Below, piece after piece: positions 1 to 64,000 of a stretch of DNA of 64,000 bases. Below the pieces are notes generated by a model. It made no database searches and was not told the origin of the DNA. It was given only the letters and a program-made list of their open reading frames with translations. The DNA comes from Cenococcum geophilum 1.58 (lineage: Eukaryota; Ascomycota; Dothideomycetes; Gloniales; Gloniaceae), in NCBI GenBank assembly GCA_001692895.1, contig KV748179.1:806001-870000 (forward strand). The letters run 5' to 3'. Position 1 is the stretch's first letter. Each line of letters begins with the position of its first letter. The translations under genes were made by a program, and so were the position numbers.

Positions 1-1094
1 GTTAGGTATAAGGCTAGCAATTATATTAAGTTTAGAAGAAGTAAAGAGTTCCTTAATAGTGTTAAACTAGTCTAGGATTTCTTCCTTAGTCTATTCTATT
101 TGGTCCTCTTTATATATTATATTATATAGAGACTGTGCTATAGTAACTCGTTTATCCCTTTTAACCTATACGCCTTAGTAACGTAAAAGGGTTTATAGGT
201 TGCGGATAGTAGTAGGGTTATAGGCCTTAAAAATAGCTTCTATAAAGTCCGCGAAGTCTTCCTAGTACTATTCCTATAGGTCGTCGTTTATAAACTTAAA
301 GTATTTATACTTAAGGGTTTTAAATTAAATATAGTTGTTAATGTTATCTATAGACGTAAGGTCGACTCCTTATCTCTACTTCTTTTAACCTTTACTAACT
401 TGCTTACTAATATCTGCTATATTATATAATATATTCTAGTGCGTAGTGGGTAAAAGAGGTCTTATAAGGGTCCGTAAAATTAGTTAATAGGCCTATAACG
501 GTTTATAGGAGGGTAAGGGGTCTTTATAAGGGGTTAAAGAGGAGGCTAGGGTATTAAGGTAGTTAGGGTGGTCGCGTTCTTAGTATAATCGCGTTCTTAA
601 CGTAGTTGCGTTAACTACTAGTATAGTAGTTAATATCTCTAATTAAGGTGGAGCGTAAACGTCTTCTAAAACCAGAGTAGATTTAAGGTAATTCTAGGTA
701 AGATAAAGCGTTAGACGTCTTCTAAATCTAGAGTACTTTAATTCTTTTTAACTGAAATAGGGGCTTATAAGGTGGAGCGTCAGACGTCTTTTAAGTAAGT
801 GCGTATCTCCTAATCTATGCGCGCTTACTAATCAGTATTAGTACTAATTTAATGGTATAAATAAGTTGTATCTAGGGGTATAAAATACGTATAGTATTAT
901 ATGCTCATTTAGACGGTGGTAACTATTAATTCTATTAAGGTAGGCTATATAATCTATATACTAACGCACCTTCCCCCTAAGCTAGTGTTTTAGGAGTATA
1001 CTAGACGCGTAAGCGAACTAAACGCGTAAACGCGTACTTAGTATATCAAACCGCGTAAGCACGCGGTTAGTATAGTAGGTGCTATAATTATATA
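1..1094 (-). repeat. Copia 3' LTR (left copy, possibly truncated at window edge)
   Basis: Matches 5989-7082 along its whole length at a constant offset of 5988, with differences almost all transitions. It contains nested ACGCGT-type palindromic segments near 1000-1070. The inner end reads as a RIP-altered CA terminus. Confidence 0.85.
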
Positions 1095-3059
1095 CTAGCG
1101 GTACTTAGAAAATGGAACCACTTATATATAGCCTCCGTAATTGCCTTAATAGAACTATAAAAGACGTAAGAAAATACATAGGAAATCCCTCCTAAGGTGC
1201 CTTTTAGGTTGCCTTCCGAACGGTGCTCCAAGCTAGCCGTAAGTCCTGCTTANGGTCCNTAAAATAAACTATACGCCCTTTAACGGGCCGTAAATACACT
1301 GTACGGCCTTCCGAACGGGCTGTAACTAAACCATAAATGCTCTATTAGTCTCGCTCTACCCATTCTATAACCTTTAGGTTAAGCTTATTTATATTAATTA
1401 GGGTTTTAAGAGCTTAACACGGCTTTACCTTCGTTATAACATCTACTAGGTTATCTCCGCTGCTAATCTATTTAACCTCTATAATCTCGCGTTATTTATA
1501 GGCCTAATATAGGCATATTAGGTCAACCATAAGCCTCTTTTCTTATATCGTACCTAGTTTAACTAGGCAGTTATAGAGGGACTTTAAATCGGTATATAAA
1601 ATTAGGGGTAGCTACTCCAGTTATAGGATCTTCTAGATTATTAATTTAATTATGGCTGCTATATTAAAGCCATAGGCTAGTGTATATAGTTTAGAAGCTA
1701 GTATACTGCGGGTTACTCGCTTACATTTAATTAAAGACTAATATAGTATATTTACATCTTAATTATAGTCCGTAAGTACAATTATAAAGCTAATTTACAA
1801 TAACAGGTCCCTATTATTGGCGAAGGAGGCGTTTATAAATACCATTACGCTAATAGAATTTAGGTCTAGCGGTATAAAAGTAAATCCTCTTATCGCGTTA
1901 TTAATCTGCCATTAAATGCGCTTATTAAGCTGCTTAACATTTTCTTCTTATAAATCTACTGCCTAGGCCGCAAAGGATAAGTTATAGGTAGATTTGGGTT
2001 AACAAACTATGGTAATATAGGCACCTCTTACACGCTATACAGCGTATTAGTCCTTTATATTTATGGTTTTACGGGTCTCTTTGCAGGAACTAGTAAGGTC
2101 TATAGGCTTTACCGTAATAGGCTTTAGGTTTTAAGCTTAGCGTTCCTAAGTTAGCTAGATTAAGTTGCCTTTTTATATAATTAAGCCTCTATTAAACTTA
2201 ATTGGAGTCTACTTAGTTAACTGCTCCCGTGGCTTTACTAGGAACTTAGCCTCTTATAGTTTGGTTTCTTCCGCGTCCATAAAAGTTTAGTCCGCTAAAA
2301 AGAGGGTATTATCTATTTAGAGTCTAATGATGCTAAGGCCGTTCAATAGGGTATATAAAAGGTAAGGGTTATAGGTTAACTGCTCTATCTTAAGTTTACT
2401 AACATAGTGCTAGTAGTATATCTTAAACTAGTGGTTTCTAGCTTCTAGTACTCCGTAAAGTGGTTTTATAACCTATAAAATTATTCCTAGTTATAGATTA
2501 AGCTCGAGCGGTAGCCATATAAAGATATCCCTACTTAAGTAGATATTAGACTGCATATAGGCTTATAAGATATCCCGTAAGTAAAAAGCTATAGGTTTAG
2601 TTTTCTATAGACCCGGTATAAGCGCAAGTATAATCTATTAACTAACCCGTTAAATTATAGGCGATTATATAAGGATAAGATCCTTTCCCTAGTCGTTATA
2701 AGCTTATATAATAAGCCTTGACTTTTTAAAGGCTTTATTAGTACTAGGGTACTTAATTTTGTTAATAAAGCGCGAGTTAAATATATAGACGCCTTGCGGA
2801 ATGTCTCTCTCCGTTATAACCGCAAAGACGCCCTTCTTAAGTAGTCCGTTAATCTCTTTACGTCGTAAGTCTATAAAGGGGGTTTCCTATATTAAAACTA
2901 ATATATCCGCAGGCGGAGATTGTTTTGCGGATATACCTATAGAGGTGTCTATAAAGGTTAGGTAATTCTCCATTATAGGGTTTTTAGTTGCGGGGTACTT
3001 TTAGGGGCACCCTTAGCCACGCTTTATAGTAGGTTTTATAGGCTTAGTAGGTTTCTAGG

Positions 3060-3190
3060 GGACTTCTTTAGTAGGTAAGAGTGCTTCTAGTTTATCTAGT
3101 TTAGTAGGTGCTTCTAGTTTATCTAATTTAGTAGGTGCTTTTAGTTTATCTAGCTCAGCGGGTACTTCTAGTTCGTCTGGCTTAACGTTA
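3060..3190. repeat. About 30-bp tandem repeat inside the Copia fossil
   Basis: Roughly four imperfect units containing TTAGTAGGTGCTTCTAG, in the stretch between integrase and reverse transcriptase. This is the region that is a variable linker in Copia polyproteins. Confidence 0.7.
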
Positions 3191-5759
3191 TAGGTGCTTT
3201 CGGGCCGAAAATAGGGTTTTATAGATGTGCTTTTAAAGCTTATCGGTCTACTAAGGAGCTATATACAGCAGGTCTCGTCTTTTACGGCTAGTAGACGGTA
3301 AGGTCTAGTCTAATTGCCGCTTTCTTGCCATATAAGGACTTTAGAGTTAAGCGGGAGGTTGTGTACTAGGGTTGTATTAGGTCCGTTGCGGTAGTATAGG
3401 GCGTTATTAATAGCTTATTTGGCCCATAGTTTAACTATCTCGGCTATTGCCTTCTATATTATAGCTGCTTATTCCGTAATAGACGGGGTAGGGGGATCTA
3501 GGTTACTTATCCTTAGGTAAGCTCTATAGACTAAGAGGGTAGGTACTAGTCCGTCAGGGCCAGTAGTGTCGTTAACGGCTTTTATAGCTATCTATAAAGC
3601 CAGTTCCTTTTAGATATTCTTACACTTATCTATAATAATCTGGTAAGCTCTCTATAAAGCTAAGTAAGCTCGCTTAATAAGCTTAATGGACTAGTACGCC
3701 TTAACTAGAATGGCTTTTATTAATATAGCTATGGCCATAGTATACTACTAGAATTCCTTACTAATAAAGTTCCTACTAGCGTCGTGGGTAATATACTTAG
3801 GAGGCCTAAGGTATATATTAATCTAGCAGGTCTATAAAATATCCTAAGTATATTTTATAGATATATTTTGCAACTAATGGGCGGCTTAATAGCGGGTTAC
3901 CTTATTAATTATATATAATACTAGACTGCTATTAATGTACATAATATCTACGTATACTAAGTGGTTGAAATTAAGGTCCTTATAAAGGGTAAACTTAAAT
4001 CTACCTAGGGAACGTCCGTATTTCTAGTAGAAAGAGCAGTATTTAGTTAGGTAGTTAATTGCCTTCCTATTAACGTTGTTATATCCAGAACGTTTAAGGA
4101 CTCTATATAGCTTTTTAGCTAATAGGTGGCCGAAGCGGCGGTATAGGCGGTGGATCTCCGTACTAGTAAGGTAGTATAGGTTATAGTTAAAAGATTCCTA
4201 AATATAGGTCCGTAAAGTCTCTCCCTATATAAGGAATGGGTGTCTAAAACGTTATATAATTAGTAGGGTAATATATTTACTTCTTAGGGCAGTTATAGGG
4301 CCAATTACGGTGTTTATAACGTTGTTATAGTAGACCTATAACCTATTTATATCTATAAGGCAGAGTAGAAAAGGGGTATCCGCTTTTACCACGTGGAAGT
4401 TAACTAGGCTAATTAGGGTCTCAACTGCAACTAATCTAATTAATATAGTTAAGCCGATGCCGAATTAAACATTTACGGCCCTAGATTGCATAGTATTAAT
4501 GTCTATATTATTATTTACGGTGGTCTTATATATAAGGTATTATCCGTAACCTATAGTAGACTTCTTAGAGGCACCTATATCGATTATAACGCCATAGAAT
4601 TCTTTAGGGGTATAGCGTTCTGTAGTAATATATGTAAATAGGTCCTATTTATGGTCCATAACGTCTATAACGGGTCTAACAGGTGTGCTTATAGGCCAGT
4701 TTTTGAGTACAATTAAGTGTATAAAGGAACGGTCGGCTAATATGGTTATAGTATTAAAGGCTTAACTGTCCGTAAAAGGTCTAAAAGTAGTTAGGAACGT
4801 CTCTAAGGTCTCCTATTCCTAAGCGTCTAAGTTAAAATTAATTATAAGGGCTTCTATTAACTTATTAAGAGACTCTTCTACTTCCTTTCCTTTATATTCT
4901 AAGATAAACTGGTTAATCCGTTTATTAAATTTCTTCTTAAACCTGTTACGTTCTTTTTAGGTATGCCTTATAGACTAATATCCTTTCTTACCGCATATAA
5001 AGCACTTCTAATTGGTTTATCTGTGGGGGTATGCTTTTATACGGGAGTTATTATAGAGGTTGCGGGTAGAACCTAGTCGGTATAGGTGCTGCTAGCAGTA
5101 GCGGTAGTTTGTAAAGTAGGTATTTAAGTTAGTTTACGGATTTTATAGGTCCGTAATAAAGGCTTAAATACTGCCTAGTAGGTTTAAGGCTTTATATATT
5201 ATAATAGAGGACCGTAAATCGTTAATAAGGCCAGCTATAGTGTCTATAGGCTTATAATAGGCGTATTTATAGGGTTCCATTTCCTAGTAGGCCATAATTA
5301 GTTTATTATATAAGAAGTCGTCCATTTAAAGCTTAATATTAAGACCGTACTATAGGTAGCGGAGGTCTTTAATAAGGATTTATAGGCACTCTATAGTTAA
5401 TTTTTTAGTATTCTTATTTATTACGGTCCGTAACTTAGTCGCATTCTATTAGGTAAGGATATTACGCCTATATTTTGGCCCTTTAAAGTAGTTATATATA
5501 GCCTTATATAGCTTATTAAAGGGAATACTAAGGGGGTTGCTCTTAAGGTTAGTATAGTAGTAGTTAAGTGCTAGGCCGCGCAGTATGGTAAAGTAGGCTT
5601 AGCTAAACTCCTATTTAGGGATATTAGCCTTCTAATAAAGGTCCGTAAAGATAGTTAGTTTAAAGTTAAAATTATCGTTTTTACTGCTGTACTTAGATTT
5701 ATCGGTATAGAGCTTAGCTAAATTAGCTAGCTCCTTGCCATAGGTCTTTACTTAGGTAG

Positions 5760-5905
5760 TTTACGGATCTATAGCTTATAGATTTATAGCTTGCGGATAT
5801 ATAGCTTGCGGATCTATAGCTTAAATAATAAAAGGGTTTTAGTCCGTGTTTTAGTTTATAGGGGTATTATAGTCCGTAATTTGGGTTATAGGGGTATTAC
5901 GGTCC
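5760..5905. repeat. Two short tandem repeats near the start of Copia gag
   Basis: Four or so units of a 15-bp GCGGATCTATAGCTT motif (5762-5823) are followed by two units of about 30 bp containing TATAGGGGTATTA (5850-5900). Confidence 0.65.
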
Positions 5906-5988
5906 GTAACTTAAATACTAGGTATACTTTAGCCCGTAAGATCAATTTTAAAACTACTTAGGTTTATAGGATAAATTTAGTTAAGAGG

Positions 5989-7082
5989 GTTAAGTATAAG
6001 GCTAGCGATTATATTAAGTTTAGAAGAAGTAAAGAGTTCCTTAGTAGTGTTAAACTAGTCTAGAATTTCTTCCTTAGTCTATTTTATTTGGTCCTCCTTA
6101 TATATTATATTATATAGAGACTATACTACAGTAACTCGTTTATCCCTTTTAACCTATACGCCTTAGTAACATAAAAGGGTTTATAGGTTATGGATAGTAG
6201 TAGGGTTACAGGCCTTAAAAATAGCTTCTATAAAGTCCGCGAAGTCTTCCTAGTACTATTCCTATAGGTCATTATTTATAAACTTAAAGTATTTGTACTT
6301 AAGGGTTTTAAATTAAATATAGTCGTTAATGTTATCCGTAGACGTAAGGTTAACTCCTTATCTCCACTTCTTTTAACCTTTACTAACTTGCTTACTAATG
6401 TCTGCTATACTATATAATATATTCTGGTGCATAGTGGGTAGGAGAGGTCTTATAAAGGTCTATAAAATCGGTTAACGGGCCCGTAACGGTTTATAGAAGG
6501 GTAAGAGGTCTTTGTAAGGGGTTAGAGAGAAGGCCGGGGTATTAAGGTAGTTAGGGTAGTCGCGTTCTTAGTATAATCGCGTTCTTAATATAGTCGCGTT
6601 AACTACTAGTATAGTAGTCAATATCTCTAATTAAGGTGGAGCGTAAACGTCTTCTAAAACTAGAGTAGATTTAAGGTAATTCTAGGTAAGGTAAAGCGTT
6701 AGACGTCTTCCAAATCTAAAGTACTTTAATTCTCTTTAACTAAAATAGGGGCTTGTAAGGTGGAGCGTTAGACGTCTTCTAAGTAAGTGTGTATCTCCTA
6801 ATCTGTGCGCGATTACTAATTAGTATTGGTACTAATTTAATGGTATAAGTAAGTCGTGTCTAGGGGCACGAAATACGTATAGTATTATATGCTCATTTAG
6901 ACGGTAGTGACTGTTAATTCTATTGAGGTGGGCTACGTGGTCTATATACTAACGCACCTTCCCCCTAAGCTAGTGTTTTAGGAGTGCACCAGACGCGTAA
7001 GCGAACTAAACGCGTAAACGCGTACTTGGTGTATCGAACCGCGTAAGCACGCGGTTAGTACAGCAGGTGCTGTAATTATACA
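5989..7082 (-). repeat. Copia 5' LTR (right copy)
   Basis: Direct repeat of 1-1094. Its outer end at 7082 is CA on the plus strand, so the element starts with TG on its own strand. About 1.1 kb is long for a fungal Copia LTR. The inner boundary is set only by where the alignment reaches the window edge, so the true LTR could extend a little further. Confidence 0.8.
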
Positions 7083-7249
7083 ATATCTTATAGTTATTAA
7101 TAAATAAGTATTTAAAAAAGATATATTTTGGTGCTGTATATATAGTAGCTACCTATTGTTACAGAGTAAGTATAAGCGGCGATAATATATAGCAAAGTAG
7201 ATATTATTAAGCTATGTATATAAACTGTGTGTAAGGGCGCGAAGAGACT
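7083..7249. other. AT-rich stretch without recognisable genes
   Basis: Flank of the Copia LTR. I see no coding signal, and no repeat that matches elsewhere in the window. Confidence 0.5.
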
Positions 7250-7515
7250 TTGGGGCAGATTTAAAGGAATAGTATAATATTGTCGACCTGAATCAGGTTA
7301 TCTTGTCACCGACTCAGCTACCTCCCATTGAGTCAGTCATTGAGTCAGTCATTGACTCGGTCACCCACCCCTTGTTTCCATTCCCACCCCCTACCCCCGT
7401 CTCGTTCTCATTTCCTACACCTTTCCTATGTATATATAGAGGCTATTAGAGCCACATTCAATAGACAGAGTCCTCATTCTTTTCTTACAATCGGTGCACG
7501 GACTACCGATCGACA
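7250..7515 (+). repeat. LTR-like fragment related to 17350-17596
   Basis: The block from about 7440 to 7515, ending in GGACTACCGATCGACA, closely matches 17521-17596. Looser similarity extends upstream, with a pyrimidine-rich stretch and a TATATA segment in the same order. At 17596 this sequence is the end of the 5' LTR of Gypsy fossil A, so this is probably a solo or partial LTR of that family. No TSD was identified. Confidence 0.55.
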
Positions 7516-8237
7516 AATATTCTATCTAAATCTAGGGGTATAGCTCTTACAGAAAACAAGACGTTGCGTAAGGAAGAGAAAGGAATAACGAGAGAATCTT
7601 ATAATTAAATAGTCAGGGGTCGTAGTCGATGCGTGCGCACGTGCGCACGCGGTCTTCGACAGTCTTCGGTAGAATTCGATTGATCTTGATTCTTGACAGA
7701 ACTTGGCAGAAGTCGTTCAAGCTGGCAGAACTCGGCAGAATTCGGCCAAAGCGTCGGAATTCGTCTGTCGAGTGTTTCACCAAGACATTCCTACTGTAAC
7801 TGGGCTAGTCCCGTTACACTGTGTAATAAAATTAAAACATCATATAAGGAAAGAAGGTAAGGAAACGGGAAGAAAGGGTATATATTATTAAGCACGGGGC
7901 GGAATAGGATTTAGGTAGCGGTCCTAGTAGAGCTTAGCAGAATTCAGTGGACTCTGGTAGAATTTGGTGGACCTTAGTAGAATTTAGTGGACTTTGGTAG
8001 AATATAGCAGAATACGGCAGATTACCGTTAGATTGCTATAGGTTGCAGTAAATTGCGGTCTTGTGGTCGGTCTCTAATTACTAAGTTAGTAGGAATAGGT
8101 AGACGTGTATAAGATATCATTAACACTGGCATGAATTTCCACCTTCGCCTACATCATATACAAGTATTATTAATGCCTGAAACCATTCGCGAACACATCA
8201 GCGAAATATAAAACTCCTATCCAAACGCATTCCCACC
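7516..8237. repeat. Gene-free border with degenerate GCAGAATTCGG minisatellite
   Basis: Repeated GGCAGAATTCGG/GGTAGAATTTGGTGGAC-like units of about 11-22 bp occur at 7690-7750 and 7925-8030. GTGCGCACGTGCGCAC at 7633-7648 is a near-palindrome. There is no convincing gene; short open stretches here have no coding character. Confidence 0.6.
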
Positions 8238-10924
8238 CTAATTTTGTGCAACTCCAATCGGCGGCCGCGGCAAGTACGTCTGCCCATAAATCATCCCACC
8301 ATTCTCCGCGGGCTGCCACTGTTCTCCCGAACCCCAATTTTTCGCAACTTCGATCTGCGGCTGAGGCTGCGGCTGCGGTAAGTACGTCTGTCCATAAGTC
8401 ATCCCACCATTCTCCGCAGGCTGCCACTGCTCTCCCAAGCTATTAAACCTGTTCAGCACCTGTGGCTCCGGTGCCGGTGCAGAATGCCATTCAACTTTAA
8501 TCGGATTATCTTTGCTGAGTTTCATGCCATTGTGCCACAGCTCGAAACGGAGATCCGCAGCACCCAGCGCGACCTTGATGACATAATTGATGCGGTGGTA
8601 CTTTTGCCCCGTATTCCACCAATGGCGGTTCTTAAGTTTGAACATGGTGAGAGGGAGACCAGAGAAGTCGGAAGAGATATCGCAGAGTTTTTGACAGGCT
8701 GTCGAGGGTCAGTTAGGTTAAGGCTAGAGTAGTGGTGAGAACTTGCAGGTGTTCATGACGAGAGGTAGCATGTCTTTGTCCATCTCGCTGGAGACGACAG
8801 CTGTTGGAAATATGCGGGACGGGTTTGGGTTGAATGGGGTCGCTGGAGGGCATTTACGGGAAAATTGCTTCACGATAGGGTAGTCAATTGACACGGGTTC
8901 ACCCTTTAATGCAAGTCAGCCTCTTGACAACGCTCCCTAATGTGTAATTTTACCTGTTTGATAAACCAGCTGATACAATCAGGAATGTATAGCTTTCCAT
9001 CGAAAGTATCTTTCTGTGTAGGTTGTCCAAAGTGCTGGGGGTTTTGCGGGTCGAAGAGTACCTTGCATGCCGTGCCATACGAGGCTCGACTGCATCGCCA
9101 TTCGAGAACTGATCTATTCGTCCTGATTTTTTGTACTCTATCGGCAACAATACCCTTGCACACGACGAGTTGTGGATCAGGAGCTACTCTGACTTGCAGG
9201 GATCGAGCATTGGGAAACGGAGCGTTGCCAAAAGAGTAGCGCTCTCGAAGACGTCCCTGAACATACGCAGAATTCCCCAGACCTCCGGAGACCACGAGGT
9301 GGGCCTGTGGATTTTCAATGATTCAAACCTCTTCATAGGAGCATGAAAAAAACTCACGACTTGTTCTTGTGGAAATTTTTGCTGCAAGCGGACAAGTTGT
9401 TTGTCGATGAGTTCGAAGAGCTTCACGATCTGCTGCTTTCAGTTCTCTTCCGACCTAAATGGGGATCTACTTACCTGAGCATCAAAGTACCCTTGAATCT
9501 CATTTCTGATATATTGTTAATTATCGTGGTATTTCAGATTAGATTTTACACGTACTGACCTTTTGAGCCGCATATCTCCGTGTTTGATTCCCACATTTTC
9601 GTTCACATAGCCACGATGAATTTTAGGTATTGCAAGGTAGTAGTCAGCGACATCGTCCGAAGAGCCGTACTCGCACTTCGCGTTTTGATACTCTCTACTC
9701 TTGGCCATTTGCCAGGCTATATCGTCTAATTCCTTTGGCTGGAGCCCTGTTGGTGTTATTCGATTCGCCAACTCTAGTCGATTACGAACAGATTCTTCGA
9801 AGGCTGTATCAAGTTGAACGGATCCGATTGTAGCACCTCAAGACGGATTAGATGTTATAGACCCAATGGAAGGGGAGACAATTGGAGATACCCTGTACGA
9901 CATCCATTTGCTCCAAGCTCAACGACCCCATGCCGCCTGTGTTCGTAACTCTGAGAACACTCAAATCCTAAAATTTCTAATCAGTATTCATAAACATACA
10001 ACAGTAAATAGGGTACCAACCGTTGTTCCTCCTCCAATATCACAAACTAGTAGCACGTCTCTTTCCTACACCATTGGTAAGCCTGTAGATCTAAATCAAA
10101 CGGGAAAGAAACCATACATTGAACAGCCTAGGAAACTCGCGTGCAGTATGAACAGCTGCTGCCTCGGCCTCAGTCAATCCAATATCAACCTTATGATTCG
10201 GATACCTGCCAAATCCAGCCCGCTCAATTGTCGATCGGAATCTTTCGATGGTCGGCACCGGCTTCCAGGTTGTAGGGACGCTGAAGATAAATTCAATATT
10301 TGCATCCTCCCATCGATTAGCCAATTCGCCTTTCAACTTCTGTTGAATCGTCTGGTACAGAAATCTGAAGAAATCGCAATATCTGCAAAAGCTGTCAGAA
10401 TGATGTCAATCTAACAATGCGACACACACTTACAGCCGCTCAACTTCTTGAATTGACTCCGGACACACATCTTGGTTCTTCGTGTCTCTTCGAGCTTGGA
10501 GGAGCCTGTCCTCGTCCAGAAATGTCTTGAACCACTCCTTACATTCTTTGTTATCACTCATCTGCTCCGACGAGGTTTCTGAAAGGAAGCCCCATGACGA
10601 TGGTGTAGTGGAATTCTTGGGATACACAAGGACAGTTGGAACCTTGAGAATTTGGTTAGTACTCACGTCGACGGAGATTTATTTTCCAACAGAGGTATTG
10701 GAACTCGCGTGACAGTAAAGTACCTTATTTTCCACAGCGCTAGATCTCCCAGGCCATTTTTGCAGCCAACGAACATTTTCCTCTCCAGTTGCGATGTTGC
10801 AGAATGCGACGCCGGTACCTGTGTAAACGATGAGTGAAGGTCCAAAAATGATGAGGTAGATCATACATGTCATGCCAAAATCGATGGCAATGACCAATTC
10901 TGGCCGTGAAACATTATCGGACAT
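8238..10924 (-). CDS. Hsp70-like (actin-fold ATPase) protein, 12 exons
   Basis: Fungal Hsp70-related protein; my spliced model gives 697 residues. Exons on the minus strand: 10867-10924, 10724-10818, 10434-10642, 10118-10382, 10021-10065, 9892-9967, 9552-9836, 9475-9491, 9358-9432, 8954-9304, 8747-8903, 8238-8698. All phases close, every intron ends in AG, and most carry a CTAAC/CTTAC-like branch site. The start MSDNVSRPELVIAIDFGMTC gives phosphate-1 (DFGMT). Exon 5 ends with phosphate-2 (CDIGGGTT) and continues as DLSVLRV, and exon 10 opens with the adenosine-site SGGLGNSAYVQ. The C-terminus has two copies of GEQWQPAENGGM-YGQTYLP separated by a PQ-rich linker. Such proteins are often expanded in ascomycetes near incompatibility-type genes; the client is unknown. 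The exon 7 and 9 edges are the least certain, exon 5 uses an unusual GTTGGT donor, and the last intron is GC-AG (GCAAGT). Confidence 0.88.
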
Positions 10925-11954
10925 GATGACACATCGGGAAAGGCTGAAAACGGAAGAAGTTGGTCGGAGGGGTTCAAAAGGTTGATGTATGAGGGTATTG
11001 GCAAGGTGGCATTTGCAGACTGAAAATGATGGTACCACAGCTGGGCGCTCTTGGGTGCTTCACTTTTGAGAAAAGAGGTGTGGACGCCCTACGATCTAGG
11101 GTATGTTCGATAACTTTTTTTGGCCAGGCCGACTCCACCAGGTGGCCGCAGCCTTTCCACCTGGTGGAAGGCGTTCGTTCGGCAGGCGATTCGTCAGAAA
11201 GGAGCGTCGCCAGATGAGACTGATAGTTATATAATCCGCCCAGGGCGTTGGAAAAGCCTATCGATACTGTGGCTAATATATATGGCTTTATGATTGGCGT
11301 CGAACTAGATCGCGTGATGGTGAAAATAGGTCAAAAATGGGCAGAATCGATTAACCTGGTCGTGTCGGTGTTCCACCAGGACCCCCTTCAAAATGGTAGT
11401 TATCGAACATGCCCTATTCTCACAAAATTCGACTGAAGCAGCACTAGCCTCGTTTACCTCTTGGGCCAGGCTACAGGGACTTATGCAGAGTGATGGCTAA
11501 TAAGAGACTGACTTCGCCACCAAGCAACGATCGAGGCTTCAGATTTCTAAATAGAAATTGACTAGGCACTAAAAAAGAGGGGGTGGCCGCGTTTGCAAAC
11601 ATTTTGGCAGCGATGATTTCTTTTGATCTGTTTGTTCTAGAATCTGGATCCATGGACAATGTGCCCCGCTAAGGTTTGGCTAGGATGTTTCTCTTAGATT
11701 CGCCAAGATTGCCTCATAACGGTTAAGCCGTGGCGCGGGGTGAATGGAGTGAGAAGATGAGGTAAATTTATAGATCATTAGTTCCATCAGTTGCTTCTAC
11801 GTTCCCATGATTGACTGATTGAATATTCTCCATAAATCCTCGTTAAACGCTGCAGTTGTTAGACCTGGCCTGGAGCTTCTAGCTGCTATCGAAGCCTCTT
11901 GGAATCAACTTCACCTTCCGTATTTTAATTTTTGCGATTGAAAATCACCCCACG
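10925..11954. promoter_or_regulatory. Shared upstream region of two divergent genes
   Basis: About 1.03 kb separates the start codons of the Hsp70-like gene (minus) and the membrane-protein gene (plus). It holds a complete MITE (11099-11414). Two 11-bp palindromes inside it, CCACCAGGTGG at 11135-11145 and CCACCTGGTGG at 11157-11167, resemble dyad binding sites. I see no clear TATA box. Confidence 0.5.
11099..11414. mobile_element. 316-bp MITE with TA target duplication (Tc1/mariner type)
   Basis: The left end GGGTATGTTCGATAACT is repeated inverted at the right end (AGTTATCGAACATGCCC) with one mismatch in 17 bp. Both ends are flanked directly by TA (11097-11098 and 11415-11416). TA duplication and short TIRs fit a Stowaway-like or pogo-type MITE. 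It has no coding capacity. It lacks the AT drift of the repeat desert, so it is either recent or too short to have been hit by RIP. Confidence 0.75.
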
Positions 11955-13211
11955 ATGCCCCCCCAAGCCGACACAGCACTAACATCCCCACCAACCTCCG
12001 CGGCAGCATCTACAGCAACCACACCCGACATACTAACACCAACATCCTCACAAATCCCCCCAACAACCCCCCCAACAACTACATCAACATCAACATCAAC
12101 ATCCTTACTAACCTCTACGGCAACATCTACAGTAGCCGCATCAACATCCACATCCCCACCAACCCCCACAATAACTTCATCGCAACATGGAAAACTCAGT
12201 ACTGGAGCAGCCGCTGGGATTGGAATTGGATGTGCTCTCGCTGGTGCTTTACTCGCAGGTTTAATCGCCTTCGTCCTATTTCACCGAAAACGACAACAAT
12301 CGTCTTATCCGCAGCAGCATCTTCCGTTTAATGGAGCGGGACATATGGGACAAGAGACATATGGCATGGTTGCCACGACTAGGGAAGTCAAAGGGGTCAC
12401 AGCGACAAACGTTGACCGCCTCTTACCTCAGCCTGCCGAGGACGATGCGATTATCGGAGGCCTTTCCAAAATCCGCGACGGCATCAAGAACCACGTCCAG
12501 AACTATTACTACAGTGGCCCCATTAGCCATGAGATGGTAGATGAGGCAAGATTGGTTGATCTGTCACAAGCAACTGGTATACCGACATCTGCCTTACTAA
12601 AATTTCTCCTCAATCCCACGACACGATTGCCTACAATCAGACTCTTTCTCGGGTATTTGATCCTTTCAAGGTGCCAGGGCCGGACAGACGGGCAACCATC
12701 TTTCCTCCCCGATGAAGTGTTAGGTCTTGCGGCTTATCAAAGCAGCGCCAACAACGCAAACTCTTGTAAGTCTGGCCTACTACTATGCCTTGTTCGAACT
12801 AATGATCTAGATCAAGCCCAGTCTGCTCTCTTCAGCAAATGGAAGACCATTTCCGGAGTCTTGCTTCAGCAACAATATGGCCAGCAACCTGGTGACAATG
12901 ACGTGCGAAATGGCAATATCGCACAGATCCTTGCCGCTGCAGAGTCTGTCCTCCATCCCTTCATCAACCCGAATATCGATATGAATGCACGTCAGCGTAA
13001 TCTCGAGGGAATCATGAAGCGTGCGGCTCAATTCGCGTTCCTTCTGTTCTCCCAGCCTGGCTCATTCAGCTTCGATTTCCGGGGTAGGGGGCAACCCGAC
13101 AGCCTGCTCGTATTCCCTGCATTCCTCCAGACTGTTAGTGATGAGGCGGAGATACTATCACCACCACGGGTGCTGGGTGAGACTGAGGTGGTATCGGGAC
13201 TGGGCATGTAG
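11955..13211 (+). CDS. Ser/Thr-rich single-pass membrane protein
   Basis: Unrecognised as a named family. The first roughly 75 residues are almost pure Thr/Ser/Pro/Ala, like the O-glycosylated stalk of a fungal wall sensor. A single transmembrane helix follows at about residues 84-110 (GAAAGIGIGCALAGALLAGL then IAFVLF), with a basic stop-transfer HRKRQQ. The remaining roughly 290 residues would be cytoplasmic, with no catalytic motif that I know. The reading frame is open for 418 codons, but 12766-12810 looks like a 45-nt intron (GTAAGT donor, ACTAAT branch, TAG acceptor). Removing it keeps frame and gives about 403 residues. There is no signal peptide, so insertion would rely on the membrane helix. 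The start has the clean context ACGATGC and shares its upstream region with the Hsp70-like gene. Confidence 0.8.
   Translation: MPPQADTALTSPPTSAAASTATTPDILTPTSSQIPPTTPPTTTSTSTSTSLLTSTATSTVAASTSTSPPTPTITSSQHGKLSTGAAAGIGIGCALAGALLAGLIAFVLFHRKRQQSSYPQQHLPFNGAGHMGQETYGMVATTREVKGVTATNVDRLLPQPAEDDAIIGGLSKIRDGIKNHVQNYYYSGPISHEMVDEARLVDLSQATGIPTSALLKFLLNPTTRLPTIRLFLGYLILSRCQGRTDGQPSFLPDEVLGLAAYQSSANNANSCKSGLLLCLVRTNDLDQAQSALFSKWKTISGVLLQQQYGQQPGDNDVRNGNIAQILAAAESVLHPFINPNIDMNARQRNLEGIMKRAAQFAFLLFSQPGSFSFDFRGRGQPDSLLVFPAFLQTVSDEAEILSPPRVLGETEVVSGLGM
12766..12810 (+). other. Probable 45-nt in-frame intron
   Basis: GTAAGT donor, ACTAAT branch 12 nt before the end and TAG acceptor. The length is a multiple of three with no stop, so both spliced and retained forms would be open. 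Confidence 0.65.
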
Positions 13212-13326
13212 ATTTTTGTGGCTTTTGTGGCTTTTGTGGCCTTTGGGGTGGTCTATTCTTAGTTTACGGAACGGTTTGATCGAGGATCGGCTTCAAATTA
13301 TGACTTGAGTACCATTAATGCACCTA
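13212..13326. other. 3' flank of the membrane-protein gene
   Basis: GGCTTTTGTG is repeated three times directly after the stop (13218-13243). Nothing else was recognised. Confidence 0.4.
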
Positions 13327-13459
13327 CTACCTATCCGCCCGAAATGTTGTAGCGAGACCAGGGGCTCCCAGGCTGACACAGGCTAGAAAACAACCAAAAC
13401 TAGTTTAGATGTCCCACTTTTGCCTTGGTCTTGCTACAACATTTCAGGCTGATAGGTAG
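13327..13459. repeat. 133-bp inverted-repeat element (hairpin or MITE-like)
   Basis: Arms of 34 bp at 13327-13360 and 13426-13459, both containing GAAATGTTGTAGC(G/A)AGACCA in opposite orientation with about three mismatches, separated by 65 bp. No clear target duplication was found. It could be a small MITE or a 3' regulatory hairpin of the upstream gene. Confidence 0.6.
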
Positions 13460-14602
13460 CACTCCAACACATTTACTTGAATTTGACTAGCTTGCTAGCA
13501 GGCATCACTGTGCATGGTGGAGATAAGACGTGGTGGATGATAGTGGTGAATAATAGCGTTGGTGATGGGAGACGAGGTGAGGCTGAATTCGAGAGCGGCA
13601 TGTCACTCGGCGTCGGTTAAACCTTATTTTCTCGCTAACGAGCCGCCACTTAGCGACCCCACGGGGCATTAGTGCCGCCTATTAAACGAGTTGTGCCCCT
13701 CACATGCACTTTGTCATTCAGCCCCTCCTAGCCTCCTCCACACCCTCAACTGGCACCGGACGAATCACCTGTCTGTATCGATTTAAGTGTTTTTGCAACG
13801 ACCCAGACATTGGCACTATTCACTTTCTGTTTGTGAAAAATTGATCACATCATAATTCCCGCTCAGAGGCGTCCCGTCCCGACTTCGCGTTCTGGCCATA
13901 GGTAGAAGAAAAATGGTTTTTACATGAGATTCGATTATTGAATTTGATTCATTTGAGGACTGCAAATTCACGAGACAAGTGCCCGTTTACGGTTCGGCAT
14001 ACTATCTCCTCGATCTCGCTAATCCTCGAATGCTACAACTCATAAACTCAAAACTATTCGCACATTCCTTCGACACCATGATGGCAGCACTCTCAAATCC
14101 CAAATTCACGGGTGGCCTAAGCGTATTCTCCTAATTGGCCTAAAGTTTGGTGTAGGCTCACTCGCTATTAAAGCCCTGCAAGTCATCCTGTCTGAAATAG
14201 AAGGCTTTTCAGCCATAGTCCTGCCGCCTGCAACATTTTTATCCCTTTTGTCGTCCTACTTCCGCGCCTCGAACATGATTGGGAGCCTGTAGATAACCTT
14301 GCTATATTAGCAGAATATTCGAGTTCAGCTGAACTGCGGGTATAAGGGGCTGAGATGTGATGAGTCGAAGGACTTCAACATTGTGTGCCGCATCGTGCAA
14401 AAGACGGTTAGGCTTTCGCTTTTTTGAACAAGGCTCATGAGCCTCACTGGACTGGAAATCGCTTTTTTCACGGGTAGTTTGTCTTGCCCCATTTTTCGCA
14501 CCACCCGGCTGATTCCAAATTACTTGACACCCATTAACCCCGCACCACTCACTTTCCGATTTTGGGTACATCATCTTCAAGCAGGGCAATTACCCGGCCA
14601 CG
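13460..14602. other. Intergenic region, no gene seen
   Basis: Base composition is normal and not RIP-like. Short open frames on either strand lack coding character. The last few hundred bases would hold the promoter and leader of the gene starting at 14603. Confidence 0.5.
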
Positions 14603-16784
14603 ATGGGCGACCCCCTCAGCACTGCTGCTGTCTTCGCGTTTATCAACAGCGCCTTCAAGTTTTCTGAGTACGCTGTGAAGCTTTACTCGGTTGATTCCGA
14701 AAATGGGGTGTTCGTACGCATGATCCAGAGAATTCGACTTGACCTCGAAGAGACAGAGCGGCTCGTGCACTCCCCATCGGTAAAATCAAAACTCGTAGCT
14801 ACTCCAGGGAAGTTGCCATGGATTAAAGGTGTGATACTGAGCACCAAAGGCGCTCTCAACGAAATTGGGCGATGGGTGGAGCGAGTGAGGTCAGACAAAG
14901 AGGGATATGGGAGCATTTCATGGGAGAATAGGGTCAGATGGGTTTTCAATGATAATGAAAAGTTGGTTAATCGAAGGATGGAGCTAGGCACTTGTCACCA
15001 GGCTCTATCAACTGTGCTAGCATACTTGGCTCCGCTGGAGAAAGCAGCTACCACATTGACCGTAGAACCTCCAGAGTACCAAGATGCTACGTTTCTTGAT
15101 GACCTTCTTAGCCCACGACAGAGAAGAAGAAAAGCTCGAGATTTTGAGGAGAGGGATGAAGGTACTGTATCCCTGATATCATGACAGCCAGCCTGGTACT
15201 GACACGGTTCTCTTAGGGACCTCTAGGGAAACTCAAAAAACACGGGTACCAACCTCTGCTGTATCCCCTCCAAACTCAACGGCTTTCCCAATATCGAACA
15301 CGAAGACCTCGTCCACAAAGCCTGCAGTTCAAGAATGGTCATCGAATCACAACAACCCATTTCCAGCTACGATATTATCGTCTGGATCCGTATCCAATAC
15401 ATTGACACGGTCATTATCATCTAGTGTACCGGTTTCTTCAGAGCATTCATCAATCACAGGGCCATCTGCTACAACATCTCTGATGGTGCCTTGGGATCCA
15501 GCAAGCTCACCAAGATACGCTGGCCAAGTAGCTCTTCCCACATCGTACCCCTGCCCTCAACCCTGGCAAAAGACTCCTTCGGTTGTTTCGGTGTCGACGG
15601 GTGAGCCAACCCAGGGAACGGCTTCACAGCACTATCTTGATATATCTCGCAGCTCATTAAAGTCTCCAGCAACCTATATAGCGCATTCTCTACCGTCAAC
15701 CCAACCTCCCACATCGGCACCTCAATATTCTGGAAGCGCAAGACCCTTGTCACCTGCCGTTCATTCCACGAGCATCTCTTCTTGTCAAGCCATCTCCTCG
15801 GAATCTCCATGCTCTCCTGGGCATACTTTACAGGCGGAAACCCGGGGTTTCAGCGCGACCAACACCTTGGGTCCGGTAAACGTTTTTGACCTCTATTTAG
15901 ATCCCGAGCCACAGGCAACCTTGGGGGACTGCAATCGACCCTTAAACGAGTGTCTACGTTCACAACAAGCAGGATTAGAACCTTCACAATCCACCCATCT
16001 TTCTCTATATCCGGAACAAAATCGGTCTCCCCGAGCAACATATCTTGACTCAGCTGTTGCAACCGAAAGCTTAGCGGAAACGATGGCTGACCTATCAGTA
16101 CAGCGGCCTGAAAATCAAGTCTCCCTCGCCGACATGCCAAACAATCTCGTCTTTGCACAATTACAGTCAGGTGATTCATTTAAAGAACTATCAACAACCA
16201 TTTCATGGGAACAAACGGCAACATCTCGATTCGAGATGTCGGGAGATGCATCAACTGACCATTTCGCGGGTCCGAATTTCACAACAGAAGTCCCAGCGGC
16301 GAAAGGCAATGATACGGACGAACTACACAATCCGCATCAGCGAGCTGTAAGCCACGCCTCAACGTTCATGGAAATATCTCCACCTACTAACCCTCAACTT
16401 TCCCAATCTCAATATCAGTATCATCAACCTATGGCGTCTTGGTCAAACACGCAAGCACAGGTTCCCCGAACGCAACCGAAATATCACGCCCAATACCAAT
16501 ATCAAGCTTACTCCCCTTCAACCCCAGTATTAACTTTTCAAAGCGCAACAAGCTCGGTTGTGCTGTCCCCAATTCTATCGGAGCAAGGACATTGGGCAGG
16601 CCCGACATCCACGTCGCCACCAATGGAAGCAGCCACTCAAGTGCAACCAGCAGCGTCAACAATTGAACAAGGACATCCACTTTCAAGATCGATGACAGCA
16701 GGGGAAGCTCGAAGGAGAAACCAGAAAACGCTTCTTAATCTAATAGGCCGGGGGGTTACGGGTGACAAAGAAAGTTCCATATAA
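14603..16784 (+). CDS. Fungal NLR-type N-terminal domain protein with disordered Gln/Tyr-rich tail
   Basis: Two exons, 14603-15161 and 15217-16784, give 708 residues. The intron has a GTACTG donor, CTGAC branch and TTAG acceptor, and joining restores one frame (EG then TSRETQ). The opening MGDPLSTAAVFAFINSAFKF is the signature of the fungal STAND/NLR N-terminal helical domains (Fungal_N and HeLo-like group), here about residues 1-150. Basic RQRRRKAR follows near residue 175. The rest is low-complexity and predicted disordered: Ser/Thr/Pro-rich, then a Gln/Tyr-rich part near residues 530-590 (SQSQYQYHQP, AQYQYQAYSP). A basic end, EARRRNQKTLLNLIGRG, closes it. There is no NTPase domain or repeat sensor, so it resembles a stand-alone signalling or adaptor partner. 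Function in cell-death signalling is only inferred from the N-terminal domain. Confidence 0.8.
15162..15216 (+). other. 55-nt intron
   Basis: GTACTG donor, CTGAC branch and TTAG acceptor. Exon phases on both sides agree, and the frame downstream is open well upstream of any ATG, which supports one gene rather than two. Confidence 0.8.
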
Positions 16785-16821
16785 TACAAACCTATCTACT
16801 CGACCCTTTCTCAGTGTGAGA

Positions 16822-16848
16822 AACAATAACACAACCCTTGTTATTGTT
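16822..16848 (+). terminator. 3'-UTR hairpin
   Basis: A nine-base stem AACAATAAC / GTTATTGTT encloses a nine-base loop, 37 nt after the stop codon. It could be part of 3'-end processing, but no polyadenylation motif was confirmed. Confidence 0.35.
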
Positions 16849-17349
16849 AACTTCTTGCTTGGACCAGGTGAATACAATGCTGGACATGTCCCCTTCATGG
16901 GCATCTACCAAATATGAAGAATGAAGATAGAATAGTAAGACGCAGGCAGTAGAGGCCCATCAGTAATCCCAATGAACAGTCCCTACCATACCTACTGAAC
17001 ACAGTGATCTCGTGGCGTCTACTGCCCCCCTATTCTTACTAGATCACTGGCACTTTAATCAGAGGAGGGAAGATAGCTAACCGCCAAGAAGAAAACCCCT
17101 GACGCCAACATCACCATTGCGTGTTACAACAGTAATCTCGATCAACAGGAGCAAAAATTTACTCGCCATCTCACAGCAATTCCTCGTTCCAACCCTCGTG
17201 ATTTCGGAGCCCAGTGAAACGTGAATGGTGTTTGACTAAAAGTCAAACAATAATAACACCAGCATGAGTGATACTTGCGCCAGATAGAATTACACGATCG
17301 CTTGAACTGATGGTAAAGGTAAATTTATAGTTTTTAATAATAAAGGTTG
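16849..17349. other. Gene-free edge of the island
   Basis: Contains a small perfect hairpin GTTTGACT/AGTCAAAC at 17230-17248. No gene was recognised. Composition turns AT-rich near 17320. Confidence 0.45.
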
Positions 17350-17596
17350 TGTCGATTTCGGCGGGGGAGGCGACGCAGAAGATCTGTTGATTCAGGTTGG
17401 ATTTAGCCTATTACTCTATCCTTGTTCTCATTCCGGTTATACTACTACCCCCTATTTCTGTTACGTACCTACCCCCTTATTTCCCTTTAATTTCCGACAC
17501 GTTCTTTATATATAAATAGTTTCTTTTAATTATAGTTTAAATAGATAGAGTCTTCCTTATCTTTACCTATAATTGGTACACAGACTACCGATCGAC
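17350..17596 (+). repeat. 5' LTR of Gypsy fossil A
   Basis: Shares its 3' part with 7440-7515 and ends CCGATCGACA, immediately followed by gag leader. The start is approximate. Confidence 0.6.
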
Positions 17597-18309
17597 AGTT
17601 ATAACCTAGGTGACTTGCTATATTACACCTATTTAACTAATTAATTTAATTAATCGTACCCCTTATTAGATACTTTATTCGTCTTTACAAGCACCTTTTA
17701 ATATAACTTCTTAACCTACCTAAGCTGTACTATAACGGTGATATTATCGAACTAAGCTGATTAGGACGAATAGATTAACCTTATTAGGCTTTAAGCTCGA
17801 ATAAGCGACGTATAGGAATACGTCGACCCCTTAACTAAACGGGATTAGTTGCTCTATTTACTTAAACTAGTCTTTCCTAGGCCTTAAGATATAAAGCTAG
17901 GAATAACCTTATATATAGCTCTCTCTAAGGATAAAAAGAATAAGCTTTAAATTCTCTATAAGAGGTATAAGATAGTAAAGAAGGAATATAAGAAGTAGAA
18001 GGCAGCTTTAGTCTCCCTATAAAGCTATATTACTGGTATAGTGGCTAGGAACCTTAACACCGATATACTAGGTATTGACTTAATATATAATACGCTAGTC
18101 TTTTAAGAAGAGAGTTACCCCTACTAATATAGTATATTAGCTCTACCTATTTACTTAATATGCTAAGGTCAAAAAGGGCCCAAAGAACTAGAGCTTTAAA
18201 GTCTAGCTATAGTAGTAGGAGAAGACGTATAATAACTATTAAAAGATTAACCTACTAGATGTATATAGCGACTAAATAATTAGAGACTTTCTAATAGTGG
18301 TAAAGCTAG

Positions 18310-18546
18310 TGTTAGCGACTTAGTCAATCGAGACATAAGCATGGTAAGAGGGACGCGTAAGCCTATACGATTGGATTGTCTATAAACGAGAATCTAAAGC
18401 TAGGGAAAGGAAAGGAGAAGAAGAGTAGCGCCGCTTAATGTTTTATAAGATCTTCGCGTCACATAACCGCAATATGCGGCAATCTGTGGTAACTTGCCGG
18501 TGCGAAGTTCTACCAAGCTCTACCATTTTCTGCCAGTGCCGTAACA
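18310..18546 (-). repeat. 3' LTR of Gypsy B
   Basis: 237 bp, TGTTA...TAACA, matching 43054-43290 with mainly transition differences. Bordered by GCTAG outside and a polypurine tract inside. Confidence 0.88.
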
Positions 18547-21500
18547 TTACCCCCCCCTTTAGTAAAGCCTGCCCTTAGGCTTTATATATCCGTATTACTC
18601 CTATAGGGCGTTCTTATCTTTATATTCTTCCGGTAGCCTATTGTCTTTACTATACTAGCACTCTATCTACTCGTCTAGGTACTTTAAGGGTCCTAGTTTA
18701 TTAGGGTAACGGCTATAAAAATTTTAAAACTTATAGGGACTGCTAATAAAGTTCTATATAGGGTACTAGGTAGGGTCTAGGTTATAGCCTTTTTAACTAA
18801 CGCAGTACTTTAGCGTTTTCCTTACTAGTTTACAGGCTAGTACTTCTTTAATTTCCTATTTGTTATCGCCATTAACTTAAATTAGTAGGGGAGGTTTGTT
18901 CTTTTATCCAGGTAATAGGTTATTTATAGCTTTTTATAGCTTATCTAGTAAGAAAATAGAGTAAACCTTAATTAAATCCGGGAGTTTTACTTTATATAAG
19001 TTACCTATCTTCTTAAGGACCTTATACGGTCCCGCTATTTAATAGTCTAGCTTATAGCTAGGCTGTTCCGTCTTTTAGTTCTTTATTATAACCTAGACTA
19101 TATTGCCTACGGTAAAGTTAGGTTCGCGCCTATACTTATTTACCTACTATTCTATTAATTTTTAAGCCTTTTTTAGATTTATACGGACTACCGTCTAGGC
19201 TTCCTTTAAGTGCTTAGCGTACTACTGGGCTTCCTTATAAGATAGTTTCTTACGTATAGTTTATAGTCCTTCTAATCTATCCCAGTTAAAGCTTATTTAG
19301 GGTAAATACCCTATTTTTAGTTAGATAGGTACAAATCCCGTAAAATTATAGGGTAGGGTCGCCTAGGCGTAGTCTATTAGGGGTAGTAGTTCGCCCTAGT
19401 TATCCTAAAAGTAGTTAATAAAAGGCCGGAGTCTCTAATCTAAATATTAATTTATAATCTCTATTTAGCTATTTATCTAGGGGTAGTATACTATAGAGAG
19501 CTTTAGCCTAATACCTAGGATCCGGGTAAACTCGTTCTAGAAGGCCGATATAAATTGTAGGCTATAATTAGATGCGATAGTATCTAGTGGTCTATAAATA
19601 TGGTAGACGTAGTAGATATATAGTTAGGCCGCCTTTTTAGCATTAATATTCTTATAATAGGGAATTAAGAATAGGCGCTTGCTAAAGCGGTTAACTAAAA
19701 TTATAACCATGTTATATCCGTCGCGGTCTATAGGTAGCTTATAAAAGTCTATAGAGATATACTACTAGGGGCGGTCAGGTATTAGAAAAGGTTTTAACAG
19801 TCCTAAGGTCTTATCTCGTAGAATTGTAAACCTATAGTAGTTATTGCAGTTCCGTATATAACGGTTAATATCTATAACCATTCTAGGCTAGTAGTAACGG
19901 TTACTAATAATTTTATAGGTCTTATTTTTTCTAGGGTAGGCCGTAGAGACCTAGGTATATGCTTTAGTAATAAGCCGGGTTCGTAAATTCCGTTCCTTTA
20001 TTACTACTAGCCATTTCCAGTACTTAAGCAGTCTATTTTTAAGGGACCATAAGCTAGTAATATCCTTTGCCTTTTCGCGGTATTCCTATAGAGAAGGGTC
20101 CGTACGGTTTACTTATAGTAGTTTATTAATAAGGTTAAACTCTATAGGGTTAATAGAACATATCTTGGCGCTTAGAGATTTAGTACTTAGTTCTTCCTAT
20201 ATCTAAGGGTTAAGGTACTCTAGTTATAGTAACGTCTGGGTCCGTAATAAGATCTTCGCGGCTATCTAGTTATTTAGGTCCTGTTTACGTCTTATAAAAG
20301 CGTCCGCATGGTTAGTAGCGCCTAGCCTATATATAATTAGGAAGTTAAATTAGGATAAAATATCTCCCTAGCGCGCTTGCTAGGCCGTAAGGGCCTTAGT
20401 TATTATAAAGTATTTTAGGGCCTTATAATCCGAAACCACCTAAATAGGCTTAGGGGTCCTTTTTAGCTATACTCGCCAGTGCTAAAAGCTAGAGATAATA
20501 GCTAACATTTCTTTATTATAGATTGGGTAGTTTAGCTTAGTATCTATTATAGTTTTTAAGTAGTAAGCAATAGGGTGCTATTCTTTATCTGTCTACTTCT
20601 AGGAATAAACGCTAGTAATAACACTATCTAAGGCATCCGTTTCTAGTATTAAGGGCCGTTCTAGGTTAAAGTAGGCGAGTAAGGGAGCGGAGACCAGTCG
20701 TTTCTTAAGCTTATTAAAAGCCTGCTTATATATAGTATTAAAGTAAAAGGGCCGGTCCTTTATAGTAAGGCGGCTAAGGGGCTAAGTAATCCTATTATAG
20801 TTTTTAATAAAGCGTTGGCAGAAGTTATAGAAGCTTAAGAATAACTATATCCCTTTTACAGTCCGTAGTAGTTCCCACTAATTAATTACGGCCGTCTTTT
20901 CTAGGTTAGCCTTAATTCCGTCTATCCTAATAATAAGCCCTAAGTACTTTATATACTTTATACTAAATTCTAACTTTTTAATATTGGCCTAAAGGCTAGC
21001 CTTATAGAGTTGTTATAGGCCCTTATAGACGTGCTCCTTATATTCTAACTCGTTTTTAGAGTAAATTATAATATTATCTAGGTAGGCTGTATAGAAGTTA
21101 TTAAGGTAGTTAAAGAGTATATTGTTTATATATCGTTAGTACGTAGCCGGTCCGTTAGTTAGTCTAAAAGGAAGTACTTTATACTTATATAATCTATATT
21201 AAGTCTAAAATATAGTAAGATTTATAGATCTGAGGTTTATTCTAATTTAGTAGAAAGCCTAACGGATATTAAGCTTTATAAATACCTTAGCTCTATTTAT
21301 TTGGGCTAGTGTCTTATTAAGTAGGGGCAGCGGATAACGGTCTTTGCGGGTTATATTATTAAGCTTATAGTAGTTAATGTAGAAATAAAGTCCTCTATTT
21401 AGCTTTTTATAAAGAGAATAGGGGAGGCAAAAGGGGCCTAGCTAGGCTTAATAAACCCCTTTACTAGGTTATTAATAAGGTACTACTTAGTGGCCTATAA

Positions 21501-21825
21501 CTCGGCAATAGATTATTTATAGAGGGGGGTATAGCTACATCGGGAAAATATTCGCAGGATGAGATTTAAGTAGACTTTGTTGAGCGCGTTTCGCGTAATT
21601 GACATTCAAATTGACCAACTCGACACGCAATTGACCAACTTGACACATTCAAAAGTTAAATAACACGCAGTTAACCTATTTAACATATTTAAAAGTTAAA
21701 TAACACGCAATTAGCCTACTTAACAACTTTAAAAGCTAACTATATATTCCTTGACATGCAATTAAGGTAAAGTTATATGCTAATTACGCAAATGAATTTT
21801 TACACAGTTTTATTACTTAGAGGCT

Positions 21826-22385
21826 CTGCACAAGGCTCTGCACAAGGCTCTACACGAAGCTCTACACGAAGCTCTACACGAAGCTCTACACGAAGCTCTG
21901 CACGAAGCTCTGCACGAAGCTCTGCACGAAGCTCTGCACGAAGCTCTGCACGAAGCTCTGCACGAAGCTCTGCACGAAGCTCTGCACGAAGCTCTGCACG
22001 AAGCTCTGCGCGAAGCTCTGCGTACAGAGGCTCTGCACGAAGCTCTACACGAAGCTCTACGTACAGAGGCTCTGCACGAGGCTCTGCACGAGGCTCTGCG
22101 CGAAGCTCTGCGTACGGAGGCTCTGCACGAAGCTCTGCATGAAGCTCTGCACGAAGCTCTGCACGAAGCTCTGCACGAAGCTCTGCACGAGGCTCTGCGC
22201 GAAGCTCTGCGTACAGAGGCTCTGCACGAAGCTCTACACGAAGCTCTACGTACAGAGGCTCTGCACGAGGCTCTGCACGAGGCTCTGCACGAAGCTCTGC
22301 GTACAGAGGCTCTGCGCGAAGCTCTGCTTACAGAGGCTCTGCGCGAAGCTCTGCGTACAGAGGCTCTACACGAAGCTCTGCATCG
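21826..22385. repeat. 12-bp minisatellite array, about 46 units
   Basis: Unit CGAAGCTCTGCA with variants (CGTACAGAGGCT, CGAGGCTCTGCA). Because 12 is a multiple of three, it gives long Arg-Ser-Ser-Ala-type open frames that are not genes. The other copy of this TIR element carries only about five units (58798-58856). Confidence 0.9.
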
Positions 22386-22494
22386 GGTCCCCGCTATATT
22401 CCCGATAGCCTCTACACGTGCCTCTACCNTATGTANCCACCTTATTTTTTACCCTTCCTTCCTTCTTTATATCCTCCCTACCTAGGGAGGCACC

Positions 22495-22715
22495 AGAACG
22501 GCAGCCAGCAGAGGACCGTCGCCAGAACTAGACGACTGTCGCCAGAACCAGACGACCGTTGCCAGAACCAGACGACGACCGTTTGAATGACCAGCTAGCA
22601 AACACCACGAATGAATCAAGGCCTCCTAGGGAGGCACCCTAGACGACCACCGTTCGAATGTAATCAGGGCCTTCAATCAGGCCGACCCCTCCCCCAAATT
22701 GAATCATACACTGAC

Positions 22716-22748
<33 letters not shown>

Positions 22749-22860
22749 TAGGTAGGTAGGTAGGTAGGTAGGTAGGTAGGTAGGAGACGACCGTCGCCAG
22801 AACTAGACGACCGTTACCAGAACCANACGACCGTCGCCAGAGCCAGACGACAACGACTAG
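22495..22860. repeat. 20-bp GACGACCGTCGCCAGAACC repeats and GGCA/GGTA microsatellite
   Basis: Runs of AGACGACCGTCGCCAGAACC units at 22500-22580 and 22785-22855 surround a (GGCA)n(GGTA)n tract at 22718-22782. The same order recurs at 58975-59425. One ambiguous base occurs. Confidence 0.85.
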
Positions 22861-22904
22861 CCAGCGAACACTATAAACGATTCGATCGATCGATCGAATC
22901 AAGG

Positions 22905-23250
22905 CAGCACAGACAGGTAGGCACAAACAGGGAGATGCTGACGGGTAGGCAGATGCAGACAGGTAGGCAGATACAGACAGGTAAGCAGATGCAGACAGGC
23001 AAGCAGATGCAGACAGGTAGGCAGATGCTGACGGGTAGGCAGATGCTGACGGGTAGGCAGATATAGACAGGTAGGCAGATGCAAACAGGTAGGCGATGCA
23101 GACAGGTAGGCGATGCAGACAGGTAGGCAATATAGACAGGTAGGCGATGCAGACAGGTAGGTAATGCAGATAGGTAGGCGATGTAGATAGGTAGGCGATG
23201 TAGGCAGGTAGGTAGATAGGCAGGTAGGTAAGTTAATAGGTAAATAGGTA
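22905..23250. repeat. 18-bp GCAGATGCAGACAGGTAG-type repeat array
   Basis: About 18 imperfect units, with 14-15 bp variants lacking CAGAT at the right end. Preceded by the palindrome TTCGATCGATCGATCGAA. Open frames over it are repeat artefacts. Confidence 0.85.
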
Positions 23251-23403
23251 GAAGAGAACCATCGCTATATTATATTAAATTATCTAAAATAATAATATTT
23301 ATTTTACTAGCCTTATAAATAGCCTTAAAGTAGCTTTTATTTATTTAAAATATGCTATTAGTATTATTGTTGCCAAATGCGCAGATTACTAGCAGGTTGC
23401 GCG

Positions 23404-23520
23404 GGGCGTGGTCCGAAAAAAACTCGGCGTGGTCTAAAAGTTTAACGTAGTCCGAACTTTAAATTTAACTTCAGACCACGCTTAGCTTTGGACCACGCTT
23501 AGCCCCCGTATATATAATGC
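23404..23520 (+). repeat. Left terminal region with GCGTGGTC modules
   Basis: GCGTGGTC-like modules occur in both orientations within about 110 bp (for example CGTGGTCCG, CGGCGTGGTC, ACCACGCTTAGC twice). Comparable modules lie at 39160-39264 and 44461-44545. Confidence 0.7.
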
Positions 23521-23862
23521 ACATGTAATTTAAATAAAATAGAAAATGTAAAGTTGTTAATTTATAAATCGTAAATATTATAGTGCGTTATTGGAGTATA
23601 TGCTGTGCATATGCTTAAATGTAGCCATATAAGGTAATGGTAGTTAGTTATTAAAACATAGCCTATATACACGCGTAGCATATCTATAACAATAGTCGCA
23701 CTATAACTTCTTCTCTATAACATTATAGCGTATGCTACGAGTATATATAGCGTAATGTAGGTATAGGCCTTATATATGCTAATAGAAAGACTAGGGTAAA
23801 AATTTAATAATAAACTTAATGATCGCATATGCCGCGTATACGCTTACTATAAGCAATCTTAC

Positions 23863-24192
23863 TGTAACGGAATCCCCCAGGAGGTACATATTAGATAAGA
23901 TAGTAGGAGGTTTTATTAATGTCCCGTCTACGTCCTATGTATGTTCTAAAAGAGACATAGTTAGATAGATAGGGGCGAAAGGTTTTACTAGTGTCTTAGA
24001 AGGTATATATAGGAGGCTGGCTCTCCTCTAGAGAAGAGCTAGCGATTAGTCTCTAAATAGAAGAGGTCAGAAAGCTTTTGTCCTTTATACTTAAAGATTA
24101 TTTTACCTTAACTTATCTTCTACTTGCCTGTAACTCTTATTCTATACTATTAATTAAATAGTTATATATTCTAGTTAGACTAGCCTCTTATA
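23863..24192 (+). repeat. 5' LTR of Gypsy C
   Basis: 330 bp, TGTAACGG start and a RIP-altered TACA end. It aligns base for base with 32252-32581, with transitions the main difference. Confidence 0.9.
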
Positions 24193-27100
24193 ATTCTAAT
24201 CACTTATAATCCTTTACGGAAGGAACGTACGGCTATTAACCAACGATAATGGGCTATACCTCCTTACCCCCTGAAACAACGCCCTTACCGCAAGAGGCTT
24301 AGAGAGTCTCCCTAGAGGAGCGCATTCCCTCTTCCTATAAAGAAGCCATGGCTGGTCCGTCTAGCCTTGTGAGACCTTTAGGAACGATTACTGCTGGGGA
24401 GTTATTAGAGCGGTTATTACGCGAGACCCTATAAAAAATAAAGGAGTTAGAGATATAATTAAGATAAGCATATTAAGACTACTAAGAATAATTGTAAGGA
24501 CAATTAGGGAAAGTATAGACACCCTAGACACAAAGCGGACTTAAAGGGGTAATACTATACTATGCTATGACGTTAAAAAAACCCAAATTCCGCATAAAGG
24601 AACCTAATAAGTACTATAGTAATAGTCTCCAAAACTATAATTGTTTTATCCGTTAATGCGAAACTAAGTTTTGGCTAGATCCGAAACAATACTCTAATGA
24701 GTATAATTAGATACTAATTGCTTCTACCTTCCTGCGTAGCACTGTTAAGAGTTTATAGACATGCTATAAGAAGAAACTTACTATACCCCTTAAATTTAGC
24801 GAACTTAAGTCCTAGTTGGTTAATTAGGTCTAAGACCCTACTAATTAAGGGATAGATTATAACTAGTAATACCACAACGCTAAACAGCAAGAAGGCTAGA
24901 GTATAGTCTAGTTTGTAAACTACTTGGAAGAACTAGAAGATAATATACCCTACTTAGACCTATAGAATAACGCTATATAACTTCACTAGCTACTTACTAA
25001 GCTATAACCTAAGATTTAACAGGCCATATAGGAGAAGGGCGAAATTCCTACCTTTTAAGAAAAGCTTATCTCTAAAGCTACTCGGATTAAGAATGCTAAA
25101 AGAGACTATTTAGGTAAGCGAAAGGAATAAGACGCTAACGATAAAGAGTGTAGAACTAGATCTAGCTTTAATAATAGGGGCAGATTTTAACCTAACTACT
25201 CTATAGAAGAATAACGCGAGCAGGCTTTAAAGCCCTAGAGTAACGCTAGTTAGCCCTAGAATAATAATAGGCAAAAACCTAATCTAAATAAGTAGAACTA
25301 AGAGTTACGCGTTTGTTATAACTGCGGTAAAAAGGGCCATATAAAGCGCTTCTGTTAGTAAAAGAAATAAGAGTTAGATTAATTGGGAAAAAAAAGAGCC
25401 TAGTAGATCTTTACTCCCTTACACTAGGCTAGTAAGAGAAGGAGGGAGTAAGCTACTATATGGTTATTCCTGTCTCTATTTAAGTTAATAATAAATAGGT
25501 AATATAAGACTGCCTTATAGATAGCGGCGCAACCATAGGGTTTATTTCTTAATTATTAGTAAAAGAATTGGATTTAGACCTTAGCGGCTCGTAGGTGCGC
25601 ACTGTTTAAAGTATTAAAGGCTACCGGATTCCATGCTATGGGGAATAGGCTTTTTCCGTAGCTAGCTAGGACCGTAATAGTCTATAGAATACGCAGGAGA
25701 TACGCTTCTATACCGCAGAAATTAAGGGGTATAACCTTATTTTGGGATACCTATAGCTTTACCAAGTTAATCCGGATATTAATTAGCCTTTAGCTTTATA
25801 TTAACATCGGAAGTCTTAACCGCGCATTATAGTCGAAAATTAAAAGACTTTCTTAAACTATGTGTAAGAAGAAGGGTAGGTATATGCTATATATACTACC
25901 CTTAATACCTAGAATAGGGACACAGGATATTTATTTTTGGATATTCGGCTATACGCAGTTAAGGAACTAGAGATTCTATAGGAATATATAGACTTAGAGG
26001 ATNTTTTTANTAAAGAGGCTNTATAAACCTTANCTAACCCTATNNTAGTTAAGNANNAGATANATATAGGGGATAAATAACCTCCTTTTGGACCACTATA
26101 TAACCTATTAGAAAATAAGCTGGCGGTATTACGTTAATATATAGTGGACAATTTTTAAAGAGGATAGATTTAGCCCTCTATAAGCCTAGTAGGGGCACCA
26201 ATTATATTTATACCTAAGAAGGACAAGACCCTTTGCCTCTATGTTAACTATTAGGCGCTAAATAAAATTACTATAAAGAATTGCTACCCGTTACCCTTAA
26301 TAGGGGAGCTTATTAATAGGCTGTTAGGCGTAAAGATATTTATAAAATTAGATTTAAAAGATATATACCATTAAATCCGGATTAAAGCCGGCAATAAGTG
26401 GAAAACGGCGTTCTAAATATAATACGGCCACTTTAAGTACCTAGTAATGCTATTTGGGCTTACTAATATACCAGCGATATTTTAGGCCTATATTAATAAG
26501 GCATTATTAGGCCTGTTAGACACGATATATATAGTCTACCTTAATAACATTATAGTTTACTCTAATAACTACAAAGCACATACGCACTACATATAAATAG
26601 TACTAGAAAGACTGCGGGAATATAAGCTCTATATAAACCTAAAAAAGTACACGTTCTATACTACTAGCATTAATTTTCTAGGCTTTATTGTTAGCGTTAA
26701 CGGAGTGTTAATAGAAAAAAGTCAGGTAGACGCTATTAGGGAATAGCCCTACCCTATAATATTTAGAGAAGTGCAAGTTTTTTTAGGCACAGCGAACTTC
26801 TACTAAACGTTTATTATTTACTATTTATAAGTAATACTCCCAATTACTAATCTACTAAAAGGATCTAAGAATAGCAAGAAGTTAGGACCCTTTATATTTA
26901 GGGAAGCTACTAAGCAGGCTATAGACCGGTTAAAGGATTTATTTACGTCGGCGCCTATTCTAATATACTTCTACTGGGAGCTATATATATACCTTAAAAT
27001 GGATATATCTAGCTTTGCCCTAGGGGTAATTATATCTTAATTAAAAGACAGAGAATAGCATCCTATGGCGTTTTAGTTAAGGAAAATAACCCCTATAGAA

Positions 27101-28584
27101 TAGCGTTATATAACGCACGACTAGGAGCTGCTTATAATAGTTACGGCAATAAAGTACTGGCGATATTATTATATAGGAAGTAATTACCCTATTAAAGTCC
27201 TTATAGACCATAATAACCTAGAATACTTTATAACTATAAAGGTGTTAAGCGGTTAATAAGCTAGATAGGTAGAGGTACTATTATAGTATAACTTTAAAAT
27301 TATATACCGCCTAGGAAAGATAAATCCCGCTAATAGGTTGTTAAGACGTTTAGATTATAAGATAGGAAGGATCTAGGACAACATAGGGGAAATAATTCTT
27401 ATATTACAAAATTTGCTTAGGAAGAAAGAAGACTCTTTCCCTAAAACTATAGAATTTTATAGTAGGACAGAGGTCCTAGCGATGCAGCTGCGAAGCGCCA
27501 TAATTGTAGAGCTGTAGGATATAGTTATAGACTAGGTTATAGGCCAGGCAGATATTATAAAGTTAGCGTACCTTAAAATTAGTAAGAATTCTATAGAATG
27601 TGCTAGGGGTATTACGGCACCTTTAACTTAATGGCGCACTAGCTGCAAGTGTCCGGATCTAAGGGGGATAGGCAAAATACTTATCCGCAGCGTAGTATAT
27701 TGCATAACAGTAGGAGAATTTACTAGCACTAATGGTTTAAAATATCTTATGCTACGCCTTGTGTCTATAATGGTAGTAGGTAAAACAGAAGTAAGCAATT
27801 TATATAAAACCTTTTTAGATCTTCTTCTTTAAGTATAATAGAGGGACGCCTTTGTTTCTAGGGAGAGGTAGAAAGATATAGTAAAGACCAACTTAGCTGG
27901 AGTTACTAAGAAGCTATAGCAGCAAGACTAAAAGGGTTTATTACGCTTTAAGGGTGCTATATATATCCTAAAGGACTAAGCAGTTTAAGATAAAATTCTA
28001 AAGATCTTCTATAATAACCCTTTTGGGGGTTACTACGGTGCTAATAGAACCCTTAAGGCCGTTTAAAGGAAATACTTTTAGGATGGAATGTCTGAAGAGG
28101 TTAAGGACTATATATTAAGATGTAATACGTGCTAAAGGGTATAGATATCTAGATATTACCTATATAGCAAGTTATTAGTGCTTCCTATTCCGTAAGGACC
28201 TATATTAGAATTAATAATAGATTTTATAATAGGCTTACCCCCTACTAAAATAAGAACTAAAGAGGTTGCTAATGCTATTCTAGTAATTATTAACAGATAT
28301 ACAAAGTTCTTAGGGTACTTTGCTGTTATAATAACGATTATAGTAGTAGAGCTAGTAGACCTGTTTTTGGAATGGTAGCTCTTATTTAGCACGCCTAAGG
28401 GAATTATATCTAATAGAGGTACCGTATTTAACAGCGTATTCTAGTCTTTATTCTATCTTTTATTAAAAATACAGTAAAGAATAAGTACCGCCTTTTACCT
28501 ATAAATAGATAGGCTAACGGAGCGTCTAAATATGTTATTAGAATACTACCTCCGCTGCTATATTAATTATTAATAGAATAATTA

Positions 28585-29583
28585 ATAATAATTCTTTGAT
28601 TAACGTCTGATACGGATGCTATCTAGCCCTACGCAGACTACTCCGTATATAAGGGAAAAGTAATATTAACGGGAAAAAACCCTTGCTGCTGGGGGGGAGG
28701 AAAAACCCTATAAGCCACCTCAGTAGGATGAAAAACCCCGTTTGCCATGTCCGCACGTAGCAGCGGCCCTACGGGCCTACAGCTACGTCCTGTCCTCCTT
28801 GGATATTCGAACTCCTTAGGAACCACTACTTCCTTCTCTAGCTTATCTAAGCTAGGGTTTACTACGTCCCAGCTAGGCCTTGCTACTTAATTACTATCTT
28901 GCTGTTGTTTCCCATATCTTGGCCATCCCATATATACTATCTCTTATTTAACCATTGCCATATACGCTATGCCTCCCCCCCCTAGGGCCTATTGAAGGCG
29001 TAAGGGGGATTCATCCGTTCCAATTACCGTAATACTAACAGCGGGATATGTTGTATTGGGTATCTTTTGTGCCTAGGCCCCAGCTAGGCCCTTTCTAAGG
29101 GTCACCACTCCGTCGAAAGGAGATAAGGAAAACCGTAGGTCGCAATCCAGGCTGCTGGGTATTTAGTACTTATCAACGGCGAGTAACCGTATACTCCGCG
29201 GGCGATCGCCCTGGGGGTTAGAAGGGGCCGTATATTTGCTCGTTCGTTTGCTCGTTCGCAATCGCTCGTTCGTTGATGTAAGAGGTCGTTAATGCTTTCT
29301 GTTGGGGGTCGGGGGATGCTATCAAATGCTGTATATCCACGTTGGATCGTACAGGTGCCTTAATAGGAGAGTAGCGTAGCTAAATTGTAGAGGGCCACAG
29401 TAGTGGTTTTCGAGATCTCACCATCTGAAAATTTTTCACCACCGCCCATAACGCTCACAACCACGACCACCAGGTCCTATCGCACGCTGTGCGACGTCTC
29501 TGCGTTGGCTCTAAGTCTGAACTTTAAAGACCCAGGTTCGTAGCCGTCACTACGTACAGGTGCAGAGTCCGTTTTCGACGGCC
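28585..29583 (-). mobile_element. 1-kb SINE-like retroelement, copy 1, with 5' HDV-like ribozyme
   Basis: Inserted in the integrase part of Gypsy C with a 14-bp duplication TAATAGAATAATTA (28571-28584 and 29584-29597). On its own strand it starts GGCCGTCGAAAACGG and ends in an ATT/AAT-type tail. A long, variable target duplication plus a simple 3' tail is typical of target-primed (LINE-mobilised) elements. No open reading frame was recognised, so it is probably non-autonomous. It is GC-richer than its host element, with a (CGTT)-rich patch at 29239-29278. Confidence 0.85.
29498..29583 (-). ncRNA. HDV-like self-cleaving ribozyme (copy 1)
   Basis: 86 nt on the minus strand. P1 is GGCCGUC/GACGGCU, P2 is CUCUGC/GCAGAG, P3 is ACC with a one-mismatch partner AGU around a 7-nt loop, P4 is an imperfect stem, and the joining segment is CCAA. 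P3 is followed directly by the 3' strand of P1, the diagnostic double-pseudoknot order. Predicted cleavage lies exactly at the element's first base. Confidence 0.75.
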
Positions 29584-30839
29584 TAATAGAATAATTAGAT
29601 ATTGTAGTTAGCTTTAGCGTAATATATATATAATATAAGCATCTACAGTAGTATAAAAATGACCCCTTATAAAGTATTATTTGGGGTAAAAGCAAATAAC
29701 CTTTAGAACGTTAAGGATATTATTCCTAAAAGGGAGGTACTAGCAGCGTCTGAAAGAATTAAGTAAATAAGAATTCGTAGAGAAGAACTTAAAAAGTACT
29801 TACTAGACGCCCAGGCTATATAAAAAAGGTACTATAACGAAAAATATATGCTAAAAGAATTTAAGATAGGAGACAAAGTCTTATTATTTATAAAAAATAT
29901 TCAAATAAAACGTATTAAGAAGAAGCTAGATTACCAGTAGCTCGGACCCTTTAAGATAGTTAGGAAAACTAAAGAAAATTAAGCCTATAAATTAGAATTG
30001 CTAAAATTATATCTAATACATTCTATATTTTATGTTTTCTTACTAGAGCTATACCGGAGAAGAGACGGTGCGGAACCGCTACTACCTAGCAAAATTAATA
30101 GGGAACTAGAATAGAATATAGAAGATATTTTAGACTAAAAATGGCGCCAAAAAAAGCGCGAATTTTTAGTTTATTGGGAAGAATACTCTTAGGTATATAA
30201 TAGTTAGGAACCTAAAGAGCACCTTTAGCTGGGATATAACACGGTAATTAAAACCTTCCTAAGGACTAAAGATAAAGATTTAGTAATGGTTCCGGATACG
30301 CTATAGACGAGATAATAGGAAAGACCCCGTAAATTAAAACCATAAGGTTAAGCATAGGTATTAAGAATGGAAATATTTTACTATTATAACAGGGATCCTA
30401 GAACCCTATAAGGGGAAGCCTATAAGATCTATAGGAGAACCACTAGGGATACTATTAGAAGAAGACGCTATTTAAGAATAAGTAGTAGTAACACGAGAAG
30501 AGGTCTTGGGGATTTAGAAGGACCCTCTAGGGATAAAAGAAGAGTATCCGGTTTGGCACCAGAGATACATAGTAGAGTTAATAGTACAAAAAGAAGTAAA
30601 AAGACAGCCTATAAAAAACTAAAAATTTTAAGAAATTATAAAGCACCTATAGGAATACTACCCGTTTATTATATATGGGGATTATAGTAGTATACTGCCT
30701 TTATACAAATTATTACCGAAGTTTAGAATAAAGTATCCCTAAAGTATAAAGTTAATTCCTAGTACTAGGGCATCCTAGAGGCACCAGAGAGGCACCCTAT
30801 AAAGCTATCCTATAAAAAGAATGAAAGAATAAGATAATA

Positions 30840-32240
30840 ACTTAAACACTAGAAGTAGTAACGAGAGCCTCCTCCTTTATCTTAACGTTATTATTAGTAG
30901 TATTATTAATACTCCTATCCCCAGAAGCATTAGCATTCTTACTAATATTCTTCTTAGAATAGTAAGAACTAAATGGACTATTACAACTAGGGGACTAGCG
31001 GGGAGAACGTTTATCTTTATTACTATCCTTAATATTATCCCTAGGCTCCAAATTGGCATCTAGGCTAGGATTAGAAAGTTAATAACTAAGGAGTTAGTAT
31101 AGTTCCTAAACGTATTACTAAAGAGACTTACCTGGCTAAAAAGGCCCGCGTAAAAGTGTAAATATTATTATTTATAAAAACAAGCTGCTTATATATGCGC
31201 TCCTAAACACTATATGTCTAAGATTACTGCGTCTCTATAGCAGTAGAAACCCTTATTAAATTAAAAAGGCTATAAGTAATAGAAGATACCTTCTATCCCT
31301 ATCTATTACTATTTTAATATAGACGGAAATCCCTAATAGCGCGTTGGAGTCGGTGAGCCTTATACGCGTAAATAGCAGGGATCTAATATAGTTAGTGAAG
31401 TTTAGAATAGGATGGAATAGGAAATACTAAAATATAAGTCTTTTTCCGGCTGTAATAGTAGGAATACTTAGATCTGTTCTTGCTAGAGCGCGGCATTTTA
31501 TAGGCGTGGGATGGGTTTAATATAAGCGCGTAAATATAATAACGGTAGTACTTTAGAGAAACTACTATAGGAGTAATAAAAGTGGTTTATAATGCTAACG
31601 GAGTAGGGATAACGCCGCCGCTAGTCTAGGGACGCGTAGTATAATTACAAGCTATTGCAAGAGAATACTATAGGAAGTTAGTATTATTAAGGAGATAAAA
31701 TAGGGATCCTATTACCTATAAACGCGTTATAAGAAGAGGACAGAGCAGTGGAAGAAAGAATAGCTAGAGATATAAAAGCTAAAAGCTAAGATATAATAAA
31801 AAACGGTCTGCTAAAAGGCGAGACAAATAGTGTTATTAATAAAAAGGCGCGTAAGAGACGACAGCTTATAAACTGAAAGAAATTAATATAAAGACGTTAT
31901 TATTAGGACCTATTTTAGGTAAATAGGGATAGTAGCTAGTTAACGCGTTATATAGGATAACCCCCAGATTAGCTTATGACAAATTCTTATAATAAGGAAG
32001 GTAAATCCCATCTAATTTTTATTATTATTATTAAAGTTCTATTATAAAGGCACTATAAGAGCTATAGTAGAAGAAGAGCGGAGAAATAGAAAGATAAAGT
32101 AAGGTTTTATACTAGTAAAGAACTAGTAATAAGCCGTATTATAGAGTACCTTTCTACTAAAGAACTTCCCTAGTGGTTTTAGCCGGAACTCTATAAGGGA
32201 TTATTAAGAGGCGAAGTCTTAGAGAACTAAGACCCTTAAA
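30840..32240 (-). other. Antisense coding-like stretch in the 3' part of Gypsy C
   Basis: Between the chromodomain and the 3' LTR the minus strand has codon-like composition, with Asn/Ser/Lys-rich low complexity at 30850-31080, while the plus strand does not. It is part of the fossil and broken. Function unknown. Confidence 0.4.
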
Positions 32241-32251
32241 GGGAAGGCAAT

Positions 32252-32581
32252 TGTAACGGAATCCCCTAGGAGGTATATATTAGATAAGATAGTAGGAGGT
32301 TTTATTAATGTCCCGTCTACGTCCCATGTATATTTTAAAAGAGACATAGTTAGATAGATAGGGGCGAAAGGTTTTACTAGTGTCTTAGAAGGTATATATA
32401 GGAGGCTAGCTCTCCTCTAGAGAAGAGCTAGCGATTAGTCTCTAAATAGAAGAGGTTAGAAAGCTTTTATCCTTTATACTTAAAGATCGTTCTACCTTAA
32501 CTTATCTTCTACTTGCCTGTGACTCTTATTCTACACTGTTGATTAGATAGTTATACGTTCCGGTTAAACTGGCCTCTTACA
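32252..32581 (+). repeat. 3' LTR of Gypsy C
   Basis: 330 bp, TGTAACGG...TTACA, followed by the CTTAC duplication. Confidence 0.9.
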
Positions 32582-32586
32582 CTTAC

Positions 32587-35500
32587 AATCGCGGATTTTA
32601 ATAACCCGCAGGTGGCCTTCGCTGCTAATCTATCTCCGTTTGGCCATTACTATAGTAAGCATATGCGGAGTATATGCAGATACCTACTTATAAAGCCTTA
32701 TAGGCCTAATTCTAAATCTAAACCCTAATTAGGTAACGCCTGGTAAGTTATTTAATTGCATATGCACGGTATATGCTTATAATAACTATAGCGCGTACCG
32801 TAGCAGCTCTTGCTAGGGGAAGACGTAAGTGTATATAGAATCGCATATCTAGTGTATATGCTAACTGTATATAGCTTTAGCTATTACGGTTTAAGACAAC
32901 GCAAGTATATATGGCTTTATGTACTGCGTAGGTATATACTAAGCGTATACTAGACCTACTTAATACTGCCTCTCTGCTCTTCTTAGTGAATACTATAGTG
33001 TATATTACTTATATATATCCTATGTGTAGCATATGCTGAGCTAAAGTTTAGGTATGATATCGCTGTTAACGGCACGCAGATATACGGCTGTGTCTTTACC
33101 GCTTAACTAAGTATACGTTTTGCATATATATAATACCTACGGCTCTACTAATATGGCTGTAGTATTGCCGGTATATTTGTAATAAGCACAGCGGTGCTTA
33201 TATATACTACTATATTGGTGTAATATCTTGGTATATACTTACTATATGCAGTAACTAACCTAACTATAAATAATACGCCGGCTGGAGAGCTTATTATAGG
33301 CGAGAAGTATGTGCTATATATATATAGCGCATATGCGAGGCTAATGCATAGTAGCGCCTTAAAACTGTTTGTTCTCTCTAGTAGTTAGCGGGATGCTAGA
33401 TACCTGTATGAGCCCGGGTATATCTATACCTATATATTGCATATATATTGCTAATAGTATATATAGTCGTAGCCCTTTAGGGTCTAGGATCTTAGAGTAT
33501 ATAGATGCCTATATACTCTTTATATATGCCCACTCTATGCCGCGTATATACTTAGCCTAAGCTAATTAAATATAGTGCCTAGGACTAGGGGTTTACTACC
33601 TAATTTAGTAGGTAATTCTATCGCGAGGTAAGAGCACTAGTGTCGCTTCTGTATATGCGCACTATACCCTAATATATATATCTATCTATCTATATACTTA
33701 TTCCCCTTAAGTTTAATTTTAGACCTAAAGGTACTTGTAGGCCTAAGGGTAGCGTATATAAGGAATAAGCACGGCTACTACTAGGGCTACTGCCCGATTC
33801 CGAAACTAATGCTTAACTCTATATTTAGGAGACTGGGAAAGCCCGATTTAGCGTATTTTCTATATATATATTACTAAAACTATTACTTGGTTATATTGCT
33901 AGCTTATATGCGTATATACTACATATATATAAACCCTTAATATCTTCTACTAACTATAGGTTAAGACGCGCTTATACTAGGCGTATGCTAATATAAGGGA
34001 AATAGTGTATTGGCCCTATTACTCCCTCCACTAGCTTAAAGCGCAAGGTTAGTATTTTACCTGTATATGCTTAGTATACGCTAATAATATGCGTAGCGTG
34101 GCCCGACCCCCCCAGGCAACCGTAAGAAATCTCCCTTACCGTCTATATGCCGCTAAAGCGGTATGTTTGCTTTATATATATCCTATATATATATTACTAA
34201 TATTTAGTACAGGAAGTAAAAAAGCAACCGGCCGCCGCTGCGGTGGTAGTAAGAGTTCTGGTAAGTTTAGTTTATTCTATTACTATATATATTATACTTA
34301 TGCTCTATATAAGCTACTCCTACTACGGGTAGAGCCCGTTACTCGTCCCGCCTTACTAGTTAGGTTTTAGTATATGCTGGGCCTGTACACTATATACGTA
34401 GTGTATAGTATACATTGTTAGAGTTTTAGTAGAGTTTGCTAGGTGGGTAGGCTAGGTGGGTAGGCTAGGTATATGCCTAATATAGGGCGCGGGGGCTATA
34501 GGCCCATTAATTAATTCTTTTCTTATTATAATAAAACTCTATATAATATTTGCTCTCCGTATACTATATATATACGCCCTATATACTAATACTATACTCC
34601 TACGCCCACTTCTTAAGCTCCGCTAGTTTCTTTGCTTTATTATATATATTTTTAGCCTGTTTTAATTTACTAATTTATTACTCTATATTTTTTACACGTA
34701 GTGTATATGCCTCCTTTTCTATCTCCTTTATAGATAGGTTAGACCTATACCTTTTACCCGCAGTCTGGGGCGTTTAACTTTAAGATAGTAGGGGCGGCAT
34801 CTGCGATGCATATGCTGTGGATACGCGCGACATATCCGATACTAATATAATATTATTATCTACTGTACTTATCTGCGATATAGTTTGCCTACTAAATATA
34901 GTGGATAATTCTACATTAGGTATATGCTGTAGATTTGGCTTAGGGGTGTTAAATAGGTTCTAAGGATTTTAAGGAAGATTTAGTCTAGGATTTCTAGCTT
35001 ATTACTTAGCTGCTTTCCACTATTTCTAGGCTGCTTAAGCTTAGTATATACTTTGCATTTATAGCGTATATACATACATTGTTTCTCTAGCTATATTGCT
35101 ATCCGCTTTAAGTCGCAATAATTTCTCTACGTATTATCTATTCCCGTCTCTTTATATAGCTCTTGTATATTAAATATCTCTTACATATAGAGTTTAAGCC
35201 TATACTAAACTATTAGAATATATAGTGCATATGCAGAGCGTATATATTACCGAAGTACTATAGCAAGTACGTATAATTTTTAACCAGCAAAGTTATTGTT
35301 TTAAAAATAACTACTCTTACTAATTCTAGTATACTTCTGTGTATATACCCACTACTTATAAGGCACCTTTGACTTTTCCTTTATAAGCCTAGCCAGTATC
35401 TATATTTTCTTCTTATTATTTATCTAAGACGTAAGCTCCGGATGTAGTGTGTATATACTTTATATACACGCTATAAGTTTCTGCTCTGTCTCCGCTTCCT

Positions 35501-35652
35501 ATATCTACTCTATAATATATCTTGCTTTATAAGTTAGAAAGCGCTTTATAAAGTTCCGTTTAATATATACTAGGTAGAATACAAGTATATACTAAAGGTG
35601 TTTGTCCTATTTATGTAATGGGTTAATTGTATATAGGTAATCTTTAAAGCCT
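32587..35652. other. AT-rich body of the 9-bp-TSD element, part 2
   Basis: Dominated by TATA/TATGC words. Paired ATATGC motifs recur (for example near 32655, 32755 and 34805). Intron-like segments with GTATGT/GTATAT donors, CTAAT branches and AG ends occur near 33420-33470, 33512-33571 and 34160-34212, between short GC-richer stretches. No protein family was recognised. Confidence 0.4.
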
Positions 35653-35666
35653 GTATATTATTAGTA

Positions 35667-36679
35667 ATAATAATTCTTCTTTGATTAACCTCTAATACGG
35701 ATGCTATCTAGCCCCACGCAGACTACTCCGTACATAAGGGAAAAGTAATATTAACGGGAAAAAACCCTTGCTGCTGGGGGGGAGGAAAAACCCTATGAGC
35801 CACCTTAGTAGGATAAAAAACCCCGATTTGCCATGTCTGTCCGTAGCGGCGGCCCTGTGGGTCTACGGCTACGTCCTGTCCTCCTTAGATGTTCGAACTT
35901 CTTAAGAACCACTACTTCCTTCTCTAGCTTACCCTAGCTAGGGTTTACTACGTCCCAGCTAGGCCTTGCCAATTAATTGCCGTACTACTGTTTCCCGTAT
36001 CTTAGCCATCCCCTATATGCTATTTCTTGTCTAACTATTGCTATATACGCTATGCATTTCCCCCCCTAAGGCCTATTAAAGGCGTAAGGGGGATTTATCT
36101 ATTCTAACTACCGTAATACTAATAAGCGAGCGGGATATTATGTATTTGGGTATCTTTTATACCTAGGCCCCAGCTAGGCCCTTTCTAAGGGTTACCACTC
36201 CGTTAAAAGAAGATAGGGAAAACTATAGGTCGCAATCTAGGCTACTAGGTAGTATTTAGTAGAAAAAACGGTGAGTGACCGTATGCTCTGCGGGCAATCG
36301 CCCTAGGGGTTAGGAGGGGCCGTATATTTGCTTATTCGTCTACTTATTCGTTCGTAATCGCTTATTCGTTAATATAAGAGGTCGTTAATACTTTCTATTA
36401 GGGGTCGGGGGATACTATTAAATGCCGTATATCTACGTTGGATTGTATAGGTGCCTTAATAGGAGAATAGCGTAGCTAAATTATAGAGGGCCATAGTAGT
36501 GGTTTTTAAGATCTTACTATCTGAAAATTTTTCACTACCGCCTATAACGCTCACAACCACGACTACTAGGTCCTATCGCACGCTATATAACGTCTCTGCG
36601 TTAGCTCTAAGTCTAAACTTCGAAGACCTAGGTTCGTAGCCGTCACCACGTATAGGTGCAGAGTCCGTTTTCGACGGCC
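35667..36679 (-). mobile_element. 1-kb SINE-like retroelement, copy 2
   Basis: 14-bp duplication GTATATTATTAGTA at 35653-35666 and 36680-36693. The sequence is collinear with copies 1 and 3 throughout, but richer in C-to-T and G-to-A change. It sits in the body of the 9-bp-TSD element. The tail reads AATAATAATTCTTC before the common 3' end. Confidence 0.87.
36594..36679 (-). ncRNA. HDV-like self-cleaving ribozyme (copy 2)
   Basis: Same fold as in copy 1, but with intact P3 (ACC/GGU, loop UAUACGU) and an extended eight-pair P4 (CUAGGUCU/AGACUUAG). The joining segment is CUAA, keeping the putative catalytic C. Confidence 0.78.
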
Positions 36680-36693
36680 GTATATTATTAGTA

Positions 36694-39005
36694 TATACTA
36701 GGCATATATATAGCGTATACACTCTATATATATACCACTAGCTTATTTCTTATATATATTAACTATAGCCGTATAAAGTCTAGTTCCGTAAATATGTGCA
36801 AATTATATAGATAATTAAGCAGTATTACCTAAAACCTTAAATATGAGCTTAAATATCTTTATATATGTAACACGTGTTTCTAGGTTTAGAAAGGCGTATA
36901 CCTATACCTTAATTCCTGTTATAAATATTAGCCTATATATAGTATATGCGTAGTATAGAGCGTGTATATGTTTTGAATTCTTGTCCTATTTAGCAATTAA
37001 GAATAGATTCGTTTTACCTCATACTATTTTAAATAATAGGTCCATTTTAATATATGTTACGTGTTGGAATGCCTTAGCCTATGTGTATGTACAACATACG
37101 ATAAGGAAATGCTTGTCATTAAAGTTATAAATTGCCCGAATCTATTGCTCGGTGTTCTCTTTATATTAGTCTATAAAGAATTCGCGTAGGATACCTGCTT
37201 TACTTAGGCTGTGTATATGCATAGCGTATATCTACCCTATACTTACCTGCATATGCCATCCCCTCTAGGAATTATAGCATCCTCTCCTTTCAAATTAATA
37301 TAGTAATTTGATCCTTAATATTAAGACTACTATATACTACACGTAGTGTTTACGCCCTATACTTCCTATATAAAGTATAATATTCCGGTAATAGGATAAA
37401 TCGACCTATACTATAGTAAGTAATTTTATTTATATATACTATGTATATACGGGGCATACGTGTAGTAAGGCTTAGGACTTCTACCTGCCTTATTACTTTA
37501 ACTACGTTATTAGTAAGGTTAATTAGTAGCTTTATTAGGTATAGTAGATAATATATATAAGAATTCCGCGTAATAAGGCAAATATAAGGATACCGTGCTA
37601 TATTAATAGGAATATAGCAATTTAGCTATGCACTATATGTTCGGCTTATTACTCTACCTTGGCCTTACGGGTGGTTAAACCCTATATAGGGTTAATATAT
37701 ACGTAGCGTATGTAGGACGGAATATTACATACTATAATATTTTCGCTTTAATGTTAAATGTCTAATATAGGTATATTCTTATTTTAATTCTTAAATTCTA
37801 TATTTTATAAGTAGACGAAGGTATCGAATATCTACTTAGGTGGTTGTTGATAATAAAGGCCAGGCAGTATGCTATGGTTTAATATCACTGCTGCTAGAAT
37901 AACCGATAAACTTAATCTGTATATAATAAGCATATATCACGCATACGCTGGCTATACGCGTACTCTATGCTGAAAAAATATTGTTAGTCTGCTTTTACTA
38001 TATACACGTTCTTTTGTCCTAGGGTAAATACACTACCGCCATAATTATAGAATACTGTGGTAGTAGCTGTATATTATAAGTATATATTTAATATATATAA
38101 ACAATGCTTACTTCTCTGTGATTTACTTAAGCTTTTTATTAATCTCTACCGCCTAGTATAGACGACTGCTACGCTTTTAAAGGTCGTTAATAGATTTAAG
38201 CTTAACCCTATTATATGCGGGGTATATACGGAGGATATCCTTATAGGCGTGCTCGCAGTGTCTAATGCCGCTATATTTAAACGCTTAATAAAATACTTTT
38301 TTACTCTCCCGATTATTTTCTCTAAGAAGCTGTAGTTGTGTAATCTTAGGGTTACTAGTTTTATGGAATAAGAATTAAATCTACTAGAGGTATAAACAGA
38401 GTATATGCCTAGCATATATATTGCTTACCTTTAATATATACTGCTTAATAACCTTATATACTGTTTCTTTATCTGCATCTATAGATAGTAGAGGTGTTGC
38501 TTTATAGATAAAGTGTGCAATCCCTTTTTTTTTGTTACTAGATATTCTGGCATTATAATATAATCTACTGCCTCTTGGATAATAATTTAATACTTACTAT
38601 AGGAGCTAACAAGTGCTCTATAGTCTTAAAGTGTGGTCTGGCTATCCTAAGCATATATATAGCCTATGTATAGCCTATATATAGAGCCGCATAGAGTTTT
38701 ACTTTAGAGAGACCTATATAAAATGGAAGCCGCTATTATATACCCCCCTAACCCTTGACCTCCTTATTCTCCTCCTTATCCTCCTTATCTTTAATACTTT
38801 CTCTACTAATTATATCATCTTTAGAGCCATCGTCTTTGTGTCTAATATTAGGTGCAATTTGGGGTATCTGCGTATACTTAGCATATGCGTAGTATATGGT
38901 TATAGATACTAACTGGTAGGCCGTTTAACCACCCTACTATACTCTCGTTTGCTTTAGTATAGTTTTTACTCGCTATTAGTATAGTAAGGGACGTATAAAT
39001 ATACG

Positions 39006-39036
<31 letters not shown>

Positions 39037-39154
39037 ATATCCTTATGTATATATCTCTGTGTATATGCGTAGCATATGCTCTAGATATTTTGGTTTGTGT
39101 AGTCGCTTAAGTTAAATGTGGCTACTGATGCGCGTTCTGTATAGATAAAAGTTA
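36694..39154. other. AT-rich body of the 9-bp-TSD element, part 3
   Basis: Continues the same composition and paired ATATGC motifs. A minus-strand stretch at 38146-38415 is open for 89 codons with mixed composition but no recognised family. A (TA)n microsatellite lies at 39003-39032. Confidence 0.4.
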
Positions 39155-39264
39155 AGTACCACCGACCTTTTTCCGGCGTTCCATCGGCGACCACGCTTAG
39201 CTTTCGCCGACCCACATCGGCGACCACGTTCAACTTTTTCCGGACCACGCTCAGCTGTAACCCC
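39155..39264 (-). repeat. Right terminal region with GCGTGGTC modules
   Basis: Inverted relative to the left end: ACCACGCTTAGC, ACCACGTTCAAC and ACCACGCTCAGC, each followed or preceded by a TTTTTCCG stretch. Confidence 0.7.
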
Positions 39265-40631
39265 GGTTGCGTGCAGGCTGCGCGCAGGCTGCGTGTCAAA
39301 AAAACACGACATAGGCTAGTCGGTCAAGTTGCCAAATGCCCTCAACTGCGCGCCAATTGCGTCAACCACCAACCATTGAGGCCATTGGTAGGGTACCATA
39401 TTTTGCCGATGTAAGGGCGTTTTCCTTATCTGACTTAATCTCGATCTTGTAGTCGTATAGTTAGTATAGTGGAAGTATATTAGATGCTGCCTTAGAGAAT
39501 ACGTCCTTAAACTTTTAGTATTAATAGGGTAGTTTTTGTTCTACTAGCTCCTTGTCTATAAGCTTACTTTTCTATCCACTAAGCTTACTTTCCTTTTTCT
39601 TAAGTATTTAGTTAATTTTGTATAAGCTAGTTATAAAAGTAATAGTATTAGGCTGGACTAAGTTCTAGTAAAATCCTACGGCGCTAATACAGTAGATATT
39701 AACTAGTGGGAGGTCCGCAGGTTTCCTTATAGCCGTTTATTAGACCGTATTTTACGGTTTAGGGTTTATAATCTTTCTTAGCTCCTACTCTATTTTTCGC
39801 AAGTTATCCCTTTGGTTTATTAGTTTAGTATAGTGTCTAATATTCCTTACTATTTTTTGTAGCTATATAGGGCCTAAGCTCTCTATAGGGGGCTTTTTTA
39901 GGTTATTACTAACTTTTTAGGTCTTTAATGCGGGTAGCGTAATATAGGTAGTTTGGGGGCGGCGTAGTATACGGATCTATTGCGGATTAAGCTATATATA
40001 TTTCTTAAAGGCCTAGTCCCTACGTATAGCATCGGCCTAGTAAATAGTATTGATCTAGGGCCGTATAAGATTTTCTATTATAATGCTAATTTCTTTTATA
40101 AAGGAAGGAGTTGGGGGTACGGTTTTAGGCTAGATAAGCCGTCTACTCTATATATTTAGCTATAAGCCTAAATAGGCTAGCTATTTTCTCCTTAAGATTA
40201 TATTATAGCTTCCTAGGTCCGTAATAAGAAAGGGGATATTATATTACCTTCGTCTATTAATATAAAGGTAAATCCGCAATATAGTTATAATAGGTAGTCC
40301 TACCTATCTGTTATACCCACGAATAGGAATTAGCTTAGGCAGTTCTTCTAAAGGCGCATTAAAAAAAGTTAGCTAGTTTTATAGTGTACTTTATATTAAT
40401 TAGGGTAAAGGCATTTACTCCTAAGTTAGCTAAAGCAGAGGTTAAAACTTAATATCTATTACGGAATAAAGTATAAGGGATAGTGCAGCTTCTTCTACTA
40501 ACTATCTAACCCAGATTAATATATAATATGTCAATTCCTTTTAACCTTAGGGAGGAGTCTTCCCCTAGGGTTCCTCTTTTTCTAACTCTATACTATCCTC
40601 CTAGGTTAGTGGGACCTTGTTTATCTTTGCC

Positions 40632-40706
40632 GGCCGTCGAAACCGGACTCTGCACCTGTATGTGGTGACGGCTACGAACCTGGTCTTATCCAGAGCCAAC
40701 GCAGAG
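40632..40706 (+). ncRNA. HDV-like self-cleaving ribozyme (copy 3)
   Basis: 75 nt. P1 40632-40638 with 40667-40673; P2 40648-40653 with 40701-40706; P3 40654-40656 with 40664-40666 (7-nt loop); P4 40680-40683 with 40690-40693; joining segment AGCCAAC at 40694-40700 containing C-C-A-A. All helices pair perfectly apart from a G-U at the cleavage-site end of P1, which is also usual in HDV. Confidence 0.82.
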
Positions 40707-41614
40707 ACGTCGCACAGCGCGTGCTGGTGGGCCTAGTGGTGGTTGTATGCGTCGTGGGGCGTAGTGAAAAGTTTTTACATGGGATGGTGAGATCTCGAAA
40801 ACTACTATAGACGGTACCCCTTCACAATACAGCCATTACTGTTCCCCTACTAAGCACCTATACGATCCAACATGGATGCACGGCATTCGATAGCATCCCC
40901 TAACCCCCAACAGAAAGCATCGACAACCTTATATTAACAAACGAGCAATTACGAACGAACGAGCAACGAGTAAATATACGGCCCCTCCTAACCCCCAGGG
41001 CGATCGCCCGCGGAGCATACGGTCACTCGCCATTAAAAAAACGACTGAGTACTACCTGTAAGCCTGGATAACACCGTATGGTTTTCCTTGTCTCCTTTTA
41101 ACGGAGTAGTGACCCTTAGAGAGGGCCTAGCAGCTGGGGCCTAGGCATAAAAGATACCCAGGTACACACATCCCGCTTGCCTGTAGTGGTAGTTTATAGA
41201 TAGATGAATCCCCCTTACGCCTTCAATGGCCCTAGGGGGGGGGAGGCAAGGCGTATATGGCAATGGTTAAATAAGAGATAGCACACAGGGGATGGCCAAG
41301 ATATGGGAAACAATAGTATAGCAATTAATTAATCGTAAGGACTATATGTCCTAGTAAAGGAAGCAGTGGTTCCCAAGGAGTTCGAACATCTAAGGAGGAC
41401 AGGACGTAGCCGTAGGCCCGCAGGGCCGCCGCTACGGACGGACATGGCAAACCGGGGTTTTTCATCCTACTGAGGTGGCTTATAGGGTTTTTCCTCCCCC
41501 AACCCAACTGCAGGGTTTTCTTCCTGTAAATTACAAGTTTTCCCCCTATAACAGAGTAGTCTGCGTGGGCCTAGATAGGATCCGTATCAGACGTTAATCA
41601 AAGAACTACTACTA
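40632..41614 (+). mobile_element. 1-kb SINE-like retroelement, copy 3
   Basis: Plus-strand copy inside Gypsy B with a 12-bp duplication TTTATCTTTGCC (40620-40631 and 41615-41626). It starts GGCCGTCG directly after the duplication and ends in (CTA)n. It has lost little GC, so it may be the least RIP-affected copy. A 60-codon open stretch on the other strand (41325-41507) has no recognised meaning. Confidence 0.87.
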
Positions 41615-43053
41615 TTTATCTTTGCCTTTATTAGGCAGTTCCTTATAGGGTAGCTAGGTTAACTATATAAAAAGTAAGCTCCTTAATTATTAAGGGCCTA
41701 TATATCCCTTGCAACGTTAATTCGGGTCCTTAGGTTATCGATAAAAACCAACCAATTAGATTGGCTGAATTTGGTGCCCGTACTTAGAAATATTATGGTG
41801 TTCCTGCACGGACCACTTACTCTAAGGACCCTGACGTTGCAAGGGATAGGGGTCGCTGTATATAGGCCGGGTGTATACTAGACCCGCAGTAGGGATAGCT
41901 ACGCGGCTAGTTGCTAGGTTAACTATAGGCTAAGCGGCCGGTGCTATAAGGGTTGCTAATTATACTAGGGCACTATAGGCCGTTCTTATAGTACTTATAG
42001 CCTAGTATACAAGGTTTCTGGTTTTTAGCTAATTGGCGCGTGCCTTAATTTAATAAAGGCCCTAGTTAATAGGTAGGCAATAGTCTATAAGTTCCTTTAA
42101 TATCTATGCTATAGTATAAGCTAGTAATACGGCCCGCTATAGGTCTAAGGTAAGCTTATTAAAGAGGTTTAGTAGTAGGTCTTTTTAGGGGATTTAGGCC
42201 TATCTGGCTAGGTATAAAAAGCAGGTCTAGAAGGCTAAAAAGGTCTCCGTTGTTTTTATATTTAGGCTTTTATAGCTAAGGCGGGCGTTCTATACTTTAA
42301 AAGGGTCTTTATAAATAGAAAATAAGTATTTATTTATTTCTTCTTTAGATATAAAGGGGTCTACTAAGTCTTTAGTATGTTGCGGGCGTAAATACATCTA
42401 GGCGTCTCCGCTAGTACGGCTAAAGATATAGGCCATCTTAGCTTAGGGGGTAGGAAAGTGGTTAGTATTAACTTTAAGCTTATCCCATAATTAAAGCTTC
42501 TAGTTATTAGGTATTAGGTCTACTCTATCTATAAGTAGCGGGGGATCCGCGACCTTTACTAACTGCTTTAGTGCTATATAGGCCTTAGTGGATCTATTAA
42601 GGCGCTAGGATAGGGTCTAAAGGACTATAGTAAGTCTTTAGTTATCTAATAATGACTTATTATTAGATATAGGGGTATCTCTAGCTTTAAGCAGCTCTCG
42701 CAATTGTTTAATTTTAGTATTAGCTGCTGTAAGCTCCGCCTAGGGGGTTAAAACATTAATTATTTCTTTGTCTAAGGTATTTAAGGGTCCTATAGCTGCT
42801 TTGCCTACTACTATGTTTTGTAGCATAGTAGTAGGGGTATTAGATAATTCTAAATAATTTCTTTAGGGGGTTCTGGTCTGTGCGTGTTTTATAGGTCCTT
42901 TCCTTAGGGTTCTATTCTTTTCCTTTTAAGTCCTGTCCTTATAATCCTAGTAATGTCCTTAAGGTCTTATTCTATATTCTTGTTCTATTTATAGTCTTAT
43001 AGATATATTTAAGTTCCTTTTTAAAAAGAGAGAGTAGAATAAGCTTTAGATAA

Positions 43054-43290
43054 TATTAGCGACTTAATTAATTAAGATATAAGCACAGTAAGAGGGACGC
43101 GTAAGCCTATATAATTAGATTATCTATAAACAAGAATCTAAAGCTAGGGAAAGGAAGGGAGAAGAAGAGTAGCGCCGCTTAATGTTTTATAAGATCTTTG
43201 CGTTATATAACCGCAATATACGGCAATCTATGGCAACTTGCCGGTGCGAAGTTCTGCCAAGTTCTGCCATTTTCTGCTAGTGCCGTAACA
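43054..43290 (-). repeat. 5' LTR of Gypsy B
   Basis: Same length as 18310-18546 and followed by the GCTAG duplication at 43291-43295. Confidence 0.88.
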
Positions 43291-44173
43291 GCTAGTATTA
43301 CTAAATTAAGCCTTAATGTAGAGGGTTAAATTTAATAAATATAACTGGGCTAGTAACTATATAATATCTATATATTAACTAGTCGAAATATTAACAATTA
43401 GAGACTGCCTAAAAGAGAAGAGATTAGCTTAGTACTAATATAGTAGGCTTTTAGGGCGAGTTGATTAATAGAGCTCGTAAGGACGAAGCTCTTAAGGCCC
43501 TTAAGGATAAGACTCCTAGAACTATACCATCTAAGACGTTATAGAAGAAAGACGCCCTATTATGCTACTATGGAGCTATTTACTAGTTTTAGGATTGTCC
43601 TTATATTAACAAATTAGTTTAATTAAAGGACTAGAAATTAGACAAAGCCATAGCTATAAAAGTTAAGAAGAGGATTATAAGCGCCTTAAACTAGACCAAG
43701 TTAAAAATTAAGAAGATAAGGTAGTAGGCTTTAGGTAAGGAAGCTTTAGAAAAGGAAGCTGTAAAAACCCAAACGGAAGTTAAAAGGAAAACAACTATGG
43801 TATCTTTACTATATACTAAGTAGGCGCCTATAACATAGGTTCTAACTATAAGCTATATAATAGCGTAATTCTTAATAACTAAACTATAATATACGTTATT
43901 AATAATTAATTAAGATTTGTTAATAAGTTTTAGCTAAGTAATAACTTTATATATACTAGAACGGGTCTAGATTTAGTTAAGGGTATAAATATAGTAGTAA
44001 TTACAATCTAGACGCTAATAGGCCCTAGGAGGATCCTATTAGCTAACGCAGTATATATACTGGCGTTCTATACGAATTTGGCCTGTTTAGATAGGCTTAA
44101 TAATAAGAATATATAGTGGGACAATAAAAAGAACCTACTATATTATAAAGACAATTATAAAATGTTTGCCTAT

Positions 44174-44356
44174 TGTTACGGGACTTAGTCAATTAAGGCA
44201 CGAGCGCCGTAAAGAACGTATGCAAGCCTGTACAATTAGATTGTCTATCGACGAGGATATTAAGCTAAGGAGCAGGAAGGTGGTGGAAAGGACGTCTATA
44301 TGTATGTGCTAAGTCTTAAGCGAGCCCCTGACCAGATCCCGTTACGGTGCCGTAAC
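44174..44356 (+). repeat. Solo LTR related to Gypsy B
   Basis: 183 bp, TGTTACGG...CCGTAACA, with the 5-bp duplication CCTAT at 44169-44173 and 44357-44361. It shares the CTTAGTCAATT, ACGCGTAAGCCT-like and end motifs with the 237-bp LTRs at 18310 and 43054, but is shorter and diverged. It sits inside Gypsy A. Confidence 0.8.
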
Positions 44357-44460
44357 ACCTATTGCGAGCAACACTATAACTAAAATACGCTTAAATATAA
44401 TAAGCCAAAGGCCTTATTTGCAATTTAATCGCGAGACCCCCTTTTTAATTAGGAAGTTAA

Positions 44461-44545
44461 GCGTGGTCAGAAAGGTTCTGACCACGTTAAACTTTCTGAC
44501 CACGCCGAGTTTTTCCGTGACCACGCCGAGCTGTGAGCTCCCACT
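44461..44545 (-). repeat. Terminus fragment of the 9-bp-TSD element family
   Basis: On the minus strand it reads CAGCTCGGCGTGGTCACGG then AAAAACTCGGCGTGGTCAG. This matches the left end at 23404 (CGAAAAAAACTCGGCGTGG and following) in spacing and order. A small palindrome GCGTGGTCAGAA/TTCTGACCACG lies at its left edge. It may be a rearranged or minimal copy. Confidence 0.6.
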
Positions 44546-44989
44546 CCCGCGGAAAGAGCCGGCCAGCTGAAGGGCCATGATAACTGAATCTGAACCCCAA
44601 CAACGTGGTGATCAATAAACAGACCTGCGAGATTTATATCCTGGCGGAGGTACGGAGGATTGCGCGAAAATAGATTTCTCCTTCCTTTTTGGGAAAAGCG
44701 TCGTTTTGGTGCCAAGACCCCACCAAAAATCAACTCAATCAACTCAATTAAAGCTTTTGATACTAATATATTACCTATATAGCTTATAAATCGTAGTATT
44801 CTACCGTTTAACATTTACGTAATTTACCTCATTCTATCGCACCTTATATTTTATAGGCTTTTGAGGTTTTTGAGGCCTTAATTGCCTTTACTGTTCTTAG
44901 CTTTTTACCTAGCTCTCTACTACCTAATTGCGATTATTCTTTTAGCGTCTTTAATTATAGAGCTGTCGATCTGCAATTAAGCCAGGGCC
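44546..44989. other. GC-richer, gene-free patch
   Basis: 44546-44740 has normal GC and looks less mutated than both neighbours. Short open frames run through it but no product was recognised. It becomes AT-rich after 44760. Confidence 0.4.
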
Positions 44990-45790
44990 TTAAGTATTTT
45001 AATGTGGATTTGGAACGATTATATTAGCTAATTTTTGCCACTCTTCCTTAGTAATTTCCTCAATTTCCTTATGGCTCTGTATAGGAAGGAAGAATTATAA
45101 GTAGGCGTTAGGTATACCACAGTAATTACATAACGTCTCGTAGCCTATTTAAAGCACCTTAACAATTATAGGAAGCTTATAATTAGCTTCCTTACGGAGC
45201 TGCTACCAGCTTCGCTGCCTTTCCTTTACTCCCTCTCTATAATCGTTAGCTCCTTTAAGTTCTATAATCTTTTAAATATAGTAAGGAATCTTCTTAATCC
45301 ACTATTAAATTCGCTACTACTTAAGATCTTGCTAAGCTATAAGCTAAGCCTTCTCTGCAGCTGTACGAGAGGTAAGTAGGCCTCTTTTTATAGTAACCCG
45401 TTTTAGGTAGCCCTAGCAGAGCTTAATTATATTTAGATTAGGCGAATTACCTAGCTAAAGAAGACGTTGAATCTCACAGGCGTTAAAGTAGGTTTGGTAA
45501 ATCTTTGCTATATAAGAAGTAGCCTTATCTTCCTATACAATTGTATTAAGATTTAAGTATATAAGGCTCTAGGCGAACGGAAGAAGTTTTAGTATTAAGA
45601 TATTCGTTAAATATTGCTATTAGTTAATTCCGCCTCTATCTAATTAAGTAAAGGCCCCGTATAGTGCTGTAAACTTCTACTTAGCAGGTGCTCCGCTTAT
45701 ACACCTATTATAATATAGTTTATATACTCTCCTCTTAGCATCTTATTATTTCTTTTAAGCCTTATATTATAAGGGAACTTTGTAGATAGG
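44990..45790 (-). pseudogene. Tc1/mariner-type DDE transposase remnant
   Basis: Minus-strand reading shows the order of a fungal DDE transposase: GGI-W-YL, a QEDKA motif (second catalytic Asp) near 45550, then LGNSP-LN and the trailing LKR motif (third catalytic position) near 45420-45470, then a TSRTAAEKA-L-like segment. The expected D after NSP reads as N here, and several codons are stops of the CAA/CAG-to-TAA/TAG type, so it is dead by RIP. The N-terminal part with the DNA-binding domain was not recognised, and no TIRs were found, so limits are approximate. Confidence 0.65.
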
Positions 45791-46959
45791 GGGCTATAAG
45801 GACACGATTAGAATAGGATAGATTAGTAAGAGAGACGAATCCTTAAGGAGATAAGGCCTTTAGGATCGTAGAGACTATATACTACGGGTATATGCCTTTA
45901 GCACGTAACCGGCGACTATCTAAGGGGCGTTTAGGGGTTATCCTAAGGGCAACCCAAGGTGACCACAATAATATCCCTTATATTGCCCCCCTACCTCTTA
46001 CAGTCGGCCCCTAATTGCTATTACCTTGTAGTAGGGAGATTATAAGGGCTCGTCCCAGAAGGGGTTTAGAGAGATATTAAAGAGGTGTTAGTATACCGCT
46101 GTATATTATCTATCTATCTAACCCCTACTTTAAACTCCTAAAAAACCTTAGTAAGGGAAAAACGTAATTAAAGAAAAGACGCGAGGATTACCGGGAACCT
46201 ACTAGAAGCCTACTAGAAGCCTACCGGTAACTACCTAGGCTAACTTAAGGATTTTTATATAACTTTATATCTAAGCCTTTATACTAGTCTATAATTAATT
46301 ATAAGTATTATAGGTAATTTAGTGTTCCTAATATAGTTCTATAAAACTATTTAGTATATGGCTTAATGTATAGGGCCTTAGCTTACCGTTGTCTTTTAAC
46401 TGTTAAAATATAATCTGTAATTGTTTTATATAATCCTCTATATTACTAACACATTATTCCTATATTTGCCCTTAGGCTATTAGATGCGGTTAAGGTATTA
46501 GTTAGTTAATTAAGGAGACTTATCTCTTAAGATTTAGTGTATATGCTTTTAAATCTAGTAGTTCTATGCCGTATATTTGGCGTAGCTCTACTACTTAGCA
46601 AATAGGGACATTTTGTAATAGTAATTATAGCTATTATACAATTGTTAAAAACGTCTGTAACGTTAATCTTTAATACTATAGTATTATTTTAGGTATAATT
46701 TAACCTATATGCGTCTTTAATTAATGTTTTAATTGCCTTCCCCTAGCCGCGTACTTAGTTTTTATAAGGAAGTAATAGTTAGATAATATATACTTATATT
46801 TCCTTCCTTTTAAATAACGCTATTATAACGGAGTTATATTAGCAAGGTTGCGGCTATTTACTAAAAAGGTATTAGACGGTAAAGTATAAGGACACCTTTA
46901 CTTATTAAGCTACTCCTTTTCCTTAACACCTTACTTTCCCATTATTAACCTTCGTTCAA
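45791..46959. other. AT-rich repeat wreckage, unassigned
   Basis: No domain recognised. CCTACTAGAAG is repeated in tandem at 46196-46220. Part of it is probably the 5' end of the transposon above and the 3' end of Gypsy E, but I could not place a boundary. Confidence 0.4.
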
Positions 46960-47513
46960 TTTGGATGTATCTTTAATATATTATTAAGATTTTCTTTTTT
47001 TATATATTAATTTAATATACCTCTTTATTCTTCTACTAACTACTCTTTTAAGTAGATTCTATAGCGTATTCTAGCCTTGCCTTTATATATAGAACCCTAA
47101 CCTCCGCTAGCTTATAACTAGTGCTAGTCTTACCTAAATAATTTTACCTATATGTCTTTAAAAGACTAGAAATCTAATAATAGGATTTTAAAGGCTTATA
47201 ATAAGACGCACTACGTTAGATCTAATACCTTTAGTCCTTATAATTAATGCATACGTACTAAGAGCGGTAGTTACGTTAAGGTAAGCTTTTCTACCCTTAA
47301 TAGATTTCCATTGCTAACTTTAATAGCCTAGGCCTAAGTAGTAATGTTCCTTTAATATCCTTAACTACTATATCACCTAGGCTCTCTCCTATTTAAGCAC
47401 TAATGCTAAACATCTAGGTCGTATTTAAGACTATACTATAGCTATTTATACCACCTATAATTCTTAGTAAGCTAGCTAGTAATGCCTAATATAAGAGTAA
47501 GGTTAGTATACTA

Positions 47514-47936
47514 TGTAACGGAACCTTATAGCTTAAACTACGGTGGGTCCTATTAATGGGCTAGGTATATAGAAATAGATAAGTTAACAACGTAATAATA
47601 ACTAGTGGAGTGGTTGCCCAACAGATTAACTCCAATTATATTCTGAGAATTACTATAAGGAAAGAAACTATCTAGGTAGGGACTAAGGGTCCTTAAATAC
47701 ACAACTATACTCCTATGAAATCCTCCTTATATGTAAGGTACGTGAGGTACGTAAAGTATATAAGACGTTCCTTATAGACCTTGTAGAGCTTATAGAGCTT
47801 ATTATATAACCTTAGTTACTATTCCTCGTCATATAGCTCCATAGGTTCTATCCTAGACCGTGCCTATATTAACTAACTAGCTTCTTCTAACTCTTCTCTA
47901 AGTAGTTATAATATTGTACTTAAAGCGTTTGTAATA
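47514..47936 (-). repeat. 3' LTR of Gypsy D
   Basis: 423 bp, starts TGTAACGGAACC on the plus strand and ends in a RIP-altered GTAATA. Matches 57581-58003. Confidence 0.88.
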
Positions 47937-48129
47937 CTATCTCCCTCCTTTTTATTTTTATTTTTAAAGATACCTAGTATCTCTAGGTTGTTTACTAGAG
48001 GTATAATATCCGTTTAATTAATTTAGTTAATATTATTACTTATTATGCTTAAGGCTACTTCCTCTTCCTTAGCTAAGCGTCGGTCTCGTACCATAGCCGT
48101 TATATTATTACTGGGTGAGATTATGCCTT

Positions 48130-48600
48130 CTTGTTCTTATTGTGCGAAAGAGGGGTTAGTCTATATCGCGATTACGTTACCCGTTAATTAACAACCGTCC
48201 TTCTGTACTAAATATATATGAGCGAACATGCGGTCTTCCTATAATGTTTATTCCGTTTCTAACGCTAAGTATACGCGTCATATTATCCTAAATAGTCTTT
48301 AAGTTTCCTTGTTAATTGCCGTTAGGGTCTTAGGTTTAATTTATTGCTACAAAGCTTAATAGTAAGTTGTTAGAGGCTCTGGCCGAGATTTACTGGCTTT
48401 AGTATAATAATAAACTTTGTCTTGTTCGCATTCGCGACAAGAAGCGTTAGGCCCTTAAGGCTTATTAGACTGCTTATACTCGTCTAATTTATCTTAAAAA
48501 AGTTCGTAAGAAGGTTTATTTTAAGGAGTAGAAGCTTATAGAATAAGGTTTATAGGAACTTAGTAATAAAAAAACGGATTCTCTTTTAATAGAGAAGGAT
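48130..48600 (+). other. Antisense coding-like stretch in the 3' part of Gypsy D
   Basis: On the plus strand, opposite to pol and between integrase and the 3' LTR, a Lys/Arg/Leu-rich, coiled-coil-like reading is seen near 48410-48560. It is broken. Similar placement occurs in fossils C and E. Confidence 0.4.
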
Positions 48601-49250
48601 ATAACTCTAAGTAGTTTGGCAATTATTCTTTCTATATCCCCCTTAGGTGGTTTATTCTTTAGCGATTCTCCTTTATTAATACTGCCTAACCTTTTCTCTT
48701 TTAATACTTCTGTACCTTTTCTATAGCATTTTTTAAATTCTCTAGTGGCTCCTAGGTAGTCTTATTATAGCCTATCTACTTTACTTTATACTACGTTTCA
48801 TTATTAATATCCTTATAATTAACAATTTTCGAAACTTACTATTCGTCCTCTTCTCGTTCTCTATACGTGTCTGCTTTATAGGCTAGTAGCTTAATATTTC
48901 TATATGCTAGCTTTAGTATTATAATGTGCTATATAGGGTAGATCTTTATTTTAGCTAGGTTTAACTTAAACGTAACTAATAAAATTTTCTACGTAATTTT
49001 AAAAGGTCCTAGTCTAACGTAATCTAACTTCTTGCTTAGTTATCGACTTTTAAAATTTTTATATAGTAGCTATACTTTATCTCCCTCCTTAAGATCTGGT
49101 CCCTTAGATCTCTTAGCGTTATAGTACTTTTTTATTCTTTACTGTACTACCTTTACTGTTTCCGTAAGGTTTATATAAAGATTTATTAATATCTCTATTC
49201 TTTACTTAGCTGTGCTACTTATTTTCCTTACTTATTATAGCGATAGTAAT

Positions 49251-49465
49251 TGTAAGCTTTGCAGTGTGTAGGAATTAAACGAGCAACTTAATTGTAAATC
49301 TATGGAAATCAAGTGGTATAAATACATGAAAGTAGAGTTATGACAGTAGGGTCTATAACTCGATTTTAACCATATACGAGGTATACGAGGTATATAAAAG
49401 TAGTGTTAATGCAGCCTTCCAGGCTGCAACCTTGTGTCTCAGCACAGTCCAGGTAGTCGGTTACA
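49251..49465 (-). repeat. 3' LTR of the non-coding LTR element
   Basis: 215 bp, TGTAAGCTTTGC...GTCGGTTACA. It matches 51486-51700 with a handful of transition differences. Confidence 0.88.
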
Positions 49466-49794
49466 CACCCCCCCAGATTTAACGGTGTAGTTAAAGCTAT
49501 AGAAAACAAAATAAAGGTAGAAACTGTACCAAAAATAGAAAATTTTAATACAAATTAGGAATGGTGAAGGGTAGAGTAATAGTAAAGCTTAATTCGATTC
49601 GCTAATAGGCCGATATTAATGCTCTGGTGACGTTATAGACGTTATATTTAGTAACGTTGCGGTTATCGCAACTGGTGCCGATATAGGCTGGACAGGAATT
49701 GCTTTAATTATATCTAAGATATCGTCTTAAAGTCCTTATGGTGTTTAACGCTAGTAGATCTAGAGATACCATTCTACTAGGAGTTAGTAACTGT

Positions 49795-50052
49795 TCAGCA
49801 TCCTTTATAGGAGGCTCTTCTAAATCGTTTAATTTAGGGGATACTATTTTAATCTGCATTTAAGGCAGTTAATTAATCTGTGCTCGCGGTAGATCTTTTT
49901 AATCTATAGTTAAGGTAGATGTTTAGCATCCTTTATAGGAGGCTCTACTGAATCGTTTAATCCAGGTATAGTGTTTTGATCTGCATTCGAGGCAGTTAAT
50001 CAATCCGTGCTCGCGGTAGATCCTTTTAATCCATAGTTAAGGTAGATATTTA
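49795..50052. repeat. 128-bp tandem duplication inside the non-coding LTR element
   Basis: Two units, each beginning (C/T)AGCATCCTTTATAGGAGGC and ending in TAGTTAAGGTAGAT. Shorter related motifs (GTAACGTT...GTCGCAACT) repeat at about 49650 and 50225. Confidence 0.7.
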
Positions 50053-51485
50053 ATCTGTGTTTAAGGTAGTTATTTAAGCTATAGCCATATAAGCTATAAT
50101 TAAGGTAAATCTAGAGGTAGTTACTTGGTGACTCTGGTAACGTTAAGACGTCGTTTAATATAGTGAGGCTTTGGATATAGCCGTTAATTGTGTTAAGTCT
50201 CTTAGTGACTCTAGTAACGTTAAGACGTCAAATTTGGTAACGTTGCAGTTGTCGCAACTAGTGCTTTAGAATTAAAATTAATTGTTCCTATATTAATATT
50301 GGCTTTGGCCCAATTTAATCGATTAATTAATTAAATTATTCTAGTATTTATTTTCTAGTTGTCTAAACGGTCATTATACGGCTTTAGTGACGGTGGTTTC
50401 TTAATTAAATATTATTCAGTAACTGTCCATTTAGTATCCAGCTAAGTTATAATAGTGCTAGATCCTTCTATACTGTTTTAATAATCGTCCATCTAGTATA
50501 AGCCTTATGTCTGGCCCTAGGTCCTACCTTATGTCTGGCTTCTTACCTTATATCTAGTTCTTTTAGGACCCTACCTCGTGTCTAGTTTGCCCTATAAGCT
50601 TATAGTACTATAGAAGTCGTCTATTATAACTAGTCGTAGTTTACTATTAATTTAAAAGGGTTAAGAAGGGTCTAGTTAGTGTCTTGGCGTAACCTTATTT
50701 TAACATTCCAAGATTTTAATTTAATTAGACGGTTCGTTCGTTAGTTAGGTACGGTCGTTAGTCGAGGTCAATCGTCCGTTTAGTGTAGTATTAGTGCCTC
50801 CCTAGGAAGCCTTAATTTAATTTGGCGACAGGCCTATATTAAGGCTCTGGTTTAGTTTAATCTAATATTCAATATTCAATCCAGTTGAATTAATCTAGTG
50901 TTCGCTAGCTGGTCGTTCAAACGGTTATCTGGTTTTGGCAACAGTCCTCTAGCTGCCGTTAGTCTGTTGCCTTCCTTATGTCTACCCAGTATCCTTATCT
51001 CTCACCATCAGTATATCCAAGCTAGCTTATGCATCTGGCTTTTACTGGCTTCGTGCTCTGGCGTCTTGCACTGGCTCCGTGCTCTAGCTCCGTGCTCTGG
51101 CATCTCGCTCTGGCTCCGTGCTCTAAATCGCGCTAGCTGGGCTCTCCCTTGGACGCCATATGAGGTCGTTACGCTGTGGTGGATAGGTCGACTCTGCCGA
51201 ATGATTGTGTATCTGGGTTGAAGGAGGTTGGGGTTCGTACGGTCGGGTTCGTACGGTCAGGTTCGGTTCGGTTCGATCGATGTTCGATACGATTAATGTT
51301 TGATCATCCGTCCGTTTGGTAAATAAAGGTAATCACGAGTATAAGAGAGGTACCCGGAAGAAGCTCGAAACACTTGTAAAGGTGGAAGAAGTAGTAACTT
51401 CTTAAACGAGGTAGCAGATTAATTGCTTAGTAAGCGCTGAATGTACAGATCAGATGCAGTACGGTAGGCAGGCCAGGCTCATAAC

Positions 51486-51700
51486 TATAAGCTTTGCAGT
51501 GTGTAGGAATTAAACGAGCAACTTAATTATAAATCTATAGAAATTAAGTGGTATAAATACATAAAAGTAGAGTCATAACAGTAGGGTCTATGACTCGATT
51601 TTAACCATATACGAGGTATACGAGGTATACAAAAGTAGTGTTAATGCAGCCTTCCAGGCTGCAACCTTGTGTCTCAGCACAGTCCAGGTAGTCGGTTACA
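51486..51700 (-). repeat. 5' LTR of the non-coding LTR element
   Basis: 215 bp, RIP-altered TATAAGC start and GGTTACA end, followed by GTAAT. Confidence 0.88.
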
Positions 51701-54700
51701 GTAATAATCTTAGCTTATATCTATAATTCGCCTTAAATAGTAATGTTCCTATTTCTTCTTATAGTGTTATATTATATGTAAACTATATAACTAGTAATAA
51801 TAATACCTAATTATTCTATATATAATTAATATAGTGCCTTAGATACTGCTCTAGTGTCTAATTTAGTTTTTCTATTTAACTATCTGTCTGCGGATAATAT
51901 ATAGTGGAAGTTGCTACTTAAACTCCTTATTCTGCTAAGAATACCTCCTAAAATACTGCTATAAATCTTAGATCTCTATCTAATATAATCTTACTTAGTG
52001 CTCTATATCTTGCGAATACTTCCTTAATATAGATTCTAGTAATATCTTCCGCTAAGATTTCTTCTATATATACTATAAAGTATCCCTACTTTATTAGCTT
52101 ATTTACTATTACTAAGATTACGTTATACTCTTGTTTAGTAATAGGATCTCTTAATTTTAGCAACTTTATAATAAAGTCCTATAATATAACCTCCTATAGT
52201 CTTTCTGGTATTTTAATAGGTTATAGCCCTTTATATGGCTTATGCCTTATTAGTTTATTTCTTTAGCAATCTAGATATTTCTTTATAACTTATTTTGCTA
52301 GTTTCTAGATTTTATTAATAATATACTTCTCCTGGAGTCTTAACACTAAGCCTATAGCTCTATTATATCCCTAAGTTAATTCCCTATAGAATGACTTAAT
52401 GAATTCTTTTATAATACTCCTAGGCACGTACGTTGCTTCTTAGTTTTTATACTACTTTAAGTTTGGATCCTCTGCCTATATGTCTTAAATTTTCTATAAC
52501 TAGTTACTCTTTAGTAATTTATAGATCTAACTAATTTCTCCTATTACTATAATCTTTGGATAATTATATCTAATTAATCCGTCTATATCCTTTTGCAGTA
52601 AAGCCCCTAATGGCTTTTTATTATTTTATAGTTTAGCCTTTCTACTTAAAGCATCTGCTTATATATTGTCGGTACCTTTAGTATACTAAATCTTGAAATA
52701 GTATTCTTTAAGCATTTTTACCTATCTAACTTATCTTTAGTTAAGTTCTTTTATTATTAGGAACCCCGTTAGGTTTTTATAATCTATTTTAACTATAAAT
52801 AGCTTTTCTGTGCCTTATAAGAATGCTCTCTATTTTTAAAGTGCTATAACTATACCTAATAACTCCTTGTTATAGATATTATAGTTTAGTTCTGGTAGTG
52901 TTATCTTTTAACTATAGTATGCCACTAGGTGCTATCTGTCTTTATATTTCTATAGAAAGCACGCCTCTAATATAAAGTTTAATACATTCGTTTTAACCAC
53001 TATCTCTAGTTTTAGTAGATTTTAAGGATTAGGTCTTAAGTAAATAACTCTTTAACCTCCTTAAATAGTTTCCTTTGTTTTTCTCCCTATGCCTAAAGTT
53101 CCTCTTTCTTTGTTAACCTTATAAATGGCTTAATATCCTTTAACCATTAAGCTATAAACCTTCTGCAGTAATTACAAAACCCTAAAAATAACCTTAACTA
53201 TATAACGTTCTCTAGTTCTTACTAATTTACTATAGCCTTAATCTTCTTTAGATCTATACTAAGTTGGCTTAGTTTAATAATAAATTTAATAAAATCTGTC
53301 TTTCTGGTAAAGAACTCGCATTTCTTAATTACTACTAGCATTTGTTCTTCTTATAGTCTCTTTAAGACCCATTTAACGTATTCCCCATGTTCTTCCTTAC
53401 TTATTAAGTAGATAATAATATTATTAAGGTATACTATAACAAATTTATCTAAGTNTTCTCTTAATATATTATTAATANNNTTNTANAACGTTNCTAGTNN
53501 NTTTATANGTCNNAACTNNATTACTAATAGTTTATATAGTCCTTCCTTTAACCTAAAGGCTGCCTTTTATTTATTGCCTTCCTTAATTCTAATCTAATAG
53601 TACGCCTATCTTAGATCTATCTTTGTAAAGATTTGCGTATTACCGATCCTATCTTAGATTTCGCTAATTAAGGGTAAAAAATACCTATCCTTTTTAGTAA
53701 TACTGTTTAACTATCTATAGTTAATGCATAGCCTAAGTTTCCCGTTTTTCTTTAGTACGAATAGTACTGGATAACCTACTAATAACTGTAATAGTCTAAT
53801 ATATCCCTTTCGTAAGTTCTCCTAGATAAACTCTTTTAGTGCTTTCCTTTTTTCTTTAGTAAGCTTATAGATTAGAAAAAACCTTAGACTTATTTCTAGT
53901 TTTAATTTTATCTTATAGTCCTATGCTATATATTTTAACAGCTTCTCGCTTTTTAGCGACTATAGTTTCTTGCCGTACTTATAGTATTTCTTTAGTATAT
54001 AGCTTAGTCCTTTGTCCGTTTCTTTATAGGTCGCCCCTACTTAGTACTATACTATCTTGGCCTGTTATCGCATCTTATGGCATTAAGTATTTTTTATATT
54101 AACCTAGCCTGTAACCTAATTAATCTTTAGATTATATTTCTATAACTAAGGCATTCCTAATACTGCCTTATTATTCCCTAATAGTAATATATTAAAAGAT
54201 ATCTTAACTTGTCTTCCTTTAATGGTTATTTAAATAGGTCCTATTTTAAGATTAATAATGCCTCCTCTATAGGCTATTAGATCTCCTAAAATTGTCACTA
54301 GTAGATATGGGTGCTCTTTTTGTCTGTATAGTAGCCCTATCCTTTTAACTGCTGCTAGTAAGATATGGTTCCTTATTGCTCTACTATCTACTAATACTTT
54401 AAACTATTAATCTTGCCATTTAACTTGTAAATTTAGGTGTTATCCTTAAATTCCTTTAAGGGTTTAAGGCTCTACTACTAGCTCCCTTTAGTCCTATAGG
54501 CCTCTACTTTTCCTAACTATTAGCTGCTAGATCCTTATATACTTAACTTATTCTTTAGCTAATGCTTTATTCGCTTTTTATCCTTAATATACTATATATA
54601 TATATTCTCTAGGCATTTCTACTACTATTATCTATCTAAGTATTCTTCCGTAAGGAATCTTTCTAGTTAAAATATTAAGTCTCTTAACTCCTAAACTTCT

Positions 54701-57580
54701 ACTAAATGCTAGCCATGTATATACTTAGTATTCCTATACTGTCGCTTATCTAGCGCCTAATATATCCTCGTAAAGTATTTCCAATTCTTTTCTTTTGGAT
54801 TTTTGTGTATCTTATATATATCGTCTATATATGCAATCTATAATAGCGTATAGTATACTAGGTGCTTTAGGTTAACTCTTAGCTCGTTTTTATTCTTAAG
54901 TTTAAACCTTTATTATGTTAATCTAAACGTTATAGCTTTATTCGCGAGTATTAAGATATATCTTTCGCTTCTCTAGTCCTCTAATTATTTCTTTAAATCC
55001 TTTAACGTTATAATTAAGGCTCCCTTAATATAATTTATTGCTTTTTCCGTAATTAGGTGGTCTTAAATAACTTTCTTGTTTAACTATATATAGAAGTCTT
55101 CCTACTTGTTGTTATGTCTTTATCTATACTACCTTTAGTATAGTTACTGGAGTATATACGGCCTATCCGTAAGGAAGTACCTTCTTATTACTACGTTATA
55201 ACAGCCCTTTATATATTATTCTTTAAATCTAGTTAGGATCCCTAGATCCTCTTTATCTTCTAGTTTAGTAAGCTACTTAGCTCTTAGTGTGCCTGCTCTT
55301 GGCTTATTAGTAATTCTTTATACTAGTGCTTTGTCTTATATACAACCTATTATACTAGATCTTATATTTAGTCCTTGTTTATGCTATACGAAGATTCTTA
55401 CTCTAAATTTATTCGTAGTTTTCTGGTGTTTACGTCTTACAGCTAGATCCTTAAAGTCTCCTTACTTCTTAATCGTGGTATTAACTTTTTAATCTTTAGG
55501 CTGAACACTATATTTCCCTAGTAGGTCTTTTAGGTTTATATATTTGTCTTCTAGTTTAACTGCTGTTTGCATTATAGATTCTCTAATTTGTAGTAAAGTC
55601 TCTTGCTTCTTACTTATAGGTATCCGTATTTATACTCCAAATTCTTAATCCCTTGGATTCTTTAATCCTAAGCTCGCTTCTTTCTTAAGCTATACTCTAG
55701 CCTTAGTCTAACTAGGCTTTGCTAGTGTTCTTATCTTATCTTAAGAGTCTTAAATCTCACTTATCTTACTTTAAGAGTCTTATGCCTTTAGGAAACTTCG
55801 TCCTAAGCTTATTTATATATTACTAAACTAATCTGTTGCTCTGCTCTATCGGTTATTGTCTATTATGGGTCCTTAAGCGTGCCTTATCTTGTTTTAAAAA
55901 TCTTAGTTATTTTTTATCTTATCTTAAGAATCTTAAGCCTTTGGCCTTTTACCTTTATTAAGTGGTAAGCTAGTACTAGCAGTTGTTTACTTGCTTAATC
56001 GCCTATAGATATTACTCCTTCTATCTTATAAAGCAATGGATACCGTATCTAACGGTGTTATAATACCCGTTACTAAACCTTGCTCTATAGCGGTTTTAGT
56101 CTCTGCTTCTATTGCGTTATTAAGGTTTAAATACTCCCAGTTAGTTTCTTTCTTTACCCCATTGCTGTTAATTAATAAGTACTTCGACTCTATTATTATT
56201 ATTATTAATCTTTATCCGTATGTTGCTATAATATCTTAATCCAGCTTATAGAGTCGATCTTATTCTTTATCTAACTTTATGGTTTTCTTAAATCCCTTTA
56301 ACTTTGGCTTTTGTGGCTAATAGCTTACGCCGTACTTAGCGTCTTTATAAACTTAGTATGCGTTATTATAACAAAACGTAAAACTTCGGATTAAATATTC
56401 TTTTATTCCTTATAATGTACTATTATCCCTCTATACGTGTGTGTTATATACTATTAGTCTAGTTTCCTTTACTGCGTAGTAACTCTAACCACTTCTATAG
56501 TCTCTAGTGAAATAACCCTATTTTCCGCAATTTATGCAAGCTCTGTTTTTAAACTATTGCTTTTATTATAGAGTCCGCTTAAACGTCTTCTGCTATTAAA
56601 ATCCTTAGTTTAGCCTATACTCCTTAGTCCTTTAATTACTTAATCCTTAACTTCTAGGTTTCTATAGTTATTTTCCCTATCTTTTATAGGTTTCTTTAGT
56701 ACTACTTAGGTTTATTAGCTCTGCGCCATACTATAGTTTCTAATTTAACTTTAGTTATTGCGTACTCTGCGTCTTATATAACTATAGAACTTTATCCTAG
56801 CCTCTCTTAGCCTATTTCCTTTAGAAGATCCTATTATTAATCTTAATTGCTTAATTTATTAATTCCCTAAGGGTGTCCGTATCTTCTATTAGAATAATTA
56901 CGTTTTAGACTTTTACTTTAAGTCCCTGTTTATATTATGCCATAAGCGCCTTGTTATTCCACTTAACTTATATAGCTAGCGTCTAGAACTGCGTTATATA
57001 CTTAATTGCTAAAGTTTATTGCGTTAGGTCCTAAAGCTTTCTTTCCGCTATTGTCGTTGCTTCTAGGTCCCTAAATATTTGCGTAAGTTACTCTACGAAT
57101 CCGCCCTAGCTTAAGAACATAAACCGTACTTCTTGGTTTATAGTTGTTATTCTGTTTACTTATATCTCTATAAGGTAAGGCTTAAACTATTTAAGTACTC
57201 TTCCTAATAAGAATAATCCTGCGTATGCTACTTAATCCATAGGTGTTGGTAGCTTAGCTTCTTCCTATAAAACCTTAAAGTGCATTTACGTAAGGAATCC
57301 TTTAAGCTTTAGTCTTTCTCCTACGAACTACTTAATTAATGGTAGCTTAATCTTTGCTGCTCCTATCCCGTTAATCCTATCTTTAAGTATTATATTATTT
57401 TCCGTTAACCGGTTAACTATCTCCTATAATTGCCCTACTATCACGGGTTGTTATAAATCAGTATCTGCTATACTAGTGTCGTTGTCTAATCTTAAAGTAG
57501 TTGCCGCCGTCGATGGCGTTATAGTGGCTGCTTTTAGTGGCGCGTTGTTTAACTTATTAACCGTAACTAAGTAGTGATTG

Positions 57581-58003
57581 TGTAACAAAACCTTATAGCT
57601 TAAACTACGGTGGGTCCTGTTAATAGGCTAGGTATATAGGAATAGATAAGTTAACAACGTAATAACAATTAGTAGAGTGGTTGCCTAACAGATTAACTCC
57701 AATTGTATTCTAAGAATTACTATAAGGAAAGGAACTATTTAGGTAGGGACTGAGGGTCCTTAAATACACAACTGTACTCCTATGAAATCCTCCTTATATA
57801 TGAGGTACGTGAGGTATATAAGGTACGTAAGACGTTCCTTATAGACCTTGTAGAGCTTATAGAGCTTATTATGTAACCTCGGTTATTATTCCTCGTCATA
57901 TAGCTCCACGGGTTCTATCCTAGACCGTGCCTATATTAACCAACTAGCTTCTTCCGACTTTTCTCTAAGTAGTTGTAACATTGTACTTAAAGCGTTCGTA
58001 ACA
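57581..58003 (-). repeat. 5' LTR of Gypsy D
   Basis: 423 bp, TGTAACAAAACC...CGTAACA on the plus strand, followed by TACTA. Confidence 0.88.
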
Positions 58004-58429
58004 TACTAAGGATAGAGTACGGGATAGGGGTAATAAGAAGAAGGTTGCTGTCTACTATAGAAAGAAGTTTGCGTATACGCGTTAAGTTTTAAAAGAGCAT
58101 AATATAATGCGGTATTAGATAGGTTACCCTTTAAGTACCTAGCAGATAGGTAACTAATAGTTACTATAGTAAGGTCTTAGTGGTTTTAGACTATACTAGC
58201 TAGCTAACATCTCTATTTATTCTAGGCTTAAGCGTATTTTTATTAACTATAAGCTTACACCGTAAGAGCTTTATTAGTATTGGTTTGGACCTATATCGGG
58301 AAAATATTCACAGGATGAGATTTAAGTAGACTTTGTTTTTCGCGTTTCGCGTAATTGACATGCAACTCGACCAACTCAACACGCAATTAACTAACTTAAC
58401 ACGCAATTGACCAACTTAACACATTTAAA

Positions 58430-58725
58430 AGTTAAATAATACGCAGTTAACCTACTTAATAACTTTAAAAGCTAACTGCATATTTCTTAACACGCAGTTA
58501 ACCTACTTAGCAACTTTAAAAGCTAACTGCATATTTCTTAATATGCAGTTAATATATTTAAAAGTTAAATAACACGCAGTTAACCTATTTAGCAACTTTA
58601 AAAGCTAACTGCATATTTCTTAATATGCAGTTAATATATTTAAAAGTTAAATGACACGCAGTTAACCTACTTAGCAACTTTAAAAGGTAACTGNATATTT
58701 CTTNACATGNAATTAAGGTAAAGTT
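58430..58725. repeat. About 80-bp tandem repeats
   Basis: Three to four units containing ACGCAGTTAACCTACTTAGC and GCTAACTGCATATTTCTTAA, in the left part of TIR copy 2. Copy 1 has only a reduced version at 21640-21770. Confidence 0.75.
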
Positions 58726-58974
58726 ATATGCTATATATTTAACTATTATATATTATCTAATATAATCTTATACAATCTTATATAGTCTTATTACTTGGAG
58801 GCTCTACACGAGGCTTTGCACGAGGCTCTGCACGAGGCTCTACACGAAGCTCTGTATCGGGTCCCCGCTATATTCCTAATAGCCTCTACACGTGCCTCTG
58901 CCCTATGTAGCCACCTTATCTTTTACCCTTCCTTCCTTACATCCTCCCTACCTAGTGAGGCACTAGAACGGCAG

Positions 58975-59246
58975 CCAGCAGAGGACCGTCGCCAGAACTA
59001 GACGACTGTCGCCAGAACTAGACGGCCGTTGCCAGAACCAGACGACGACCGTTTAAATAACCAGCCAGCAAACACCACGAATAATTCGATTGATCGATCG
59101 ATCGAATTGAACCAGAGCTTTAATATTGGCCTGTCACCGAATCGAATTAAGGCCTCCTAGGGAGGCACCCTAGACGACCACCGTTTGAATGTAATCAGGG
59201 CCTTTAATCGGGCCGACCCCTCCCCCAAATTAAATCATACACTGAC

Positions 59247-59279
<33 letters not shown>

Positions 59280-59700
59280 TAGGTAGGCAGGTAGGAGAGG
59301 ACCGTCGCCAGAACCAGACGACCGTCGCCAGAGCCAGACGACTGTCGCCAGAGCTAGACGACCGTTACCAGAACCAGACGACCGTTGCCAGAGCCAGACG
59401 ACCGTCGCCAGAGCCAGACAACAACGACTAGCCAGCGAACACTATAAACGATTCGATCGATCGATCGAATCAAGGTAGCATAGACAGGTAGGCACAAACA
59501 GGGAGATGCTGACGGGTAGGCAGATGCAGACAGGTAGGTAGATGCAGACAGGTAGGCAGATATAGATAGGTAAGCAGATGCAGACAGGCAAGCAGATGCA
59601 GACAGGTAGGCAGATGCTGACGGGTAGGCAGATATAGATAGGTAGGCGATGCAGATAGGTAGGCGATGCAGNCAGGTAGGTAGATAGGCAGGTAGGTAAG
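58975..59700. repeat. 20-bp, GGCA/GGTA and 18-bp tandem repeat blocks of TIR copy 2
   Basis: Counterpart of 22495-23250, with different unit numbers in each block. An open frame across 59354-59704 (minus) is a repeat artefact. Confidence 0.8.
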
Positions 59701-62700
59701 TCAATAGGTAGATAGGTAGAAGAGAACCATCGCTATATTATATTAAATTATCTAAAATAATAATATTTATTTTACTAGCCTTATAAATAGCTTTAAAGTA
59801 GCTTTTATTTATTTAAAATATGCTATTAGTATAAAAGAGGTAAATATAATTGTGGTTGCCAAATGCGCAGATTGCTGGCAGGTTGCGCGCAGGCTGCGCG
59901 TAGGCTGCGTGTCAAAAAAACACGATATAGGCTAGTCGGTCGAGTTGCCAAATGCCCTCAACTGCACGCCAATTGCGTCAACCACCAACCATTGAGGCCA
60001 TTGGTAGGGTACCATATTTTGCCGATGTAATATTAGTATTAAGCGTTTAAAAGTCTCTGCTCTAGCTACACCTTATTATCCTACCCCTGTTTTTATACCT
60101 ACTTATACCTCTACTAAGGGGTTTAGATCCTATTCTTATTAGCTATTACTTAGTGGCCTAATAGATACTAATCCTGCTTTTAAGGGTAAGGCATAGTAGC
60201 TTTTTAGATTAGGCATTTGGGATTTAGACTTTTAGGATTCGTTCTTGTATATAGTAGTAATTAAGGACCTTAATTAAGTGCTTAGAAAGACCTTATAAGG
60301 CTTTTAAAAAGGGCTTAAAAGCCCTAAAAACAATATTCCTAGTATAGATTAATAAATAGGAATGCAATTCTAGCAAAATGCCCTATTAACTCTATACTAT
60401 GTATATAAAAAGGCTAAGGACCAGTTCTGCCTTAAGCTATAGCCCTAATCCTTATAGTTTTTGGAGCTTATCTATTCTATATCCAATTTAACCTATTTAC
60501 TCTTTTTATAAGCTTTCTTTATAGGTCGCAATAATACTATAGTATTAGAGCGCTTTCTATAATTTATAGATTATAGACCTTAGTCCTAATATTCTTTTAG
60601 AATATCTTTATAATAATTAAGGTAATCCTTTGGTTCCGATATAGAGTCCTTAGCAGGCTAGCCTAGCTATTTAACTTTATAGTAAAGCTTATTTTTAATA
60701 GACTTATAGTGTAATATAGCTTTAACCTTATACCGCTTGCCCACTACCTTAAGGTATTTAATTAAGTCTAGACGGAAGTTCTTTTCTAGTAATAGTCTGT
60801 GCTATAACTCTAGTAGGTTTATATGAAACACTAAATATATATAGGCCATAAATAGGAGTAGCTAAAGACGGTAGGCTAGCTTACCAATTTATTCCTTAAT
60901 TTAGAAAGGACCTAGGTATCTTATATTAAGCTTCTTTAATAGTTAACAGGTTTTAATATTTGTTAAATGTAATAAAACCTTATCGCCTACTCCGAAATGC
61001 TTATCCTAGTGCTTATAGTTATACTAAAGTCTTTACTACTTTTAGGTATCTTATAGGCTCTGCTTTATATACTTTTATTACTCCTTCTATTTTTAAAGGT
61101 ATCCTTATACTCTCTAGTAGATGTCCTTAGACTACCCGGTAGGATCCTATAACTAATTATACGGCCTTAGCTAGTAATTATTAGGTATACTATTAAACCC
61201 TAATAGTTAAATACCGTAGGTAATCTAGATTAGTATAAACTATTATAATGAATATTGCTTTAAATTATAAGCGTACTCTATATACGGAAGTAGCTTATAC
61301 TAATTATCTTACTAGTAGTTTAAATATATTTATAAGTAAGACTCTAGTTTTTAGTTCTAGCGTTCTATTTATCCGTCCGTCTATAAATAGAAAGCCGTAT
61401 TATAATGGTGGTCTATCTTTAAATAGAAGTATAGGTCTAACTAGTATTAGCTTATAAAGATACTACCCCTATTAGTAATAATAGAGTGTAGCTAATCTAC
61501 TTTAAGAAAGTATTTCTCCTTAATTAGGTTGGCGAGCGCTTATACGTTAATTGTCTTATTAATAGGAAGGTATTAGACGTACTTTAAAAACCTATTAATA
61601 AGTACGAGGACTAAATTATATATTTATCCTTAGCTATCTTTAGATAGCAGGAGATCCGTAATAAAGTCTATAGCGTAATATTACTATAGCTTACTAGTAG
61701 GGGGAACTAATTTAAGTAGACCCTATAGCTTATACCTGCGGATCTTATATACTTAATACTTCTTATAATAGCTAATATACTCCTTTACTTTCTAATTAAG
61801 CCTTAGCTAATAGTATTTACGCTAAAGTAATTCTACTATTTTTGCGTAACTATAGTAGCCGCCTAGAGAATCATTGTAATTCTTTATAAGAATCTTGTGT
61901 TATAGATTTGCTTCTTATAGCACCTAAACCTTACTACCTTTACATAGTAGGCCCATCGGGTCTAGTTCCTAATAGTAGCGCCTAGTAGCTCCCTTTCTGT
62001 TATATTTCTAGTCTGCTTCCGTATTAAGAATAGTATAAAAAGCATCCCTCTATTACACCTTATAGATAAGATCTGTTAACCTTTTAGATAGTTTTTAGGT
62101 AAAAGCTATTTTATCCTATATTGCTTTAAGTATAAGATTAGATAGTACTATAGATCTTATAACTCTTTAATATGTATATATTAGGAAGGCTGCTATAAGG
62201 TTAAAGTCCTTTAGTTATTATAGGGCTCCAAATTCTAATTGCTTTATAGCTTCGCTATTAGTTTAAGGGGATAGCTTAGTAATTAGAAATAGTATATTAC
62301 TAGGTTCCAAGAATATATTAGGGATGTCCTATTTAGGTATATTCAGACCCTTATTAGTAATAGACCGGGTACTAGCTAAAACATTAATAGAAACTAATAG
62401 GGCTTATACCGCCTAAGACTTAGTATATAGAGCTATAGGTGCTTAAGCATCCTATATCTAGAGCTTATTCTATAATATAGGGAGTAAGATATCTATTATC
62501 TGTTTTCCTTCTCTTGTTTTAAAGCCTTTAGCATAATCTAGCCGTTATAACGGTCTATTAGTAGGGTTATTTTCCCCTAGCTTATATTTAATCTTAAAAT
62601 TAAATTACGTAAGCTTTTCTACCTATCTAGCTTATTAAGATATAAGCTCCTCTATAGTTATAAAGTAGCGTAAATTATAATAATCTAAAAGAATATAAGT

Positions 62701-64000
62701 GGTATAGCTTACGTGCTTAAGGTAATATCGCCACTATTTAAAGCAGTTAACTATAGTTAGTAGTTCCTTATTGTGGGTATAATACCTAACTTTAAGCCCC
62801 TAGAATTTTCTGCTATAAAATACTACTAGTCTTTAGTAAAGCTAGGTAGCATCTAAATACCTATTAGGTTATAGTAGAATACTAATAAGGGCAAAATTTA
62901 ATATATTAGTAATTATTATTAATAGCTAATCTAGGTTAAAATGCCGCAGTAATAGAGCTTCTATAAACTTTATGTAAAGTTCCTAAAAGGCCTCCTAAAC
63001 CTTTCTAGGCCATAACTATAGTTTATACTCTTTAGTCAGTCCCCTTTTAGTTTTCTTCCTTACCGCCTTTAAGCTTTTTACTTCTTAGGTTAGGTCTTAG
63101 GAAGCTTCCATAATATAGTTAAATAGGTATTAAGTAATATCTAAGTAGTTATAGATAAAGCGCCTATAAAAATTAGCAAAGCCTAGGAACACTTAAATAT
63201 TCTAGTAGCTCTCTAGCTTCAGCTACTCCTAGATTGTCTATACTCGTACTAGGTCTATAACTATACCTATAGGCGTTATAATATAACCTAAAAACTTAAC
63301 CTGCTTAGTGTTAAAGATATACTTTAACGCCTTAGCGTAGAGGCCTAATTATCTAAGCGTTCCAGCACTTCGCGGACGTATTACTCGTATTAATCCTTAT
63401 TTTCTAAGTAGATTAAGATATTATCTAAATAGATGACACATATACGGTTAACTAGTCCCTCTAAGGCTTTATAAATATATAATTAGAATGTTATAGGCGC
63501 ATTAGCTAGCCCAAAAGGCATTACTAGATACTTAAAGTAGCCGTATTAGGTCTTAAAAGCGGTCTTTTATTTATCCCCTTCTTTAATACGGAGCCTATAA
63601 TAGGCGTCTTATAGATCTAGCTTTATAAAGATCTTCGCCCTAAATAGTTAATCTAGCATTTCACTAACTAGTAGTAGTAGGTAACGGTTCTTAATTATAA
63701 TCTTATTAAGACTATAATAGTCTACGTATAGCCTTATAGTCCTATCTAGTTTTAGAATAAAGAGGATTAGCGCGCCTACTAGCGACTTATTAGGCCAGAT
63801 TTACCCCTTTTCTAGTAAACTATTAAGGTACTCCCATAGGATCTTAAGCTCTTTATAAAAGAGGTTATAGATAAAAAGGTTTGGCGGTTATTTACCTTCT
63901 TCTAGATTAATTATATAATTATACTCTAAGTTCTACGGTAGGACTTTAGCTCTCCTACCTAAAAATACCCTTAGTAAATCCCTTAGGCCTACTGGAATAT

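Follow-up and report, generated by a model that had tools for sequence, protein, structure and literature searches.

A dispersed non-autonomous retroelement of a fungal genome that probably begins with an HDV-type self-cleaving ribozyme

Results

Three Copies of One Element in the Window

The stretch of DNA analyzed here, called the window, comprises 64 kb (C4:806001-870000) of a 177.2-Mb genome of 162 contigs, which appears fungal from the character of its proteins and LINEs and from its CpA mutation pattern. It contains W1, W2, and W3, all of them full-length copies of one ~1-kb non-LTR element that we call family 1 (Table 1). A sequence-only reading of this DNA had described an HDV-like ribozyme at 40632-40706, at the start of W1; P1, P2, P3, P4, and the C-N-A-A joining strand can all be read there as it claimed. 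Additionally, the GU of L3 (40658-40659) is able to form P1.1 with the AC at 40674-40675. L3 is UGUACGU in most other family-1 copies, and W1 has one C-to-U change within it. The imperfect P3 that had been noticed in one window copy is caused by a G-to-A change in P3′ of the copy near 29.5 kb, W2. The predicted cleavage site had been said to coincide with the junction between target-site duplication and element in all three copies, and indeed each duplication ends directly before G1, the first nucleotide of the head.

One part of that reading needs qualification. P4 does vary in length, from four pairs in W1 to eight, one of them G.U, in W3 (by eye). However, this variation is a weaker argument for RNA structure than had been claimed, both because the A-U pair of W3 is most simply explained by two C-to-T type CpA changes of the kind produced by repeat-induced point mutation (by eye) and because no family-1 pair is changed on both sides.

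Table 1. Family-1 copies in the window and parts of copy W1 (window positions)
Feature	Position	Strand	Basis
Family-1 element copy W1, 983 nt, non-coding	40632..41614	+	ends from 12-bp duplication; longest Met ORF 46 aa
W1 putative HDV-type ribozyme head; cleavage predicted at 40631/40632	40632..40706	+	satisfies strict descriptor
W1 P1 5′ strand GGCCGUC; partner GACGGCU at 40667-40673; first pair G.U	40632..40638	+	read from sequence; L020 strands identical
W1 P2 5′ strand CUCUGC; partner GCAGAG at 40701-40706	40648..40653	+	read from sequence
W1 P3 ACC/GGU with 7-nt L3 UGUAUGU	40654..40666	+	read from sequence
W1 P4 CUGG/CCAG, differs among copies	40680..40693	+	pairs by eye
W1 J4/2 C-C-A-A-C; 40696 is the predicted catalytic C	40696..40700	+	sequence and descriptor
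W1 target-site duplication, 5′ copy TTTATCTTTGCC	40620..40631	+	duplication analysis
W1 target-site duplication, 3′ copy	41615..41626	+	duplication analysis
W1 3′ tail homologous to 3′ end of Tad-like LINE Tad-B, same genome	41555..41605	+	score 40; 0/2000 shuffles as high (best 28)
W1 terminal short repeat CTACTACTA at 3′ end	41606..41614	+	read from sequence
Family-1 copy W2, 1001 nt; head 29583-29498, one P3 pair broken	28583..29583	-	search and duplication
Family-1 copy W3, 1015 nt; head 36679-36594 satisfies strict descriptor	35665..36679	-	search and duplication

Other repeats were seen as well. Two related copies of a repeat-rich segment lie at 21535-23364 and 58291-59832, the former with a 12-nt tandem array that is open on both strands (229 and 211 aa of EALH and RASC-type repeats). 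Direct repeats with a length of 300 nt or more, 88–95% alike, pair 1-300 with 5989-6288, 23863-24162 with 32252-32551, 47514-47813 with 57581-57880, and 29252-29551 with 36348-36647. The last pair consists of parts of W2 and W3, and the other three could be the paired ends of nested LTR elements. Among the loci fetched from elsewhere in the genome, lone N positions are scattered in repeats at L015:7074-7200, L029, and L052.

Ends, Coding Content, and Copy Number

A genome DNA search with the family-1 head, in which the best 40 of 606 candidates were scored, yielded 39 non-query copies, of which 20 were fetched. Together with the window copies (W1 being the query) they form a sample of 23, 20 of them reached by head similarity. 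Every fetched copy matches the 989-base query from nt 1 to nt 980-988, one (L016) with an interruption of about 4.7 kb. Target duplications of 12-16 bp flank the element in 23/23 copies, and the 5′ duplication ends directly before G1 in 19/23; in the remaining four it is displaced by +1, −1, −2, and −3. Over 253 copy pairs, mean identity is 33% (maximum 63%) in the 30 nt upstream and 95% in the element's first 30 nt, the copies being head-selected. Thus, the 5′ end of family 1 is sharp. Its 3′ end is TTAATCAAAGAA or a near variant, after which come short CTA/TTA repeats. In the 8 copies for which we determined them, the longest Met ORFs span 46-86 aa; because they are short and inconsistent in place and strand, we take the element as non-coding. 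The duplications, the boundaries, and the ORFs together bear out the earlier description of a dispersed non-coding retroelement of ~1 kb.

Family 1 is abundant. A 25-base head pattern, allowing up to 3 mismatches, occurs 604 times genome-wide (reversed-pattern control, 0), and a 22-base tail pattern 981 times (control, 3). The excess of tails over heads is consistent with 5′ truncation or decay. Starting from the tail, a count that is not head-selected, an exact head lies 974-1019 bp upstream in 19/42 exact tails listed on contigs C1-C20; this count covered exact heads alone. In 22 aligned copies, C-to-T type changes relative to the column majority affect 21% of CpA, 3.7% of CpC, 12% of CpG, and 5.5% of CpT sites. 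This five- to six-fold excess of CpA over CpC is the mark of repeat-induced point mutation in family 1. Head conservation across the same copies is biased, 19 of them having been chosen by head similarity to W1, itself a 20th, and we therefore leave it out of the evidence.

The varied duplicated sites, the short-repeat 3′ tail, and the absence of an RT are those of a non-autonomous non-LTR element inserted by target-primed reverse transcription (TPRT); for the second family described below, this rests on one copy. The internal Pol III boxes and tRNA head of a tRNA-type SINE are not present: an A/B-box pair is absent from the 23 family-1 copies in a crude consensus scan (the first 301 nt for L016), and ARAGORN reports no tRNA gene at 28000-42000 of the window.

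An HDV-Type Arrangement at the Element's Start

The arrangement is illustrated by the clean copy L020 (7564-7480), which has P1 GGCCGUC/GACGGCU (G.U first), P2 CUCUGC/GCAGAG, and P3 ACC/GGU with L3 UGUACGU. The GU of L3 can form P1.1 with the AC that follows P1, P4 varies among copies, and CCAAC immediately precedes the last strand of P2. The HDV-like topology is a nested double pseudoknot of P1, P2, P3, P1.1, and P4 that is cut 5′ of P1, as outlined in PMC4908430, and the R2 ribozyme is described as having a catalytic C plus four rigid positions (PMC3774820). Our strict descriptor specified 7 pairs in P1 (the first may be G.U), 6 in P2, 3 in P3, and 4 or more in P4; L3 had to be 7 nt long with U first and G sixth, and C-N-A-A had to stand before P2′. 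The exact positions held fixed in L3 and J4/2 are our own assumption.

This descriptor matched the 64-kb window twice, both strands being searched and both matches lying at element 5′ ends, and it had no match in 60 dinucleotide shuffles. When a J4/2 shorter by one base was also allowed, 363,078 bases (the window plus the loci) gave 21 rows, all at element 5′ ends: 20 family-1 heads, some from overlapping loci, and one at L052. The same form found nothing in 84.0 Mb of dinucleotide-shuffled pieces. All 21 rows have C-N-A-A in J4/2 and the U and G in L3, as the descriptor requires. Because the descriptor was drawn up after family 1 had been seen, and the shorter J4/2 entered its strict form after L052 had appeared, the shuffles measure chance and not hindsight. 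A loose descriptor, which allowed G-U pairs and variable joints, is no better than chance, with 3 matches in the window compared with 0-5 per shuffle in 8 shuffles.

P1 through P4 are thus present by the descriptor, with a P1.1 of GU/AC in family 1 and of CC/GG in the second family. Of 23 family-1 heads, 17 pass strictly (the first P1 pair may be G.U), 3 need wobbles elsewhere, and 3 (L011, L013, and W2) fail. The HDV-type fold proposed for the element start is therefore intact or wobbled in 20/23 copies, and a like arrangement occurs in one copy of a second family.

A Second Family with an Unrelated Head

That copy lies at L052, a locus fetched solely as a LINE relative, where the second head appeared unsought. 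It was first seen in a wobble scan of 274 kb that had included both J4/2 lengths from the outset. Independently, a covariance model of family 1 recovered it at 16 bits (E 0.011 over 32 kb). The sole other match of the wobble scan outside the families, at L034, has AT-rich surroundings and is treated as chance. The L052 head, on the minus strand at 3735, has P1 GCCCGCG/CGCGGGU, P2 CUGCAC/GUGCAG, P3 GCG/CGC, L3 UCCACGU, P1.1 CC/GG, a long P4, and CCAA before P2′; it is unrelated to family 1 in sequence as read, and alike in arrangement. A 14-bp duplication, TATATATTATTTGC, directly precedes the head and recurs past the 3′ end, bounding an element of 2,715 nt. This is the one family-2 copy whose flanks were read. 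Its head is itself repeated: the best 40 of 357 candidates scored in a DNA search are at least 96% identical, and a 27-base head pattern occurs 301 times genome-wide (control, 0).

Rfam Models, Folding Energies, and Covariation

A covariance-model search of this genome had been proposed as a check on the ribozyme. At their gathering scores, the Rfam HDV models match neither the window nor any of 8 loci searched whole; the family-1 model found the L052 head. The W1 head has no Rfam HDV match up to E 10. Up to the same limit, L020 has only two, RF02682 at 13.8 bits (E 2; gathering 44) and RF01787 at 13.7 bits (E 2.2; gathering 37), both beginning at element nt 1. The L052 head reaches 29.3 of 44 bits with RF02682 (E 0.0007) and 31.1 of 50 with RF00094 (E 0.0051), again below gathering. 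In whole-genome searches, RF00094 gave 0 sub-threshold matches with 86 of 983 candidates scored, and RF02682 gave 1 with 61 of 7861 scored; sub-threshold matches occur in 4/14 and 8/14 control genomes, respectively. The known heads are absent from both of these lists, in which few candidates were scored, so the two whole-genome searches carry no information. Since we take these models to be narrow, we count the failure to reach gathering scores as weak evidence against a ribozyme. The sole RF02682 match among the scored candidates, at C81:661519-661594 on the minus strand (28.9 bits, E 0.156), may be a further HDV-type head or a chance match.

Nested folding energies are no better than those of shuffled sequences (z 0.17, −1.33, and −0.28); a pseudoknotted fold can explain this, but the energies lend the ribozyme no support. 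Covariation was the other expectation for further copies. Their 5′ ends do fall at the start of the fold in 19/23, but the helices do not covary inside family 1, where no pair is changed on both sides among 12 distinct rows. Strong covariation is found instead between the families. With one sequence per family, 10/18 pairs are compensatorily changed and none is broken; both sides differ in 3/7 pairs of P1, 3/6 of P2, 2/3 of P3, and 2/2 of P1.1.

Shared Tails and Candidate Helpers

LINEs with endonuclease and RT domains are numerous in this genome; for the endonuclease domain PF14529, the best 150 of 396 candidates were scored. Both domains are present in L029 and in L030 (Tad-A), and Tad-B (L051) has an endonuclease match at C65:220407. 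We take the partner LINEs to be Tad-like, and the name is used here on that assumption. The LINE of L029 was dropped as a partner because, by eye, it terminates in a run of A.

Over its last ~51 nt, family 1 aligns with the Tad-B tail at a score that 0/2000 shuffles reach. The match to the Tad-A tail is weaker, 4/2000 shuffles scoring as high for W1 and 15/2000 for L020. For element 2, the match to the 3′ portion of Tad-B (L051) starts at nt 1497 and has 78% identity over 1.2 kb. Both families thus have a 3′ tail in common with an autonomous LINE of the same genome, as LINE-dependent (stringent) SINEs and SIDEs do. A third, apparently non-coding repeat type with a Tad-like 3′ tail was seen at L015:7064-7620, at L057, and at L030:7380-7600 on the minus strand. 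The L015 repeat (bounds approximate, by eye) aligns with the Tad-B tail at a score of 41 (0/2000 shuffles), and at L057 about 250 nt upstream of the repeat match the element-2 body at 87% identity. No 5′ head was found for this third type.

We found no autonomous copy that combines the same head with the same tail. The Tad loci L030 and L051 have no wobble-descriptor match, and the covariance model gave nothing there better than E 0.87. Head-domain distances were counted with all 150 scored endonuclease matches (of 396 candidates). A scored same-strand endonuclease domain no more than 8 kb downstream is present for none of 100 listed family-1 heads (of 604) and for 4 of 119 listed family-2 heads (of 301); no listed family-2 head has one upstream. 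An endonuclease domain lies on the opposite strand at 3 of the listed family-1 heads and 1 of the listed family-2 heads. The four family-2 heads lie at C57:1055122, C20:660896, C20:663325, and C17:2165357. Their distances, given in ascending order and not in that of the heads, are 1826, 3494, 4468, and 5923 bp, and two of the heads point to one domain. These heads, each with an endonuclease domain 1.8-5.9 kb downstream, are candidates for an autonomous ribozyme-headed LINE.

Two presumed LINE 5′ ends were rejected. The boundary at L030:677-682, considered as a ribozyme-free 5′ end of Tad-A, is only where the L030 sequence begins to match, and Tad-B copies extend beyond the assumed start in L051. 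The 5′ similarity of Tad-A to Tad-B is not significant (641/2000 shuffles as high). At L030:523-677, the Tad-A copy of C101 begins, judging from an apparent duplication seen by eye, with a stretch of ~125 nt. This stretch also occurs at seven other listed places lacking the LINE's 5′ part and is possibly the result of a template jump. The Tad-B 5′ regions at C65:212496-213096 and C65:218559-219159 are 100% identical and 6,063 bp apart. The L051 LINE has inverted copia-like sequence on both sides (by eye), and together with the C65 pair this perhaps reflects recent local duplication.

Discussion

Our analysis points to a non-autonomous non-LTR retroelement that very probably starts with an HDV-type self-cleaving ribozyme of ~75-86 nt, which would trim the element from read-through RNA for copying in trans by a LINE. 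As judged from sequence, this arrangement suggests that the RNA may free its own 5′ end by cutting before a helper element copies it. In such a cycle, the element would be transcribed inside a longer read-through RNA, and the ribozyme would cut 5′ of G1 and so fix the 5′ end. The predicted cut does coincide with the observed insertion boundary. A LINE-encoded protein may then bind the 3′ tail, whose homology to Tad-like tails is observed, and target-primed reverse transcription would proceed to the cut end, leaving the 12-16 bp duplications that we see. We propose the same cycle for family 2, with its unrelated head and 1.2-kb Tad-B tail. The same logic has been set out for R2 elements and SIDEs (PMC3414825; PMC3774820) and for trypanosomatid L1Tc/NARTc (PMC4035085).

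A uniform 5′ end could also mark a transcription start; the conserved head would then serve as a promoter or start-site element, with an HDV-like fold that is incidental or secondary. Promoters that start RNA at the exact 5′ end are known for some non-LTR elements (PMC3774820), the trypanosomatid Pr77 head is described as both promoter and ribozyme (PMC4035085), and the family-1 head is well conserved, if in a biased sample. However, the fold satisfies a strict descriptor that is silent in 84 Mb of shuffled sequence, and compensatory changes separate the two unrelated heads. The crude scan of 23 copies also finds no A/B-box pair, and 28000-42000 has no tRNA gene; we consider this explanation very unlikely. 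Still less probable, to the point of being nearly negligible, is that an ordinary SINE-like element has a GC-rich first 80 nt that happens to fit the fold. The loose descriptor performs at chance level, folding energies are unremarkable, and scores lie below Rfam thresholds, all as coincidence would have it. Against coincidence stand the same shuffled 84 Mb and the presence of two sequence-unrelated heads, each at a duplication-bounded start. A different matter is whether the ribozyme, having worked during the spread of the element, has since been inactivated in most copies by point mutation, so that the window copies are idle relics. This would be compatible with a self-cleaving, LINE-copied element, and we regard the question as almost evenly balanced, leaning slightly against. 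The CpA bias of C-to-T type changes (21% vs. 3.7% at CpC), the 3/23 failing heads, the 3/23 that need wobbles, and the broken P3 pair of W2 all speak for decay, whereas 17/23 heads still pass strictly, in a sample in which 20/23 copies were found through the likeness of their heads and W1 served as the query.

The origin of the heads is less clear than their proposed function, and we hold either of two accounts only tentatively. The heads may have been inherited by internal deletion from a ribozyme-bearing autonomous LINE, as with Drosophila R2 SIDEs, in which case they would also be present, now or formerly, in the partner LINE. Element 2 retains 1.2 kb of LINE 3′ sequence, as such descent would leave it, and 4 of 119 listed family-2 heads have a same-strand endonuclease domain downstream and none upstream. 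Yet those distances are unequal, two of the four heads share one domain, and the corresponding number is 0 of 100 for listed family-1 heads. L030 and L051 also have no head by descriptor or covariance model, their Tad 5′ ends being provisional. Descent from such a LINE is therefore possible but somewhat doubtful. The other account, which we likewise regard as a possibility rather than an expectation, is one of a class of mosaic retroelements in filamentous fungi: unrelated HDV-type heads would have been set at least twice before Tad-like tails, the LINE itself would be ribozyme-free, the parasite would have evolved promoter-free propagation, and some of the fungal HDV ribozymes already known, but so far without an explanation, would be such heads. 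If so, any read-through transcript could be trimmed to a unit-length template.

If a ribozyme does head these elements, it would account for the sharp 5′ end of a promoterless 1-kb element over hundreds of insertions, and ribozyme-headed parasites of LINEs would reach fungi and Tad-like LINEs. Retrozymes use hammerhead ribozymes and circular RNA. They too are non-autonomous retroelements with a self-cleaving ribozyme (PMC4918200), but the present elements have one HDV-type head each, in the copies read, and LINE-type ends. Among fungi, 230 variant HDV ribozymes have been reported from 26 species, in addition to 11 conventional ones known earlier (PMC5640933). Their gene associations are given as widely variable, and transposons go unmentioned in the main text of that report; heads such as ours offer a possible role for ribozymes of this kind. 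Typically, the cut-site pair of the fungal variants is C-G, their P4 contains a loop E, and an additional nucleotide separates P2 from P3 (PMC5640933). Both heads described here have a G.U first pair and no P2-P3 nucleotide and are not of the fungal variant type (loop E judged by eye); they share with the variants the HDV class and the fungal host, here in a retroelement setting.

Ribozyme-headed non-autonomous elements are known, in NARTc and Drosophila SIDEs; a fungal retroelement with an HDV-type head, and hence the Tad-tailed, two-family version, was not found in the literature searched, with most subscription papers lying outside that search. HDV-like ribozymes are reported at the 5′ ends of LINEs in several clades, including R2, R4, L1, and RTE (PMC3774820). 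The closest parallels are the Drosophila R2 and R2/R1 hybrid SIDEs, which are non-autonomous and combine a 5′ HDV-like ribozyme with the 3′ end of an autonomous LINE; in the hybrids, ribozyme and tail come from different elements (PMC3414825). SIDEs reside in 28S rDNA and derive from R2 and R1 (PMC3414825), whereas the elements described here are dispersed over many contigs (604 and 301 heads as counted by pattern), have Tad-like tails, and have no ribozyme-bearing parent LINE found so far. In their dispersal, they resemble trypanosomatid NARTc, RIME, and SIDER, which are non-autonomous and LINE-related and carry the Pr77 HDV-like ribozyme in their first ~77 nt (PMC4035085). The autonomous L1Tc of trypanosomatids has the same head as NARTc (PMC4035085), whereas here an autonomous carrier is not established. 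Unlike trypanosomatids, this genome has two unrelated heads, and it would thereby make inheritance from a LINE testable against repeated recruitment of ribozymes.
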